Source: an uncultured Bacteroidales bacterium (GTDB lineage Bacteria > Bacteroidota > Bacteroidia > Bacteroidales > Muribaculaceae). Taken from it: DNA of 64,000 nt. The notes below the pieces were generated by a model that saw only the letters and a program-made list of their open reading frames with translations, made no database searches and had not been told where the DNA came from. The stretch covers positions 42,809-106,808 of the forward strand of contig CANPDU010000005.1 in NCBI GenBank assembly GCA_947573135.1, given 5' to 3'. Positions 1-64,000 of this stretch are shown here, piece by piece. Position 1 is the first letter of the stretch. The number at the start of each line of letters is the position of its first letter. The translations under genes were made by a program, and so were the position numbers.

Positions 1-1047
1 CTTTTCTTGGGGGCGGAGTTCGAGATAAATCACCGCGCCAAGACGGTGGACTTCGCTTTCACACACGAAGTCATGGACGCTTCGGGTACGGTGGAACTGC
101 GCGACGTGCTTTCCGAACACTCCACGGAGGTAGCCGTGGAGGACGCGCAGTGCGAGTATGCCGAGGCTAAGAATCTTGTTTACAAGGAGTGCGACCACGC
201 CGTTTGGAAATACTACTCTTGCGACTGGTTCATCAAGGCGTGGAAAGACCGTGCCGTTGTCTATGAATCGCTGAACGAGCTTTTGGAGGCCAACAGCGTA
301 TGGCGCACTTGGGACGGCCAGCACCACCGCAACAGTCAGATCGACCGGCTGCTTTATGCCAAAGACGCGGACGCTTATTTTGTTATCCGCGCCGTCAGCC
401 GCTCCGCATACTTCGACCGCGTGAGGCTCCGCTTCAACTACAAATGCGTGTTGCAGCCCGTGAATCTTTTCGGAGGCCGTATCGTAGACGAGAGCGTGGA
501 CGCAGACCAAATCGAAATCGAGTTTGTTCCGGCGCGTATCGACTACACGGAGGAAAAGTACGGGCGGTGCCTGTTCCTTTCTTTCTCCGGCTACGACGAG
601 GACAACGGCACAGGGGAGGACGAAAGCAGCTATCCTTTTATGCAGACCTATTCGATACAGAGCATCGAGGCCGGGGAGAAAGAGAAGAAAGCCGAGTATT
701 ACGACCGTATCTATGTCGGCTTTTGGGACGGGGCGCAGAACACTCGCGGCAAGCTCCCTTATCCGCAAGTGGAGGATATAGAAATAATGGAAGACTGGAG
801 CAACTTTCAGTATCTCCATTTCAATATGCGCCTCAATAACCGCCAACTCAACAGCCGCCGGATTGTGCATCACATTGACACAGCAAAGAAAACTACCTTT
901 AAGTTCATTGCCGACGCTATCCCGAATGTCAGGAGCGTGTTCGTCATACACGGCAAGAAATACATCTGCGAAAAAATAACCGCGACCTTCTCCGAACAGG
1001 GAATGTCGCAGTTACTCAAAGGCGTTTTCTATCCTATTACCGAGTAA
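1..1047 (+). CDS. Uncharacterised protein, 5' truncated by the window edge; probably part of an integrated mobile element
   Basis: Frame is open to base 1 (LFLGAEFEINHRAK...). The listed start at 7 is a TTG, so the true start probably lies outside. Ends 5 bp from the convergent integrase gene. Confidence 0.6.
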   Translation, partial: LFLGAEFEINHRAKTVDFAFTHEVMDASGTVELRDVLSEHSTEVAVEDAQCEYAEAKNLVYKECDHAVWKYYSCDWFIKAWKDRAVVYESLNELLEANSVWRTWDGQHHRNSQIDRLLYAKDADAYFVIRAVSRSAYFDRVRLRFNYKCVLQPVNLFGGRIVDESVDADQIEIEFVPARIDYTEEKYGRCLFLSFSGYDEDNGTGEDESSYPFMQTYSIQSIEAGEKEKKAEYYDRIYVGFWDGAQNTRGKLPYPQVEDIEIMEDWSNFQYLHFNMRLNNRQLNSRRIVHHIDTAKKTTFKFIADAIPNVRSVFVIHGKKYICEKITATFSEQGMSQLLKGVFYPITE

Positions 1048-1051
1048 GGAA

Positions 1052-2317
1052 TTACGCTGCTTCTGCATTTTTTCGAGGCCGACCGCGCCGTTTTGCCGTG
1101 GCAATTTCCGGCTTACGCCAATCCTTGCCGTAAAGTACCCAGTCAAGTACTTTTCGGTTGGCTTCATCTACCTTGCTCATATCATATTCGATGTAGATGT
1201 CGGTTACTGTGTTGCCTCCATGACCGAGTGCTGCCGCTATTGTATCTTTGGGAATATCGAGGCTTGCGGCTATCGTAGCCCACGAATGGCGCGCCCAATA
1301 GGTTGTCAGTTCGTGAAGTCCGAGTTTTTCTTTCACGGCTTTCAGTCCTTTGCACAGATTGTTGTAGAAGTGGCGGTAATTGACGCAGCAGTCGAGATAA
1401 TTTAGCAGATGTTTCTCTCCGCTGTATTTCTCAATTAAAGCAAGTGCCTCCGGCTCTACCTTAATCGAATAAGGGCGGTGTGTCTTGGCGCGAATGTAGT
1501 TGACGCGACCAGACACCATTTCTTCGAGGTTGCAGAGATCTACCACGTTTATGCCTATCAACATAAACGTAAGCGCGAAGAAATCGCGGTATTTTTCCTC
1601 CCAGTCCTCCAATCCTTGCGCAGAGAATATGGTGCGGAGTGTTGTTATATCGAAGTTGCGCTTGCGTGTTGCCTCGCTCTTTATCTTGAAGCGGCGAAAG
1701 GCATAGGTGTTTGTTACCTCGTTGTCGATGGCGTAATTGACTACGGTACGAATGTTGCGCATATGTATCGCTATTGAGTTGACCTTGCAGGTCTTGGCCA
1801 AAAAGTCCTCGAACTTTTCGAGCCACGCAATTTTGATGTCCTCGAACTTCACTCTTGCGAGTTCTGCTTCTCCGAGCCATGCCACGAGGCGGCTGCGTGT
1901 CGCCTCATAGATTGCTTTTGTGCGACCTTGTTTGCGCCCTGTGAAGCGGTCGAACCATTTTATAAATGTGTTCGGATCTTCTTCCGGCTTTTCAACCTTT
2001 TCTTCTTTGGGTGCTATCTTGGCAAGAATGTAATCCTTTACATCTTTTGCCCTCATTCCGCTGATTAGCTCATCATCGAGTAATGAAATAAGCACCTTTT
2101 CCACCTCGACCTTGCGGCCTCCGATAAATGCGTTTAGCTGAAGCTGATTGGGGTGGTCTATTACTTTTTCCGTTACCGAATCCCACTGGTGTGGTAAAAC
2201 GTAAACGTTCAGTGAGATTAACGAGGTCTGCCTGTCGTGGCAGATTGAGATTTTGAGCGGTGCAGCCTTTCCTTCTTTGGCTGCTCGCCTGTCGAGAATA
2301 ATTTTTACGGTTGTCAT
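1052..2317 (-). CDS. Tyrosine-type site-specific recombinase/integrase (Bacteroidetes type)
   Basis: Protein from MTTVKIILDRRAAKEGKAAPLKI; C-terminal catalytic motifs LTTYWARHSWATIA, AALGHGGNTVTDIYIEY. The 42-codon upstream extension in the ORF track runs through iterons and is probably non-coding. Confidence 0.93.
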   Translation of the reverse strand: MTTVKIILDRRAAKEGKAAPLKISICHDRQTSLISLNVYVLPHQWDSVTEKVIDHPNQLQLNAFIGGRKVEVEKVLISLLDDELISGMRAKDVKDYILAKIAPKEEKVEKPEEDPNTFIKWFDRFTGRKQGRTKAIYEATRSRLVAWLGEAELARVKFEDIKIAWLEKFEDFLAKTCKVNSIAIHMRNIRTVVNYAIDNEVTNTYAFRRFKIKSEATRKRNFDITTLRTIFSAQGLEDWEEKYRDFFALTFMLIGINVVDLCNLEEMVSGRVNYIRAKTHRPYSIKVEPEALALIEKYSGEKHLLNYLDCCVNYRHFYNNLCKGLKAVKEKLGLHELTTYWARHSWATIAASLDIPKDTIAAALGHGGNTVTDIYIEYDMSKVDEANRKVLDWVLYGKDWRKPEIATAKRRGRPRKNAEAA

Positions 2318-2371
2318 AACATTAAACTCAACTTCCGAACTGCCTTGACAGCCTTTCAAGCCCCCAAAAAT

Positions 2372-2431
2372 TTGCGTGCATGTTGCGTGCGCTTTGCGTG
2401 CAAGGCCATAATTTGCGTGCATGTTGCGTGC
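2372..2431. repeat. Five direct repeats TTGCGTGC (putative integrase arm-type sites)
   Basis: Copies at 2372, 2383, 2394, 2413, 2424: 11-bp spacing within two groups. Confidence 0.7.
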
Positions 2432-2445
2432 AGACCTCGGCATTT

Positions 2446-2471
2446 TTCGGCTTTATTCGGCTATTTTCGGC
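2446..2471. repeat. Three direct repeats TTCGGC at exact 10-bp period
   Basis: TTCGGC at 2446, 2456, 2466 (ttttcggctttattcggctattttcggc). Confidence 0.6.
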
Positions 2472-2519
2472 AATTTTTCCGTTTTTTTTAATGCCGTTTC
2501 CGAGGGAGAAAAAGAAAGA

Positions 2520-2563
2520 AACACGTTGAATCAACGTTTTAATTCGTTGTCTTTCAACGTGTT
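2520..2563. repeat. Nested inverted repeat between integrase and tRNA-Ser
   Basis: AACACGTTGAA (2520-2530) / TTCAACGTGTT (2553-2563), 11 bp perfect, with inner CAACG/CGTTG. Confidence 0.75.
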
Positions 2564-2568
2564 CCTTG

Positions 2569-2656
2569 CGGAGTGAGGGGGATTCGAACCCCCGAGCCGC
2601 TTTTGGCGACTACACGCTTTCCAGGCGTGCCTCTTCAGCCACTCGAGCACCACTCC
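2569..2656 (-). tRNA. tRNA-Ser(GGA)
   Basis: Reverse complement GGAGTGGTGCTCGAGTGGCTGAAGAGGCACGCCTGGAAAGCGTGTAGTCGCCAAAAGCGGCTCGGGGGTTCGAATCCCCCTCACTCCG: acceptor, long variable arm, TTCGAAT T-loop. Confidence 0.95.
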
Positions 2657-2795
2657 ATGGCTGCGGCGGAGTCTTTACCACTCGCGTTATCGCTCACAAA
2701 GTTACTAACTTTTTTTGAATTATCGGGGAATGATTGCTAAATTTGTATTCTCATATCACCGTGTTTTTTATCAATTATTTGAATTATAATCATAT

Positions 2796-3918
2796 ATGAT
2801 TACTCAGGAACAATTAAAAGAGACTTTTGAGCGCAAGCTGGCGCTGAGGAGGTATCTTTGACATCGACAGCAAGTTAATACAGGTAGAAGAAGAAGAGCT
2901 CCGCACCCACGTCCCCGATTTTTGGGAGCACCCCAAGGAAGCCCAGCTCCAGATGAAAAAGATCAAGGATCTCCAGCAGTGGATCGACGGCTACAAAGAC
3001 GTTGAGTCGGCAGTCGACGAACTTTCTGTCGCATGGGACTTTATCAAGGAAGGTCTCGTCGAGGAGGACGAGCTCGACCGCCTCTATGCCGACGCCATCG
3101 CCAAGATCGAGAACCTCGAGCTGCGCAACATGCTTCGTCGCGAAGAAGACAAACTCGGCGTAGTCCTCAAGATCAACTCCGGTGCCGGAGGCACCGAGAG
3201 CCAGGACTGGGCCTCGATGCTCATGCGCATGTATCTCCGCTGGTGCGAGAAAAAAGGCTACAAAACGTCAATCGCCAACCTTCTCGACGGCGACGAGGCC
3301 GGCATCAAGTCATGCACAATCAACGTCGAAGGCGACTTCGCCTATGGCTATCTCAAGAGCGAGAACGGCGTCCATCGCCTTGTGCGCGTGTCGCCTTACA
3401 ACGCTCAGGGCAAGCGCATGACTTCTTTTGCGTCCGTCTTCGTCACCCCCCTTGTCGACGACACTATCGAAGTAAAGGTCGAACCGGCTCTCCTCTCCTG
3501 GGACACATTCCGAAGCGGCGGCGCCGGCGGTCAGAACGTCAACAAGGTCGAGTCGGGTGTCCGTCTGCGCTACCAGTTCACCGACCCATATACCGGCGAG
3601 AAAGAAGAGATCCTCATCGAGAACACCGAGACCCGCGACCAGCCCAAGAACAAGGAGAACGCTCTCCGTCAGCTCAGGTCCATTCTCTACGACAAAGAGC
3701 TGCAGCACCGCCTTCAGGAGCAGGCCAAGGTCGAAGCCGGAAAGATGAAGATAGAGTGGGGCTCACAGATCCGCAGCTACGTCTTCGACGACCGTCGCGT
3801 AAAGGATCACCGCACCAACTATCAGACTTCCGACGTCAACGCCGTGATGGACGGTGAGCTCGACGGCTTCATCAAGGCCTATCTTATGGAATTTGCCGCC
3901 TCCGAGGCGCAGGAATAA
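2796..3918 (+). CDS. prfB: Peptide chain release factor 2, with programmed +1 frameshift at the in-frame TGA 2859-2861
   Basis: ATG at 2796 reads MITQEQLKETFERKLALRRYL then AGG AGG TAT CTT TGA C; the +1 frame continues DIDSKLIQVEEEELRTHVPDFW... into the 2953-3918 ORF with RF-family motif SGGAGGQNVNKVESGVR. Confidence 0.97.
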
Positions 3919-3925
3919 TCGTTTG

Positions 3926-4840
3926 ATGGCAAATTTTCAGGTCAACATTCTCGGCTGCGGCTCTGCCACGCCTTCTGTCCGCCATATGCCGGCGTGTCAG
4001 GTCATCGACTTCCGCGATCGATTGTTCATGATCGATTGCGGCGAGGGCGCGCAGCTCCAGATGATGCGTCAGCGGCTCAAGTTTTCGCGCCTCTCCCATA
4101 TCTTCATATCCCATCTCCACGGCGACCACTTCCTCGGCTTGCCCGGTCTGTTGTCCACTCTTGCCCTTCACGAAAAAGGCGGCACCCTCACCATCCACAC
4201 CTTCGATGAGGGCGCCCGCATCCTGCGACAGATCATGGCCGTTTTCTGCCGCGAGACATCGTTTGAGATCAACTACAACATAATCACGCCTTCCCGTGCC
4301 GTCATTTTTGAAGATCATGCCATTACGGTCGAGACCTTTCCGCTCTACCACCGTGTGCCCTGTGCCGGCTTTAAGTTCACCGAGAAGCCCAAGCCCCGTC
4401 ATCTGCGCGGCGACATGATCCGTTTCTACAATATCCCCGTCAGCCGCCTTGAGGATATCCGGCATGGCGCCGACTACATCACTCCCGACGGCACTGTCAT
4501 CGCCAACGACCGTCTCACCACCCCTGCCGATCGCTCGGCCAGCTACGCCTATTGCTCCGACACTGTCTACAATCCGGCCGTGGCCGACGATGTCCGCGGT
4601 GTCGACGTCCTCTACCACGAGTCCACCTATGCCGACGACTTTGCCGCAAAGGCCGCTCCGCGCGGTCACTCCACGGCGCGAGAGGCCGGACGCATAGCCG
4701 CTGCCGCAGGGGTAGGGCGTCTCGTCCTCGGCCATTATTCCAAGGCCTACGACAGCGAGGAGCCTTTTCTCCGCGAGGCCTCCGAAGAGTTTCCCGATGT
4801 CATTGCCGCCCGCGAAGGCATGAAAATTGATCTGCTATGA
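3926..4840 (+). CDS. rnz: Ribonuclease Z
   Basis: MANFQVNILGCGSATPSVRHMPACQV; metallo-beta-lactamase motif HLHGDHFLGLPGLL; ends ...HSTAREAGRIAAAAGVGRLVLGHYS. Confidence 0.95.
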   Translation: MANFQVNILGCGSATPSVRHMPACQVIDFRDRLFMIDCGEGAQLQMMRQRLKFSRLSHIFISHLHGDHFLGLPGLLSTLALHEKGGTLTIHTFDEGARILRQIMAVFCRETSFEINYNIITPSRAVIFEDHAITVETFPLYHRVPCAGFKFTEKPKPRHLRGDMIRFYNIPVSRLEDIRHGADYITPDGTVIANDRLTTPADRSASYAYCSDTVYNPAVADDVRGVDVLYHESTYADDFAAKAAPRGHSTAREAGRIAAAAGVGRLVLGHYSKAYDSEEPFLREASEEFPDVIAAREGMKIDLL

Positions 4841-5313
4841 CCGATTCCTCTTCTCCCATAACTCTTGCCGACGACGAGCGCTACATGCGTCTTGCGCTTG
4901 CCGAGGCCCGGCAGGCCGCCGAGCTCGGCGAGATCCCTGTCGGAGCCGTCATCGTCACCGCTTCCGGTCGTATTGTCGGCCGTGGCCATAATCTGACCGA
5001 GGCGCTTTCCGACGTTACGGCCCACGCCGAGATGCAGGCAGTCACGGCCGCCGCTCAGACCCTCGGCGGAAAATATCTGACCGGCTGCACCCTCTACGTC
5101 ACTCTTGAGCCTTGCATCATGTGTGCCGGAGCGATAGGCTGGAGTCAGCTCTCGCGCATTGTCATCGGCGCAGATGATCCTCGTCGCGGTTACTCGTCGC
5201 TGACCGTCCGATCGCCGTTTCATCCCCGCGCCACAGTCACCCGCGGCGTCTGTGCGGCCGAATGCCTCGCCCTCGTTCAAAACTTTTTCCGCGACCGTCG
5301 TTCCGAAAAATAA
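4837..5313 (+). CDS. tadA: tRNA adenosine(34) deaminase-like cytidine/deoxycytidylate deaminase family protein
   Basis: HAEMQAVTAAAQ and PCIMCAGAIGWSQL zinc motifs; 4-nt overlap with rnz. Confidence 0.88.
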   Translation: MTDSSSPITLADDERYMRLALAEARQAAELGEIPVGAVIVTASGRIVGRGHNLTEALSDVTAHAEMQAVTAAAQTLGGKYLTGCTLYVTLEPCIMCAGAIGWSQLSRIVIGADDPRRGYSSLTVRSPFHPRATVTRGVCAAECLALVQNFFRDRRSEK

Positions 5314-5330
5314 TTACAGATCTTTCCACT

Positions 5331-6452
5331 ATGCACTATTTCATAATAGCAGGCGAAGCATCCGGCGATCTCCATGGCGCCGCTCTGATCGAAGCTCTGC
5401 GCGAGGCCGACAGCGACGCCCGCTTTTCGTTTCTCGGCGGCGACAGGATGGCAGTCGCAGCCGCATCCGGTCCGATCATTCACAACCGCGACATGGCCTT
5501 TATGGGCTTCAGCGAGGTGCTGCGCCATCTCCCCAAGATCTTTTCCAATCTTTCTGTGACCCGTCGCGCGCTTCTTGACCGCCGTCCCGACTGTCTCATT
5601 CTCATCGACTATCCGTCGTTCAACCTTAAGGTCGCAAAGACAGCTTCGGCCGCCGGCATACCTGTTTTTTACTATATCTCTCCCAAAATATGGGCGTGGA
5701 AAGAGTGGCGCATCAGGGCTATCCGCCGCTATGTCAGCCGCATGTTCTCCATCCTTCCCTTCGAGCGTCAGTTCTATGCCCGTCATGATTTCCCGGTCGA
5801 CTATGTCGGCAATCCTTCGGTTGAGGAGATCGACTCTCTGCGTTCCTCGCTTATGTCCCGTGACCGTTTTCTGGCCGAACATAAGCTCCGCGACCGCCCG
5901 ATAATCGCTCTCCTTCCCGGCAGCCGCATGGGAGAGATCCGCTGCAATCTTCCCGTTATGGCCGAGGCCGTCCGCCGTTTCCCTCAGTATCGTCCCGTCA
6001 TAGCCGGCGCTCCGGCCATCCCCGACGATGCGTATAGCACCGTTTGTGACTATCCTGTGTTGCGCGACTCTACTCTCGACCTTCTTGCCAACAGCCGCGC
6101 AGCCCTCGTCACATCCGGCACAGCTACTCTTGAAACCGCTCTTATCGGCACTCCTCAGGTTGTCGTCTACCGGTCCAACGGCTCTAAGATCGCTTACAAT
6201 ATTATGCGTCTCCTGATCAAAGTCGACTACATCTCCCTTCCCAATCTCATCGCCGGACGTCAGATCATTCCCGAACTGATACTTCACAATTGTACGCCTG
6301 ACACGATCTCCGCCGACCTCGCGCCACTGCTCACCGACACTCCCGTACGCGCCGCTCAGCTAAGCGGCTACGCCGACATGCGCCGCGAACTCGGATCGTC
6401 GACCGCAGCCGTTACCACCGCCCGACTCATCGTCGACGCACTCAAAAAATAA
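5331..6452 (+). CDS. lpxB: Lipid-A-disaccharide synthase
   Basis: MHYFIIAGEASGDLHGAALIEAL; FMGFSEVLRHLP; ISPKIWAWKEWR; LLPGSRMGEI. Confidence 0.95.
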   Translation: MHYFIIAGEASGDLHGAALIEALREADSDARFSFLGGDRMAVAAASGPIIHNRDMAFMGFSEVLRHLPKIFSNLSVTRRALLDRRPDCLILIDYPSFNLKVAKTASAAGIPVFYYISPKIWAWKEWRIRAIRRYVSRMFSILPFERQFYARHDFPVDYVGNPSVEEIDSLRSSLMSRDRFLAEHKLRDRPIIALLPGSRMGEIRCNLPVMAEAVRRFPQYRPVIAGAPAIPDDAYSTVCDYPVLRDSTLDLLANSRAALVTSGTATLETALIGTPQVVVYRSNGSKIAYNIMRLLIKVDYISLPNLIAGRQIIPELILHNCTPDTISADLAPLLTDTPVRAAQLSGYADMRRELGSSTAAVTTARLIVDALKK

Positions 6453-6526
6453 ATCTCCGCATCCGCTCTGCCATCCTATACTAATTTATGCTATTTTAAT
6501 TAATAGCCAAAATATTAAGAGCCGGT

Positions 6527-6553
6527 TTGACACATATGGTCTAACCGGCTCTT
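6527..6553. terminator. Bidirectional hairpin terminator between convergent genes
   Basis: AAGAGCCGGTT / AACCGGCTCTT, 11-bp perfect stem, between lpxB (+) and the 6573 gene (-). Confidence 0.75.
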
Positions 6554-6572
6554 CGAGAATTATTATCGGATG

Positions 6573-9416
6573 TTATTTCACTGCCACTTTCATCGTCTTC
6601 TTGCCGGCTTTTATAAAATATATACCTGCGTTTTCGGGCAGTTTGACATTATCCTTGCCCGACGCGACGACTATGCCGCCAAGGTTATATACAGTAATAC
6701 TCATGCCTGAGGCTTTCGCTGTATTGCCGTCGATTGTGATAGCTTCATCGCCGTCGCTGACTATGTTTTCGATACCGGTAGTAGTGATTCTGAAGCTGTC
6801 ATAGCTATAGCGGTCGGTTAAGCAGTCTGATGTACCGTCGTCGTATATCGTGTATGTCTTGTGTTCTTCGAGCATACCGTTATTCTCATTATATGTATAG
6901 ACATTTTTCTGGTGAGAGTTCCATACCTCCGGGCCTTCATTTTCGCGGCAGGTTGTTTCTTTGACTATTGTTTCGTCAAGTGTTATGCGGTACGCGTTGT
7001 CGCGTTCGATGGTTTGAACCGTTGTCTTTTGTTTAGTTTCATTCGACCATCGGTCTGCTTCTTGTTCAGTACGGCTGATTTTGGCTTGGTTTCCGTTGAT
7101 TTCGACTTTTGTGATATCGCTTCGGCTGATTTCCCAGTCATTCTTTTCAGCGTTCCATTCATGAATTATTTCATTCGTTCCCTGTATTTCACCGCCAAAG
7201 TTGTAATACTCATCTGCAAGCACTACAACATATTCATCATCATATAAACTGATTGGGTTGAGACTATAAGCTGAAATAGTATAAAAATCATATCTGTAAT
7301 GTGAAATTACTGTCTTGTTTTCGCCTATCCAGCAATTGTTTTCTTGATCCCAGCGATAATCGGCAGACATTCTGAAGCTTATACCGTTCTCATCTTCAGT
7401 TTCTTTCGACTCATATTTTCTTTCATTGATTGCGTAACTTTCATCATCCGACAGTGAGCGTGTGATCATCACTGTAATGCCGTCTTCTGTAACATATGAT
7501 TCCTCGATGGCGTTGGCGTATGTTTTAATCCATGTGCCGTTGTCATAATTGTAATAAGTCCGGACATTATTCTTTACTGTTGTGCGGTTTGCTTCGTCTA
7601 CTTTGCCGCTGCCATTTTCGGCGTAGTACCAGTCTGTGCGCTCGATTGTGCCGTCGGCGAGTGTTTTTTGTTCCAGTTTTTCCGATTGATAGAGTTTGCT
7701 GATGTCTTTAGGGTTAAGCACTTCGTATGTCGAAAGTACAAAGTCGTCATTGTCTCCGTAGGCGAAAAGTTTCTCCGATATCTTGAATTCTTTGCCGTTG
7801 TTGAAGCGCGAAGTTGTGATATATTCGGTGATTGATTCGGGTTTGCCGTTGGTGCCTGTCTTGTAGACTTCTCGGAATTTTGCACCGTCTTCTTCATAGT
7901 TAAGCGTATATTCGTCAAGTGATTCCCACTCATCTTCGCCGGCACCCTTAATACTGAATTCATACTCGTCATAGAGCTCGTTGGTCACCTGTCTGATAAT
8001 TTTTTGCAACTCGCCTGTGGCCGAGTAGTATTCATAAAGATAGTAATCCGGACCGACGCTTTGTGATATTTCTTTGACATAGTAGTACGATTTGTCGTCG
8101 TTGATAACTGCAGGATAGAGCTCCCATTCTGAACGTCCGTAATCGCTTTCAATAAGTTCCGCTTTAACGATTTCTATAAGCGTATGACCATAGCTGTTGG
8201 TCGTAATCTCGCATAATCCGTTATCCAAAACGTGATTCTTTACTGACAGTTCATAGACCTTTGTCCAATTTCCGTCAGTGTAATTGTACTGCGTGAGCGT
8301 ACGGTTGAAGTCCTTGGTGTAGTCGATGTTATCTTCTGCCATATCAGGAGAGTAAACTATCTTTTGATATGGTATGAATTTATCGTCTTTATAATTGTAT
8401 TCGATCTCCACGCTGTCGCCTGACGCATCTCTGTAACACTCGTGGATCATAGACCGTTCTTCATCGACATTCCCGTTTTCGTCATAGATTTTGGTGTATT
8501 CTCCTTGTTTGTCGCCAAAAAAAGTTATAGACTCATTGATGAGCCGCTCCGTCTGATTTTCAGCGTTGATCTCATAATGTCTCGCTGTTAGTCTGTCTTT
8601 GCCGATTTCACTCTCCATACGGCTATAACCTTTGTTATAGAAATATGTCGCATAATATTCTTTGGCCGGCTCAATCCATGTGTAACGGGCTTCATTGTTT
8701 ATATTGCCTTCTTCATCATAGCGTACTTCTCTTGTGATTGCGGCCCCGAGGATATCGACACTTGGAGTATTGGCCGTTTGTCCCTGACGGTATTCAAACT
8801 CATAAGAGATTTCTTTGAAGGGTTTTTCTTCTGAGCCGGTGTTATATATTGTCAGACCGGTGACATAATCGTTTTCGATTATGCGCTCTTCAATACTGTT
8901 GACACGCCAGCCATCCCGTCCGTTTTCCTGACTTTCAATCTTACGCGAAAGCCAGCGGCCTTTTCCGTCGGTTGTATATGTGTAACGCACACTACGGTCT
9001 GACTCCTTCATCATCGTACGATAACCGTGATCATCATATTCTATCGTTACGAGGTTGTCTCTCGTTTCTTCTGAGTTTGTGTTTGTATATATGCGGTCAT
9101 AGCTTGTTACAAGCATTGTGTCGACAGTTTTGGTAACGGCATCAGACGCGTCGAGAGCTGTACCTGAGATGCGGGCGGTCGGAACGCTCTTGTGTTGTCC
9201 TGTCTCGCCGGCGGTTTTCCCTTTAGTGAGGTTCTGAAGCCCTGTGTTCATCGACTTCAGATTGTCAAGTCTTAATTCAGCGCCTGGCATCAGATATGCG
9301 GGAGCTTTTTGGTTCGCACGGGCTGCGACGAAGAGGGTGCCCGTCAGTGTAAAACTTAGAAATAAGTAAAATAATTTCATAGTGCGATTTTTTGAATGGT
9401 TCATTATGATGCACAA
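6573..9416 (-). CDS. Large secreted protein with many YD-like repeats and T9SS-type C-terminal sorting domain
   Basis: Signal peptide MKLFYLFLSFTLTGTLFVAARA (likely start about 9380); repeated tyrosine-rich Y-x-Y...W units; C-term SITVYNLGGIVVASGKDNVKLPENAGIYFIKAGKKTMKVAVK. Confidence 0.75.
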   Translation of the reverse strand: MCIIMNHSKNRTMKLFYLFLSFTLTGTLFVAARANQKAPAYLMPGAELRLDNLKSMNTGLQNLTKGKTAGETGQHKSVPTARISGTALDASDAVTKTVDTMLVTSYDRIYTNTNSEETRDNLVTIEYDDHGYRTMMKESDRSVRYTYTTDGKGRWLSRKIESQENGRDGWRVNSIEERIIENDYVTGLTIYNTGSEEKPFKEISYEFEYRQGQTANTPSVDILGAAITREVRYDEEGNINNEARYTWIEPAKEYYATYFYNKGYSRMESEIGKDRLTARHYEINAENQTERLINESITFFGDKQGEYTKIYDENGNVDEERSMIHECYRDASGDSVEIEYNYKDDKFIPYQKIVYSPDMAEDNIDYTKDFNRTLTQYNYTDGNWTKVYELSVKNHVLDNGLCEITTNSYGHTLIEIVKAELIESDYGRSEWELYPAVINDDKSYYYVKEISQSVGPDYYLYEYYSATGELQKIIRQVTNELYDEYEFSIKGAGEDEWESLDEYTLNYEEDGAKFREVYKTGTNGKPESITEYITTSRFNNGKEFKISEKLFAYGDNDDFVLSTYEVLNPKDISKLYQSEKLEQKTLADGTIERTDWYYAENGSGKVDEANRTTVKNNVRTYYNYDNGTWIKTYANAIEESYVTEDGITVMITRSLSDDESYAINERKYESKETEDENGISFRMSADYRWDQENNCWIGENKTVISHYRYDFYTISAYSLNPISLYDDEYVVVLADEYYNFGGEIQGTNEIIHEWNAEKNDWEISRSDITKVEINGNQAKISRTEQEADRWSNETKQKTTVQTIERDNAYRITLDETIVKETTCRENEGPEVWNSHQKNVYTYNENNGMLEEHKTYTIYDDGTSDCLTDRYSYDSFRITTTGIENIVSDGDEAITIDGNTAKASGMSITVYNLGGIVVASGKDNVKLPENAGIYFIKAGKKTMKVAVK

Positions 9417-9433
9417 ATATAACTATTTATTTG

Positions 9434-9634
9434 CTATTTTGTTGTTTTTTTAACATTTGTTTTTGTGCCGTTTTCTCGTTTTATGTTCCGCCCGTGTCGT
9501 TTCAGCGACTCCGCTATTATCCATTGCAGCTGGCCGTTGACCGAGCGGAACTCATGCGCCGCCCATTTTTCGACCGCCTCCATTGTTTCCGGATCGAGAC
9601 GCAGCAGAAACCCCTTGCTTTGTTGCGTGGCCAT
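9434..9634 (-). CDS. Arc-like ribbon-helix-helix DNA-binding protein
   Basis: FLLRLDPETMEAVEKWAAHEFRSVNGQLQWIIAESLKRHGR matches the Arc-family RHH pattern. Confidence 0.75.
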   Translation of the reverse strand: MATQQSKGFLLRLDPETMEAVEKWAAHEFRSVNGQLQWIIAESLKRHGRNIKRENGTKTNVKKTTK

Positions 9635-9651
9635 TGATAGGTTTCCGGATT

Positions 9652-10629
9652 TTACTGATACAGAGATCCGGTGTTGAGCACAGGCTGTGCAGGTTCGTCA
9701 GCGCAGAGCACCACAAGCAGATTGCTCACCATCGTAGCCTTGCGTTCATCGTCGAGCGCCACTATCTGTTCTTCGTCGAGCTGATCGAGAGCCATTTTAA
9801 CCATCGACACCGCGCCTTCTACGATCTTCTCCCTCGCCGAAATTATAGCCGATGCCTGCTGGCGGCGCAGCATCACCGCCGCGATTTCAGGCGCATATGC
9901 AAGATAGTTCAGACGGGCCTCGACAACCTCTATGCCGGCCATTGCCAGACGCTCGTTCAGTTTCTCCTCGAGCTGTTCGTTGATCTCGCTGGCGTCGCTC
10001 CTGAGCGTTATCTCCTTGTGTTCGCCGTTTTCCTCATCATAGGCATAGCGGCCCGTCACTTCGCGCAGGGCGGCGTCGCTCTGTATCCCGACAAACGCGT
10101 TAAGCGCCTTGGCTATCGAATTGGTCAGAGTCGCCGACGCTGCGGCTTTCTCGTCCGTGCTTACTGCGATTGCCGGCACCTGGTCAGCATCCACGTCAAA
10201 CACTGCGCGGTAGGTGTCCTTAACCTTCCACACCAGCACCATGCCTATCATCACCGGATTGCCCACCTTGTCGTTGACCTTGATCGGAGCGATATCCATG
10301 TTGCGTATGCGCAGCGAGATTTTTTTCTTGGTCATGAACGGATTGACCCAGAAGAAACCCGTCTCGCGGTATGTTCCCTGATATTGGCCGAAGAATATCA
10401 TCACGCGCGCCTGGTTAGGCTGCAGCACGAAGAATCCGCACGCTGTGATAATCATCGTAATCAGCCCGATGCCGCTCATCACCCCTGCGAGCCAGTAGTA
10501 TTCGAAGGGCAGAAACACAAACAGCGCCGCTATTATTGCCGGTATTAAAAGCAGCTCCACGGCGAGCATTGCAAAACCGTTGTAAACCTTTCCCTGATAG
10601 GGGACTTCCTTGTCAATTTGAGCTTTCAT
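9652..10629 (-). CDS. SPFH/band-7 domain membrane protein
   Basis: From MKAQIDKEVPYQGKVYNGF; two hydrophobic segments then RVMIFFGQYQGTYRETGFFWVNPFMTKKKISLRIRNMD; C-terminal LNERLAMAGIEVVEARLNYLAYAPEIAAVMLRRQQA. Confidence 0.9.
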   Translation of the reverse strand: MKAQIDKEVPYQGKVYNGFAMLAVELLLIPAIIAALFVFLPFEYYWLAGVMSGIGLITMIITACGFFVLQPNQARVMIFFGQYQGTYRETGFFWVNPFMTKKKISLRIRNMDIAPIKVNDKVGNPVMIGMVLVWKVKDTYRAVFDVDADQVPAIAVSTDEKAAASATLTNSIAKALNAFVGIQSDAALREVTGRYAYDEENGEHKEITLRSDASEINEQLEEKLNERLAMAGIEVVEARLNYLAYAPEIAAVMLRRQQASAIISAREKIVEGAVSMVKMALDQLDEEQIVALDDERKATMVSNLLVVLCADEPAQPVLNTGSLYQ

Positions 10630-10704
10630 AAGTGATATTGTTTTGATATTATTTCGATACAAAAATATATAAACAATTTCACATCTCCAAAAAAAAAAAT
10701 CATC

Positions 10705-11250
10705 ATCCACCCGCGCCTCTGCGTGAAAACAATTTCTGCACTTCGCGCGACATCCCCTAATCGCTTCTCTGACTGACATTCTCCCTTGCGATCTTCGCGC
10801 CTCTGCGCGAGATACCATAAGCCTGGCGTCGAAGCCGCGCAACATCCCTTAATCGTCTCTTCAGCCAGATTTCCCCTTTGCGCTCCCCGCGCCTCTGCGC
10901 GACATCATCTCCCGGCGAAAAAAGCGTCGGAGACGCTCAATATGTTAATTCCCATAATTAGCGCTGAAAGCGTGGTTTATGGGGTGACAGGCGTCACCCT
11001 CAAATATGCGCATCGGAGCCGCGCGACATTCCATAATCGCCTCTCTGACTGACATTCTCCCTTGCGATCTTCGCGCCTCGGCGTGAGATATTTCCGGCTC
11101 TCCGCGCGATGTTACGCCAAGTGCGTCGGAGACGCTCAATATGTTAATTCCCATAATTAGCGCTGAAAGCGCGGTTTATGGTGTTTCAGGCGTCACTCTG
11201 AAAAAGGCGCGTCGGCGACGCGCGACACCCCCTAATCGCTTCTCCCCTCC
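10705..11250. repeat. Compound intergenic repeat array (a 70-bp module plus a ~60-80-bp hairpin-rich module, each recurring)
   Basis: gcgcgacat-cc-taatcgc-tctctgactgacattctcccttgcgatcttcgcgcct at 10745-10814 and 11021-11090, degenerate copy about 10832-10906; gcgtcggagacgctcaatatgttaattcccataattagcgctgaaagcg at 10924 and 11123. Confidence 0.85.
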
Positions 11251-11253
11251 CTG

Positions 11254-11688
11254 CTATTCCAGCGGCTTCCGCATTTTGTTCATCTGGCGTCGGTAGAAAA
11301 CTGTGTCGGGCAGTTTGCTACGGTCAAGCGCGTATTCAAAATATCCCACTATCTCACTATTGCCGGGATTGGTATAATCATACGCTACAAAAATCGAATC
11401 TCCTTCAACTATTTTAGAAAGTCCACCATACCCGGCTCTTCCGCGAAAAATCGAATCACCTACATAAAATTCATATAATTTACCGGGATTACGGTCTAAT
11501 TTAATTTTATAAATAACACCAACCGTATACGCCGTATGGTTGTTCAGACTCTTTGTACGCATTATTTCATAAGGTATCATTAAAGAAAACATGATAATGA
11601 AGCCGGCGGCACAGATATGATCCTCATCATACACCTTCTTTTTCAGATACTTTAATCCAATCATAAATATCTTAGCGAAACTTTTCAT
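11254..11688 (-). CDS. Hypothetical membrane-anchored protein
   Basis: Hydrophobic segment ICAAGFIIMFSLMIPYEIM; no family recognised. Confidence 0.5.
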   Translation of the reverse strand: MKSFAKIFMIGLKYLKKKVYDEDHICAAGFIIMFSLMIPYEIMRTKSLNNHTAYTVGVIYKIKLDRNPGKLYEFYVGDSIFRGRAGYGGLSKIVEGDSIFVAYDYTNPGNSEIVGYFEYALDRSKLPDTVFYRRQMNKMRKPLE

Positions 11689-11804
11689 AACGAGCTGTTT
11701 GGGGGGATTGTTGACCTGGCAAAAGATTTAGACGCTTGAATATTACGAACTTCCTATGTTTAACTTTTTCAACTGATAAATATTGTTACCTATTTGGTAC
11801 CCAG

Positions 11805-12248
11805 TCAATCCACAGCATATAATGTGTAATTCCCATTTCTGAAATCGAATAGACTGGATTTGTATATAGCAAGGTCGAGCCTTTTATGTGTACCTTTCTC
11901 CTGTCCGAAAACTACAATGATTGAATCTGTATGAGAATCATAGAGCGAATCACAACTATAGAGATCTTCAATTTTGCAAGATTTAATATCATCATTTAGT
12001 AATGTATTATAATCCACAACAATACCACCTTCTACTGCGATGCCATCATCATAAATGATGAGATCAGGTATTGCTGAATAAGTTGAGAGCGTATGTCGAT
12101 TAATTAATTCTATACAGATAAATTTTCTACATTGCTCTTTTAAAACCACTCTGAAATTAGAGTTTTCATATATGTATTCTTTTTCTCCTACTATACATGA
12201 TGCAAAAAGGAATAGCAATGCAATTATTGGTTTTAAACGACGATACAT
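11805..12248 (-). CDS. Small putative lipoprotein, candidate immunity protein for the upstream orphan Rhs tip
   Basis: Lipobox-like MYRRLKPIIALLFLFASC; directly downstream of the CHAP-tip gene on the same strand. Confidence 0.5.
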   Translation of the reverse strand: MYRRLKPIIALLFLFASCIVGEKEYIYENSNFRVVLKEQCRKFICIELINRHTLSTYSAIPDLIIYDDGIAVEGGIVVDYNTLLNDDIKSCKIEDLYSCDSLYDSHTDSIIVVFGQEKGTHKRLDLAIYKSSLFDFRNGNYTLYAVD

Positions 12249-12294
12249 CTCGATGTCTTTTACATTAATTAATAGATTGATTGAGGCTTTTTCA

Positions 12295-13428
12295 TTACCG
12301 AGTAGTATGTACTCCTATCGAACGCCCTCTAAGATTAAATTCTGGCAAAGAGATATTTGAGGCAGAATGATTTGTTGGGTAAACATATTTTAATACGTTG
12401 TTTGTGGAATTTGGGGACAAATTAACTGCATCATTTTGATTGCCACCCAATATAATAAGACGACCATCTTTATTCCGACCGACAACAAAACCTACATGGC
12501 TGTAATTCATTATCGCTATAGAGCCGAACTGCGGAATGGAATAAGATTGCCCCCATGTTTTGAATGTATAAACAGCCGCATGATTACTCCCTTCTATGCC
12601 TGAGTTTTCTAAACAAAAGTTGACAAAAGCAGCACACCAAGCTGTTTTATCGGTCTGTGACGCAAGAGTGCCTTTTAATTGAGTATAATCAAAATATTTT
12701 AGAATTTCTGGATTATCGCCTGTTTCTGAAATATCTTTATTCATTTCTTCTACTGCAACATCAATCCATGGAGTATTATTCTCATATGTCATTTTTCCGT
12801 TTGAATTATAAAATTCAGTCATAAGCCCGCTCTCACTATTTCCACGGACATTAATATCCATCCAGATTTTATCTCTTTTATAGGATGTTCCGCGATAAAT
12901 TTCATTTTCAGACAGGACCGAAGTATAATTTTTCTCATTAACATCCTCTCTCCAATTTATATCTCCTTCTTCATTTTCGACCCAATCCTTCCCGTCTTCA
13001 TCCACTCTGTTAATCGGATCGCCGCCGCAGTAGGAATATGGGGATATGGGATAGAATTTCCAGGCAAGCGGGTCGGGGGTCGACCAGTTGCCGTAGGGGG
13101 TGAGGATGCGGGCGCCGAAGTCGTAGGCGTTGCGGCCGCCGGAGTGCTCGCGTTCCTTGCCGCCGAAGAGGTAGCGCTGACCGCTCGGCTCTACCGTCGG
13201 CTCGCCGTAGGGATAATAGGTCGTCTCCTGGACTACATTGCCTCGGTTGTCGGCCACGACGGCATTGTTGCCCTGCCAGTCGGTAAGATAGTACATCGTG
13301 CCGCCCTGAGGATCGAAGTAGCCCCCGGCGAATGCCGAGTATTCGAGCTTGCCGTCGCGGGACACATGCGGCCCGACAGACTCTTTGAGACGGTAATAGG
13401 AGTATTCTTCCTTTATGATAGTCAGCAT
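12295..13428 (-). CDS. Orphan Rhs tip: RHS-repeat-associated core fragment fused to a CHAP/TIGR02594-like amidase domain
   Basis: Core GPHVSRDGKLEYSAFAGGYFDPQGGTMYYLTDWQGNNAVVADNRGNVV...YGARILTPYGNWSTPDPLAWKFYPISPYSYCGGDPIN then TDKTAWCAAFVNFCLENSGIEG...GSIAIMNYSHVGFVVGRNKDGRLIILGGNQNDAVNL. No signal peptide. Confidence 0.8.
   Translation of the reverse strand: MLTIIKEEYSYYRLKESVGPHVSRDGKLEYSAFAGGYFDPQGGTMYYLTDWQGNNAVVADNRGNVVQETTYYPYGEPTVEPSGQRYLFGGKEREHSGGRNAYDFGARILTPYGNWSTPDPLAWKFYPISPYSYCGGDPINRVDEDGKDWVENEEGDINWREDVNEKNYTSVLSENEIYRGTSYKRDKIWMDINVRGNSESGLMTEFYNSNGKMTYENNTPWIDVAVEEMNKDISETGDNPEILKYFDYTQLKGTLASQTDKTAWCAAFVNFCLENSGIEGSNHAAVYTFKTWGQSYSIPQFGSIAIMNYSHVGFVVGRNKDGRLIILGGNQNDAVNLSPNSTNNVLKYVYPTNHSASNISLPEFNLRGRSIGVHTTR
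13009..13378. repeat. Copy A of 370-bp direct repeat encoding the Rhs core
   Basis: Collinear with 15572-15941, same length, same orientation, scattered substitutions. Confidence 0.9.
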
Positions 13429-13481
13429 AATAGATGACTTAATATAATTATTTTAGCACACTCGCAGCTTGTTAATATCAA

Positions 13482-14198
13482 TTATTCATATTGTACGACC
13501 TCTATCTTCTTGTTGAAATCAAGACCTGTCAGGCCATTGGCTTTGGCTATTTCTACAAAGCGTTCGCTTACAAAGGTACCGGAAAAATTAAATTTAAAAA
13601 AATCAAGATCAATTGGGAATGTACCGTTCACTGCGATCCGGTCAACGCCTAAAATGTGCGTATAACCATATATATAATAATCGTCAATGGATTTGAAAAT
13701 AGGAACTTCCGTATCAATCTTTCTATATTGTGTTGAGCCTATTTCATCACCGATTGACTCCTTTTCATACTCGGAAAAACTGCATTTATCCCATATAATA
13801 TAATCAAACTGTTTAAGCCGAAACGTTCCGACAAAATAATAAAGCGTTGGCTTCCCTTTTATATAGATTCTTACAGGGTACACCCTATGATCTCCAATAT
13901 TTAGCTCCTTTAAGCAGCCAAATGCTTTTTTACTTATAAACGGGACAAGAGTATAAATACAGTTAATAAAATCAATTGTCTTGGCTTTTCGTGATAGTTT
14001 GAACTCCCCGATCGTAGGTTTGAAATCAGGGTATGTCAGACCTTTATATATCCAACGTGCAACCTTAAACAGATTACTCTTATCATACGGATAGCCCTCT
14101 TTTAAATAATTGATGTTATATGGACTGATCTTGCCAACGATTTTATCATTGGTAGTTGTATCGGCGCGATAGAATATTTTTTTCTTTTTAAACCTCAT
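13482..14198 (-). CDS. Imm11/DUF1629-like putative immunity protein (paralog 2)
   Basis: ...FISKKAFGCLKELNIGDHRVYPVRIY...DYIIWDKCSF...FVSERFVEIAKANGLTGLDFNKKIEVVQYE; paralogous to 14256-14981. Confidence 0.65.
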   Translation of the reverse strand: MRFKKKKIFYRADTTTNDKIVGKISPYNINYLKEGYPYDKSNLFKVARWIYKGLTYPDFKPTIGEFKLSRKAKTIDFINCIYTLVPFISKKAFGCLKELNIGDHRVYPVRIYIKGKPTLYYFVGTFRLKQFDYIIWDKCSFSEYEKESIGDEIGSTQYRKIDTEVPIFKSIDDYYIYGYTHILGVDRIAVNGTFPIDLDFFKFNFSGTFVSERFVEIAKANGLTGLDFNKKIEVVQYE

Positions 14199-14255
14199 AA
14201 TGTGTTAAATCAAGAATTATTGATTACGTGACGGTTATTTATGCAATTATACTGA

Positions 14256-14981
14256 TCAGATATATTGTACAATCTCTATTTTCTGTTTAAAATCAAGACC
14301 TATCAGACCATTTGCCTTGGCTGTCTCGACAAATCGTTCACTTACCAGTTTGTTAACAAAGGCGTTATAGAATTTGACATAATCAAGCTCGATTGGAAAT
14401 TTTTCGTTTACAGCAATCGATTCTACCTCCGGCCAATGCGTGGCGCTAAAAGCGTCGAAATCATCGACAGATCTGAATACTGGTACTTCGGTGTCGAGCC
14501 GTTTGTCGTAGATGCTGTCAAGGTCGGCACTTTTGAATGCAAGTTCGGTATCATAAAACCGGCATTTATCCCAAATTATATAATCAGCTTGTTTATAAGG
14601 TAGTACCCCGGCAAAAAAATATAATATAGGCTTCAGCCTATGATAGACTCGGACTGGATAAATCCTATGAGTTCCGAAGTTTAACGGTCTAAGACAGTCA
14701 ACTGCTTTCTTACTGAGGAGCGGTTTGTCAAACATTGAGGTGCTTAGAAAATCCGTGGGCTTGGCTGATTTCATAAGTTCTATACCCCCGAGCAGTGGTT
14801 TAGTACGCGGAAAGATGAAGCCTGACCCTATCAGTCTTTGTACATGATATATCCCACGGGGAGTGTCGACATAGCTGTTCATTCCCTTTAGAAATTCGCG
14901 GCACTGCGGAAACACCCAACCTGTATCCTTATCAATTGTATGCTTTGGACAGTAAAATGTTTTTGATCTCTTTATTTTCAT
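14256..14981 (-). CDS. Imm11/DUF1629-like putative immunity protein (paralog 1)
   Basis: ...LLSKKAVDCLRPLNFGTHRIYPVRVY...DYIIWDKCRF...LVSERFVETAKANGLIGLDFKQKIEIVQYI; immediately downstream of the AHH-tipped Rhs gene. Confidence 0.68.
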   Translation of the reverse strand: MKIKRSKTFYCPKHTIDKDTGWVFPQCREFLKGMNSYVDTPRGIYHVQRLIGSGFIFPRTKPLLGGIELMKSAKPTDFLSTSMFDKPLLSKKAVDCLRPLNFGTHRIYPVRVYHRLKPILYFFAGVLPYKQADYIIWDKCRFYDTELAFKSADLDSIYDKRLDTEVPVFRSVDDFDAFSATHWPEVESIAVNEKFPIELDYVKFYNAFVNKLVSERFVETAKANGLIGLDFKQKIEIVQYI

Positions 14982-15007
14982 AATGTTCAGCTTTTTATGC
15001 GAAAAGA

Positions 15008-18000
15008 TTATATTTCCGGATGCTCGTGCGGTAAAAAATCACGCTTTCCTTTGTTCTCGGGTTCGTTCAACATCTTTCTCAATTGATCCAAAATTGGCGG
15101 CACAGTCTGAAATTCCAGATCATTAATTTTGACATCAGGATTATCTATTATTTTTTGTCTGATTTCTTCAACGATGCGGTTAAAATCCTCTAATGGGATT
15201 TTGTAAGGGCTATCGGCATCTTTATTCACATTATCTAATTCTTTAGATGCTTTCTCTAATTTATCAGCGACCCTTTCGGTATATTTGCCATGCTTAGCAT
15301 GTCTGCCAGTACCCGTCGTTTTTGAAAATTTTTCCACAGGGATCTTATTGCCTTTCCCGTCAAGTTTAAAGCCTTGCCGGATAGCATCCTGCAATAGTTG
15401 ATTCTTACCACTTAATGAACGAGGAATAATATGATGATTTTCAATTGGATTTGGCCCCTTAGGAGCAACACGTGGAATGACAGGTTTTGATGCGGATAGC
15501 AGAAGTGGATTGTTCATACCTAACAGCGGAGGAGGTAAAACAAATACTTGTTTTCCGTCGGGATCTATATTGTTAATCGGGTCTCCGCCGCAGTAGGAAT
15601 ATGGGGAGATGGGATAGAATTTTTCGGCGAGCGGGTCGGGGGTCGACCAGCTGCCGTAGGGGGTGAGGATGCGGGCGCCGAAGTCGTAGGCGTTGCGGCC
15701 GCCGGCATGCTCGCGTTCCTTGCCGCCGAAGAGGTAGCGCTGCCCGCTCGGCTCTACCGTCGGCTCGCCGTAGGGATAACAGGTCGTTTCCTGCACTACA
15801 TTACCCCTATTGTCAGCCACGACGGCATTGTTGCCCTGCCAGTCGGTAAGATAGTACATCGTGCCGCCCTGAGGATCGAAGTAGCCCCCGGCGAATGCCG
15901 AGTATTCGAGTTTGCCGTCGCGGAACACATGCGGACCGACATACGACCGCCGCGACTGCAGCTTATACTCGCTGTCGGGATATACGGTCTCGGGCGTCGT
16001 GAGCATGGCTTCGGGAACCTGCGAGTACTCCACCGAGAGCTTGCCGCCGAGTCCGTCATAGGTGATATGCTGCCGCTGCCCGCCCGTCAGGTAGACGTCG
16101 GCAGGCTGATTGAGACGGTTGTATTTTATCTGAAGAATGCCGCGCGAGGGATCGGCCGTGAGGTTGCCGTTGGTGTCGTATGTAAAGCCTGTGACCGTGC
16201 CCGAGGCGCTCACGCCCGTGCGCCCCTCATAATCGGCGCCCTCGCTGTCGGCCTCCATTTTGGTGAGCCGGTTGTAGGTGTAGGTCATCGTCAGGTCGCT
16301 CTGAACTCCGTAGACGTTCTTACCGCCTACGATGTCGACGATGCCGCGCCGCATCATCGTTTTGATATTGGCGTTGCGGTCGTAGGTGTATTCGGTCGAG
16401 AAGTCGGGCGCATCCTTAAGGCTTATGGGTCCCGAGCTTCCTGATGTCGAGGCCGACAGCCGGCCGTGGCTGTCGTAGCTGTAAGCGGTGTGGCGGCCGT
16501 CGCGTGTGCGCCCCGATATCTTGCCGTCGTAGCGCGCCGTGCTGCCGCTGCCGCTTTCGGCGTAGTGGAGCTTCTCGTTGAAAATGGTCGCCGTGTAGGT
16601 CGGTGTCAGCGATGAGGCGCGCTGCGCGCCGCCCGTCTCGCCGAGCTGTATCACCGGCGGCAGTCCTGACCGCACGACCGTAGCCGACGACGAGGTGAGC
16701 CATCCGTTGGCGTTATAGCCGAATGTCCGCGTGATACGCCCTGAAAGCAGTGTTTCGGATATGCGGCCGGCATCGTCGTAGGTGTACTCAAAGCGCGCCG
16801 TGTCGGCTCCCTGTCTCACCGTGACATCACGGAGATGGCCCGACGAGTAATAGCGCCGGGTGATGCGCTGCTCGGGCGCCGACAGGCCGTATTCGGTCAC
16901 AAAACGTTCCTCGACGGGCTTGCCCTCGTAGTCGTAGCGCGTGAAACGGCAGTTTTCGGGGAAATCGATATATGATCCGCGGGCCACGCGCACCTCGCGG
17001 CCGAGGTTATCGTAGTGGGTGACGGTCAGCCGCTTTTCGGCGAGAACGGCCGTCAGCAGCCCTTTTGCATCTGTCCGCGGCGTCGGGAAGCCTGCCGGGG
17101 GTGTGTATGACGCCCATCCGCTCTCGACGGAAGACACAGACGCGTAGTCGTCATAATAACGGGCTTCGGCGAGTTCGGTGAGGTTGAAATTCGTCGGCGC
17201 GCCGATAATGATGTAACCTCCGGTGGCATCGGTGACCGGCCGCGATGACGGCGCTGCCGTCATATACAGCGTCTGCATGTTCCCGACAGTCTGCTCTGTC
17301 GCTGAAGCCAGAGACTGAACCACTTCGCGGCCCAGTCGGTCATAGAAATGGAACAGCCAGCGGCCTTGAGCGCGCAGATTGCCGTCCTGCTCAGCGAAAA
17401 GGCGCCCGCCGATGTCGTAGCGGCAGAGCGTCGGCTCTCCGCCGGGCAGCGACTTTGACACGCATCTGCCGCGGGCGTCATACTCATAGCTGAACGTCGC
17501 TTTAACAGGAACAGTACGCGAGGTCTGAAGCGGCTGTATCACGTTTGTCAGATCGCCGAAGTCGTTGTAGACATAGCGTGTGTCGTTCCAGTCGCCGGCG
17601 CAGCCTTCGCGTGTCATGACCGTCAGACCCCGGCGGTCGGTGAAGGTCATCGTCACGTGGCCTTCCTCGTCGGTGATCTCCTCGACGGTCAGAGTGCCGG
17701 CCGGATAGTTTGTCGCGCCACGGACCTGAGTGGCGCTGTAGGGCTTATAGTTGTAGCAAGAATAATTGCCCGATACGGTGTTGACGAGACGCCGCACGGT
17801 CACCCGGCGGTCGGCGTCGTGCCATTCCTTGCCGGCTTTACGCGATCCGGCGGTGACGGCAAGGGGCGACGCTTCGTAGTAGGTGGTCGAATATGCGTAT
17901 GATGTGCCGTAAAGACTGCGGGCGGCAGTCGAGATCTCAGACGCCGAAGGGTGTCTGCCGTTGACATGGACGGGCGACCACGAGCGGTAAGGCCTGTCCA

Positions 18001-21000
18001 TGGCGTCGTACTGCGTCAGAGCGGCATAATAGCCGCCGTCCTTTATGGTCAGGGGCGGTGTAAAGCGCGCGGCTGAGATACCGCCTCCGAAATCTGACAC
18101 GAAAGCCTCATTCGGGTTCGGAGCGACGGTCAGTCGCGACGACTCGCGGCCGAGGCCGTCGTAATTGATTATTTCGCGTATGGACGCCGAGGTACCCGTC
18201 GCCGACTTGAACACGCCCGATGTCATATAGTTATGGCCGTCATCCTGCACGTGATAGCTGTAGCCCTCGACCGGACCGTGGCCGTCGATCGCCGTCCTGA
18301 TCAGGCGCCCGGCCGAGTCGTAGCCGTAGGTCGTCGTCAGCCCGTCGGGGCGACGCAGCGACGCCATGCCGACAAGAGGTTTCCACAATACCTTGGTCAC
18401 ATGCCATCCGGCCGGCAGAGCCGGTGTTACCAGCTCGGCTGAACCGTTGGTGAAATTGGGCGAGGAACTGTATGCTGCCGCCTGTGCATACCTGACGCCG
18501 TCGATGCGGTAGACGGGATAAAGGCCGCCGTAGCCCCACAGATATGTTGTCACGACGCTGTCCTCGCCGCGGTACTGGCGTATGTTGCCGAAACTGTCGT
18601 AGTCGTATTCGCCGGCGAGCCATTCCGTAGCTGCGCCGCGTCTGAGCCATGTTTTCTCCGGACGGTAGACGCGGTTGCCGTAATGCTTCATCTGGTGACG
18701 GACGGTAGTGACGGCGTCGCCGAACGTGCGGCGTGTCTGTATCGGAACGGAAACGATATTGGCGCTGACCATCGACCGTTCGACGGATGTGCCTGAGGCC
18801 GAGGGATAGGTGAGGTCTATGCGTTCTCCGCGGCTGTCGCCGGGAACTGTGGTCACGACCGAGGTTATGATCGAGGTGCCCGGTTTGTATTCGTAAGTCT
18901 CTGTCTGCGAGAAATCACCGTTCTCGAGATGCCGTGTCACCGTCTTCGACTTCAGCCGCTCGGATTGAAGATAGATAGTATAGGGTTCGACCCGGTAAGG
19001 GCTGCTGCCGTTATAAAGTTCCGGAGAATAAACCTCACACAGATCAATCTGTAACGCTTCGGTATCTGTACCACCGAAAGATCCGGTGTGTTGGAACAAC
19101 CAGCGCAGATAATGACCGTTTAAGAAATCTGGCGCTTCGAGCGAATTTGTGAGCGTCTGTATAAGATAGCGCGATATATGTGTATTGACAATTTGGCCAT
19201 TCTGAACGCCTGATAACTGAATGATTTTTTCATAGGAGCATATTTCGTCCGCCACGGGACGATATGTGCCGGAAGAATCGGTCTTATATGTTTTAGTTCT
19301 GATAAGCTGAGCTCCTTTGCTGAACACATTGTTCATCTGTACCGGATGGGAATACCCCCACTCCCGGTATTCGGAGTCGGACGGCAGTGTACGGTTGAAA
19401 CTGTACTCTGTCTTGCCTTCGGGATAGGTTTCGTTGACACGCCTGTACCATATAGCATCCTCACCCGTGCGGTTGGTCATGTAATTGGAACTATAACCGA
19501 CATTGACCATCCTGTAAAAATAGCACTGGGTTTCAAATGTTCCCGGGTTCATCAGGCCGATGCCTTTTGTAACAGAGATAAAACTTGCGGCCGACGGAAC
19601 AGATACAACCTGAACGGAATCATATGAATACCGGCGGATATGAGGGGATCTGTCATTTTCACCGGCATATGTGGCAATGCTTTTTATCCTAAGACCGCCG
19701 CCAGAGTCAAGTTCGGGATCATATTCGTCTTTAATATTGCCTGACGAGGGCAGCTTCGTCTTAGGAAAACGATGAGGCTCATAATCAAACTCACTGTAGC
19801 CTCCTGTCGGATATGTGATTCTTTTAATCAGTCCGGCCTTCATCTTCTCCGCGTCTACAGAGCGGTCTGCGTCTCCGATACTCTCATAATAGCTGTAGCC
19901 GTTACGTTGTTGCTGTGACTTTATGGAAAGGGCGGGAGTTAGAGAAGTGTTATTTTTTCCATTGTAATATCCCCACCAGTCCGTACTAAGTCCGGCGCGT
20001 TCGGTTGCGGACCAAATTTCATTGTAGGCGAAGCTATAGACATTGTCCTCATTGATAGAAACGGATTGGAGCAATTTCTTTTGCGAACCGTCTGACCCGT
20101 ATTTCAAAATGACATGATTTACAAGTTCGCTTTTATTATTATAGACTGATATTTCTGAAAGAAATTTTTCAGTATATCGGAAGCTGATAGAGCCCCCCGG
20201 GAATGTAACGTTTTTTAAATGTAACCTTGCTCTATATGCTCCGTTATTTACAAATTGCACGTCTGACGAGGGGCTGATCCACCCGACTGAAGGATCGTAA
20301 AATTTATTGTAGGCATCTCCGGGCGAATAAGAATCCTTGCCGGTTTTCCCTCCAAGTATACTTATGCGATCATGCGTGAAAGACTCCCAGTCAGTTTCAA
20401 TGGTACGTCCTGACGGAAGCTTAATCGTTTTGAGAGCCCAAGCCGTATGATAAGGTGTTGTACTATATTCTTCGTCAGGTGAATAATCCTCGAATTTATC
20501 TTTGAAAGTATAGACAATACCTGTTGCATCTGTGGCTGTTATAACTCCAAGCCCGGCAGTTCCGGTAATCTTTATCTCGTTGTCACTGCCGCCACCTATA
20601 AAATCCCATCCGCTGCCGTTATTGACGATTATTCTTGTGTATACACCTGATGGGAGCGATATCATAAATATGTCCTTCTCAGGGTCATACCTGTTTTCAG
20701 TATAGTCTAATGTTCCGCCGGAAGGTGTGTTGTCATTGCACATTGCCGAGAATGTCATTTCGGGAGAGAGAGCCAGGTCTCCCGGAACGTCACCTTTATA
20801 TTCAAATCTTTCATCACAGCGTCCCCGGACTGTGCGAGTGACCTTTAACGCCGGCGTAAGACTCCATCCATAGCCGCACGGATAAGGATCGTCTGTAGGC
20901 TTGATGCCCGAGGTGTGATAATTGAGGGTGAACGGTATTTGCAGTCCCTCGACATCGATCGTATAGAGCGGTATCGAGAGGTTGACAGCGCCAGTGGCCA

Positions 21001-21169
21001 GTGCCGGCTGGGGACTCTGATAGCGGATCTGCTGCGCGCTCGACGGGGTCGGCGGAATGATCTCGTTGGTCTGCGGCGATATCATCAGCCCTGACGAACC
21101 TTGCGCCTGCGCCGACAGCACAGACAGCACAAATGCGAGCAACAGCGATATTATATTGTAGTTTTTCAT
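15008..21169 (-). CDS. Secreted Rhs/YD-repeat polymorphic toxin with C-terminal AHH-type nuclease
   Basis: Signal peptide MKNYNIISLLLAFVLSVLSAQAQG; YD repeats (YDGLGRESSR, YDNLGREVRV, YTYNRLTKME); RHS core ...DPLAEKFYPISPYSYCGGDPINNIDPDGK; tip NHHIIPRSLSGKNQLLQDAIRQGFKLDGKGNKIPV...GRHAKHGKYTERVADKL. Confidence 0.9.
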   Translation of the reverse strand: MKNYNIISLLLAFVLSVLSAQAQGSSGLMISPQTNEIIPPTPSSAQQIRYQSPQPALATGAVNLSIPLYTIDVEGLQIPFTLNYHTSGIKPTDDPYPCGYGWSLTPALKVTRTVRGRCDERFEYKGDVPGDLALSPEMTFSAMCNDNTPSGGTLDYTENRYDPEKDIFMISLPSGVYTRIIVNNGSGWDFIGGGSDNEIKITGTAGLGVITATDATGIVYTFKDKFEDYSPDEEYSTTPYHTAWALKTIKLPSGRTIETDWESFTHDRISILGGKTGKDSYSPGDAYNKFYDPSVGWISPSSDVQFVNNGAYRARLHLKNVTFPGGSISFRYTEKFLSEISVYNNKSELVNHVILKYGSDGSQKKLLQSVSINEDNVYSFAYNEIWSATERAGLSTDWWGYYNGKNNTSLTPALSIKSQQQRNGYSYYESIGDADRSVDAEKMKAGLIKRITYPTGGYSEFDYEPHRFPKTKLPSSGNIKDEYDPELDSGGGLRIKSIATYAGENDRSPHIRRYSYDSVQVVSVPSAASFISVTKGIGLMNPGTFETQCYFYRMVNVGYSSNYMTNRTGEDAIWYRRVNETYPEGKTEYSFNRTLPSDSEYREWGYSHPVQMNNVFSKGAQLIRTKTYKTDSSGTYRPVADEICSYEKIIQLSGVQNGQIVNTHISRYLIQTLTNSLEAPDFLNGHYLRWLFQHTGSFGGTDTEALQIDLCEVYSPELYNGSSPYRVEPYTIYLQSERLKSKTVTRHLENGDFSQTETYEYKPGTSIITSVVTTVPGDSRGERIDLTYPSASGTSVERSMVSANIVSVPIQTRRTFGDAVTTVRHQMKHYGNRVYRPEKTWLRRGAATEWLAGEYDYDSFGNIRQYRGEDSVVTTYLWGYGGLYPVYRIDGVRYAQAAAYSSSPNFTNGSAELVTPALPAGWHVTKVLWKPLVGMASLRRPDGLTTTYGYDSAGRLIRTAIDGHGPVEGYSYHVQDDGHNYMTSGVFKSATGTSASIREIINYDGLGRESSRLTVAPNPNEAFVSDFGGGISAARFTPPLTIKDGGYYAALTQYDAMDRPYRSWSPVHVNGRHPSASEISTAARSLYGTSYAYSTTYYEASPLAVTAGSRKAGKEWHDADRRVTVRRLVNTVSGNYSCYNYKPYSATQVRGATNYPAGTLTVEEITDEEGHVTMTFTDRRGLTVMTREGCAGDWNDTRYVYNDFGDLTNVIQPLQTSRTVPVKATFSYEYDARGRCVSKSLPGGEPTLCRYDIGGRLFAEQDGNLRAQGRWLFHFYDRLGREVVQSLASATEQTVGNMQTLYMTAAPSSRPVTDATGGYIIIGAPTNFNLTELAEARYYDDYASVSSVESGWASYTPPAGFPTPRTDAKGLLTAVLAEKRLTVTHYDNLGREVRVARGSYIDFPENCRFTRYDYEGKPVEERFVTEYGLSAPEQRITRRYYSSGHLRDVTVRQGADTARFEYTYDDAGRISETLLSGRITRTFGYNANGWLTSSSATVVRSGLPPVIQLGETGGAQRASSLTPTYTATIFNEKLHYAESGSGSTARYDGKISGRTRDGRHTAYSYDSHGRLSASTSGSSGPISLKDAPDFSTEYTYDRNANIKTMMRRGIVDIVGGKNVYGVQSDLTMTYTYNRLTKMEADSEGADYEGRTGVSASGTVTGFTYDTNGNLTADPSRGILQIKYNRLNQPADVYLTGGQRQHITYDGLGGKLSVEYSQVPEAMLTTPETVYPDSEYKLQSRRSYVGPHVFRDGKLEYSAFAGGYFDPQGGTMYYLTDWQGNNAVVADNRGNVVQETTCYPYGEPTVEPSGQRYLFGGKEREHAGGRNAYDFGARILTPYGSWSTPDPLAEKFYPISPYSYCGGDPINNIDPDGKQVFVLPPPLLGMNNPLLLSASKPVIPRVAPKGPNPIENHHIIPRSLSGKNQLLQDAIRQGFKLDGKGNKIPVEKFSKTTGTGRHAKHGKYTERVADKLEKASKELDNVNKDADSPYKIPLEDFNRIVEEIRQKIIDNPDVKINDLEFQTVPPILDQLRKMLNEPENKGKRDFLPHEHPEI
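15572..15941. repeat. Copy B of 370-bp direct repeat encoding the Rhs core
   Basis: See 13009-13378. Confidence 0.9.
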
Positions 21170-21171
21170 AG

Positions 21172-22215
21172 TCAGCGGATTATAATAATTTCTTTTTTAG
21201 GTTGAACCGGAAAGCCCGCCACCCCAATGGCCGCGATATACTGTCCGGAGCGCAATGATGAGCAATCAAGCGAAATTTCATCGGCTGACCCGCTTGATTC
21301 TGCTGACTTGTGAAGATAAAGGCGACCGGCGGCATCCATGATGTCAAGAGAAATATTAAGCCCGGAAACAGGCATTTCTATACTGACAGTCACGTTTCTG
21401 CCGTCATATTTGAGATCCGCTCCGTCAAGGGCGCCGCTGACAGCTTCAGGATCAACAGAATTATGATCGAATGGCTCATCGCCTGATTTTTCGCTTCTGT
21501 CACATGCTCCTCTGTCGGGAAGATATGCCGAAGACGAAAGCGGAGCAGTATCGGCTGCAATAGTTCCCGAAGCATAAACCGATCTCTGAACGGCAAGCGG
21601 AAGCAGCGATGAGGCTCCGTCACTGTCGTACCACCGATAAGTTTCTGTAGTTAAATATGTTTCAGCTGCAACACTGTCATCGGGGAATGTCGCGGCTGTG
21701 TACCGGCGCTCCCGCGTTACAGTCACATTACGGATCGTATCCCCCGGTGTCATTATGAGTGTCCCGACGCACGGAGCACTCATAAATTCAAGTGTGCCGT
21801 TCTCTTTGATTGCAAAACGTTTGCCGCCGCCGGTGCCCGACGCATCAAACTTATATCCGCCGTTTCCGGCGCCGGATCGTAAAGGCAAAGACGCAACATA
21901 TACCGGGTTACTTGCTGTGATTGTCGTAAGACGGTCCTCTTCACCTAGATACAATATTGAATCACCGCTTATGCCGTACCAGTACCGACGTCCTCCGATT
22001 GTCTCGGCCATTAAAGAATCGCCATAAACAGATATCAGAGTCCGCGCTTTGTCGTCAGACATCCATTGCTGCGAAAAATCCCATGTCCGCGCCTGCAGAA
22101 TGTCCCCTTTGAGAGGAGATAACTCAATTGGCATCGCAATTTCCTTCGTCATCGCCGGCAACGCGATTAAAAAAGAAAAAGCGAACATACACAAAGCTAT
22201 TCTGAGTCGATTCAT
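21172..22215 (-). CDS. Secreted protein with T9SS-like C-terminal domain, translationally linked to the Rhs gene
   Basis: Signal peptide MNRLRIALCMFAFSFLIALPAMT; C-term GLNISLDIMDAAGRLYLHKSAESS...LRSGQYIAAIGVAGFPVQPKKEIIIIR; stop lies 2 nt before the Rhs ATG. Confidence 0.65.
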   Translation of the reverse strand: MNRLRIALCMFAFSFLIALPAMTKEIAMPIELSPLKGDILQARTWDFSQQWMSDDKARTLISVYGDSLMAETIGGRRYWYGISGDSILYLGEEDRLTTITASNPVYVASLPLRSGAGNGGYKFDASGTGGGKRFAIKENGTLEFMSAPCVGTLIMTPGDTIRNVTVTRERRYTAATFPDDSVAAETYLTTETYRWYDSDGASSLLPLAVQRSVYASGTIAADTAPLSSSAYLPDRGACDRSEKSGDEPFDHNSVDPEAVSGALDGADLKYDGRNVTVSIEMPVSGLNISLDIMDAAGRLYLHKSAESSGSADEISLDCSSLRSGQYIAAIGVAGFPVQPKKEIIIIR

Positions 22216-22245
22216 GGCGATAGCGGATTAGATTGTCAGTTTTCG

Positions 22246-22253
22246 CAAAGATA
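22246..22253 (-). promoter_or_regulatory. Putative Bacteroidetes -7 box for the Rhs operon
   Basis: Reverse complement TATCTTTG (TAnnTTTG) about 30 nt upstream of ATG 22215; no convincing -33 box. Confidence 0.45.
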
Positions 22254-22433
22254 ATGATTCTTTTTAATAATGGAGATAAAAACTGCAGCTAAATTTTTTT
22301 CAAAAAATTGAATGCGACGAATTTGGCTGTAACTTGCTTGTAAACAGTAAGGTAAATCGAAAATATAGCATGAACCGATGTGTTAAACCGACCGTCTCGC
22401 CTAAAATGCTAAAAATCCGCTTCATCCTTGCTG

Positions 22434-22441
22434 TAACTTTG
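22434..22441 (+). promoter_or_regulatory. Putative Bacteroidetes -7 box
   Basis: TAACTTTG upstream of the 22483 ORF. Confidence 0.45.
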
Positions 22442-22482
22442 CAGGCAAAAATATGATTATTCACTTTTGAAACCATCAACCT

Positions 22483-23049
22483 ATGAGAATTCATCGCAAA
22501 TCTCCTTTTTCGGCCAACTTTACTCGCCGCTGTCTGATCGATCTGCCTTCGGTCGGGGCTGCCGCTTCGCTTCCCTGCACCATGCGACTTGCCGCCAAAG
22601 ACATCATCGAGGAAAATAAGTACAATCCTGATGAAAATTATCTCCCCATGCTTTGCCGTGTCCGGCTGTATGACCGCAACGACAAGCTGATCTACACTTC
22701 GCGCCGCTACGCTGTGGGCGGCGAGTTCCCTCAGGTCTTCTTAGAACTGGGATATTATTACCGTTATGTCGCCACATGCCGGCTCTGGACTCTTGAAGTC
22801 GACACTGACAGGATTGTGCCTTTCAGGCTGCGCAGCCGTGCCGTCCGCGCCGAGGTTGTAGCCTGTCCCGACGTGCCCCGCGACTACCGTCCGCGCGAGC
22901 GCGTGATTAAGACGATCACTCTTACTCCGTGGGCGACGCGGCTGTTGCTGCCCGTCGATCCGTCGAAAGATAAAAAATCAAAACGCACTGACAGTCCGTG
23001 GGGTCGCCGTTTGCGCCTCTCCCGAAAAAATTGTAAATTCGCCCTTGCT
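22483..23049 (+). CDS. Uncharacterised protein; frame continues without a stop into tilS
   Basis: MRIHRKSPFSANFTRRCLIDLPSVGAAASLP...; N-terminal 189 codons of the 1400-aa ORF. Confidence 0.55.
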
Positions 23050-24417
23050 ATGAAACGTAAGTACGACAAATCGACTCTTACTGACGCTGTTGCCGATGCC
23101 ATCAGGCGACATTCGCTGCTCGACCGCGGCGACAGGGTCATCGTGGCTCTCAGCGGCGGGGCCGATTCTGTCGCGTTGCTGTCGGTGCTCACCGGTCTGG
23201 GCTATGACTGCGTGGCCGCTCATTGCAATTTCCATCTCCGCGGCGACGAGTCGCAGCGCGACATGCGCCATGTCGAGGATCTCTGCCGCCGGCTCGGTGT
23301 CGATCTTATTGTAAAGGACTTCGATGTCGCTGCGCGACAGGCCGCTACGGGCGAGTCTGTCGAGATGGCATGCCGTTCGCTCCGCTATGAGTGGTTCGAC
23401 TCTCTTGTCGCCTCTGAACATGCCCGAGCGGTCGCTGTCGGCCATCACTGTGAGGACAGTGTCGAGACTATTCTGCTCAACATGATGCGCGGCACCGGTA
23501 TCGACGGTCTGCTCGGCATACGCTACAAGCGTGACTGTATCATCAGGCCCATGCTTGCATGTTCGCGTGAGAAGATCGAGGAGTATCTTGCGGCGCATGA
23601 TCTGACCTATGTCACCGATTCCTCCAATCTTTCAGACGACTATCAGCGCAATTTCGTGCGCAACCGTGTCCTGCCTTTGCTGTTGAAACGCTTTCCCGGA
23701 GCGGTCAGAGCCATACTTGCCACTGCCGCCAATCTTCAGTCGGTCGCAAACATCTATCACAAGGCCATTGCCGCATACCGTGACCGTTATCTCGACCGCG
23801 AGGGGCATATAGATATCGCCGGACTCGTTGCCGAAGCCGGTGACGACGCTCCCGCCGTGCTACGCGAATTTCTGAAGGACATTGGCATCTCTTTCACGCA
23901 GTGTCGCGACATTGTGGCCTCGGCCGGAAAGTCTGGACTGCGTTTCGAAGCCGATGACGGCATAGTCGTCGAACTTGACCGCGGTGTGCTGACCGTGAGC
24001 CGTCCTGAAGTCCTGCGGCGCGACGACGTATATCCCGTAAGACTCGACCGCGACATTCTGCAACCGGTCGATCTCCGTGTCAGTCGCCATGATATTGCCG
24101 AATTCCGACCCGTGCGAGATCCTGACACCATCTATCTCGACGCCTCGGCCCTCGACGATGACCGACTCTGGACACTGCGGCGCTGGCGTCTCGGCGACCG
24201 CATCCGCCCGTTCGGCATGAAGGGTAGTCGTCTCGTCAGCGATCTCTTTGCCGAAGCTCACTATTCTGCCGCCGACAAACGCAATGCCTGGCTGCTCACA
24301 TGCGGTGACGAAGTCGTATGGGTTGTCGGGCTGAGGGCTTCAGCTCTCTATCCGGTGACTCCCGAAACCCGTGATTTTATTAAAATTAATTACAAACATA
24401 AAAATACATTTCAGACC
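23050..24417 (+). CDS. tilS: tRNA(Ile)-lysidine synthase; frame continues without a stop into the next gene
   Basis: PP-loop VIVALSGGADSVALLSVL; HCNFHLRGDESQRD; HHCEDSVETILLNMMRG; RNFVRNRVLPLL; C-term RLGDRIRPFGMKGSRLVSDLFAE...WVVGLRAS. Confidence 0.93.
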
Positions 24418-26685
24418 ATGAACATTCAACCGACCGTTTCCCGGGCTTTGTCACTGGCAGCTCTTGTTTTGTCTGCGGCTGTCCCGGCTTCAGCCGACGA
24501 CGTGATCATCTCGACCGACGCATACACGTGGCGTGGAGACACTATCATCCAGGGCGAATATCGCGCCTGGGCACCTTCTGAAAATCAGATCGTTTCAACC
24601 TATCACGCTCAGCCCGGATATTATATGGGCATCGAAAGCGAGTGGAACCGCAAAAACGACCTTTCGGCCTATCCGGCGCTCGTCACACCAAACCGTCTCC
24701 ATACTGCGATCTATAATCTCGGTCTCGATGAGATGGTCAATGCTGTCGAGCCTGATACGACTCTGCGCACCGGCGCCGCATGGGGCGGAGTCTGGACCCG
24801 CGACGTCAGCTATTCGATAATCCTTTCGATGGCCTACATGCAGCCTGAGGCTTCGATGGTGTCGCTGATGAAGAAAGTCAACGCCAACGGACGCATCATC
24901 CAGGATACAGGCAGCGGCGGCGCGTGGCCTGTCAGCTCCGACCGTATGATCTGGGCGGTTGCCGCTTATGAGATCTACAAGGTGACAGGCGATAAGAAGT
25001 GGCTGAAATATATCTACCCCATAATCAAAAATTCGCTCTACGATGACACTAAGGTGGTCGATGCCGACAACGGCCTTGTTCAGGGTGAGACTTCGTTTAT
25101 CGACTGGCGTGAGCAGAGCTATCCGCGCTGGATGCAGACTGCCGACATCTATCAGTCGCAGGCTCTCGGCACATCGGTCGTCCATGCTCAGGCCTGGAAG
25201 GTCCTCTCTGAGATTGCTGCGGCTTTCGGCGACAAGAAAGTGGCTGCCGACGCTCTTGAGCGCCACAACCGCATCGCTGCCGCAGTCAACACTGAACTAT
25301 GGATGCCCGAAAAAGGTTACTATGCTATGTACAACTATGGCCGACAGTTCCCGATCGTCAATCCGAGAGCCGAGACCCTCGGTGAGGCTCTCGCCATAAT
25401 CTATGGCATTGCCGATCATAAGCGCGCCGTGTCGATCACCGAGAACAACCCGACGACTCCGTTCGGTGTTGCGATATTCTTCCCGCAGATTGCCGATATG
25501 CCGCCTTACCACAACAATGCCCTGTGGCCCTGGGTTGCGGCTTACTGGGCCATCGCCAATGCAAAGGCCGGCAACGAGGAGGGTACTCTCGAGGCCATCG
25601 GCTCGATCTATCGTCCGGCTGCTCTGTTTGCAACCAACAAAGAGAATTTTGTCCTCGACAACGGTGATATCGCCACTCAGCTCAACTCTTCCAATATGCT
25701 CTGGTGTCTGGCCGGCAACATTGCCGTGACTCACAAGATCTTGTTCGGCATCCATTTCGATGTTGACGGCCTGACTTTCGCTCCTTTTGTGCCCGAGGCT
25801 CTTGCCGCAAAGCGTTCGCTGACAGGTTTCAGATACCGTGATGCGGTCCTCGATATCAACATTTCGGGCTACGGCGACAAAATCAAGTCGTTTAAACTCA
25901 ACGGTAAGGAACACAAACCGTTTATACCGTCAAAAATCAAAGGGAAAAATACTGTCGAAATCGTGATGGCCGACAATAAGATCGAGCCCCTCAAAGTCAA
26001 CCGTATGGCTAATGTCAAGGCTCCTCTTACGCCAATCGCATGGATTGAAGGCGGACGTCTTAAATGGAATCCGATCGAATATATCAACCACTATGTCGTG
26101 CTTCGCGACGGTCAGCGCATTGCCGAGACCCGCGAAACTTCGTTCGCTCTTGATGTCCCCGGTGAATATCAGGTCATAGGGGTAGCTGACGACGGCACTG
26201 AATCTTTCGCTTCCGAACCCCGTTCGAACGCTGAGCGGATTATTGTCCAGATGCCCGGCGAATCGACTCGTTTCATCTCGGAAGAGATTTTCTATGAGCC
26301 GACAAGCCCCATAGCGGGTTATACAGGTGCCGGCTTCGTTGAGATTGATCACAAATCGGGTGCGGTAGACTTTGATGTCGATGTCCCGGCCGACGGTCTT
26401 TATGCTGTCTCATTTGTATATGCCAATGGCAACGGTTCGGTTAACACCGAAAACAAATGCGCGATACGCACGCTCGCTGTCGACGGCAGCGATGTGGCGC
26501 CGGTCGTGATGCCTCAGCGAGGCGAGGGCAAGTGGAGCGACTGGGGTCGTTCGAGTGTTGTCCGTGTGCCGCTCAAGGCCGGCTCTCACAGAATGTCGGT
26601 CGTATTCCGTCCCGAAAACGAGAATATGAACCTTAAGACCAACCACGCCCTCATCGACCGCGTGGAGCTGGTCCGCATTAAATGA
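24418..26685 (+). CDS. Secreted six-hairpin-type glycoside hydrolase (glycogen-debranching-like) with C-terminal beta domains
   Basis: Signal peptide MNIQPTVSRALSLAALVLSAAVPASA; WGGVWTRDVSYSIILSMAY; GSGGAWPVSSDRMIWAVAAYEIYKVTGD; FIDWREQSYPRWMQTADIY. Confidence 0.75.
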   Translation: MNIQPTVSRALSLAALVLSAAVPASADDVIISTDAYTWRGDTIIQGEYRAWAPSENQIVSTYHAQPGYYMGIESEWNRKNDLSAYPALVTPNRLHTAIYNLGLDEMVNAVEPDTTLRTGAAWGGVWTRDVSYSIILSMAYMQPEASMVSLMKKVNANGRIIQDTGSGGAWPVSSDRMIWAVAAYEIYKVTGDKKWLKYIYPIIKNSLYDDTKVVDADNGLVQGETSFIDWREQSYPRWMQTADIYQSQALGTSVVHAQAWKVLSEIAAAFGDKKVAADALERHNRIAAAVNTELWMPEKGYYAMYNYGRQFPIVNPRAETLGEALAIIYGIADHKRAVSITENNPTTPFGVAIFFPQIADMPPYHNNALWPWVAAYWAIANAKAGNEEGTLEAIGSIYRPAALFATNKENFVLDNGDIATQLNSSNMLWCLAGNIAVTHKILFGIHFDVDGLTFAPFVPEALAAKRSLTGFRYRDAVLDINISGYGDKIKSFKLNGKEHKPFIPSKIKGKNTVEIVMADNKIEPLKVNRMANVKAPLTPIAWIEGGRLKWNPIEYINHYVVLRDGQRIAETRETSFALDVPGEYQVIGVADDGTESFASEPRSNAERIIVQMPGESTRFISEEIFYEPTSPIAGYTGAGFVEIDHKSGAVDFDVDVPADGLYAVSFVYANGNGSVNTENKCAIRTLAVDGSDVAPVVMPQRGEGKWSDWGRSSVVRVPLKAGSHRMSVVFRPENENMNLKTNHALIDRVELVRIK

Positions 26686-26696
26686 TTTAATTTGAT

Positions 26697-27572
26697 ATGA
26701 GATTAGACGGACGACGCAACAGTTCAAACATCAATGACCGACGCCGCATTTCGGGCCGCACGGCCGGTATCGGAGGAGGTATAATCGGCATAATTGTCAT
26801 CGCTGCGGTGACGCTCTTCTCGGGCGGCGGTCTCGGCGACGTGATCGGCAATGTGGCCGGACAGTTTGCCGGAGGCAATATCAGCCTCGGCAGCGGCTCG
26901 CGTGAGCCCGATGCCGAAGATCAGAGGCTTTATGACCTGGCGTCGAAGGTCCTCGCCGGAACCGAGGATGTCTGGACGCGCGAATTCCGCCGGCAGGGCT
27001 GGGGCGAATATGAGTGTCCGCAGATGGTGGTCTACTCCGGTTCGGTCAATTCTGCTTGCGGACAGGCTACGTCGCAGGTCGGACCGTTCTACTGTTCGGC
27101 TGACCAGACCGTCTATATCGATCTCGATTTCTTCAGGGACATGCAGAGCAATATAGGCGCCTCGGGCGATTTTGCCTATGCCTATGTGATCGCTCATGAA
27201 GTGGGTCACCATGTGCAGTATCTTTTGGGCACGCTTACCGACGCTCATCAGGCCATGGAGTCGATGAGCGAGCGTGAGGCCAACCAGATGAGCGTGCGGC
27301 TTGAGCTTCAGGCTGATTTTCTCGCCGGCGTGTGGGCTCATCAGGACAATGAACTGTTTTCGTCGATCGAACCGGGTGATATCGAGGCTGCCGTCAGTGC
27401 CGCCTCGAAGATCGGCGACGACTATCTCCAGCGCAAGGCTTACGGGCGTGAGATGCCCGACTCGTTCAATCACGGACGGTCGGAGCAACGTGTCCGCTGG
27501 CTGACGAAAGGCATTGAGACCGGAAATCCTCTTGAAGGCAATACGTTTGACGTCTCTTACAGTGCGCTCTGA
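26697..27572 (+). CDS. ypfJ: YpfJ-type neutral zinc metallopeptidase
   Basis: MRLDGRRNSSNINDRR; YSGSVNSACGQATSQVGPFYCSADQTVYIDLDFF; HEVGHHVQ; RLELQADFLAGVWAH. Confidence 0.92.
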   Translation: MRLDGRRNSSNINDRRRISGRTAGIGGGIIGIIVIAAVTLFSGGGLGDVIGNVAGQFAGGNISLGSGSREPDAEDQRLYDLASKVLAGTEDVWTREFRRQGWGEYECPQMVVYSGSVNSACGQATSQVGPFYCSADQTVYIDLDFFRDMQSNIGASGDFAYAYVIAHEVGHHVQYLLGTLTDAHQAMESMSEREANQMSVRLELQADFLAGVWAHQDNELFSSIEPGDIEAAVSAASKIGDDYLQRKAYGREMPDSFNHGRSEQRVRWLTKGIETGNPLEGNTFDVSYSAL

Positions 27573-27573
27573 T

Positions 27574-28593
27574 ATGTTTGTTGACGAAAGGTATATGCGC
27601 CGTGCGCTTCAGCTTGCCCGCAACGGACTCGGCGACGTGTCACCCAATCCTATGGTCGGAGCGGTGATCGTGGCTCCCGACGGCACTGTCATCGGCGAGG
27701 GCTGGCACCGCCGCTACGGCGAGGCTCACGCCGAGGTCAACGCTGTCCGTTCGGTTTCCGATCCGGCACTGCTGGCTGACTCGACGATATATGTCACCCT
27801 CGAGCCCTGCTCCCACTACGGCAAGACTCCCCCGTGCGCCAAACTGATAATCGACAGCTGCATACCGCGTGTGGTGGTCGGCGCCGGCGATCCTAATGAT
27901 AAGGTCAGCGGACGCGGCATCGCGATGCTGCGAGAGGCCGGTGTCGAGGTAGTCACGGGTGTGCTCGCCGAAGAGAGCCGCCGTCTGAATGCAGCTTTCA
28001 TGACGGCTCACAGTCAGCACCGTCCTTTCGTGGAACTGAAATGGGCACAGAGCGCTGACGGATGGCTTGACGTTGTCCGCGGTCCGTCTGTTCCGTCAGC
28101 CGCAATCTCATCGCCTTTGGGACGACAGCTGGTGCATCGTCTGCGTTCGATGTTCGACGGCATACTTGTCGGCTCGGGAACAGTCATTGCCGACGATCCT
28201 CTGCTCGACACCCGTCTGTGGGGCGGCCGTGCGCCGCGGCCTGTGATACTCGACCGCCGCCGGCGCGTTACCGGAGATTACCGCATTCTCGGCCGCGATC
28301 CGGTGATTATCGACCGTCACGACGGTATCGCCGACATTCTTGTCAGGCTTTATTCACTCGGCATTACCTCGCTGCTTGTCGAAGGCGGACCGACGGTTCT
28401 GCAGTCGTTTATCGACTCCGGACTTTGGGATGCGGCCCGCGTCGAGACATCGCCGGTGGTATTCGGTTCTCATGGCACCGCCCGCGCTCCGCATCTCGGT
28501 GCAGTCCCCTGTCTGAGTTATCCCATCTCCGCTAACACGGTCAGCTTCTATTCCAACAGTCCCCTCGTCACAGCGGCCAGCATCTATAGCTGA
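27574..28593 (+). CDS. ribD: Bifunctional diaminohydroxyphosphoribosylaminopyrimidine deaminase / 5-amino-6-(5-phosphoribosylamino)uracil reductase
   Basis: MFVDERYMRRALQLARNGLGDVSPNPMVGAVIV; HAEVNAV; TLEPCSHYGKTPPCAKLII; reductase LLVEGGPTVLQSFIDSGLWD. Confidence 0.95.
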   Translation: MFVDERYMRRALQLARNGLGDVSPNPMVGAVIVAPDGTVIGEGWHRRYGEAHAEVNAVRSVSDPALLADSTIYVTLEPCSHYGKTPPCAKLIIDSCIPRVVVGAGDPNDKVSGRGIAMLREAGVEVVTGVLAEESRRLNAAFMTAHSQHRPFVELKWAQSADGWLDVVRGPSVPSAAISSPLGRQLVHRLRSMFDGILVGSGTVIADDPLLDTRLWGGRAPRPVILDRRRRVTGDYRILGRDPVIIDRHDGIADILVRLYSLGITSLLVEGGPTVLQSFIDSGLWDAARVETSPVVFGSHGTARAPHLGAVPCLSYPISANTVSFYSNSPLVTAASIYS

Positions 28594-28696
28594 CGCAGCC
28601 GTTTATGTCGCCCTATAGTGGACTATATGACGATAATATTGGTCTGAAACGGAAGTAGAGTGCGTGTAAAAACTGGAGATTGAGTAATTTTGCAGT

Positions 28697-29560
28697 ATGA
28701 AAAAAGGTCTGAAATTATTGCTGGCAGGATTGACAGCCGTGGCTCTTTCGGGGTGTGAGCGCTTCGAGTATCATCCCTATTCGATCAAGCTCGACGCTGA
28801 TACGGATACCAACACTAAGACGATCAGGCAACTTGAGGAGTCGGGACTGACAACGCCGTTCAAGTTCGCGTTCATAACGGACACTCAGGGGGCTCTTGAC
28901 GAGACGGCCGAGGCTCTTGATATCATCAGGCGCCGCGGTGATATCGATTTTATAATCCACGGCGGCGACATGACCGATTTCGGTCTGCCAAAAGAATATC
29001 TCTGGACGTGCGACATGCTCGGCGGCTGCGGACTGCCTTATCTGGCCGTGATCGGCAATCATGACTGTCTCGCCAACGGCGAAGATACGTTTGACTGGTT
29101 GTTCGGGCCCGAGAATTTTTCGCTTAATGTCGGCTGCGCACATATAGTCGGGTTGAACACTGTGGCTCTGGAGTATGATTATTCGAGGCCGGTGCCTGAT
29201 TTCAACTTCATAGAGAATGATTGCGACGCAGTCGCCGCGATCAATGCCGAGACGCCCGACAGTCTGACCCATACGATCGTGGTGATGCACTCGCGGCCCT
29301 ATGACGAGCAGTTCAACAACAATGTCGCCAAGCCGTTCAATTACTATATGACGCGCTATCCCGGCATGGACAGGGCTGATGGCTCCGAAGGCACGCCGCT
29401 GAAAGGTTTCTGCATCAACGGCCACAACCATTACACCGACGTGAAGGACATCTTCGACAACGGAATACTCTACTATCAGTGCGCCAACATGGCGAAGCGG
29501 CAGTTTTTCGTATTCACAATAACCGATGACGGCTATGAGTATGAAGTGGTTGAATTTTAA
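28697..29560 (+). CDS. Calcineurin-like metallophosphoesterase lipoprotein
   Basis: Lipobox LTAVALSGC; AFITDTQG, HGGDMTDFG, VIGNHD, HSRPY, INGHNH. Confidence 0.88.
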   Translation: MKKGLKLLLAGLTAVALSGCERFEYHPYSIKLDADTDTNTKTIRQLEESGLTTPFKFAFITDTQGALDETAEALDIIRRRGDIDFIIHGGDMTDFGLPKEYLWTCDMLGGCGLPYLAVIGNHDCLANGEDTFDWLFGPENFSLNVGCAHIVGLNTVALEYDYSRPVPDFNFIENDCDAVAAINAETPDSLTHTIVVMHSRPYDEQFNNNVAKPFNYYMTRYPGMDRADGSEGTPLKGFCINGHNHYTDVKDIFDNGILYYQCANMAKRQFFVFTITDDGYEYEVVEF

Positions 29561-30224
29561 ATATGTAGCCACAGGGCTGATGATGCTGTCGGGAGTTGCG
29601 GCCTCGGCCGCGGCGGAGACTGTGCCGGACTCGGTAATGACAGACGACGAGTTTATGCGCAACGAGGCTTACCACAGCAGGCTGGTGCGCCGTGCGGAGA
29701 GATGGAACAAGCTCATCCCGAATATATTCACACTTCAGTTTGCCGGCGGTATCGGAATGTTCTCGGCCGGTATCGGATGGGATTACGGCCGTTCGGATCA
29801 GTGGGAAACTCATCTGCTCGTCGGCTTTACGCCGAAACGCTATAACTACCAGACATATTGGACGCTGACTTTGCGAGAAGTGTATAATCCGTGGAAAATC
29901 AGACTTGGGCGGCACTGGAGCATGAAGCCGCTCTCGGTCAATCTGGCGCTGAATTCAATATTGCACAACGATTTCTGGATGTCGGAGCCTGACCGTTATC
30001 CGCACGGCTACTACGGATTTTCGAGCCGCATGAGGTTTCATCTCGGACTGGGACAGAGGTTTACGTTTGCCATTCCCGAGCATAAGCGCTGGATCAGCAG
30101 CAGCCTGTCGGTCTACTATGAAGTCTCGACCTGCGATCTCTACGTCAGACAGAAAATTCTTAACAAAAAAATTCCGCTCAAAGACATCATCACCCTCGCC
30201 GTCGGCCTCCAGTGGGCAATATAG
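29541..30224 (+). CDS. Putative outer-membrane beta-barrel protein
   Basis: Signal peptide MKWLNFKYVATGLMMLSGVAASAAA; alternating aromatic strands; 20-bp overlap with the previous gene. Confidence 0.55.
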   Translation: MKWLNFKYVATGLMMLSGVAASAAAETVPDSVMTDDEFMRNEAYHSRLVRRAERWNKLIPNIFTLQFAGGIGMFSAGIGWDYGRSDQWETHLLVGFTPKRYNYQTYWTLTLREVYNPWKIRLGRHWSMKPLSVNLALNSILHNDFWMSEPDRYPHGYYGFSSRMRFHLGLGQRFTFAIPEHKRWISSSLSVYYEVSTCDLYVRQKILNKKIPLKDIITLAVGLQWAI

Positions 30225-30284
30225 GTGTTCCGTCTCGCCGAGGTTTACATTGGGGATTCGCATGTTTTGTGTAACCCAATCGTA

Positions 30285-30340
30285 GTAGCTTTTATAGCTT
30301 TTATAGCTTCTGTAGCTCCTATAGCTCCTATAAATCCTAT
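30285..30340. repeat. 9-bp tandem repeat (TAGCTyyTA-type), about 6 units
   Basis: TAGCT at 30286, 30295, 30304, 30313, 30322 with a degenerate sixth unit at 30331. Confidence 0.85.
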
Positions 30341-30471
30341 GAAAAGTTTACTTTAAATTCTTCGCGCGATATCATTTACAGTTTTTCGCATGTTTAGCGT
30401 CTTCGACGTACTTTTCGACAAGGATGGGGGAGGATGGCGAACCGGGGGGCGGACCGGGGTGTTGTATTGGT

Positions 30472-31911
30472 ATGAATAGTGAGAAGTTTACCAAGATTGT
30501 CGCGACGGTTTCGGATAAGCGTTGCGATACGGATTTTCTGAAAGCGCTGTATGAGGCCGGAGTCAATGTGGTCAGAATGAATTCGGCTCATCTTGACTAC
30601 GACGGTTTCAAAAGGATAGTCGCCAATACAAGAGCTGCGTCGGAACGGATTGCCGTGATGATAGACACTAAAGGTCCTGAGGTGAGAACGACGGTGACGG
30701 CGACGGGCGAACCTATTGTGTTCACGCGCGGGCAGAAGGTGACCGTGACAGGTGATCCCGAGGCCGCAACTACAGAAAAGTGTATCGCAGTCAATTACCG
30801 CGATATCGGCCGGGCGCTTCACGCCGGCGACCGTCTGCTGATCGATGACGGGGAGGTCGCATTTACGGTCGTCGGAGCTGACGGCGACAAGATTATTGCC
30901 GAAGCAGAGAATGACGGCCGACTGGGTTCACGGAAGAGTGTCAATCTGCCGGGTGTAAGTCTCGATCTGCCGGCGGTAACTGAGCGCGACCGTATAAATC
31001 TCGGGTATGCCGCGGAGCTCGGCGTCGACTTTGTGGCGCATTCGTTTGTGCGTTCGGCCGATGATGTCAGAGCTGTCAGACAGATACTTGATGATCTCGG
31101 CTCGCAGGCAAAAATCATATCAAAGATTGAAAATCAGGAAGGAATAGACAATTTCGACGAGATACTGGCCGAGTCATACGGCATCATGGTGGCTCGCGGT
31201 GATCTCGGCATCGAGGTCGCCGCAGAGCGTATTCCCGGCATACAGGCGATGATGATCAAAAAGTGTATCACGGCTCATAAACCGGTGATTGTTGCGACGC
31301 AGATGCTCCACAGCATGATCGAGCATCCGCGGCCTACGAGGGCAGAAATCTCGGATGTGGCCAACGCTGTCTATCAACGTGCCGACGCCATGATGCTGTC
31401 GGGGGAGACTGCTTATGGAAAGTATCCGGTCGAGGCGGTGAAAACGATGACGAGCGTTGCTAAGGAAGTCGAGTTTGCGTTGAGCGATCAGACGGATGTG
31501 GCGCCTATCGTCGACGGAGATGTGACGTCGTTTCTTGCACGAGAGGCTGTCGCATCGGAGAAAATTGTGGGAACAAAAGCGATCATTACGGATGCTTATC
31601 AGGGAAGATCGGCCCGGTTTATAGCGTCGTTCAGAGGCAATAATCCGACGGTCGCAATATGTCACAACCGCAGTGTCAGCCGGTGGCTGGCACTGAGTTA
31701 CGGCGTCATAACATACTATATCGAAGATGTTAGCGGCCATCAGCCGCGTCACTCGGCAGAAGCCATAGGGAGAATAGTAGGGGCCGGATTGCTTTCGGCC
31801 GAGGACCGGATCGCCTATCTGACGGGCACATGCCGCGGAGCGCGTGCACTAGAGATACTTACTCCGTCAGATATCATGGAAGAGGGTCAAAAGAGCGTGG
31901 CCGAGGGCTGA
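30472..31911 (+). CDS. pyk: Pyruvate kinase
   Basis: TKIVATVSDKRCDTDFLKALYEAGVNVVRMNSAH; MIDTKGPEVRT; ENQEGIDNFDEIL; MVARGDLGIEV; ATQMLHSMIEHPRPTRAEISDVANAV. Confidence 0.95.
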   Translation: MNSEKFTKIVATVSDKRCDTDFLKALYEAGVNVVRMNSAHLDYDGFKRIVANTRAASERIAVMIDTKGPEVRTTVTATGEPIVFTRGQKVTVTGDPEAATTEKCIAVNYRDIGRALHAGDRLLIDDGEVAFTVVGADGDKIIAEAENDGRLGSRKSVNLPGVSLDLPAVTERDRINLGYAAELGVDFVAHSFVRSADDVRAVRQILDDLGSQAKIISKIENQEGIDNFDEILAESYGIMVARGDLGIEVAAERIPGIQAMMIKKCITAHKPVIVATQMLHSMIEHPRPTRAEISDVANAVYQRADAMMLSGETAYGKYPVEAVKTMTSVAKEVEFALSDQTDVAPIVDGDVTSFLAREAVASEKIVGTKAIITDAYQGRSARFIASFRGNNPTVAICHNRSVSRWLALSYGVITYYIEDVSGHQPRHSAEAIGRIVGAGLLSAEDRIAYLTGTCRGARALEILTPSDIMEEGQKSVAEG

Positions 31912-32008
31912 CAGTGGCGTTAAAAAGCTATAAAAAGCGAGGAAAAAGTCTTATTTAACTGTAAGTGTTTGGGGTTTTCTCCGCAAAAGTCTAATTTTGC
32001 AGATTGTA

Positions 32009-32354
32009 AGAGCTTGTTTAATAATAAATGTTGCCCGCAGGGTTGCATAGCTTGAGGAGATTTTGTAAGGAAACGAAGGAGCGTACCTGACGTACGCGAC
32101 TGAGGAGCAATGCAAAAAGCGTCCAAGACATGCGAAGCAAAGGTGACTTTAATTAATCAATCTCTTACCAATGGTATTAAAACAGATAAACCGATGTCAG
32201 TAAAATGAAAATAAATAGCAACCGACTGCCATTCGCCGACATATTTCCGTCTGCTCTTCGGTCGTTATGGAACCCCATAACTCCCTCATCACATCCAAAA
32301 ATCTGCACGGCGACTGACCGCCCTGTCGGTAACATTTATTTTTAAACCAGCTCT
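32009..32354. mobile_element. MITE-like element, non-coding, ~346 bp with 34-bp imperfect terminal inverted repeats
   Basis: AGAGCTTGTTTAATAATAAATGTTGCCCGCAGGG (32009-32042) vs reverse complement of 32321-32354 AGAGCTGGTTTAAAAATAAATGTTACCGACAGGG: 29/34 identical. No clear target-site duplication. Confidence 0.55.
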
Positions 32355-32373
32355 AATATTTTATCACTATAAC

Positions 32374-33798
32374 ATGTCAAGACTTTCTGCTTTCTGCTTG
32401 ATCATATGTGCTGCCGGATTTGGCTTTGTCGGATGTAACACGACGAGCGAGACTCTGGAGTATGAGGTTCCGACAAGTGCGCTTGTCAAAAGTTTCTCAT
32501 TGTCGGCCGACACCAAAGTTCTGGATAATCTGGACAAAGTTTTCTTTTCGATAGATCTCGTCACAGGAAATATATTCAACGCTGACTCTATGCCTTACGG
32601 TACGAAGACCGACAAGCTTGTGCCTGTGATCACGACAGGCGGCGCGTCGGCTGTGGAACTTGTGGTGCCTCGCCCGGGTCAGAGCGATACGACCTACAAT
32701 TATCTTGAAAACTCGACAGACTCGATTGACTTTTCCAGCGGGCCTGTCAAACTCAAGATACAGTCGCTCAATGAGTCAGTGACGAAAGTCTATACGATAA
32801 AAGTCAATGTCCATAATGTCAAGAGCGACTCGCTGTCGTGGGGCGACATCGCTTACATGGAGCTTCCTACCAGTCTGCCCTATGTCGAGGCGCAGCATAC
32901 GCTTAAGTTCAAGGGCAAAGCTTACTGTCTGACGAGCGAAGGCAACAATTATTGTCTGGCGTCGAGCGACAATCCTGCGGCCAAAATATGGGAATACAAA
33001 AAGGTAACATTCGGACAGAACATGAAGGTGTCGACATTCAGAGCATCGAATGATGCGATGTATATTCTTGATATCGACGGCAATATGTACAAGTCGGCCG
33101 ATTTGGGAGAGAGCTGGACACAGACCGGACAAAAATATGAATATCTTATCGGCGGTTACGGCGACATTATGCTCGGAACGGTCAAGGACGGCGACAAATG
33201 GAAAATTGCCGGCACAGACGGGTCGTCGACCGATGCACCGGCCGAATTCCCGGTCACCGGTACTTCGGTTCCGCTTGAGTATACGTTCCCGATGAGCTCA
33301 ACACGTCAGCTTACAGTTGTCGGCGGAGTCAAGGCATCGGGTGAGCTTACGGGCTGCGCCTGGGGCTTTGACGGCAGCAACTGGGCCTGTCTGTCGAGCG
33401 CTCCGCTACCCGACGCACTCGAAGGTGTGACGCTGGTACCATATTATGTATTTGCAGAAAATGAATACTGGGTCGCAACAAAAGAGTCGATCTTTGTTGC
33501 TATCGGCGGTAAAAATGACACCGGCGAGTGCAATACAACGACCTACATATCATATGACTACGGTATGAGCTGGCGGAAAGGATCCGACCTGATGCAGCTC
33601 CCGAAATATGTACCGGGACTTTATGACGCCCAGACACTTGTGTTCACGAGCGAACTCGGCAGCCGGGCATCGGAGGCTATCACATCGTGGGAATGCCCTT
33701 ACATCTACATGTTCGGCGGCGAATTTTCCAACGGCCTGATCAGTAACACCGTATGGCGCGGAGTGATCAACCGTCTTTCGTTTAAACCTCTGCAATAA
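32374..33798 (+). CDS. DUF6242-like lipoprotein
   Basis: Lipobox AAGFGFVGC; LEYEVPTSALVKSFSLSADTKVLDNLDKVFFSIDL. Confidence 0.7.
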   Translation: MSRLSAFCLIICAAGFGFVGCNTTSETLEYEVPTSALVKSFSLSADTKVLDNLDKVFFSIDLVTGNIFNADSMPYGTKTDKLVPVITTGGASAVELVVPRPGQSDTTYNYLENSTDSIDFSSGPVKLKIQSLNESVTKVYTIKVNVHNVKSDSLSWGDIAYMELPTSLPYVEAQHTLKFKGKAYCLTSEGNNYCLASSDNPAAKIWEYKKVTFGQNMKVSTFRASNDAMYILDIDGNMYKSADLGESWTQTGQKYEYLIGGYGDIMLGTVKDGDKWKIAGTDGSSTDAPAEFPVTGTSVPLEYTFPMSSTRQLTVVGGVKASGELTGCAWGFDGSNWACLSSAPLPDALEGVTLVPYYVFAENEYWVATKESIFVAIGGKNDTGECNTTTYISYDYGMSWRKGSDLMQLPKYVPGLYDAQTLVFTSELGSRASEAITSWECPYIYMFGGEFSNGLISNTVWRGVINRLSFKPLQ

Positions 33799-33822
33799 GC
33801 GCCTGACATCGAGGAAACAAAC

Positions 33823-34515
33823 ATGCGGACAATTCGCCTGATCATAACGGCTTTATTGCTATCTGCGGCAACATTTTCGGTTGCCGGCCAGTCGACTCTC
33901 TACAAGTTTGATGCGGGAGCCGGTCTTGGCATGAGCGGTTATTTAGGCGATGCCAACCGGTCGTCGCTGCTGAAGCATCCCGGCTTTGAGGGCGAATTAT
34001 CGTTCAGGTATCTGCCAAATGTGAGATGGGCATTCAGAGGTGTGCTGTCGGCGTTGTCTCTAAGCGGATCTACGGCGGATATGGATAATGTACTGCCGTC
34101 GTCGGGCGCAGAAACGTATGATTTCAAATCGACAGTCTATGATCTCGGAGCCAGAGTAGAGTTTAATTTCCTCAACTACGGCATTGGTGAAACCTACAAG
34201 CGTCTGCGCCGGTGGTCACCATATCTGACGGTCGGTGTCGGCGTCAGTCTGTCGTCGTCGGGCGGAGAGACATCAGTAGCACCCAATCTGCCGATGGGCA
34301 TGGGTATAAAGTTCAAAATCAGCCAGCGAGTTAATCTTGCTGCTGAATTTACGATGACAAAAGTATTCGGCGATAAGGTCGACGGACCCGTGCTGAACGA
34401 TCTGAATATGATAAAAACAGCATTTTACAAGGACACAGACTGGTACTCGCGTCTGACGATAGGCATCAGCTATGAGTTCGGGGAGCGCTGTGAAACATGT
34501 CACTATGTAGATTAA
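33823..34515 (+). CDS. DUF6089-like outer-membrane protein
   Basis: Signal peptide; KFDAGAGLGMSGYLGDANRSSLLKHPGFEGELSFRYLPN; C-term WYSRLTIGISYEFG. Confidence 0.7.
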   Translation: MRTIRLIITALLLSAATFSVAGQSTLYKFDAGAGLGMSGYLGDANRSSLLKHPGFEGELSFRYLPNVRWAFRGVLSALSLSGSTADMDNVLPSSGAETYDFKSTVYDLGARVEFNFLNYGIGETYKRLRRWSPYLTVGVGVSLSSSGGETSVAPNLPMGMGIKFKISQRVNLAAEFTMTKVFGDKVDGPVLNDLNMIKTAFYKDTDWYSRLTIGISYEFGERCETCHYVD

Positions 34516-34524
34516 AACGACGAA

Positions 34525-35274
34525 ATGACAACGAGCAACGACATATCAGGCAACAGACCGGAAAATCTTCCGCGTCATGTGGCCATCATCATGGACGGCA
34601 ACGGCCGCTGGGCGCAGGCTCGCGGACTTGACCGTTCGGAAGGACACAGCGAGGGCGTAAAGACGGTGCGCCGCATCACCGAGGCGGCATCACGCGCCGG
34701 CATCGAATATCTGACCCTGTACACGTTTTCAACCGAGAACTGGAACCGTCCGCAGGCCGAGGTCGACGCTCTGATGCATCTGATTGTGATCGCAATCGAG
34801 CGTGAGACTCCCGACCTGATCAAGAACAATGTGAGGCTTCAGATGATAGGCGACAAGTCGCGCATGCCTGACGAGGCTCTGCACCGTCTCGAACGCTGTA
34901 TCGAAGAAACGTCGAAAGGCACCGGCCTGACATTAGTGCTTGCAATAAGTTATTCATCGCGCTGGGAGATAGTCGAAGCGTGCAAACGAATTGCTTCAGA
35001 AGTATCGGAGGGAATTATGTCCCTTGATAAGATCGACGACAAAATTGTCGCCAGTCATCTGTCGACGGCCGGAATGCCCGATCCGGATCTGCTGATCCGC
35101 ACCGGCGGAGACATGCGTGTGAGCAATTTCCTTCTGTGGCAGATCGCCTACTCGGAACTATATGTGACATCGACTTACTGGCCCGATTTCTCGGAAGAGG
35201 ACTTTCAAGAGGCCATAACATCATATGGCAGCCGTCAGCGCCGTTTCGGCCTGACAGGAGAACAGGTAAAATAA
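34525..35274 (+). CDS. uppS: Isoprenyl transferase (undecaprenyl diphosphate synthase)
   Basis: RHVAIIMDGNGRWAQARGLDRSEGH; LTLYTFSTENWNRP; PDPDLLIRTGGDMRVSNFLLWQIAYSELYVT. Confidence 0.97.
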   Translation: MTTSNDISGNRPENLPRHVAIIMDGNGRWAQARGLDRSEGHSEGVKTVRRITEAASRAGIEYLTLYTFSTENWNRPQAEVDALMHLIVIAIERETPDLIKNNVRLQMIGDKSRMPDEALHRLERCIEETSKGTGLTLVLAISYSSRWEIVEACKRIASEVSEGIMSLDKIDDKIVASHLSTAGMPDPDLLIRTGGDMRVSNFLLWQIAYSELYVTSTYWPDFSEEDFQEAITSYGSRQRRFGLTGEQVK

Positions 35275-35310
35275 CACAAACAAAACAGACAATCACATCT
35301 CAATCATATT

Positions 35311-37947
35311 ATGCGATATAGACTGACCGTAATCACAGCACTGCTGATGCTGGCCTGCACATTTGCGAATGTGTCGGCACAGACAGCCAATGATACCATC
35401 TATAATCCGCCGGTTATCTATGGAAATATTCCTAAGGTATTTGAAATCGCCGGTATTAAGGTGGAAGGTGCGCCAAATTATGAGGACAACATCATACTCG
35501 GCTATGCCGGGCTTAAAGTGGGCGACCGACTGGCGATCCCCGGTGAAGAAGTGACCAATATAGTTAAGCGTCTGATGCGTCAGGGTCTGTTTGCGCAGGC
35601 TCAGTTTGTGGTAGACAAGACAGCCGACGGCAAGGCATGGGTCACACTCAAACTCAGGCCCCAGCCGAGAATTTCTAAGGTCAACTATAACGGTATGAAG
35701 AAAGGCGAACGCGAGGATATTCAGGAGCGTCTTCAACTGCTTAAGGGCAACCAGATCACACAGAATATCATCAACCGCGCCGAGGCAATAATCAAACAAT
35801 ACTACGACGGAAAAGGCTTCGGCAACGCTCAGGTCAACATCATCCTTCACGAAGACCTGTCGGCTCCGAATGAGATGATAGTCGATATCAATGTCGACAA
35901 ACACGACAAGGTCAAGGTTCATAAGATCTATATCGACGGCAATGAGGTGATGAGCGACCGCCAGATACAGCGCGCGATGAAGAAAACCAATGAAAAGGGC
36001 AAGCTGATCAATCTTTTCCGTCAGAAGAAATTTGTCGAAAGCGACTACCATGACGATTTGAACCGCATACTCGAAAAATATAACGAAAAAGGTTACCGCG
36101 ACGCCAAGATCGTGAGCGACAGCGTAGTTCCTTATGATGACCGTCTGGTTGACGTGCATATCACCGTCGACGAGGGCAAACGATATTATATCAAGGATAT
36201 AAGCTGGGTAGGCAATACGATAAAATCGAGCGAGGAACTAGCGTATTATCTCGGAATGCAACCGGGCGATGTCTATAATCAGAAACTTCTTGACAAACGA
36301 CTTAATACGGATGACGATGCAGTCGCCAACCTGTATATGAACAACGGTTATCTGTTCTATGAACTTGTGCCGGTCGAACGAGAGATCAGCGGAGATTCGA
36401 TTTCGCTTGAAATGCGTATAGTCGAGGGCCCTCAGGCGAGGATCAACAATGTGGTGATCAACGGCAACGACCGACTTTATGAAAAGGTCATCCGCCGCGA
36501 ACTGCGTGTGCGTCCCGGCGATCTGTTCAGCAAGCAGGATCTTGTGCGTTCGGTTACGGAGATTGCACAGACGGGCCACTTCAATCCGGAGACTCTCGAT
36601 CCGAAAGTTGAGCCGAACGCAGAGAACGGAACAGTCGATATAGTCCTTAACCTCGAGTCGAAAGCCAACGACCAGATCGAATTCTCGATGGGCTGGGGCC
36701 AGACCGGAGTGATCGGCAAGCTGTCGCTGAAATTCACCAACTTCTCGATCAAGAACCTGTTTCATCCGAGCACTTATCGCGGAGTGATACCTCAGGGAGA
36801 AGGCCAGACATTCACAGTCAGCGCCCAGACCAACGCGCGCTATTATCAGGCATACTCTGTGTCGTTCCTCGATCCGTGGTTCGGGGGCAAGCGACCGAAC
36901 TCATTGTCGGTTTCGGCCTACTACAGCCGTCAGACGGGTGTAAACTCCTCGTATTATAACTCTACGTGGGCCAACTCGATGAACTATATGGGTTACGGCG
37001 GTTACTATCCGGGCTATATGGGCAATTACAACGACTACTATCAGAACAGCTATCAGGCGTCGTATGACCCGAACAAGGTGCTTCAGATGGTAGGTCTCAA
37101 TGTCGGTTTCGGCAAGCGCCTGAAGTGGCCTGACGACTGGTTTACGTTTACAGCAGAACTCGGCTATAACTGGTATTATCTTAAAAACTGGGATTATCTC
37201 TATTATATGAACAACGGAACGTCGAACGCTCTTGTGCTGGGTCTCACACTCTCGCGCCGATCGATCGACAACCCGCTTTTCACACGCCGAGGCAGCGACT
37301 TCTCACTGAGTCTGCAGCTGACTCCGCCCGCTTCTCTTTTCGGCGGCCGCAAGGACTGGAAAAAACTCAGCGAAGAAAACACCGTCGAGTCAAAGAAAGA
37401 ACTTTACCGCTGGATCGAATACTGGAAACTTAAATTCAGATCGCGTACATACACGTCGCTTATCAGTCCGGAGACCACCCAGTGGACACCAGTGCTGATG
37501 ACGCGAGCCGATATCGGCCTACTGGGCAGCTATAACAAATACCTGAAATCGCCGTTCGAAACATTCTATGTCGGCGGCGACGGTATGTCGGGCAGCTATA
37601 CTTACGCGACAGAGACCATTGCCCTTCGCGGCTATGACAACGGCCAGTTCACGCCCTGGGGCAGTGAAGGCTATGCGTATACACGTTTCGGCGTCGAGCT
37701 GCATTTCCCGCTGATGCTTCAGGCATCGACCACAATCTATGCGTTGACCTTCCTCGAAGGCGGTAACGCATGGACATCGGTCAAGCAGTTCAATCCGTTC
37801 AGCATGAAACGCAGCGCGGGTGCGGGTGTGAGAATCTTCCTCCCGATGGTCGGCATGATGGGTATCGACTGGGCATACGGCTTTGACAGGGTATTCGGCC
37901 AGAAGGGCGGCAGTCACTTCCACTTTATCCTCGGTCAAGAGTTCTAA
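35311..37947 (+). CDS. bamA: Outer membrane protein assembly factor BamA
   Basis: POTRA repeats (FEIAGIKVEGAPNYEDNIILGYAGLKVGDRL...), beta-barrel with C-term GGSHFHFILGQEF. Confidence 0.95.
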   Translation: MRYRLTVITALLMLACTFANVSAQTANDTIYNPPVIYGNIPKVFEIAGIKVEGAPNYEDNIILGYAGLKVGDRLAIPGEEVTNIVKRLMRQGLFAQAQFVVDKTADGKAWVTLKLRPQPRISKVNYNGMKKGEREDIQERLQLLKGNQITQNIINRAEAIIKQYYDGKGFGNAQVNIILHEDLSAPNEMIVDINVDKHDKVKVHKIYIDGNEVMSDRQIQRAMKKTNEKGKLINLFRQKKFVESDYHDDLNRILEKYNEKGYRDAKIVSDSVVPYDDRLVDVHITVDEGKRYYIKDISWVGNTIKSSEELAYYLGMQPGDVYNQKLLDKRLNTDDDAVANLYMNNGYLFYELVPVEREISGDSISLEMRIVEGPQARINNVVINGNDRLYEKVIRRELRVRPGDLFSKQDLVRSVTEIAQTGHFNPETLDPKVEPNAENGTVDIVLNLESKANDQIEFSMGWGQTGVIGKLSLKFTNFSIKNLFHPSTYRGVIPQGEGQTFTVSAQTNARYYQAYSVSFLDPWFGGKRPNSLSVSAYYSRQTGVNSSYYNSTWANSMNYMGYGGYYPGYMGNYNDYYQNSYQASYDPNKVLQMVGLNVGFGKRLKWPDDWFTFTAELGYNWYYLKNWDYLYYMNNGTSNALVLGLTLSRRSIDNPLFTRRGSDFSLSLQLTPPASLFGGRKDWKKLSEENTVESKKELYRWIEYWKLKFRSRTYTSLISPETTQWTPVLMTRADIGLLGSYNKYLKSPFETFYVGGDGMSGSYTYATETIALRGYDNGQFTPWGSEGYAYTRFGVELHFPLMLQASTTIYALTFLEGGNAWTSVKQFNPFSMKRSAGAGVRIFLPMVGMMGIDWAYGFDRVFGQKGGSHFHFILGQEF

Positions 37948-38011
37948 TAAACTTTTGAGCGTTTCAAACGTCTAATATAGAAACAATCACTCAAACTAAA
38001 CCAAAAAGACA

Positions 38012-38527
38012 ATGAAGAAACTCATCCTCATCATGGCTATCGCATTTGCCGGTGTATGCACGGCAGCGGCTCAGAAATTCGCGTTGGTCGATATGGAATA
38101 CATTCTTAAAAACGTGCCGACATATGAAATGGCCAACGAGCAGCTCAACCAGCTGTCACAACGCTGGCAAAAAGAAGTTGAGGCAATCGGAAAGGAAGCC
38201 GAGACGATGTATCAGAGTTATCTGTCGGACAAAGTGTTCCTGACCGAAGAGCAGGCTAAGAAACGTGAAGAAGAAATCGTTGCCAAAGAAAAAGAGGCCA
38301 CCGAACTGAGATATAAATATTTCGGGCCGGAGGGCGAGCTCTACAAGAAGCGTCAGACGCTGCTCAAACCGGTACAAGACGATGTATATAACGCAGTTAA
38401 GAAGGTCGCAGAAGAACGAGGCTATCAGGCAATCTTCGACCGGGCATCGGCGAGCGACATCATATATGCGTCGCCACGAATCGACGTGAGCAATGAAGTG
38501 CTTGCAAAATTGGGCTATTCCAAATAA
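38012..38527 (+). CDS. OmpH/Skp family chaperone (copy 1)
   Basis: Signal peptide, QKFALVDMEYILKNVPTYEMANEQLNQLSQRWQKE... Confidence 0.92.
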   Translation: MKKLILIMAIAFAGVCTAAAQKFALVDMEYILKNVPTYEMANEQLNQLSQRWQKEVEAIGKEAETMYQSYLSDKVFLTEEQAKKREEEIVAKEKEATELRYKYFGPEGELYKKRQTLLKPVQDDVYNAVKKVAEERGYQAIFDRASASDIIYASPRIDVSNEVLAKLGYSK

Positions 38528-38595
38528 AATTAGTACTTTTACGGCGCGAAACTATAACGTAAAAAATTAACTTAAAATCATAACAAGAAAATATC

Positions 38596-39105
38596 ATGTT
38601 CAAAAAAATTATCCTTGCTCTTGCAGTAATTTTCCCTATGAGCGTTTTTGCTCAGAAATTCGGTGTCGTTGATGTTGACAATGTATTTCAGGCAATGCCT
38701 GAGGCCGCAACAATGAGAACAACACTCGAAGAAGCTTCGAAAAAATATCAGTCGGAACTTCAGCAGCTTCAGCAAGAACTTGACAAACTTTATTCTGAAT
38801 TCCAGACCCTCAATCAGGATCCGGCAACGCCCGAAAGCATCAAGCAGCGTCGCCTTGATGATATTCAGGAACGCAACGAAAAGGCCAATCAGTTCGCCTC
38901 TAAAGCACAGCAGGATCTCGAGCGTCTGCGTCAGCAGCTCATTGAGCCGATACAAGTTAAGGTATTTGATGCGATAAAGACAGTCGGCCAGGAAGGCGAT
39001 TACACATTAGTGTTCCCTAAAGCTCAGGATCTGCTGCTCTATCAGGGTGCTAATGTTGTGGATCTTACGGAAACCGTTAAGGCCAAACTCGGCATACAGC
39101 AATAA
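38596..39105 (+). CDS. OmpH/Skp family chaperone (copy 2)
   Basis: QKFGVVDVDNVFQAMPEAATMRTTLEEASKKYQSELQQLQQELDKL. Confidence 0.92.
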   Translation: MFKKIILALAVIFPMSVFAQKFGVVDVDNVFQAMPEAATMRTTLEEASKKYQSELQQLQQELDKLYSEFQTLNQDPATPESIKQRRLDDIQERNEKANQFASKAQQDLERLRQQLIEPIQVKVFDAIKTVGQEGDYTLVFPKAQDLLLYQGANVVDLTETVKAKLGIQQ

Positions 39106-39165
39106 GCCGCATATCTTATACATCGCGAAGCGATGTCCCGCGCCATGTCGCGGTAAACCGCGCAG

Positions 39166-39203
39166 GCAAAAGCCCGGATTTCGCATGAGATCCGGGCTTT
39201 TGC
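39166..39203. terminator. Rho-independent terminator-like hairpin
   Basis: GCAAAAGCCCGGAT / ATCCGGGCTTTTGC, 14-bp perfect stem. Confidence 0.8.
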
Positions 39204-39265
39204 TAAAAAGCAAGTGTAGAGAATTATCCGCGGTCAATGATATTATAGACTATTGAAGATAGAAA

Positions 39266-39289
39266 AGTTATCAACATATGTTGATAACT
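39266..39289. promoter_or_regulatory. Perfect 24-bp palindrome upstream of tdk (candidate operator)
   Basis: AGTTATCAACATATGTTGATAACT equals its own reverse complement. Confidence 0.6.
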
Positions 39290-39359
39290 ATTTCAGCGGT
39301 TAAAACCGGTAGCAAAGACAAAAGTTGCTAACTTTACAGATAATATAGATCATATAAAA

Positions 39360-40046
39360 ATGTACAGGAAAGGCAAACTATATTTTCGCTACGGCACAAT
39401 GGGATCGGCCAAGACCGCCCTGCTGCTCACAACGGCCTATAATTTCGAGGAGCGCCATATAGAGTATCTCTGCATGAAGCCGGTGATAGATACCCGAGAG
39501 GCGCGCAATGTGATTAGATCGAGAATCGGCATAGAACGTGAATGCCGGTGGATCTATCACGATACGAATCTCTATGAGCTGGTCAAAGATATCTATCGCG
39601 AAACGCATAAGGTGATTGAATGGTTTCTTGTTGACGAAGCGCAGTTTCTCACAGAAGCTCAGGTCGACCAGCTTTCACGGGTCGTGGATGATTTCGGCAG
39701 CAATGTCGTGTGCTATGGTCTCCGGACGGATTTCAAAACGCATTTGTTCGAAGGTTCGCGCCGTCTGTTTGAGATAGCCGATACGATAGACGAAATCAAG
39801 TCGACCTGTAACTGCGGCCATAAGACCATAGTAAATGCGCGAATCGACGCCAACGGAGATTTTGTCGAAGAAGGCGCCCAGGTTGAGATCGGCGGAGATG
39901 ACCGTTATGTGGCAGTGTGCCGAAAATGCTGGCGAAACAAGCGCATTGAGCAGAGCACACGCGGAACATTGCCGTTTTTCGAAGAGGAAACGGAAGAAGA
40001 AACAGTTAATATTGACAAAGTGACAGAAAAATATGATAGTTTGTGA
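39360..40046 (+). CDS. tdk: Thymidine kinase
   Basis: GKLYFRYGTMGSAKTALLLTTAYNFEE; FLVDEAQFLT; CYGLRTDFKTHLFEGSRRLFEIADTI; zinc cysteines. Confidence 0.95.
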   Translation: MYRKGKLYFRYGTMGSAKTALLLTTAYNFEERHIEYLCMKPVIDTREARNVIRSRIGIERECRWIYHDTNLYELVKDIYRETHKVIEWFLVDEAQFLTEAQVDQLSRVVDDFGSNVVCYGLRTDFKTHLFEGSRRLFEIADTIDEIKSTCNCGHKTIVNARIDANGDFVEEGAQVEIGGDDRYVAVCRKCWRNKRIEQSTRGTLPFFEEETEEETVNIDKVTEKYDSL

Positions 40047-40485
40047 TATAGCAGACGCGCATCGCTTCAAGGGCCTCAGTCCTCTTATCGGCGAAGCGAT
40101 AGAATGGCTTGAGAGCTATCGAGACGATAATTTTGTGAAAGGGACTGTCGAAATCGGCGCCGAAGGCCGTATCAGAGTAAACTCGGAGGAACCTCATTTG
40201 CGCGCTCCCGAAGTGTCTGAACTCGAGGCGCACCGCCGTTATATCGATATCCATGTGCCGCTTAAGAACAGCGAAACCATAGGCTGGGCATCGGTGGCAG
40301 GCCTGAAGTATCCTCACGGCGGCTATGATGACGAGCGCGACATCTGTTTCTATGGAGATTCGGCAACCTGTCTGCTGCATGTCAGGGTAGGGCAGATCGC
40401 TATATTTTTTCCCGAGGATGCCCATGCTCCCAATATAGGCATCGGTACTCACCGTAAACTTTGTATAAAGATACCTGTTGAATAA
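40033..40485 (+). CDS. YhcH/YjgK/YiaL family protein
   Basis: EAHRRYIDIHVPLKNSETIGWA; FFPEDAHAPNIG; 14-bp overlap with tdk. Confidence 0.88.
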   Translation: MIVCDIADAHRFKGLSPLIGEAIEWLESYRDDNFVKGTVEIGAEGRIRVNSEEPHLRAPEVSELEAHRRYIDIHVPLKNSETIGWASVAGLKYPHGGYDDERDICFYGDSATCLLHVRVGQIAIFFPEDAHAPNIGIGTHRKLCIKIPVE

Positions 40486-40490
40486 AGACT

Positions 40491-41258
40491 ATGAAGATAA
40501 AGCGTAAATGTCTGGCATTACTGTCTGCTGCGTTGCTCGGCACAGCAGCTGCAGCCGCTATGCAGTTCAATGATGAATCATTGAGCTATAAAGTGAATTA
40601 TAAATGGGGGCTTATCCACAAGCAGGCAGGCCATGCGACACTTACGCTTAAAAACGACGGACCATATTATTACGCGCAGCTTACTGCCGCTTCGGAACCG
40701 TGGGCCGATCGATTTTTTGAGGTGCGCGATACTCTCAACGGGGTAATCAAGCGTGACGGTTTTGTGCCGATATTTTACGAAAAGATAGCCCATGAAGGCG
40801 GCGAGGATAAGCACGACACGGTTACATTCATCTATGACGGCAATAATAAGGTAAGAGGGGAATGTACGCGCCATGTAGTCAAGAAGGGCAAAGAGCGTGT
40901 CAACCAGAAGATCGAACTTGAGGCCGAGGGCATGACAGTCGATATGATGAGCGCATACTATTATATGCGTGCACTGCCGTATGAAAACTGGAAGCCGGGT
41001 CAGACGGAAACGATAACGATTTTTTCAGGCAAGCGCAAAGAAGCTCTCACTATAAAATATCACGGAACAGAAGATGTGAAGGCAGACAAGAAGACATTCA
41101 GATGCTATCACATCACCTTTATATTTACGTCAGACGGTGGCAAGAAGACATCAGACGATATGGACGCGTGGATCAGTGCCGACGGGAGGCGGATACCTGT
41201 GAGACTTGAAGGTAAATTGCCCGTCGGAAAGGTGCATTGTGTTTACACGGGACAATAA
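40491..41258 (+). CDS. DUF3108-domain protein
   Basis: ESLSYKVNYKWGLIHKQAGHATLTL; PVRLEGKLPVGKVHCVYTG. Confidence 0.8.
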   Translation: MKIKRKCLALLSAALLGTAAAAAMQFNDESLSYKVNYKWGLIHKQAGHATLTLKNDGPYYYAQLTAASEPWADRFFEVRDTLNGVIKRDGFVPIFYEKIAHEGGEDKHDTVTFIYDGNNKVRGECTRHVVKKGKERVNQKIELEAEGMTVDMMSAYYYMRALPYENWKPGQTETITIFSGKRKEALTIKYHGTEDVKADKKTFRCYHITFIFTSDGGKKTSDDMDAWISADGRRIPVRLEGKLPVGKVHCVYTGQ

Positions 41259-41285
41259 TAGAACGGCATAACAGCAGATTTGGGA

Positions 41286-42737
41286 ATGGCATCGAATGAC
41301 AGACTGAATATCGAGCAGCAATCTAAGCTGCAGCAGCGGTTGAATCCGCGGCAGGTCATTTTCGGCCGCTATCTTGAGATGACCGCTCCCGAGTTTGAAG
41401 AAGAAGTGCGGCGCGCCATTGATGAAAATCCGGCGCTTGAAGTCGTTTCCGAACATGCCGACATGTCGGCGGATGAGACAGGCGGCGACAGTTTTGATGA
41501 AAGTGCCGAACAGTTGCAGCTCGCCGACTATGGCAGTGAGGATGATGTGCCGAGCTATAGGCTGGAAGCAGACAACAATATGCGCGATATAGCTGATGCT
41601 CATGATTTTCTTACTTCGGGCGACGACCGTTCGCTCATGGACGTGATGATGAGTCAGCTCGCAGATATAGATCTGACAGAACGCGAGCAGACTATAGCTG
41701 AATACATAATCGGAAATCTCGATGACAACGGGTATATGACCCGGTCGTTGGGCGATATTGCCGATGATGTGGCAATAGCCGAAAGTATATCCCCGGACAT
41801 TACCGAGGTAAAAAAAGTGTTTGCAAAGATAAGGAAACTCGATCCGGCGGGCATCTGTGCAGTCGATCTCCGCGACTGTCTGCTTTTGCAGATAGATCGG
41901 TTCCCGACTACGCTCACGACGAAAATCGCGCGCGAGATAATAGCAGATTGGTTCGACTTATTCTCGAAGAAACACTTTGATCAGCTGAGGGGGCATATGG
42001 GCATCGATGCTGATGAGATGCATGCGGCTCTCGATTTTATCAAAGGTTTGAATCCCAAACCCGGCGCTCTGATCGAAGGATCGACCGTCAATGACAGGCT
42101 GCGGCATATAATTCCGGATTTTTCGGTCGATATAGACGGAGAAGGACATGCTACGGTCGGGTTGCTTAACAATTTACCCGAACTTGCTATCGAAGAGAGC
42201 TTCAGACTTGACGATGGCCGCCAGTTAAAACCGATACGGAGAGATGCTGATGCACTGGCCTTTATCAGACGCCGTCATGATGACGCTTCGGCATTCATCG
42301 AAATGATGAAGATGCGCGGAGACACTCTGATGGCAGTGATGAGGGCTATAGTCAAAATACAGCGCCGTTTTTTTGAGACTGACGACAAGTCGACCATAAA
42401 GCCGATGATTATAAAAGATATAGCAGCACTGACGGGACTCAACATCTCGGTGATATCGCGAGCTTCGGCCGGAAAGTATGTGCTGACGGCCCACGGGGTG
42501 TATCCGCTGAAAATGTTTTTCAATGAGCGGCCAAAGGAGGATAACGATACGTCGTCGCATGAAATACTTGATGTCTTGTCACGGATCATAGACGAAGAGG
42601 ACAAGCGTCGTCCGCTAAGTGACGAAGCACTGAGCGAAAGGCTGGCAGCAAAAGGATATGATATAGCCCGAAGGACTGTGACGAAATACCGCGAACGTCT
42701 CGGTCAGCCCGTCGCCAGACTTAGGAAACAATTTTAA
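41286..42737 (+). CDS. rpoN: RNA polymerase sigma-54 factor
   Basis: MASNDRLNIEQQSKLQQRLNPRQ; LDPAGICAVDLRDCLLLQ; AALTGLNISVISRASAGKYV; RPLSDEALSERLAAKGYDIARRTVTKYRERL. Confidence 0.95.
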   Translation: MASNDRLNIEQQSKLQQRLNPRQVIFGRYLEMTAPEFEEEVRRAIDENPALEVVSEHADMSADETGGDSFDESAEQLQLADYGSEDDVPSYRLEADNNMRDIADAHDFLTSGDDRSLMDVMMSQLADIDLTEREQTIAEYIIGNLDDNGYMTRSLGDIADDVAIAESISPDITEVKKVFAKIRKLDPAGICAVDLRDCLLLQIDRFPTTLTTKIAREIIADWFDLFSKKHFDQLRGHMGIDADEMHAALDFIKGLNPKPGALIEGSTVNDRLRHIIPDFSVDIDGEGHATVGLLNNLPELAIEESFRLDDGRQLKPIRRDADALAFIRRRHDDASAFIEMMKMRGDTLMAVMRAIVKIQRRFFETDDKSTIKPMIIKDIAALTGLNISVISRASAGKYVLTAHGVYPLKMFFNERPKEDNDTSSHEILDVLSRIIDEEDKRRPLSDEALSERLAAKGYDIARRTVTKYRERLGQPVARLRKQF

Positions 42738-42742
42738 AATAT

Positions 42743-43390
42743 GTGGCAATGAGTGATAACCGCGAACATACAATGACTGAACGCGTGGCGCAGGTGATAA
42801 GTGATCTGTTTTCGCCGATAGTGCTACCGGCCTATATGATGGCTGTAGCGATGTGGCTGTCACCGCTTGTGGCTGTTCCGGAGCGTACAAGGCTTGTCTC
42901 GATGGCTGTTGTAGTGGCACTGACCGCCATTATTCCGACTGCTGTAATACTTACACTTATCAAGCTCGGCAAAGTCAGGGATGTCAGTCTGTCGTCAAGA
43001 TCCGAGAGGATGGTGCCTTATGTGGTGAGTATATTGTGCTATATCGCTACAGTGCTGTTTTTAAGGAGTGTACATGCCCCGATGTGGCTGTGTGCCTTTT
43101 ATCTCGGCGCGGCACTGACATCGGTATGTGCAGCAGTTATAACCAGAAGATGGAAGATAAGCGCCCATTCGTCGGCTGTAGGTGGAGTTGCGGCAGCTCT
43201 CGTATGGATGGGCTTCAGAGGTTTGTTGCTTGCCGGATCGATCTGGTGGGTTACCGGTGGAATAATTCTTTGCGGTCTTGTGGGTACATCGCGCCTGATA
43301 CTGCACCGTCATACGCCGGCACAAGTGTTTGCGGGGTATGCGCTCGGTGCGGCGTCGGTCACGGCAATGTTGTTTTTACTGGCAAATTAA
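42743..43390 (+). CDS. PAP2-like membrane phosphatase family protein
   Basis: Multiple TM segments; C-terminal RLILHRHTPAQVFAGYALGA. Start codon uncertain. Confidence 0.7.
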   Translation: MAMSDNREHTMTERVAQVISDLFSPIVLPAYMMAVAMWLSPLVAVPERTRLVSMAVVVALTAIIPTAVILTLIKLGKVRDVSLSSRSERMVPYVVSILCYIATVLFLRSVHAPMWLCAFYLGAALTSVCAAVITRRWKISAHSSAVGGVAAALVWMGFRGLLLAGSIWWVTGGIILCGLVGTSRLILHRHTPAQVFAGYALGAASVTAMLFLLAN

Positions 43391-43406
43391 TAAGAAAAAC
43401 GAATAT

Positions 43407-43913
43407 ATGAAACCAATCGTTAGTATTATCATGGGCAGTACATCAGATCTGCCCGTTCTCCGTAAGGCGGCTGATTTTCTTGAAGAAATGGAAGTGGCGT
43501 TTGAAATGAACGCTTTGAGCGCTCACCGCACTCCTCGCGAAGTTGAGTCGTTTGCCTGCGGTGCGTCAGATCGTGGAATCAAAGTGATTATCGCGGCCGC
43601 CGGCATGGCCGCTGCCCTTCCCGGAGTTATCGCCGCCCTGACGCCGCTGCCGGTGATCGGTCTGCCCATCGACTCAACACTTCAGGGGCAGGATGCGTTA
43701 CTGTCAATTGTCCAAATGCCCCCGGGTATACCTGTTGCTACCGTCGGTATCAACGCCGGACTCAATGCGGCGATACTGGCTGTGAGGATGCTAGCGCTGA
43801 GTGATGAAAAGCTTGCTGAACGTTATGCCGGCTATTGCGCCTCGCTGTCAAATAAAATAGTCAAGGCGAATGCCGAGCTGGCAGCTATCAGCGATTATAA
43901 ATACAAGGTTTAA
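43407..43913 (+). CDS. purE: 5-(carboxyamino)imidazole ribonucleotide mutase
   Basis: VSIIMGSTSDLPVLRKAADFLEEMEVAFEMNALSAHRTP; AGMAAALPGVIAALTPLPVIGLP. Confidence 0.96.
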   Translation: MKPIVSIIMGSTSDLPVLRKAADFLEEMEVAFEMNALSAHRTPREVESFACGASDRGIKVIIAAAGMAAALPGVIAALTPLPVIGLPIDSTLQGQDALLSIVQMPPGIPVATVGINAGLNAAILAVRMLALSDEKLAERYAGYCASLSNKIVKANAELAAISDYKYKV

Positions 43914-43935
43914 TCAATAATTATCCGGCATCATA

Positions 43936-45498
43936 ATGTCACGAGAAAATTTCCGTCGCAAAACCACGCAGGTGAGGGTAGGTAATACGACCATAGGCGG
44001 AGACGCGCCTATAAGACTGCAGTCGATGACCAACACATCGACACTTGACACCGAGGCATCGGTGGCACAGTGCGCGGCTATAGCTGCGGCCGGTGCAGAT
44101 ATAGTAAGACTGACTGCTCAGGGAGTAGCCCAGGCCAAAAATATGGGTGAGATACGGCGCCGGCTCAGAGAGTCGGGTATAAATATTCCTTTGGTCGCCG
44201 ACATCCATTTCAATCCTGCAGCGGCTTTCGAGGCTGCGACTCAGGTCGAAAAAGTCAGGATCAATCCCGGCAATTTCGTCGACCCCGGCCGTACCTTTAA
44301 AAAGCTCAGTTATACGGACGAGGAATATGCGGCCGAGCTTCAGAAGATTGCAGATAAACTTGTGCCGTTTCTTAAAGTTTGCCGCGAGAATTCGACGGCA
44401 GTGAGACTGGGAGTGAACCACGGTTCGCTTTCCGACCGAATAATGAGCCGTTACGGTGATACTCCGGCCGGAATGGTTGAATCGGTGATGGAATTTCTGA
44501 GAGTCTGCCGCAAAGAGGATTTCAATGACGTTGTAATTTCAATCAAGGCCTCGAATGTCGTAGTGATGACGCAGACGGTCAGAATGCTCGTCAAGGCAAT
44601 GGATGCGGAGGATATGCATTATCCTCTTCATCTCGGAGTCACGGAGGCCGGCGACGCCGAGGACGGACGTGTGAAATCGGCGGTCGGAATAGGTTCTCTG
44701 CTGGCCGACGGCATAGGCGATACGATAAGGGTGTCGCTCAGTGAGGCTCCGGAGAATGAGGTGCCTGTCGCGCGGATGCTGGTCGAACATATCGAAAGAA
44801 TTGCGTCTGACGAAATGCCGCGCGCCGATCATCCCGAATATGATGTTCCGCGCACAGGAAAAGTGCCTGTCGCAGCCGGCGTCGATTTTGACGAGACAGC
44901 CGGTGTGCCTGACGGTTATGATGTGGTCGAGTCATCACGCGCAGATGCGATATCGGATATCCGGCGTAAGCTGGCCGAACGTAACGCACAAGGTAAAACA
45001 ACTCCGGTCATACTTAAAATCAGTTATCCGGCTGACTTTGACGCCGAGCGCGTGACAGTGGCCGCTTCAGTTGATTTCGGTTCGCTGTTGCTTGACGGTC
45101 TCGGCGACGGCATATGGATAGACGCTCCAGGAGTAGAAAACGACAGGCTGCATTCGCTTGAGCTGAGCATACTTCAGGCTACACGCCGCCGCATATCGAA
45201 GACAGAATATATAGCCTGCCCCGGCTGTGGCCGCACGTTGTTTGATCTGCCTGCCGTGCTGAAAACCATCAAAGCCGGCACTTCGCATCTCAAAGGTCTT
45301 AAGATAGGCGTGATGGGGTGTATCGTCAATGGCCCGGGCGAGATGGCCGATGCCGATTACGGATATGTAGGCGCTGCCGCCGGCTGCGTGAGCCTTTATA
45401 AGGGCAAGGAATGCGTTGTCAGAAATATTCCCGCAGAAGAGGCATTGCCGCGGCTGATCGCTCTTATAAAAGAGAATGGCGACTGGGTAGATGAATAA
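43936..45498 (+). CDS. ispG: 4-hydroxy-3-methylbut-2-en-1-yl diphosphate synthase
   Basis: IRLQSMTNTSTLDTEASVAQ; LVADIHFNPAAAFEAA; ACPGCGRTLFDL; GVMGCIVNGPGEMADADYGYVG. Confidence 0.96.
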   Translation: MSRENFRRKTTQVRVGNTTIGGDAPIRLQSMTNTSTLDTEASVAQCAAIAAAGADIVRLTAQGVAQAKNMGEIRRRLRESGINIPLVADIHFNPAAAFEAATQVEKVRINPGNFVDPGRTFKKLSYTDEEYAAELQKIADKLVPFLKVCRENSTAVRLGVNHGSLSDRIMSRYGDTPAGMVESVMEFLRVCRKEDFNDVVISIKASNVVVMTQTVRMLVKAMDAEDMHYPLHLGVTEAGDAEDGRVKSAVGIGSLLADGIGDTIRVSLSEAPENEVPVARMLVEHIERIASDEMPRADHPEYDVPRTGKVPVAAGVDFDETAGVPDGYDVVESSRADAISDIRRKLAERNAQGKTTPVILKISYPADFDAERVTVAASVDFGSLLLDGLGDGIWIDAPGVENDRLHSLELSILQATRRRISKTEYIACPGCGRTLFDLPAVLKTIKAGTSHLKGLKIGVMGCIVNGPGEMADADYGYVGAAAGCVSLYKGKECVVRNIPAEEALPRLIALIKENGDWVDE

Positions 45499-46729
45499 TA
45501 AAAGTCATGAAACAACCACCGGCGTGCTTCCCAACGGAATGCGCGCCGTGCATATGCATTGCCGCGGAAGTGCCGTAGCGATATTCGGACTTATTGTCAA
45601 GGCCGGAAGCCGGAATGAAAGGAATGACGAACAAGGTCTGGCTCATTTTGTCGAGCATACGATCTTCAAGGGAACAGGCCACCGCAGATCGAGCCATATA
45701 ATCAACCGCATGGAGGCCGTAGGCGGAGAACTGAATGCCTATACGACAAAGGAAGAGACCGTCATATACAGCATTTTTCCGGCAGCGCATCTTTCAAGGG
45801 CTGCAGAACTTATTGCCGATCTGACAAGAGACTCGCGTTTTCCGGATCAAGAATTAGACAAAGAGCGCGAAGTGATAGCCGATGAAATCGATTCATATCT
45901 TGACACACCGTCCGAAGCAATATATGATGATTTCGAAGATCTGATATTCTCGGGGTCGCCGCTGGGACACAATATTCTGGGGGACAAGACCAGTATAGCG
46001 CGTTTCGGCAGTGATGCCTGCAAAGGTTTTGTGAAGCGTAACTACGTGCCGGATAATATGGTAGCTTTTTATAGCGGGCCGAGAGGAGCAGACGCTGTTT
46101 TCAAGGTTATGGAGCATTATCTTTCGGTTATAGATAATGAGAAACCGGGCGTTATGACGAGTCCTGTTGTGCCGCCAGTCAACGCGGCTTTTGACAGGAA
46201 GAATATCATAGCCACGCATCAGTCCCACTGTCTGCTTGGAGCAAGAGTCGGCTCTTATCTGGACAAAGACAGATACGCCACAGCACTGTTGACAAACATA
46301 ATCGGAGGTCCGGGCATGAATTCTCTGCTCAACGTAGAGTTACGCGAACGTCGCGGTCTGGTCTACAATGTCGAGGCATCTACTGCATTATACTCTGATT
46401 GCGGTCTGATGACTGTGTATTTCGGTTGTGATCCGTCTGACAGCCGGCGGTGCAGAGATATTGTGACCCGCTGTATTGACAGTCTGCCTGACAGACTGAC
46501 CCCGTCACGTCTTGAAGCGGCAAAAAAACAATATCTCGGGCAGCTTGTCATCGCTTCTGAAAACAGAGAAAACTCAGTTCTGGAAGCAGCCCGATCGCTT
46601 TTATGGAGAAACTATGTGACAGACGTGTCGGATATAGAGAATATCATAAAGGGACTTGATGCGTCAGATCTTCTCTCGGCAGCGGAACCGATTAAAACGC
46701 CGAGCGTGCTCATTTTTTCACCCGAATAG
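45491..46729 (+). CDS. M16 (insulinase/pitrilysin-like) zinc peptidase
   Basis: GLAHFVEHTIFKGTGHRRS (HxxEH), GGELNAYTTKEETVIY; overlaps the end of ispG. Confidence 0.93.
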   Translation: MNNKSHETTTGVLPNGMRAVHMHCRGSAVAIFGLIVKAGSRNERNDEQGLAHFVEHTIFKGTGHRRSSHIINRMEAVGGELNAYTTKEETVIYSIFPAAHLSRAAELIADLTRDSRFPDQELDKEREVIADEIDSYLDTPSEAIYDDFEDLIFSGSPLGHNILGDKTSIARFGSDACKGFVKRNYVPDNMVAFYSGPRGADAVFKVMEHYLSVIDNEKPGVMTSPVVPPVNAAFDRKNIIATHQSHCLLGARVGSYLDKDRYATALLTNIIGGPGMNSLLNVELRERRGLVYNVEASTALYSDCGLMTVYFGCDPSDSRRCRDIVTRCIDSLPDRLTPSRLEAAKKQYLGQLVIASENRENSVLEAARSLLWRNYVTDVSDIENIIKGLDASDLLSAAEPIKTPSVLIFSPE

Positions 46730-46810
46730 GGTAAAAATGCCGTGCCGCTGACAGAGGGTTCGAAAAAAAATCCGTAATTTTACGAATCATATACGAATTA
46801 CTGATTTTTA

Positions 46811-47554
46811 ATGAAGCAGCTCATATATATACTCATCGCTATATCTTTCTGCTCGTTGCTGTCTGTATCATGCAGCCGCGATGATCACGATAAGGAAGAA
46901 AATACACAAATCATTCCGATTGAAGATCTTCTGAGCGATGAAATGAACAATCCATATGACATTCATCTTGACAGCGCTCCAGACGAAGAATGTGTCAAAC
47001 TGGCGCTCCGCCATATCGGTCCTCTCAGAAGAGCTTTCAGAGACAGTAACTACCTTCATGTAGATGCGGCCGAGGTGCTTGGAACCGGAGTGATCGAAGA
47101 TCTGAATGATGCATGGTATCTGCGCCGTCCGCTTGTCGAAATCAGGTCGTGCCGGGAGTATTTTGTCGATGAACTGACCCACAGTTATCCTTATCTTGTC
47201 CCCGAAGCTGCCGATCTTCTGCATGAAGTGGGCCGACGCTTTAATGATTCCCTTCAGGCACGGGGAGGAGGCAATTACCGTATCAAGGTGACCAGTGTCA
47301 TGCGCACACCTCTGACTGTCGCGAAACTTAGACGTATAAACCGCAATGCAACCAGCGCGTCGGCGCATCAGTATGGTACGACGTTTGACATAAGTTATTC
47401 GCGTTTTATATGCGATTCGCTCAGTGTCAACCGTTCGTTTGAAGATCTGAAAAATCTGCTTGGCGAGATACTTTACGATCTGCGCGAGGAAGGGCGCTGT
47501 TATGTTGTCTTTGAGAGAAAACAAAGTTGTTTCCATGTAACCGCGCGTCCGTAA
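46811..47554 (+). CDS. DUF5715-like lipoprotein
   Basis: Lipobox SLLSVSC; VTSVMRTPLTVAKLRRINRNATSASAHQYGTTFDISYSRF. Confidence 0.75.
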   Translation: MKQLIYILIAISFCSLLSVSCSRDDHDKEENTQIIPIEDLLSDEMNNPYDIHLDSAPDEECVKLALRHIGPLRRAFRDSNYLHVDAAEVLGTGVIEDLNDAWYLRRPLVEIRSCREYFVDELTHSYPYLVPEAADLLHEVGRRFNDSLQARGGGNYRIKVTSVMRTPLTVAKLRRINRNATSASAHQYGTTFDISYSRFICDSLSVNRSFEDLKNLLGEILYDLREEGRCYVVFERKQSCFHVTARP

Positions 47555-50500
47555 TGGCAGATATATATATAACAGATAAACAGCGTTATCCGCTGTGGCG
47601 CCGACTCGGCAAGATCATACTTTGGTGTGTTCTCGCTGCTGTTTTGGCTTTATACGGATCTTTGCAATGCATCGTGACTCTGCTGTCGCCCGACAAGTTG
47701 ACTCCGCTGGTGTGCAATGTCGCCAACAAAATGACCGATGCGGATATAAAGATCGGTACCGTACAGCTTAACGTGATGAGGTCGTATCCGTTTATGCGTC
47801 TGTCAGTCGACTCGTTGAGCGTCGTAAATCCGCGTATTACCGCCTTGAAATCCGATACCGCTCTCCATTTGCCATGCTATGCTGATACATTGCTGACTGT
47901 CGGTCGTTTTGTCGGGGAACTTGATATGTCACGACTTCCGGCGGGTAAAATACGGATCAACAACATCGCTTTTGACGGGCCGTCAGTCAATATCGTGATA
48001 GTCAATGACTCGATCAATAATTTTGATATATTCGGAGCGGACAGGAGCGCAGATGAAGATAAAACTGTTTCCGAACTGCCTGACATAGAACTGAACCGTT
48101 TTTCCATTGAGCATGCCCAAGCTTTCCGGTACTATGATGCAACTGCGAATGTTGCTGCAAGTGTAGATATCAGGACTATCATAGAACGTAATAATGACGA
48201 GCCTGTCTATAGACTGGATTTCGACGGTGATTTTGCAAGTGAGCTTCTGAGCGATTATAATATAGGACACCTGCCGGTAACACTTGACGGCGATATATTC
48301 TGGAAATCAGACAGGCCATACAGAATTGAACTCAGAGATTTCACGTTCGGAGTGTCATGGATAAAGGTTCTTTTCGGGCTTGATGTCGATTTTACCGACG
48401 CACTGGTGATAAATGATTTTAAAGCCGAATGCAACGGAATAAGTATCGCAGACTTGATGGCGTTTGTGCCGAAACCGTTGGCGGACAGATTAGAACTTAG
48501 GACGCTTGATACGGATGCCCGTCTGTCGGCTGAAGTCAGGCTCGACAGCGCGTTTAATCCTGAGCGCGACAGTTTGCCTTATGCGACAATAAAAATGAGT
48601 GTGAGTCCATGCCGACTCAGATACGGCAACGCCCGTTTCGAGCGACTGGCTGCCGATCTGTCGGCTCAGCTCAGGGGTAATGATATGTCTGAAGCTATTG
48701 TCACGCTCGACAGGCTTGAAGTTGCAGGACCGGCGACACGTCTGTGCATCTCGGGCTCGGTTACGGATGTGACCGGAGATCCGGATTTCAAAGTCAGACT
48801 TGATGGTTTTACCAATCTCGCAAAATTGCCGCCGCCACTGATGAAATTTATAGACGGTTACGTTTCAGGAAAGGTCGGGACAGAGTTGAGTGTCGCAGGA
48901 CGTCTCTCAATGTTTGACCGCAACCGGTTCCATAAGATCAAAGTAGACGGGGATGTCGACGGAAAAGATCTGTACTGGCTGTCATCCGATACAGCCAATA
49001 TGGCATTTGCGAGAAATGTTTGTTTAAAATTCGGTACAAAAAAACGTTTTAACAACAGTCCGGATCTCATGGCTGCCACGATTTCGGTGGATTCGGCCGA
49101 TGTGCTATCAGGTGGAGTTGCAGTGAATGTTACAGGCCTCTCGCTCGGAGTAGGAGTTGAAAATCGCCGTCCAACGGCCGATACAACATTAGTAATACCG
49201 ATGGGGGGCGGTTTGAAATTCGCGACGTTGAATGTAAATTCAATCACAGACTCAGCCGGAGTGCGATTCAGGGATGTTGCCGGCAGGGTAGTTATGCAGC
49301 GGTTCAACAACATGAGCCGTGTTCCGGAGTTCCTGTTCAATCTGAATATTAAACGTATGGCTGCGGGATCACGTGACGCAAGAGTGCTGTTCTCGGATTC
49401 TCGTCTCGACTTCAATGCTCATAAACGCCCCGTCAGCAAGTCGATGATTGCATTCCGCAAGACTGTCGATTCGATATCACGTGTACGTCCCGATCTGTCG
49501 CCTGACTCGGTTATGGCGCTTGCAATAGCCAAAAGAAGGCAACATCGCGGCACTCATCACCGTGTGCATGCACAGATGGCGGATTCGACCGAAATAATCG
49601 ACTGGGGAACTTCGAAGACTCTCAGCCGTCTGCTGCTGACCTGGGATATAAACGGTTCGCTCTCGGCTAAGCGCGCCGGACTTTACACTCCGTTCTTCCC
49701 TCTGCGCAACAGACTGAGGGATCTTGATATAAGCTTCAACAATGATTCAATCTGTCTGAAACAGATCGCTTACAAGGTCGGCCGCTCGGATTTTCTCGCT
49801 GACGGAAAAATAACCAATATGAAGCGGGCTCTGACTGCGCGAAAACGTGTGTCTCCGTTAAAAATTGAGTTTGACGCATTCTGTGATACAGTCGATGTCA
49901 ATCAGATAGCGGAAGGCTTTTTCAGGGGAGCCGCATATTCGCAGCTCAAAGAAAAAGGATTGTCTGTCGATCTCAGCGTAACGGATAATGACAGTCTTTT
50001 CGAGCGGGAAATAGACAAGAGTGTCTCTCAGAGTACAGATACTATGGGTCCGGTACTCATCCCTGCAAATGTGGAGGCTAATCTGAAACTTAGGGCGAAG
50101 AACATATTGTATTCAGACCTGTTGTTGCATGACATGAACGGCAATGTTCTTATATATGACGGGGCTGTGAATCTCCACCAGCTTAAAGCATTGTCTGATG
50201 TAGGCTCGGTAGATCTTTCTGCTCTGTATTCGGCTCCGAATGTCGACAACATGCGTTTCGGGTTCGGTCTTCAGGTTCAGGATTTCGATATTGCACGGTT
50301 TATGAATCTTGTTCCTGCGATAGACTCGATTATGCCGTTGCTACATGACATATCCGGCATAATTGATGCCGATCTGGCAGCCACCGTTAATATTGGCAAG
50401 GATATGAATCTCGATCTGCCGTCGTTGACCGCGGCCATAAAGCTTGAGGGAGATTCGTTGCAGCTTCTCGATGCGGAAACATTCAGAACGATCGCAAAAT

Positions 50501-51030
50501 GGCTGATGTTTAAAAATAAAAAGAGGAATATAATCGACCATATGAACGTTGAGATGATTATAGCCGACAATGAAATGCAACTTTTCCCGTTTATATTTGA
50601 TATTGACCGATATAAAATAGGCGTTCAGGGGCACAATGATCTTGCACTGAATTTCAATTATCTTGTGTCGGTGCTTAAATCTCCGTTACCTTTCAAATTC
50701 GGCATCACGATCAAAGGAAATCCCGATGACTATAAGATCAGACTCGGACGAGCGAAATTTGATGAGAAACAGGCTGTCGAACGCAAACAGATCGTCGATA
50801 CGACGCGGATTAATCTTATAGATCAGATTGAAAATGTATTCCGCCGCGGTGTCAGACAGTCGGAATTTGCAAAGCTGAAGCTTCCCTCTAATAAATCGGT
50901 TGCAGCCGATATAAATCTTGAAAATGATCCCGTGACACCGTCCGACTCGCTGCTGTTCATTAAAGAAGGCCTGATACCGGCACCGGTTATACCCGAAGCA
51001 GAAACGCCGAAAGATAAAAAGAAAAAATGA
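47554..51030 (+). CDS. AsmA-like large membrane/periplasmic protein
   Basis: N-terminal TM, then VCNVANKMTDADIKIGTVQLNVMRSYPFMRLSVDSLSVVNP; long AsmA/TamB-like beta architecture; TAATG overlap with the previous gene. Confidence 0.8.
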   Translation: MADIYITDKQRYPLWRRLGKIILWCVLAAVLALYGSLQCIVTLLSPDKLTPLVCNVANKMTDADIKIGTVQLNVMRSYPFMRLSVDSLSVVNPRITALKSDTALHLPCYADTLLTVGRFVGELDMSRLPAGKIRINNIAFDGPSVNIVIVNDSINNFDIFGADRSADEDKTVSELPDIELNRFSIEHAQAFRYYDATANVAASVDIRTIIERNNDEPVYRLDFDGDFASELLSDYNIGHLPVTLDGDIFWKSDRPYRIELRDFTFGVSWIKVLFGLDVDFTDALVINDFKAECNGISIADLMAFVPKPLADRLELRTLDTDARLSAEVRLDSAFNPERDSLPYATIKMSVSPCRLRYGNARFERLAADLSAQLRGNDMSEAIVTLDRLEVAGPATRLCISGSVTDVTGDPDFKVRLDGFTNLAKLPPPLMKFIDGYVSGKVGTELSVAGRLSMFDRNRFHKIKVDGDVDGKDLYWLSSDTANMAFARNVCLKFGTKKRFNNSPDLMAATISVDSADVLSGGVAVNVTGLSLGVGVENRRPTADTTLVIPMGGGLKFATLNVNSITDSAGVRFRDVAGRVVMQRFNNMSRVPEFLFNLNIKRMAAGSRDARVLFSDSRLDFNAHKRPVSKSMIAFRKTVDSISRVRPDLSPDSVMALAIAKRRQHRGTHHRVHAQMADSTEIIDWGTSKTLSRLLLTWDINGSLSAKRAGLYTPFFPLRNRLRDLDISFNNDSICLKQIAYKVGRSDFLADGKITNMKRALTARKRVSPLKIEFDAFCDTVDVNQIAEGFFRGAAYSQLKEKGLSVDLSVTDNDSLFEREIDKSVSQSTDTMGPVLIPANVEANLKLRAKNILYSDLLLHDMNGNVLIYDGAVNLHQLKALSDVGSVDLSALYSAPNVDNMRFGFGLQVQDFDIARFMNLVPAIDSIMPLLHDISGIIDADLAATVNIGKDMNLDLPSLTAAIKLEGDSLQLLDAETFRTIAKWLMFKNKKRNIIDHMNVEMIIADNEMQLFPFIFDIDRYKIGVQGHNDLALNFNYLVSVLKSPLPFKFGITIKGNPDDYKIRLGRAKFDEKQAVERKQIVDTTRINLIDQIENVFRRGVRQSEFAKLKLPSNKSVAADINLENDPVTPSDSLLFIKEGLIPAPVIPEAETPKDKKKK

Positions 51031-51773
51031 AGGATATAAATACGATATTAACTGATTATATTCGTCGCCACCATTACAGCCGTCTGCAGCCTGTGGCGGC
51101 TCTTATTGACATGGACGGCACGCTTTATGACTCTATGGGCAATCACGCTGAAGCCTGGCGCAGAATGTGTGAAGAAGCCGGACTTGAGGTGACGCGCGAT
51201 GAATTTTTCCTTTATGAAGGCATGACAGGCGCACAGACTATCGATCTGCTGATGCAGCGCTGTCGCGGACGTCATGCTACGCCAGAAGAGTGCGAAACTC
51301 TCTATCACCGCAAGACAGAAATATTCAAGAGTCTTCCACCTGTCCGGCCGATGCCAGGCGCCCGGGAGCTTACCGATCTTATGGTGACCGTCGGCATGAG
51401 AAGAGTACTTGTCACCGGTTCGGGACAAAATTCGCTGCTTGACCGTCTGCCGGAAGATTATCCCGGAGTGTTTTTGCCGGGCATGCGTGTGACCTCACGT
51501 GATGTCACACACGGCAAACCGCATCCTGAACCATATATCCGTGGCATGCAGCTTGCCGGCGTCAGCCCCTCGCAGTCCATAGCGATAGAAAATGCCCCTC
51601 TCGGTGTAAAATCGGCCGCGACTGCCGGCGCTTTTACTGTCGGAGTAGTTACAGGGCCGATACCGCGTGCGGAACTCGAAGGCGCCGGAGCCGCTATTGT
51701 ATTTGATTCGATGAAGGAATGCGCCGAAGAGTTCCCGACACTGTTATATAATATGTTGACACTGACGATATGA
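51027..51773 (+). CDS. HAD-superfamily hydrolase (beta-phosphoglucomutase-like)
   Basis: ALIDMDGTLYDSMGNHAEAW; VLVTGSGQNSLLDRL; KPHPEPYIRGMQLAGVSPSQSIAIENAPLGVKSA. Confidence 0.88.
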   Translation: MKDINTILTDYIRRHHYSRLQPVAALIDMDGTLYDSMGNHAEAWRRMCEEAGLEVTRDEFFLYEGMTGAQTIDLLMQRCRGRHATPEECETLYHRKTEIFKSLPPVRPMPGARELTDLMVTVGMRRVLVTGSGQNSLLDRLPEDYPGVFLPGMRVTSRDVTHGKPHPEPYIRGMQLAGVSPSQSIAIENAPLGVKSAATAGAFTVGVVTGPIPRAELEGAGAAIVFDSMKECAEEFPTLLYNMLTLTI

Positions 51774-52843
51774 AACAGAAACTGATGTTTACCAATCATC
51801 CGGGTGCAGCCATAGATGAACTCGCGGCCGGGATGAGTCCGTCGAAAGTATTTGTAATCGTTGATACAAATACTGAGAAACAGGTGTTGCCGTTGCTTGC
51901 CGTCATGTCGGAGAGTGTTGCCGGTGCGCAGGTCATAACCGTCGGGGCAGGGGATGTGAACAAAAACCTTGACTCGCTCGCCGGTATCTGGCGGACGCTT
52001 AACGAGTCTGGCGCCACACGTTCGTCGTTTGTGATCAATGTCGGCGGAGGAATGGTTACGGATATGGGCGGATTTGCAGCCGCCACTTTCAAGCGCGGAA
52101 TGCGTTTTGTCAACGTCCCGACAACGCTGCTTGCAGCTGTCGACGCATCAGTGGGTGGAAAGACAGGCATAAACTTCAACGGTTGTAAAAACGAAGTCGG
52201 CGCATTTGCCGAACCGGAGGCTGCGGTCATTTCCACGATATTTTTCAATACACTGACGACACAGGAACTTCTGTCAGGTTACGCCGAAATGCTCAAACAC
52301 GCTTTACTCGAAGATCGTCAGACTTTTATAGATCTGCTGGATTATAATTTTGCAGGGACCGGTTTTGACAAGGACCGCCTTCTGACTTTGCTTCAGAAAA
52401 GCGTTGCGGTCAAAGAACGCATTGTGTCGGAAGACCTGCACGAACAGGGCATACGCAAGGCATTGAACCTGGGTCATACCGTCGGACATGCTTTTGAAAG
52501 CTATGCGATGACCGACCGTCATTCGCCTGTGCCTCACGGCTATGCAGTTGCATGGGGTATGGTGGTGGAACTCATCCTGTCACATATGGAGCTGAAGTTC
52601 CCGTCAGATATGCTTCAGCGATATGCAGCGTATGTGAGATCGAACTACGGAGTGTTCGACATAACGTGTGACGATTATCCTGCGTTATTGAAACTCATGA
52701 GCCACGACAAGAAAAATGCGTCGGCCGACAGGATCAATTTCACATTGCTCGCCGATATCGGCGACGTGAGGATAGACCGGGAGGCTGACGTGGAAAATAT
52801 AAAAGCCGCGCTCGACATCTACCGCGATATGATGGGCATCTGA
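51770..52843 (+). CDS. aroB: 3-dehydroquinate synthase
   Basis: VINVGGGMVTDMGGFAAATFKRGMRFVNVPTTLLAAVDASVGGKTGINF; LNLGHTVGHAFES; HGYAVAWGM; MSHDKKN. Confidence 0.96.
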   Translation: MKQKLMFTNHPGAAIDELAAGMSPSKVFVIVDTNTEKQVLPLLAVMSESVAGAQVITVGAGDVNKNLDSLAGIWRTLNESGATRSSFVINVGGGMVTDMGGFAAATFKRGMRFVNVPTTLLAAVDASVGGKTGINFNGCKNEVGAFAEPEAAVISTIFFNTLTTQELLSGYAEMLKHALLEDRQTFIDLLDYNFAGTGFDKDRLLTLLQKSVAVKERIVSEDLHEQGIRKALNLGHTVGHAFESYAMTDRHSPVPHGYAVAWGMVVELILSHMELKFPSDMLQRYAAYVRSNYGVFDITCDDYPALLKLMSHDKKNASADRINFTLLADIGDVRIDREADVENIKAALDIYRDMMGI

Positions 52844-52847
52844 CATT

Positions 52848-54047
52848 ATGGCCGGCATTTACGAATTCAGACGATATGGCAAAGCGGCGCTGCTGATTAC
52901 AGCTGCCGTGATGGTCGCGCTGTTTCTGTATATTTCCAACGGACTCGTGCGCGATCTTTCGAAACAGGAACGTGACCGTATGGAAATATGGGCAGACGCG
53001 ACCAAACAGATCATCAACCTCGGCTCGGCTGAAGAACCGAGCGCTGTCGATCTCGACTTCCTGCTCGGCATTATAGAGCGAAACACCACTATACCGGTCC
53101 TGCTGACTGACGATGACGGAAACATACTGCAGTATCGGAATCTTGATTTGCCGGATAAGGAAGAAGACGGACTGCTCGGAGAGATGTCGGAGACAAACCG
53201 CCTGTTCCTGCAGAATAAACTTGCAGAATTGTCCTCGACACCTAATGTAATTCATATCGTGATTGCACCTCAGACTATGCAGCACCTTTATTATGAGGAC
53301 TCAACGCTGTTGAAGCGCCTGAGCTACTATCCTTATGTCCAGTTGCTTGTAATGCTTGCTTTTATAGCCGTAGTTTATTTTGCAGTTTTGTCGACCAAAA
53401 AAGCCGAACAGAATAAAGTATGGGTCGGACTGTCTAAGGAGACGGCTCATCAGCTGGGCACTCCAATATCGTCGCTGATGGCATGGATGGAACTCTTGCC
53501 TGAAATGGGAGTGGACAAGGAGACAGTCGCCGAGATGAATAAAGATGTCAGCCGTCTCAGCATGATTGCTTCTCGTTTTTCTAAAATCGGCTCACGTCCG
53601 GTTATGGCAGTCTGCGATCTTAACACTACGGTCGCCAATGCCGCGGCATATATGTCAAGCCGTATATCTCCGCGAATTTCACTGTCGGTAAGTCTCGGCG
53701 AGGGCCGTATGGAAGTCAGCGCCTGTGCGCCGCTGTTTGAGTGGGTGATGGAAAATCTGATAAAAAATGCAGTGGATGCCATAGGCGACAGCGGCAGTAT
53801 AAAGGTTGAAACTCATATCGAAGAGCGGCTTGCTGTCCTTGAGGTGACAGACAGCGGCAAAGGCATAGCTCGAAAAAACTTCAAGACAGTGTTCAATCCC
53901 GGCTTTACCACCAAGAGCCGTGGCTGGGGGCTGGGGCTGACGCTGGCAAAACGCATAATTGAGCAATATCACGGCGGTCTGATTTTCGTTAAGGATTCTG
54001 TCGTAGGTTCGGGCTCAACTTTCCGGATCGAGCTGCCGCTGGTCTGA
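52848..54047 (+). CDS. Sensor histidine kinase
   Basis: Two TM segments; H-box KETAHQLGTPISSLMAWMELL; N-box ENLIKNAVDAIG; G-box DSGKGIARKNFKTVFNPGFTTKSRGWGLGL. Confidence 0.93.
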   Translation: MAGIYEFRRYGKAALLITAAVMVALFLYISNGLVRDLSKQERDRMEIWADATKQIINLGSAEEPSAVDLDFLLGIIERNTTIPVLLTDDDGNILQYRNLDLPDKEEDGLLGEMSETNRLFLQNKLAELSSTPNVIHIVIAPQTMQHLYYEDSTLLKRLSYYPYVQLLVMLAFIAVVYFAVLSTKKAEQNKVWVGLSKETAHQLGTPISSLMAWMELLPEMGVDKETVAEMNKDVSRLSMIASRFSKIGSRPVMAVCDLNTTVANAAAYMSSRISPRISLSVSLGEGRMEVSACAPLFEWVMENLIKNAVDAIGDSGSIKVETHIEERLAVLEVTDSGKGIARKNFKTVFNPGFTTKSRGWGLGLTLAKRIIEQYHGGLIFVKDSVVGSGSTFRIELPLV

Positions 54048-54149
54048 CGTTAGCCTTAACTTGTCGCGACCAGGCATGTCTTTGGCGGTTTATTGTGCAA
54101 AAATTACGGTAAATTTGTCTGTGGCGTTTTATGCTTGGTGCTAATTGAG

Positions 54150-54157
54150 TAATTTTG
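54150..54157 (+). promoter_or_regulatory. Putative Bacteroidetes -7 box upstream of the MATE gene
   Basis: ATTGAGTAATTTTG contains TAATTTTG (TAnnTTTG); the same 14-mer precedes 28697. Confidence 0.45.
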
Positions 54158-54182
54158 TATCTGAATTCATCATTTGACAAAG

Positions 54183-55541
54183 ATGCGTACGGCTGCAAAA
54201 TCGTCTGTCGACATGTTGGGCGGTAATATTTACCGCAATATGTTCATATTCGCGCTCCCTTTGATTGCAAGCGGAGTGCTTCAGCAATCATTCAATTCTG
54301 TCGATGTCGCCGTAGTCGGACGTTTTGTCGGGCATCAGGCGCTTGCCGCGGTCGGGAGTAACGGACCGGTGATAAATCTGATTGTCAATCTGTTTTTGGG
54401 TATTTCGGTCGGTGCCAATGTCGTAATAGCCAATTATATCGGCCGTGCCAACCACGAAGGGGTGAGACGCAGTGTCGCCACGGCGACAGCTTTGGCCGCT
54501 GTCAGCGGAGCATTGCTGCTTGTGCTCGGCGAGTGCGTGGCCGTACCCATTCTTGTCGCGCTCGGGACTCCCGACGAAGTCCTCGGTGAGGCTGTCACGT
54601 ATTTGCGTATTTACTCGCTCGGTATGCCTTTCATGATGGTCTACAACTTCGGTTCGGCAATATTGCGCAGTTTCGGCGACACACGGCGTCCGTTTTACGC
54701 GCTTGTCGCCGGCGGAATAGTCAATGTTGTGCTTAATTTGTTTTTTGTGCTTGTCTGTGGCATGGGTGTGGCCGGTGTCGCGGTCGCTACCGTCGTGGCC
54801 AACGGTGTCAGCGCAACGGTGATTTATATTGTCCTTAGCCGCGAACAGGATCCTTGTAGGGTCAGTCTCAGGCATATGTCGTTAAGGCACGGGGGCGAGC
54901 TCGGCAAAATACTGCGTATCGGTGTCCCGGCCGGAATTCAGGGCATGGTGTTTTCTTTTTCCAACGTGTTTATCCAGTCGGCGATAAACTCTTTCGGCGC
55001 GGATGCCATGGCCGGATCTGCCGCGGCGCTTAACTATGAGCTTTACGGATATTTTGTCATCAACGCGTTTGCTCAGTCTGTAGTCGCGTTTACAGGTCAG
55101 AATAACGGCGCAGGCAACCTGAAGCGTTGCTCCGAAGTGCTTCGTGCCGGACTGATAATGAGTTTCGCTGTCAGCTTATGTTTTGACCTTGCAGTAGGTT
55201 TTTTTGCTGATGAGGCAGTGTCGGTATTCACGACTGTGCCCGCCGTAATATCTTATGCAGTCATACGTGTCCATTGCGGCGCAGCGTTTCAGTTTATTGC
55301 CTGTTCTTATGAAATGGCCGGCGCGTCGCTGCGCGGACAGGGCTATTCGATGACGCCTACGGTCATAACAATAGTCGGCACATGTCTGCTCAGGCTGGGA
55401 TGGGTGATGGTGATAGCCGCGCGCGGCGGATCGTTTATGGAATTGCTTGCTATTTACCCTATATCATGGGCTGTCACCGGAGTTGCTATGCTTGCTGCGC
55501 GTTCGTTTGTGACACGTAGGCTTATCCATGGAGCGGCATGA
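54183..55541 (+). CDS. MATE-family efflux transporter
   Basis: 12-TM pattern; IYRNMFIFALPLIASGVLQQSFNSVDVAVVGRFVGHQALAAVGSNGPVINL. ATG at 54183 preferred over TTG 54174. Confidence 0.92.
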   Translation: MRTAAKSSVDMLGGNIYRNMFIFALPLIASGVLQQSFNSVDVAVVGRFVGHQALAAVGSNGPVINLIVNLFLGISVGANVVIANYIGRANHEGVRRSVATATALAAVSGALLLVLGECVAVPILVALGTPDEVLGEAVTYLRIYSLGMPFMMVYNFGSAILRSFGDTRRPFYALVAGGIVNVVLNLFFVLVCGMGVAGVAVATVVANGVSATVIYIVLSREQDPCRVSLRHMSLRHGGELGKILRIGVPAGIQGMVFSFSNVFIQSAINSFGADAMAGSAAALNYELYGYFVINAFAQSVVAFTGQNNGAGNLKRCSEVLRAGLIMSFAVSLCFDLAVGFFADEAVSVFTTVPAVISYAVIRVHCGAAFQFIACSYEMAGASLRGQGYSMTPTVITIVGTCLLRLGWVMVIAARGGSFMELLAIYPISWAVTGVAMLAARSFVTRRLIHGAA

Positions 55542-55780
55542 TAATATAACGCCGCATTTTTATGTTATTGAGCATATTTGTAATAGTTGTTGCCCGAAAA
55601 TTTTGACGGTTCGAAAAAACTTGTTAATTTCGGCAAAATAAACCAAGATTCGTAGACAGGCATGTTGTCAAATCGTGCTGAAGTCGTTATAATACAAAGT
55701 TTATTGATTTTTGAGTAACTAACGTATGGGTCCCCGACTCCGGGGCTCTTAAACCTAAAATACATTAATATCCTGAAGAT

Positions 55781-57733
55781 ATGAGTTATCTGAAGTTTGA
55801 CAAAAATCTGCTGATCAATCTCGACCAATCGTTGCCGAAAGAGATGCTGCGTACCAATCAGGCCGGCGCATACCATTGCACCACGCTTGTAGGGTGTAAC
55901 ACGCGCAAGCAGCACGGTCTTCTGGTCATACCGATTCCCGAGATGGGCAACAAGGCGCACGTCCTGCTGTCGTCGCTCGACGAGACAGTTATTCAGCACG
56001 GTGCGCCGTTCAATCTCGGCATCCACCGTTACCGTGGCGGTGTCCTGAGTCCTAACGGACATAAATATATCCGGGAATTCGATTGTGAGAGCGTCCCGCG
56101 CACTACTTACCGTGTAGGCGGCGTTATCCTGACTAAGGAAAAAATCTTTATCTCCCACGAAAACCGTATTCTCATCCGTTATACTCTTGTCGAGGCACAT
56201 TCTGCCACGACATTGCGCTTCAGGCCGTTTCTCGCTTTCCGCGAAAGCAACAGCCTATGTGTTGCCAACGATGCGATCAATCGCGCGCTCGTGCCGGTCG
56301 AAAATGGTGTGGCAAGCTGCCTTTATGATGGATTTCCGACACTTTACATGCAGTTTAGCCGCAAGCCGGTGTGGGTTGACGAACCCAACTGGTACAACGG
56401 CATCGAATATGTCAAAGATCTCGAACGGGGGGTGCCTTATACCGAAGACCTCTGGGTCCCCGGATATTTTGAGATACCGATCAAAAAGGGCGAGTCTGTT
56501 ATCTTCTCCGCCGGTATATCGGAGGTTAAACCGCGTTCGCTGTCAAAAATGTATGAGGCCGAAATCGCATCGCGCACACCGCGCACAAGTTTTTATAACT
56601 GTCTGAAAAACGCTGCCAAACAGTTCTATCTCAAGGACGGTGACAATATGTATGTCATTTCAGGTTATCCCTGGGGCGTCGTGCTCGCGCGTAATACATT
56701 CATGGCTGTGCCCGGTCTGACACTCGCTATTGACCATCGTGCCGATTTTGAAAAAATAATCGACACCGCATCGCGCGCATTGCTCGAATTCATGGTCAGC
56801 GGCCGTCTCTCTGAGCGCATTCACGGCATAGATCTCCCTGACATACCGCTCTGGGCTGTCTGGGCGCTCCAGCAGTATGCCAGAACTGTAGGAACCGAGG
56901 AAGCCCGCGAAAGATATTTCGACCTTGTGGCAAGTATTCTCGATTTCATCCTCGACAACCGTCACCCCAATCTTCAGGTCGATCAGACCAACGGACTGGT
57001 AAGGACTATAGGCACTTCGACTCCTGTTTCGTGGATGAACTCCACGTTGAACGGGCGTCCGGTAATACCTCGCAGCGGATATCTCGTTGAGTTCAACGCA
57101 TTGTGGTATAACGCTCTGCGTTTCGGAGCTTCGCTCGCAGAGGGTCGTGAAGACCTTGAAAAATCGGCGGCACGCTGGGCAGCGGCTGCCGACATGATGA
57201 AAGAGCCGTTTGTCGAAACGTTCCTTAATGACGGCGGATATCTTTACGACTATGTCGACGGTGCATATGCCGATCCGTCGGTGCGTCCCAATATGGCCGT
57301 GGCGATCGGACTCGATTACTCCCCCCTCGACCGTCGACAGCGTAAGAGTGTGCTCGACGTCGTCACTCGTGAGCTCCTTACTCCTAAGGGATTGCGTTCG
57401 CTGTCGCCTAAAAGCTATGGCTATCGCCCGACTTATGTCGGATCGCCCGAGGAGCGTGAGCTTGCTCTCCATCAGGGACCGGCGCGCCCCTGGCTTATGG
57501 GCTTCTATGCCGATGCCTACCTCAGAGTGTTCGGCATGAGCGGAGTCAGCTATATCGACCGTATGCTGATCGGCTTCGAAGACGAGATGCCCAACGGCTG
57601 TATCGGCTCGCTGTCGCAGCTTTACGACGGCAATCCGCCGTTCTCAGGCCGCGGAGCTATATCCCACGCCACTAACGTTGCCGAAGTGCTTCGCACTCTC
57701 CGCACCCTCAAACGCCTCACTCCCGATTATTAA
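55781..57733 (+). CDS. Glycogen debranching enzyme (amylo-alpha-1,6-glucosidase type)
   Basis: RTNQAGAYHCTTLVGCNTRKQHGLLV; GYPWGVVLARNTFMAVPGLTLA; NVAEVLRTLRTLKR. Confidence 0.9.
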   Translation: MSYLKFDKNLLINLDQSLPKEMLRTNQAGAYHCTTLVGCNTRKQHGLLVIPIPEMGNKAHVLLSSLDETVIQHGAPFNLGIHRYRGGVLSPNGHKYIREFDCESVPRTTYRVGGVILTKEKIFISHENRILIRYTLVEAHSATTLRFRPFLAFRESNSLCVANDAINRALVPVENGVASCLYDGFPTLYMQFSRKPVWVDEPNWYNGIEYVKDLERGVPYTEDLWVPGYFEIPIKKGESVIFSAGISEVKPRSLSKMYEAEIASRTPRTSFYNCLKNAAKQFYLKDGDNMYVISGYPWGVVLARNTFMAVPGLTLAIDHRADFEKIIDTASRALLEFMVSGRLSERIHGIDLPDIPLWAVWALQQYARTVGTEEARERYFDLVASILDFILDNRHPNLQVDQTNGLVRTIGTSTPVSWMNSTLNGRPVIPRSGYLVEFNALWYNALRFGASLAEGREDLEKSAARWAAAADMMKEPFVETFLNDGGYLYDYVDGAYADPSVRPNMAVAIGLDYSPLDRRQRKSVLDVVTRELLTPKGLRSLSPKSYGYRPTYVGSPEERELALHQGPARPWLMGFYADAYLRVFGMSGVSYIDRMLIGFEDEMPNGCIGSLSQLYDGNPPFSGRGAISHATNVAEVLRTLRTLKRLTPDY

Positions 57734-57774
57734 ACCTCAGAGTCTAACTTCCGCTCAAAGCTAATGTAAAAGCA

Positions 57775-59034
57775 ATGAAAGCACTAATGTTCGGGTGGGA
57801 ATTCCCCCCTCATATCCTCGGTGGTCTCGGCACCGCCAGCTACGGTCTCACAAAAGGCATGTGGGAGTGCGGCAATATGGACATCACTTTCGTTATCCCG
57901 AAGCCGTTCGGTGACGAAGACCGCGAGTTCGCTCATATCATAGGCACTTCACAGGTGCCTGTTGCGTGGCGCGATGTAACCCGTGATTATGTCGAGTCGC
58001 GCATCGGCAAGGTGATGGATCCTGATCTGTATTTCCGTCTGCGCGACCATATATATGCCGACTTCAATTACATGCGCACCAATGATCTCGGATGTATCGA
58101 GTTCTCTGGCCGCTATCCCGACAACCTTCTTGAAGAGATCAACAATTATTCGATAACAGCCGGTGTCATTGCCCGCACGATCGACTGTGACATCATTCAC
58201 AGTCACGACTGGCTGACATATCCGGCAGGCATACATGCCAAGCAGGTGACCGGCAAGCCGCTGGTGATCCATGTCCACGCTACAGACTACGACCGTTCGC
58301 GCGGCAATGTCAATCCGACGGTGTTCAATATCGAACGCGACGGCATGATAAATGCCGATCATATAATTACTGTCAGCAATCTGACGCGTCAGACTGTCAT
58401 AGAACGTTATGGCATAGATCCGGCCAAAGTGACGACGGTTCACAATGCCGTTGTGCCCCTGAGCCGAGAATTGCTTGATGTCGAAGTGCAGAAACCTAAA
58501 GAGAAAATCGTCACATTCCTCGGCCGCATCACAATGCAGAAAGGCCCGGAATATTTTGTCGAGGCTGCCGCCAAGGTTCTTAAAAATGACCATAACGTCC
58601 GCTTTGTTATGGCCGGTTCGGGCGACATGATGGATAAGATGATCGCTCTTGCCGCCGAGCGCGGCATCGCCGATCGTTTCCATTTCCCCGGCTTCCAGAA
58701 AGGCAAGCAGGTCTATGAGATGCTCAAGGCCAGCGATGTCTACATCATGCCTTCGGTTTCCGAACCGTTCGGCATCTCGCCGCTCGAAGCCATGCAGATG
58801 GGCGTCCCGTCGATAATCTCCAAACAGTCGGGATGTGCCGAAATCCTCGATAATGTCATCAAGACCGATTATTGGGACATCGACGCCATGGCTGACGCGA
58901 TCCATTCTATAATCACATATCCGGCGATGTACAATCAGCTCCGCGAGGACGGTCTGGCCGAAGTGGCTCAGATCACATGGGACAAGGCCGGCCAGAAAGT
59001 GATTGACATATATAATAAAGTTTTAAACCGTTAA
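57775..59034 (+). CDS. Glycosyltransferase family 4 / glycogen-synthase-like
   Basis: MKALMFGWEFPPHILGGLGTASYGLTKGM; IHSHDWLTYPAGIHAK; VSEPFGISPLEAMQMGVPSIISKQSGCAEIL. Confidence 0.9.
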   Translation: MKALMFGWEFPPHILGGLGTASYGLTKGMWECGNMDITFVIPKPFGDEDREFAHIIGTSQVPVAWRDVTRDYVESRIGKVMDPDLYFRLRDHIYADFNYMRTNDLGCIEFSGRYPDNLLEEINNYSITAGVIARTIDCDIIHSHDWLTYPAGIHAKQVTGKPLVIHVHATDYDRSRGNVNPTVFNIERDGMINADHIITVSNLTRQTVIERYGIDPAKVTTVHNAVVPLSRELLDVEVQKPKEKIVTFLGRITMQKGPEYFVEAAAKVLKNDHNVRFVMAGSGDMMDKMIALAAERGIADRFHFPGFQKGKQVYEMLKASDVYIMPSVSEPFGISPLEAMQMGVPSIISKQSGCAEILDNVIKTDYWDIDAMADAIHSIITYPAMYNQLREDGLAEVAQITWDKAGQKVIDIYNKVLNR

Positions 59035-59055
59035 CCCTTTACAGATCCAGAAGAT

Positions 59056-60477
59056 ATGAAAGCAATCTGTTTCAATTTCGAAATCCATCAGCCGTTCCGT
59101 CTCAAACGCTACCGTTTTTTTGACATAGGCAACGACCACTATTACTATGACGACTTCCTCAACGACGACATAATCACCCGTATCGCTGAGCGCAGCTATA
59201 TACCTGCGGCGCGCACTTTGTTGAAGATGATCGAGGACAATAAGGGCAAGTTTAAATGCTCGCTTGCCATCACAGGTGTCGCTATCGAGCAGATCGAACA
59301 GTACGTGCCCGAACTTATCGACCTTCTCAAACGCCTTGCCGACACAGGCTGTGTCGAGTTTGTCGCCGAGCCTTATGCTCATTCGCTCGCGTCGCTGATC
59401 GATCCCGAGGAATTTGCCGATCAGGTCAAAGTTGAGTGTGAGAAACTGCATTCGCTTTTCGGAGTAAAGCCAAAAGTGCTCCGCAATTCCGAACTTATCT
59501 ATTGTGACGATCTTGCTCCGCAGATTCTCGCAATGGGCTTCAAAGGGGTGATTACCGAGGGCGCAAAGCATATACTCGGCTGGAAATCGCCCAATTATGT
59601 ATACTCTGCGGCTACAGCTCCGAAACTGAAGATGCTGCTCAAGAATTCGAAGCTCAGCGACGATATCGCGTTCCGTTTCAGCGACACATCGTGGGATGCT
59701 TATCCTCTGACTGCCGATAAATATATCGACTGGATCGCTTCGACGCCACAGGAAGAGCAGATCATCAACCTTTCGATGAGCCTAGAGACCTTCGGAGGTC
59801 TTCAGCCTGCCAATTCAGGCATATTCCAGTTCCTTGAGGCACTTCCTCGCTTTGCCGGCGAGCGCGGTGTGGAGTTCTGCACTCCTTCAGAAGCCATCGC
59901 CAAACTCAAACCGGTCGGCGAACTGTCGGTCGTTCACCCCATTTCAGGTGCCGACGAGGCGCGCGACACATCGGCGTGGCTCGGCAACAAACTTCAGAAT
60001 GAAGCATTCAGCAAACTATATTCTGTTGCCGAACGTGTGCGTCTCTGTACAGACCGCCGTCTGAAACAGGACTGGTGGTATCTTCAGGGCTCGGATCACT
60101 TCTACTATATGTCGACAAAGCACATGGCCGACGGTGCCGTCCATAGTCTTTTCAGTCCCTACGAGACTCCGTTTCAGGCGTTCACAAACTATATGAATGT
60201 TCTTGCCGACTTCATTGTCCGTGTTGAGGAGCAGTATCCTCTCTCGATTGAGAATGAAGAACTTAACTCGCTGTTGACTACGATCCGTAATCAGGCCACT
60301 GAGATTGAGACTCTTAACAAAGAGCTTAACTCAATGCGTAAAAATATCGAGCAGTTTAACGTAGAGCATGCTCTGCGTGAACCTAAAGAAGAAGTCAAGA
60401 CTGTGGAGAAGAAAGCTCCGGCTAAGAAATCTGCCGCCAAAGCAGCGCCTAAAAAGGCTGTCAAGGAGAAAAAGTGA
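59056..60477 (+). CDS. Glycoside hydrolase family 57 protein with Lys/Ala-rich C-terminal tail
   Basis: ICFNFEIHQPFRLKRYRFFDIG; VEFVAEPYAHSLASL; MSLETFGGLQPANSGIFQFLEALP; tail KKAPAKKSAAKAAPKKAVKEKK. Confidence 0.9.
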   Translation: MKAICFNFEIHQPFRLKRYRFFDIGNDHYYYDDFLNDDIITRIAERSYIPAARTLLKMIEDNKGKFKCSLAITGVAIEQIEQYVPELIDLLKRLADTGCVEFVAEPYAHSLASLIDPEEFADQVKVECEKLHSLFGVKPKVLRNSELIYCDDLAPQILAMGFKGVITEGAKHILGWKSPNYVYSAATAPKLKMLLKNSKLSDDIAFRFSDTSWDAYPLTADKYIDWIASTPQEEQIINLSMSLETFGGLQPANSGIFQFLEALPRFAGERGVEFCTPSEAIAKLKPVGELSVVHPISGADEARDTSAWLGNKLQNEAFSKLYSVAERVRLCTDRRLKQDWWYLQGSDHFYYMSTKHMADGAVHSLFSPYETPFQAFTNYMNVLADFIVRVEEQYPLSIENEELNSLLTTIRNQATEIETLNKELNSMRKNIEQFNVEHALREPKEEVKTVEKKAPAKKSAAKAAPKKAVKEKK

Positions 60478-60505
60478 AAGGTTAACAGAGCTTTTGTAAA
60501 GTAAA

Positions 60506-60560
60506 AGGCTGGCGCCTTGTGGTTAACAAGATTTAACTACGCGGCGCCTGCCTTTTTTTA
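60506..60560 (+). terminator. Rho-independent terminator downstream of the GH57 gene
   Basis: AGGCTGGCGCC ... GGCGCCTGCCTTTTTTTA, one mismatch in the stem, T-tract. Confidence 0.75.
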
Positions 60561-60685
60561 TTTTAATTTCATATTATTTTTGTAGATTTGCGTGATAATG
60601 CATGAATAATATGCGTGTGGTATTATAGTAATAATGAAAAATTTTAAAATCTAATCACCTATATAATTAATTAAAAACCTAACTA

Positions 60686-63600
60686 ATGAAAAAGAAACTA
60701 CTCTCTTTAGCGTTTGTTGCCGCTCTTCTTCCGGCACTTAACGCTTCTGGTGCTTCCGATCCGGGTCTGACTCAGATGTGGAAGACTCCGTTCCTCGAAA
60801 TCGGTGACTGGGATGGGAATGCCGCCAGCTGGTCGACTCCCGAGACTGTTAAAGCTACGCCGTGTGCACGTTTTGCAACAGCAAGAGACGGCAAAGTCTA
60901 CACTGTCAACATGGTGACCATGAGCATTGCAGAAGTTACTGACGAGGGACTCAAGGATATTATCTCACTTCCTTTTCTTGCGTCTGAACCAATGGTTAAA
61001 CTGGCTAACGGAACTGAAGTCCCGCAGATCTATGGTTCTGCAATTTCTCTTGACGAAGCAGGAAACTATCTTATCGGAAGAAACTTTGTAACTCCGACAA
61101 GTTCACTGTATTGGTCAGTTTGTTCAAACGGTAAGACAGTCAATCTTCCCGCGCTTCCTGTGCCCGAAGGCTGGACTATCGGTCGTATCGACTGTGTCGG
61201 TCATGTGCTCGGTGACCTTACTCGTGAAGCATTGTTCTTTATCGCTCCTACTACCGGTTGCACCAACGAAGTGCGTGTGATCAAAGCTACCGGTAACGGT
61301 TCTGTAGAAAGCATCGAGCTTGAGGAAATCGGTACGGTTAAAGTTCCTGCATCATATGCCGGTCAGCAGGGTATAGTGCAGCCGGCATTCGCAACTTATG
61401 CTGAGTATGCTGCAGCTGGTGAGGAAAATTATAATTTCTATTACTCCGGATGTAGTGGCGTAAATACAGCCTATGCATCATATATAAACGGCAAGGTTAC
61501 AACCAACTTTGCTCCTGATATGGCATATTCGATCAATTCAGGTGTAAACGGTTTCGACACTTTCGTGCTCGGAGGCAAGCGCTATTTCGTTCGTAACTAT
61601 TCTACAAAAGCTGATGCCCGTGAGATGGGTTTTGCGGTTTTGAATGAAAAGGGCGATATCTTGTCTACATATATGAATACTGATTACGTGCCCAACGGTG
61701 GCTATTCAACTCTTGTTGCTGAACCGTTGGCCGACAACACTGCCAATATCTATATCTATAATTCTAATGGCAAAGGTGTTCAGGCAGCTCAGGTGAAATT
61801 TGATCCGTCGCAGTGCGGTGAGCCTATTGTTCCCGAAGTACCTGTCGGCGCTACTCCTGACGATGCATACCGTATTTCGACTCCCGAAGACTTTATGAAC
61901 ATTAGCAGCAAAGCAACCGGCGCTGAATTCTATGCTGTTCTTGAGAATGATATTGATTTCGCAGGCTATATTTACACCCCGATCAATACCAAGTCAAATA
62001 TCCATCTCGACGGTCAGAACCATGTGGTCAAAAATGTTTACACATTTGATCCTAAATGGGACAACTGGGGCTTGTTTAAGGCGGTAAAGGGTGAATTCAA
62101 AAACCTCGGTATCGTCAATACATATAATTATGTGGCAAGTGGTTGCGCCGGCGCTCTTATGGGTGAAGCCAGCGGTGATGTGACTATCGACAACTGCTAT
62201 GCAACAGGTTATGTATTTGCTGCTGCGGGCGGTGGCCTTGTCGGCACTGTATGTGCAGGTACGACTACGATTACCAATTCTTACTCATTGGTTAACGTGA
62301 CCGGTCCGGCCTCGGCTTATCTTGGCGGCCTCGTAGGTCGTGTCGGTAGTTACAACGGCAACCCCGGCAAACTTGAAGTCAGCTATTGCTACAACGGCGG
62401 TAATGTGACCGGCGGAGCAACTGTCGGCGGTATTGCGGCTGTTAATGTCGCTACTTCTGAAGTTAAGGTTGATAATGTTATTTCCTGGGGCAGTTTGTTG
62501 TCCGGTACAACTGTTGACGCTTTCTGCGCAGGTATCGACTTTGATCTTGGCGACAATTATTGGATTTACGATGGCCTGTTGATAAATGATGTCCCTGACG
62601 GAGATGCTTCTCAGGAAACTCTTATGGGTGTTATTGCAGGTTGGGACGCATTTAACAAGACAGTCAGTGACGGTCGCGCCGTTCTCGCATGGCAGACTGC
62701 AAACGGCTCGAAGGAAATCCCGGCACGTATTGGTACTGAAGCTAATCCTTATGCAATCCGCACGGCACAGGATCTTGCCGCTATCCGCAACATTCTGTTT
62801 GCCGGTGATAACTATCTAACTGTTGAAAATGACATTGATATGACAGATGTTCCCTATGTGGCTCCGCTTGGCAACAATAACTTCAGCGGTGTTGTAGTTC
62901 ATCTTGACGGAAAACAGCACGTGATCAGCAATCTTAAAGTTGAAAAAGGCGATTATCCTTCGCTTATCGGTGTATTCATGGGTGAGATCAAGAATCTTGG
63001 CCTTGCTGATGTTGAAATTACCGGCGGCGGCGTAGGTCCTTTCGGCGGTTTTGTCGGTCATGCATCCTATGACGGTGTTACAACCATTGACAACTGTTTT
63101 GCAACCGGTAAAGCAACCGGTTCGAGCTATGCTGGCGGTATCGGTGGCTATACTAACGGAAATACTAATATTACCAACTCTTATACTCGTGTACAGCTTG
63201 CCGGTGGACTTTACGCCGGTGGTGTGATCGCTTGGGTTCCCGGTGGCGAAACTGTTATTAAGAATGTCTACGCAGCCGGTTATGTAGAGGCTACCGGTGA
63301 GGCCGGTCGTGCAGCCGGTGTTGCCAACTTTATGACAGGTGTGAAATCAGCTACTCTCAGCGACGTTGTCGCATGGGCTCCCGGCGTATCTGCTGTAGTA
63401 CCCGAGAATGCTGCTGTAATCAATGGAGGTGACGCTACCGCAACAGAGGCTAACGTTGTGTTCAGCGAAGAACTCGTTCTTAATGGCGAAACGACGGTCG
63501 AAGGTGGTAAGGCTGAAACTGAGCTTCAGGCGCTCGTCAGCTCTTGGGAAGCATTCAGCGATAAACTTGACAAAGGTTTCCCGATGCTGAAATGGCAGGC

Positions 63601-63760
63601 TGAAGGTTCTGCCGGTATCAACGATATCGTTGTTGATGAAACTGAAGCAACCGGCCCCGCTGTTTACTACAATCTTCAGGGTGTAGAGGTTGCCAACCCC
63701 GAAAACGGTATCTATATCGTTCGCCGCGGCAACAAAGTGACAAAAGAAATCGTTCGCTGA
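60686..63760 (+). CDS. Secreted GLUG-motif protein with T9SS-like C-terminus
   Basis: Signal peptide MKKKLLSLAFVAALLPALNASG; GLUG repeats (GGLVGTVCAG..., GGFVGHASYDGVTTIDNCFATGKATGSSYAGGIGG); C-term YYNLQGVEVANPENGIYIVRRGNKVTKEIVR. Confidence 0.85.
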   Translation: MKKKLLSLAFVAALLPALNASGASDPGLTQMWKTPFLEIGDWDGNAASWSTPETVKATPCARFATARDGKVYTVNMVTMSIAEVTDEGLKDIISLPFLASEPMVKLANGTEVPQIYGSAISLDEAGNYLIGRNFVTPTSSLYWSVCSNGKTVNLPALPVPEGWTIGRIDCVGHVLGDLTREALFFIAPTTGCTNEVRVIKATGNGSVESIELEEIGTVKVPASYAGQQGIVQPAFATYAEYAAAGEENYNFYYSGCSGVNTAYASYINGKVTTNFAPDMAYSINSGVNGFDTFVLGGKRYFVRNYSTKADAREMGFAVLNEKGDILSTYMNTDYVPNGGYSTLVAEPLADNTANIYIYNSNGKGVQAAQVKFDPSQCGEPIVPEVPVGATPDDAYRISTPEDFMNISSKATGAEFYAVLENDIDFAGYIYTPINTKSNIHLDGQNHVVKNVYTFDPKWDNWGLFKAVKGEFKNLGIVNTYNYVASGCAGALMGEASGDVTIDNCYATGYVFAAAGGGLVGTVCAGTTTITNSYSLVNVTGPASAYLGGLVGRVGSYNGNPGKLEVSYCYNGGNVTGGATVGGIAAVNVATSEVKVDNVISWGSLLSGTTVDAFCAGIDFDLGDNYWIYDGLLINDVPDGDASQETLMGVIAGWDAFNKTVSDGRAVLAWQTANGSKEIPARIGTEANPYAIRTAQDLAAIRNILFAGDNYLTVENDIDMTDVPYVAPLGNNNFSGVVVHLDGKQHVISNLKVEKGDYPSLIGVFMGEIKNLGLADVEITGGGVGPFGGFVGHASYDGVTTIDNCFATGKATGSSYAGGIGGYTNGNTNITNSYTRVQLAGGLYAGGVIAWVPGGETVIKNVYAAGYVEATGEAGRAAGVANFMTGVKSATLSDVVAWAPGVSAVVPENAAVINGGDATATEANVVFSEELVLNGETTVEGGKAETELQALVSSWEAFSDKLDKGFPMLKWQAEGSAGINDIVVDETEATGPAVYYNLQGVEVANPENGIYIVRRGNKVTKEIVR

Positions 63761-63783
63761 TAGCGGGTCGATAATAACATTCA

Positions 63784-63820
63784 AAAGAAGTCCGGGCCAT
63801 CTGGTGCCGGACTTCTTTTT
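63784..63820 (+). terminator. Rho-independent terminator
   Basis: AAAGAAGTCCGG ... CCGGACTTCTTTTT. Confidence 0.8.
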
Positions 63821-63922
63821 GATTCAAGGAACTAAATATTTGTTGTTCAGACTTAAAAAGATCAGCCTGAAAAAAGTCGAAAAAATTACAGCAAAAAACT
63901 TGCACGGTTCGGAAATACTCTG

Positions 63923-63930
63923 TAACTTTG
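63923..63930 (+). promoter_or_regulatory. Putative promoter -7 box for tRNA-Pro
   Basis: TAACTTTG with CTTG (-33-like, 63899-63902) 20 bp upstream; tRNA begins 20 nt downstream. Confidence 0.6.
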
Positions 63931-63950
63931 CATCGCTTTTGAAAAATAAT

Positions 63951-64000
63951 CGGGGTGTAGCTCAGTTGGTTAGAGTACGCGTCTGGGGGGCGTGAGGTCG
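63951..64000 (+). tRNA. tRNA-Pro(GGG), truncated by the window end
   Basis: CGGGGTGTAGCTCAGTTGGTTAGAGTACGCGTCTGGGGGGCGTGAGGTCG: D-arm, anticodon loop CTGGGGG. Confidence 0.88.

What the first reader, a model, noticed from the sequence alone, without database searches (positions are those of the whole stretch)
11254..22215. Bacteroidales Rhs polymorphic-toxin island with two unrelated toxin tips and their candidate immunities
Six or seven consecutive minus-strand genes run T9SS-tailed partner, 2053-aa secreted Rhs with AHH nuclease tip, Imm11-like, Imm11-like paralog, orphan Rhs tip with amidase domain, lipoprotein, membrane protein. Seen directly: gene order, motifs, shared core. Established: Rhs/YD proteins carry exchangeable C-terminal toxins behind a conserved core, with immunity genes following. 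Inference: this is a two-warhead locus delivered by a signal-peptide/T9SS-type route rather than T6SS. It is the best candidate in the window for an undercharacterised system.
Basis: partly seen in the sequence, partly recalled or inferred. Interest (0 to 1): 0.8.

Follow-up and report, generated by a model that had tools for sequence, protein, structure and literature searches.

The report
Rhs toxin operon with T9SS-tailed partner
This Bacteroidales bacterium carries a swappable protein-toxin locus (a DNA-cutting tip with its antidote genes, plus a spare cell-wall-cutting tip) next to a conserved partner gene that looks like a ticket for the type IX secretion system, which suggests how such toxins leave cells that seem to lack the usual injection machine.

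Summary
The locus is a Rhs polymorphic-toxin operon. The live Rhs (15008-21169) has a signal peptide and an AHH nuclease tip. Three other genomes carry this tip, and all three have an Imm11-like gene directly downstream, so that toxin-immunity pairing is well supported. The second tip (TIGR02594/CHAP) is a fragment without a signal peptide. It shares 374 bp at 94% identity with the main gene, so it reads as a spare, not a second active warhead.

Three things go beyond the finding. (1) The upstream partner with a T9SS-type tail is conserved at about 22-57% identity across the family, and Rhs follows directly in 15 of 20 loci. The genome has SprA and no detected T6SS sheath gene. (2) A second Rhs locus in this genome matches in the first ~100 aa and the core, but differs in the tip and in residues ~105-738. 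Topology tests show this N-terminal module predates the split from another genus, so Rhs is polymorphic at both ends. (3) Two genomes split the protein at residue ~975.

AHH-Imm11 pairing and orphan tips are known; the T9SS partner has a TANFOR precedent; the two-ended polymorphism looks new. No export or toxicity was tested.

The parts
21172..22215 (-). Secreted partner protein, 347 aa: signal peptide, unknown middle, C-terminal T9SS-type (type A-like) Ig-like tail at residues 275-335
   Evidence: ORF; Por_Secre_tail 0.0021 on residues 275-335; 7 of 18 homologues hit Por_Secre_tail, best 4.9e-6; C-terminal 7-strand domain is the only part of the model with pLDDT about 53-79, matching Ig-like DUF3244 folds; followed by Rhs in 15 of 20 family loci
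15008..21169 (-). Full-length Rhs, 2053 aa, signal peptide MKNYNIISLLLAFVLSVLSAQAQ
20858..21169 (-). Rhs residues 1-104: signal peptide and conserved 5' segment, nucleotide-identical over residues 1-60 to the second Rhs copy
18956..20857 (-). Rhs residues 105-738: variable N-terminal module, 39% identical to the paralogue; GC 45% against 55-61% for the flanks
15560..18955 (-). Rhs residues 739-1870: YD-repeat core; about 2.4 kb nucleotide-identical to the second copy, then about 95%
15011..15520 (-). Active toxin tip: AHH (HNH/EndoVII superfamily) nuclease, motif ENHHIIPRS; Pfam match 15218-15463
   Evidence: PF14412 6.4e-10; homologous tips in three other genomes
14256..14981 (-). Imm11-like immunity gene A (cognate candidate of the AHH tip)
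   Evidence: position; an Imm11-like gene directly follows the homologous tip in G053, G141 and G062
13482..14198 (-). Imm11-like immunity gene B, 46% identical to A (extra immunity)
12295..13428 (-). Orphan Rhs tip cassette, 377 aa: core end plus TIGR02594/CHAP amidase-type tip, no signal peptide
12382..12771 (-). TIGR02594 domain of the orphan (catalytic-type C, H, N in AWCAAF, SHVGFV, GGNQ)
   Evidence: 1.9e-26; residues read from the translation
13008..13381 (-). Repeat in the orphan: 94% identical to 15571-15944 of the main Rhs (candidate crossover site)
15571..15944 (-). Matching repeat in the main Rhs gene, just upstream of the tip junction
11805..12248 (-). Lipoprotein-like protein (FASC lipobox), candidate periplasmic immunity to the orphan tip
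   Evidence: one solid homologue, 39%, in another genus, not next to such a tip
11254..11688 (-). Small membrane protein of unknown role, possibly a further immunity gene
   Evidence: no family match

Best explanation
This is a chromosomal Rhs polymorphic-toxin operon for competition with related bacteria. Partner and Rhs are both exported by Sec. The partner's C-terminal T9SS tail then takes the pair, or anchors the Rhs, across the outer membrane through SprA. The conserved first ~100 residues of Rhs, which stay constant together with the partner, are the likely contact. The YD-repeat shell encloses the C-terminal tip. The variable module at residues 105-738 most likely recognises the target cell or its entry receptor, because it varies while partner and core do not. 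The AHH tip enters a neighbour and cuts nucleic acid; Imm11-like protein A protects the producer, and its 46%-identical paralogue B gives extra or cross-immunity. The orphan TIGR02594/CHAP cassette with its lipoprotein is a spare warhead: a crossover in the 374-bp repeat would place it on the core. Shown here: gene order, domains, tip-immunity co-inheritance, partner-Rhs linkage, allelic N-module, presence of SprA. Inferred: export route, partner-Rhs contact, target recognition, nuclease activity, immunity, and switching.
For: AHH tip and Rhs repeats. Tip homologues (39-46% identical) in G053, G141 and G062 sit on different Rhs cores, and each is directly followed by an Imm11-like gene; G062 has three in tandem. 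AHH-Imm11 is an established pair, including in Bacteroidetes (PMC3482391) and Myxococcus, where extra imm11 genes and cross-immunity at 46% identity are reported (PMC12077181). Partner homologues in 16 of 198 family genomes and 10 of 30 genera; Rhs directly downstream in 15 of 20 loci, with different tips. SprA present, at least 14 proteins with T9SS tails over the cut-off, VipB not found. Two Rhs copies share the 5' end, partner (99%) and core but not N-module or tip. Topology test: N-module groups window with L060 and C16 with L055 (p-AU 0.999; window+C16 rejected, 0.002), core groups window with C16 (p-AU 1).
Against: No secretion, toxicity or binding data. The Rhs has no T9SS tail and the partner's own tail scores below the curated cut-offs; it did not appear among the TIGR04183 hits in its own genome. 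TssC (PF17541) was not found, but that search had no positive control. The structure models are too poor to support the Imm11 fold or a partner-Rhs contact. The lipoprotein-orphan pairing rests on position and compartment logic alone.
Confidence: 0.66

Rival explanations
1. Same toxin operon, but the Rhs leaves the cell by another route (for example a surface lipoprotein pathway, vesicles or cell lysis), and the partner is an independent T9SS surface protein, such as an adhesin, that merely shares the operon.
For: Rhs lacks a T9SS tail; partner tail is sub-threshold; two partner-like genes in G128 lie without a downstream Rhs.
Against: Linkage persists at 22-31% partner identity with a gap of a few bases to 69 bp in most loci, and where the gene order is reversed in G062 the partner-like gene still abuts a Rhs N-half.
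Confidence: 0.25
2. The two Rhs copies look two-ended only because flanks were homogenised by gene conversion, or because a short-read assembly merged near-identical repeats; residues 105-738 are simply fast-evolving and not a swapped functional module.
For: About 2.4 kb is nucleotide-identical in the two copies; several contigs end near Rhs or immunity repeats; low GC of the module is shared by all relatives, so it does not indicate recent transfer.
Against: Fast evolution alone does not make the paralogue modules group with different genomes: window+C16 is rejected (p-AU 0.002) and window+L060 / C16+L055 preferred (0.999). Gene conversion of the flanks is compatible with, not opposed to, an old allelic module.
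Confidence: 0.25
3. The locus is decaying: orphan tip, extra immunity gene and membrane protein are remnants of earlier tips, kept only as immunity memory, with no switching.
For: A truncated core followed by an Imm11-like gene without a tip on contig C33; a lone Imm11-like gene on C46.
Against: The orphan frame is intact with catalytic-type residues and still has a recombination-length repeat, close to the 522 bp at 95% that recombines in Salmonella (PMC3967940).
Confidence: 0.3

Closest known systems
Rhs/WapA YD-repeat polymorphic toxins with orphan tips (Salmonella rhs main/orphan, PMC3967940)
   Same: Conserved core, exchangeable C-terminal tip, immunity gene downstream, orphan tip with a several-hundred-bp repeat to the main gene
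   Different: Sec signal peptide and T9SS-tailed partner instead of T6SS; a variable N-terminal module as well
TANFOR-domain polymorphic toxins of Bacteroidetes (PMC7073777)
   Same: Signal-peptide toxins thought to use T9SS, AHH-type tips among others, T9SS-tailed proteins encoded next door, T9SS-positive genomes
   Different: No TANFOR match found; YD/Rhs architecture; the neighbour is one conserved ~350-aa family without SprB match
AHH-Imm11 pairs of Myxococcus xanthus (PMC12077181)
   Same: AHH nuclease tip followed by an Imm11-clan gene, with extra imm11 copies in some loci
   Different: Delivered there by T6SS or outer-membrane exchange; the Imm genes here are below the Pfam cut-off
TIGR02594/CHAP amidase-type domains
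   Same: Curated model hit with C/H/N residues
   Different: Here a silent orphan cassette; the candidate lipoprotein immunity has no family

Membership tests
Rhs polymorphic toxin | YD/RHS repeats and Rhs core domain | tested here: met
   PF05593 5.5e-14, TIGR01643 5.9e-14, TIGR03696 2e-9
Rhs polymorphic toxin | Variable C-terminal toxin tip behind a conserved core | tested here: met
   Paralogue with near-identical core carries Toxin-JAB1 instead of AHH
Rhs polymorphic toxin | Cognate immunity gene downstream | tested here: met
   By co-inheritance in 4 of 4 loci; function not tested
Rhs polymorphic toxin | Tip is toxic and neutralised by immunity | not testable with these tools
   Needs expression and rescue assay
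T6SS Rhs effector | PAAR/VgrG-type N-terminus and T6SS in genome | tested here: not met
   Signal peptide, no PAAR match; VipB not found with working E. coli control; TssC not found but without a positive control
T9SS cargo (the Rhs itself) | C-terminal type A/B sorting domain | tested here: not met
   C-terminus is the AHH tip; no sorting-domain match
T9SS cargo (the partner) | Signal peptide plus C-terminal sorting domain | tested here: inconclusive
   Own match E 0.0021 below cut-off; 7 of 18 homologues match, best 4.9e-6; Ig-like C-terminal fold at moderate confidence
T9SS cargo (the partner) | T9SS machinery in the genome | tested here: met
   SprA 2717 bits; at least 14 tails over cut-off; other T9SS components not searched
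TANFOR class | TANFOR domain TIGR02542 at the N-terminus | tested here: not met
   No hit at E<=1 in the NCBIfam scan; that this model is in the library was not verified
Imm11 (PF07791) | Match over gathering score | tested here: not met
   0.052 for B, none for A
Imm11 (PF07791) | Encoded next to an AHH-type tip | tested here: met
TIGR02594 | Match over curated cut-off | tested here: met
   93 bits vs 70.55

The most novel reading that the evidence does not exclude
Bacteroidales have a two-component T9SS route for Rhs toxins: a small T9SS-tailed partner carries a tail-less Rhs across the outer membrane, and the Rhs is polymorphic at both ends, with an old, exchangeable N-terminal recognition module choosing the target and an exchangeable C-terminal tip killing it. 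The two halves can even be separate secreted proteins.
Probability: 0.3. Interest if true: 0.78.

Novelty: new variant of a known kind. Interest (0 to 1): 0.56.

Why it matters
How signal-peptide Rhs toxins of Bacteroidetes get out of the cell is open; a 2020 study could only speculate about T9SS for the TANFOR class (PMC7073777). A dedicated partner family found in ten genera, and adjacent to Rhs in most of its loci, makes this directly testable by single-gene deletions. A second variable module at the N-terminus, older than the split between host lineages, suggests that target choice and warhead evolve as separate exchangeable parts, which would bear on strain competition in the gut.

Tried and rejected
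T6SS delivery: rejected on present evidence (signal peptide; VipB not found; TssC not found but uncontrolled). TANFOR membership: no match. Phage or defence-island origin: no PADLOC or PHROGs hits for the genes scanned. Structured RNA: no Rfam hit. Structure of Imm11-like protein A: pLDDT 31, discarded. Partner model: only the C-terminal ~95 residues usable; its fold search gives Ig-like/DUF3244 domains, which are consistent with but do not prove a T9SS tail. Solved-structure searches of tip, immunity and orphan: no credible relative. A partner-profile scan of genome contigs was not possible because the alignment is too diverged; scanning with the Rhs core gave one relative, L055. Lipoprotein-orphan pairing by co-inheritance: only one solid homologue, near a contig end and not near a TIGR02594 tip, and no relative of the orphan tip in 397 genomes. 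GC of the N-module as evidence of recent transfer: dropped, since all relatives show it.
Full report
Observation. The 2053-aa Rhs has RHS repeats (5.5e-14), DUF6443 and an AHH nuclease domain at residues 1903-1984 (6.4e-10). The 377-aa orphan has a Rhs core end and a TIGR02594 domain (1.9e-26, over cut-off) that also matches CHAP. Core sharing between orphan and main gene is 351/374 bp. The two genes called Imm11-like are 46% identical to each other, but only one reaches Imm11 at all, and below the gathering score (E 0.05); both give weak matches to Gmx_para_CXXCG (0.02, 0.24), a family in the same Pfam clan as Imm11 according to PMC12077181.

Toxin and immunity. A search of 397 genomes of the family found the AHH tip in three other genomes. 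In all three the tip sits on a different Rhs core and is directly followed by an Imm11-like gene: one in G053, one cut by the contig end in G141, and three tandem copies in G062. Tip identity is 39-46% and immunity identity about 22-32%. Since Imm11-like genes were found in only 6 of 397 genomes at the threshold used, this co-inheritance is very unlikely to be chance. AHH with Imm11 is an established pair, listed for Bacteroidetes by Zhang et al. (PMC3482391). In Myxococcus, loci with one or two extra imm11 genes and cross-immunity at 46% identity are reported (PMC12077181), which offers a reading for the second copy here.

The second tip. The orphan begins at an ATG without a signal peptide, so it is unlikely to be exported as it stands. 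Its repeat (13008-13381 against 15571-15944) is comparable to the 522 bp at 95% identity through which Salmonella fuses its orphan tip to the main rhs gene (PMC3967940). It is therefore read as a spare cassette. The following gene has a lipobox-like FASC and would sit in the periplasm, where a peptidoglycan-cutting tip would act; this pairing is inference. Its one solid homologue lies near a contig end without such a tip.

A genome-wide arsenal. The window lies in a 2.85-Mb, 56-contig genome. Rhs core ends occur on contigs C5, C16, C33, C30, C38, C21 and C6. C16 holds a second full partner-Rhs operon followed by three more orphan tips; the tips include Toxin-JAB1 (several), Peptidase_M91 and an HExxHxxGxxH protease-like tip. 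Further Imm11-like genes lie on C33, after a truncated core without tip, and C46.

The partner. Homologues of the 347-aa partner occur in 16 of 198 genomes and 10 of 30 genera of the family, mostly at 22-31% identity. In 15 of 20 loci a Rhs ORF follows directly; full loci show different tips and immunity genes behind it, and L055, from an uncultured Bacteroidales metagenome-assembled genome, has the same partner-Rhs pair with another tip. The tail matches Por_Secre_tail weakly here (0.0021), but 7 of 18 family members match, best 4.9e-6. The modelled C-terminal domain is a seven-strand Ig-like unit at pLDDT about 53-79; the rest of the model is not usable. The genome has SprA (2717 bits) and at least 14 other proteins with T9SS tails over cut-off. 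VipB was not found with a control that rang; TssC was not found but without a working control. The precedent is the TANFOR class, whose toxins also sit next to T9SS-tailed proteins (PMC7073777). The Rhs has no TANFOR match. A literature search for YD repeats with type IX secretion returned nothing, within the limits of the library.

Two-ended polymorphism. The window and C16 Rhs are nucleotide-identical over residues 1-60, about 39% identical in protein over residues 105-738, nucleotide-identical over about 2.4 kb of core, and unrelated in the tip. Their partners are 99% identical. The window module is closer to L060 (another genus of the family) and the C16 module to L055 (an uncultured Bacteroidales): the topology joining window and C16 is rejected for the module (p-AU 0.002) and accepted for the core (p-AU 1). 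So the module alleles are older than the split between these host lineages, while flanks were exchanged or homogenised. The low GC of the module is a general property and not evidence of recent transfer. Because module and tip vary while partner, 5' end and core do not, target recognition is the most economical role for the module; this is inference.

Split forms. In G129 and G103 the Rhs is two secreted proteins split at about residue 975-980, the first next to the partner, the second with its own signal peptide, core and tip; in G062 a partner-like gene follows, rather than precedes, a Rhs N-half. This supports a functional division between a partner-linked N-half and a core-tip half.

Limits. 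No function was tested. The assembly is fragmented and several contigs end near Rhs or immunity repeats, so the linkage of particular modules to particular tips should be checked with long reads. Four sequences underlie the topology test, one of them partial. The T9SS route is supported by context only.

Noticed in passing
L009 (G000 C16:34000-53900), 6375-19585: Second full partner-Rhs operon in the same genome, with JAB-like tip and three more orphan tips (protease-like, Peptidase_M91, Toxin-JAB1), each followed by small lipoprotein-like or secreted proteins.
   Followed up: partly
L067 3572-10019; L068 9561-16064; L072 4775-9408: Rhs split into two separate secreted proteins at about residue 975 in two genomes (L067, L068), and a partner-like gene placed after a Rhs N-half in a third (L072).
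   Followed up: partly
L009 14343-14406, L024 5862-5925, L022 3543-3601: A ~60-bp element, 85-89% identical, encoding a signal-peptide-like stretch (ALLSVLTMSG), at the 5' side of orphan cassettes or their remnants; possibly a cassette joint.
   Followed up: partly
L009 16302-17516 and L025 4629-5696: The same Peptidase_M91-type tip is present twice in one genome, fused to different core ends.
   Followed up: no
window 22483-26685 +: One 1400-aa ORF appears to join a TilS-like tRNA-lysidine synthetase to a secreted glycoside-hydrolase-like protein without a stop between them.
   Followed up: no
window 6573-9416 -: 947-aa protein of no known family with a C-terminal stretch that resembles a T9SS tail, close downstream of the island.
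   Followed up: no
L055 13400-13960: Relative's Rhs tip with an LSCHSG motif that recalls caspase/CHAT-like proteases but matches no family.
   Followed up: partly

Follow-up and report, generated by a model that had tools for sequence, protein, structure and literature searches.

In Salmonella Typhimurium LT2, a full-length rhs gene (rhs-main) and a displaced C-terminal module (rhs-CT-orphan) share 522 bp of core at 95% identity, and this pair has been shown to recombine: Southern blot, qPCR and PCR all revealed recombinants (Koskiniemi et al. 2014, PMC3967940). That study also gave evidence that duplication comes first, which spares the main immunity gene from loss (PMC3967940). Orphan rhs-CT/rhsI and cdiA-CT/cdiI modules have been described more generally, with tips that recur on other full-length genes (Poole et al. 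2011, PMC3150448). For V. cholerae, a further report describes sequential displacement of T6SS effectors, which leaves immunity arrays (PMC5361080), and a Salmonella orphan rhs has been reported to act as a toxin-antitoxin module (PMC7043789).

The window analysed here, by which we mean the whole stretch of 64,000 nucleotides from one contig of an uncultured Bacteroidales bacterium (Muribaculaceae), contains a comparable locus. Its orphan rhs-CT module is of a known and ordinary kind, and the initial annotation described it correctly. Transcription is from the minus strand, in the order 21172-22215, Rhs 15008-21169, 14256-14981, 13482-14198, 12295-13428, 11805-12248, and the parts of the locus given below lie on that strand. 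As in LT2, a full-length gene is followed by its immunity gene, putative in the window, and then by an orphan tip with a direct core copy (522 bp at 95% in LT2, 370 bp at 94.1% in the window), and in both loci a simple crossover would take the main immunity gene with it. Unlike LT2, where recombinants were detected, the window is known from one assembled genome; this genome also differs in having several further modules, in the signal-peptide-like start of its Rhs, and in yielding no match to the T6SS sheath protein VipB/TssC, for which the E. coli control was positive. The modules of Poole et al. (PMC3150448) are similar in that a tip and an immunity gene, the latter a candidate in the window, lie with variable core homology downstream of a full-length gene. 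The boundary is different, being PxxxxDPxGL (Rhs) or VENN (CdiA) in enterobacteria and GGDPIN followed by a VD/ID-x-DG-like stretch in the window.

The full-length Rhs gene (15008..21169, 2053 aa) encodes a signal-peptide-like N-terminus, a variable segment (aa ~90-750), an RHS/YD backbone, DUF6443, the Rhs core TIGR03696 and an AHH tip. Matches to PF05593, TIGR03696 and PF14412 were all above cut-off in a profile search, which places the gene among the Rhs polymorphic toxins. Judged by the VipB test, its predicted delivery is not by a T6SS. T9SS sorting tails do occur on proteins of this genome. The ORF upstream of the Rhs (21172..22215), which is duplicated at a second Rhs locus on contig C16, has a weak match to such a tail (Por_Secre_tail).

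The AHH (HNH/EndoVII) putative toxin tip (15008..15571, 39% GC), assigned by profile match, is absent from all other genomes in the genus set. It is followed by two putative immunity genes, a (14256..14981) and b (13482..14198), whose products are 45% identical. The initial annotation had called both Imm11-like, a label that proved weak: PF07791 matched gene b at 13.3 bits against a cut-off of 22.1 (E=0.052) and did not match gene a. Gene a has a relative on contig C33 (69% amino acid identity), and contig C46 also carries a related gene (50%). In the family, three genomes of two other genera have AHH tips 39-47% identical to this one (tblastn) on cores 35-37% identical, and relatives of both window genes come after the AHH tips there, in G107 as a tandem pair. 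Because these relatives follow AHH tips in other genera, assignment of the two genes as putative AHH immunity is supported despite the sub-cut-off Imm11 match.

The orphan module is an ORF of 377 aa (12295..13428) in which the core repeat, matching the same core domain as the full-length gene, is joined to a TIGR02594/CHAP tip, both tip profiles matching above cut-off. With ~124 core codons, a CHAP tip and no delivery part, it has the make-up of an orphan rhs-CT; the N-terminal Rhs part is missing, and there is no obvious signal sequence. Its ATG lies 53 bp past the preceding gene on the same strand. The CHAP tip probably acts on peptidoglycan. A lipoprotein-like ORF (11805..12248) directly follows, without a family match in the profile search; its position and lipobox-like start make it the likely immunity gene to the CHAP tip. 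This tip is absent from every other genome of the genus set, none of the 48 carrying it on a full-length Rhs. The family sample gave one weak match, in a 1085-aa frame at a locus without a significant Rhs core match, and a GTDB scan with the tip returned distant matches to its CHAP part and nothing closer. Downstream of the module, window positions 10744-11244 hold short dispersed intergenic repeats of 71- and 122-nt families. An Rfam search of 10500-22600 gave no match.

The repeat itself covers the terminal part of the Rhs core, with one copy in the full-length Rhs (15572..15941, 62% GC) and the other opening the orphan core and CHAP module (13009..13378, 63% GC). The initial annotation had claimed a collinear direct repeat of 370 bp, with copies equal in length and orientation that differ by substitutions, and had asked for the two segments to be aligned. 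The alignment bears this out: there are 22 differences in 370 bp (94.1%, ungapped, offset 2563), the copies share orientation and codon phase at a distance of 2563 bp, and at the same offset identity drops to background beyond both ends. By blastn the limits are 13008-13381 and 15571-15944 (374 bp, 93.85%). The similarity reflects homology rather than chance, because the repeat is an island of 62-63% GC amid tips and immunity candidates of 32-41%. At its left end, where identity collapses, the CHAP and AHH tips start, so homology does end at the tips as had been stated; its right end (13381) is the start of the orphan's own short 5′ sequence. Nineteen codons are changed between the copies, 14 synonymously and 5 non-synonymously (dN 0.022, dS 0.21, dN/dS ~0.10). 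This low ratio suggests that most of the orphan core's divergence built up when it still belonged to a functional gene.

It had further been proposed that the substitutions could map past exchange, and this was not supported. The second full-length Rhs, on C16, served as the third allele in a mosaic test. At the sites that separate the two full-length alleles, the orphan has the C16 base 13 times and the base of its neighbour 11 times; these fall into 11 runs and show no significant clustering (p=0.27, runs test). There are also 11 differences private to the orphan core. Because of the 13 to 11 split, the lack of clustering and the private differences, the orphan core is, on sequence comparison, a third and roughly equidistant allele, and a recent origin as a copy of the adjacent full-length gene is improbable. 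Homology between the orphan and C16 reaches slightly further tipward (397 bp). The longest identical run within the repeat pair, 95 bp, is marginal under random placement (p=0.027, coding constraint uncorrected).

Footprints of exchange are found elsewhere in the genome. A backbone tract of 2403 bp (16359..18761) is identical to the C16 full-length Rhs (L008 7787-10189), and comparison of the two loci gave a second identical tract of 1196 bp (20949..22144) that covers the rhs 5′ end and most of the upstream gene. Each is flanked on each side by diverged sequence (3-17%), and both look like recent gene conversion, with linkage across the 2403-bp tract depending on the draft assembly. The 2403-bp tract ends ~420 bp short of the core repeat, and the two genes bear different tips, AHH in the window (contig C5) and Toxin-JAB1 on C16. 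Between the identical tracts, at residues ~90-750, the two proteins are mostly 27-60% identical, and the N-terminal segment (window ~18965-20840) is nearer to the Rhs of a different species (G014) than to the C16 paralogue in the same genome.

A tip is involved in one further case. The Peptidase_M91 tips of orphan modules on C16 and C21 are identical over 561 bp (L008:14929-15489 and L011:7931-8491), from the last ~30 core bases almost to the end of the tip. On the upstream side, core identity is 88-95% over ~100 bp and 62-68% further out; on the downstream side, it is 57-78% in the spacer and the putative immunity gene. Movement of the M91 tip from one orphan module to another would be the simplest reading. 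On contig C33 a decayed module (L009:9525-10770) has its core cut at GGKER and its tip lost, with an out-of-frame remnant, and keeps intact the 69% relative of the window immunity candidate. It resembles the V. cholerae loci, where immunity genes stay behind after effector replacement, in its remaining immunity-like gene; those loci are described as T6SS effector loci without an Rhs core repeat (PMC5361080). Four Rhs/immunity arrays carry, at an end or a junction, a ~60-bp element with an inverted repeat (ATTGTC..GACAAT; L009:9543-9601, L044:~10851-10912, L008:12335-12393 and G000:C14:11253-11298), which is absent from the window.

Across the genus, core matches were found in 27 of the 48 genomes. 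The nearest core lies in the same genome for 30 of 36 cores (permutation mean 2.4, maximum 10), and cores group by genome, not by full-length or orphan class. Such grouping could reflect local duplication, repeated over time, or homogenisation; in either case orphan cores would derive mostly from resident Rhs. Between species, similar tips occur on very different cores (e.g. G014 and G034, with tips 59% and cores 39% identical). Core direct repeats within an array are present in ten genus genomes including that of the window, at up to 99.5% over 581 bp (G022).

In our view the downstream copy is likely to be an orphan rhs-CT/immunity module able to serve as a tip-swap substrate, the role given to it by the initial annotation. 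This draws support from the analogy with LT2, whose type of tip-swap locus likewise has in-phase core homology in direct orientation (here 94% over 370 bp), and from the exchange footprints at other Rhs copies of the genome. Also in its favour are a core family peculiar to this genome and joined to many tips, the clustering of cores by genome, homologous tips on unrelated cores in different species, the in-array core repeats of ten genus genomes and the low dN/dS of the orphan core. For swapping at this very pair we see roughly an even chance. We infer toxicity, immunity and recombination for this particular pair. Against our preferred explanation, no recombinant of this pair was seen, its longest identical stretch is 95 bp, the orphan is no closer to its neighbour than to the C16 Rhs, the CHAP tip was found on no full-length Rhs in the genus or family samples, and the recent exchange tract between the two full-length genes stops ~420 bp before the repeat.

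In the proposed mechanism, the full-length Rhs would bear a single tip at any time, and orphan modules would form a store of additional tips, whose attached core would be long enough for pairing with a full-length gene. The spare CHAP tip would be retained with the last ~124 codons of Rhs core, and homologous recombination in the core (deletion or gene conversion), presumably RecA-dependent, would join CHAP in frame in place of the AHH tip. As the initial annotation had foreseen, a crossover in the repeat would remove 2563 bp, comprising the AHH tip (15008-15571) and both genes (14256-14981 and 13482-14198). Because simple deletion takes the AHH immunity candidates too, a productive swap would be easiest after duplication, as proposed for Salmonella; the related genes on C33 and C46 might soften the loss.

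The orphan could instead be an inert relic: a former toxin end, pushed aside by arrival of the AHH tip and unused since, with the repeat as a by-product. Its missing secretion signal would fit, as would a core that is an equidistant third allele with private substitutions, the existence of decayed modules such as that on C33 and the fact that no recombinant was seen in a sample of one genome per species. We nevertheless think this reading unlikely, given that core and tip frames are open, that dN/dS in the core is ~0.10, that the CHAP and TIGR02594 matches exceed their cut-offs, and that other orphan modules show exchange footprints. Much less probable still is that the orphan works inside the cell as a toxin-antitoxin-like gene of its own, expressed from the operon and with the core part left over. 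The open frame, the closely spaced same-strand ATG and the reported Salmonella precedent (PMC7043789) are compatible with such a gene, but a tip of the peptidoglycan type has no cytoplasmic target, and the lipoprotein-like immunity candidate would point to periplasmic action.

The identical tracts between Rhs copies might also be assembly artefacts, the genome being a draft of 56 contigs, repeats of 0.4-2.4 kb being difficult for short reads and several core copies of relatives lying at contig ends. This too we regard as improbable: unresolved repeats usually break contigs and do not yield two embedded copies, divergence of 3-17% sets in at the borders of the tracts, and the window's own pair, 94% identical, lies inside one contig.

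Returning to tip exchange as the preferred reading, we tentatively extend it to the whole gene, with confidence that falls somewhat short of even. Rhs may diversify at two cassettes, namely the tip and an N-terminal segment of ~650 residues whose alleles predate the species. Gene conversion would shuffle both on a common backbone that is homogenised again and again and is fed by a genome-wide orphan store, without a T6SS. The locus carries the enterobacterial idea of swappable Rhs tips into a lineage with T9SS sorting tails in which a T6SS is apparently lacking. Given the difference-free tracts of 2403, 1196 and 561 bp between diverged flanks, reads of a single isolate could serve to measure how often and in what way tips are exchanged.
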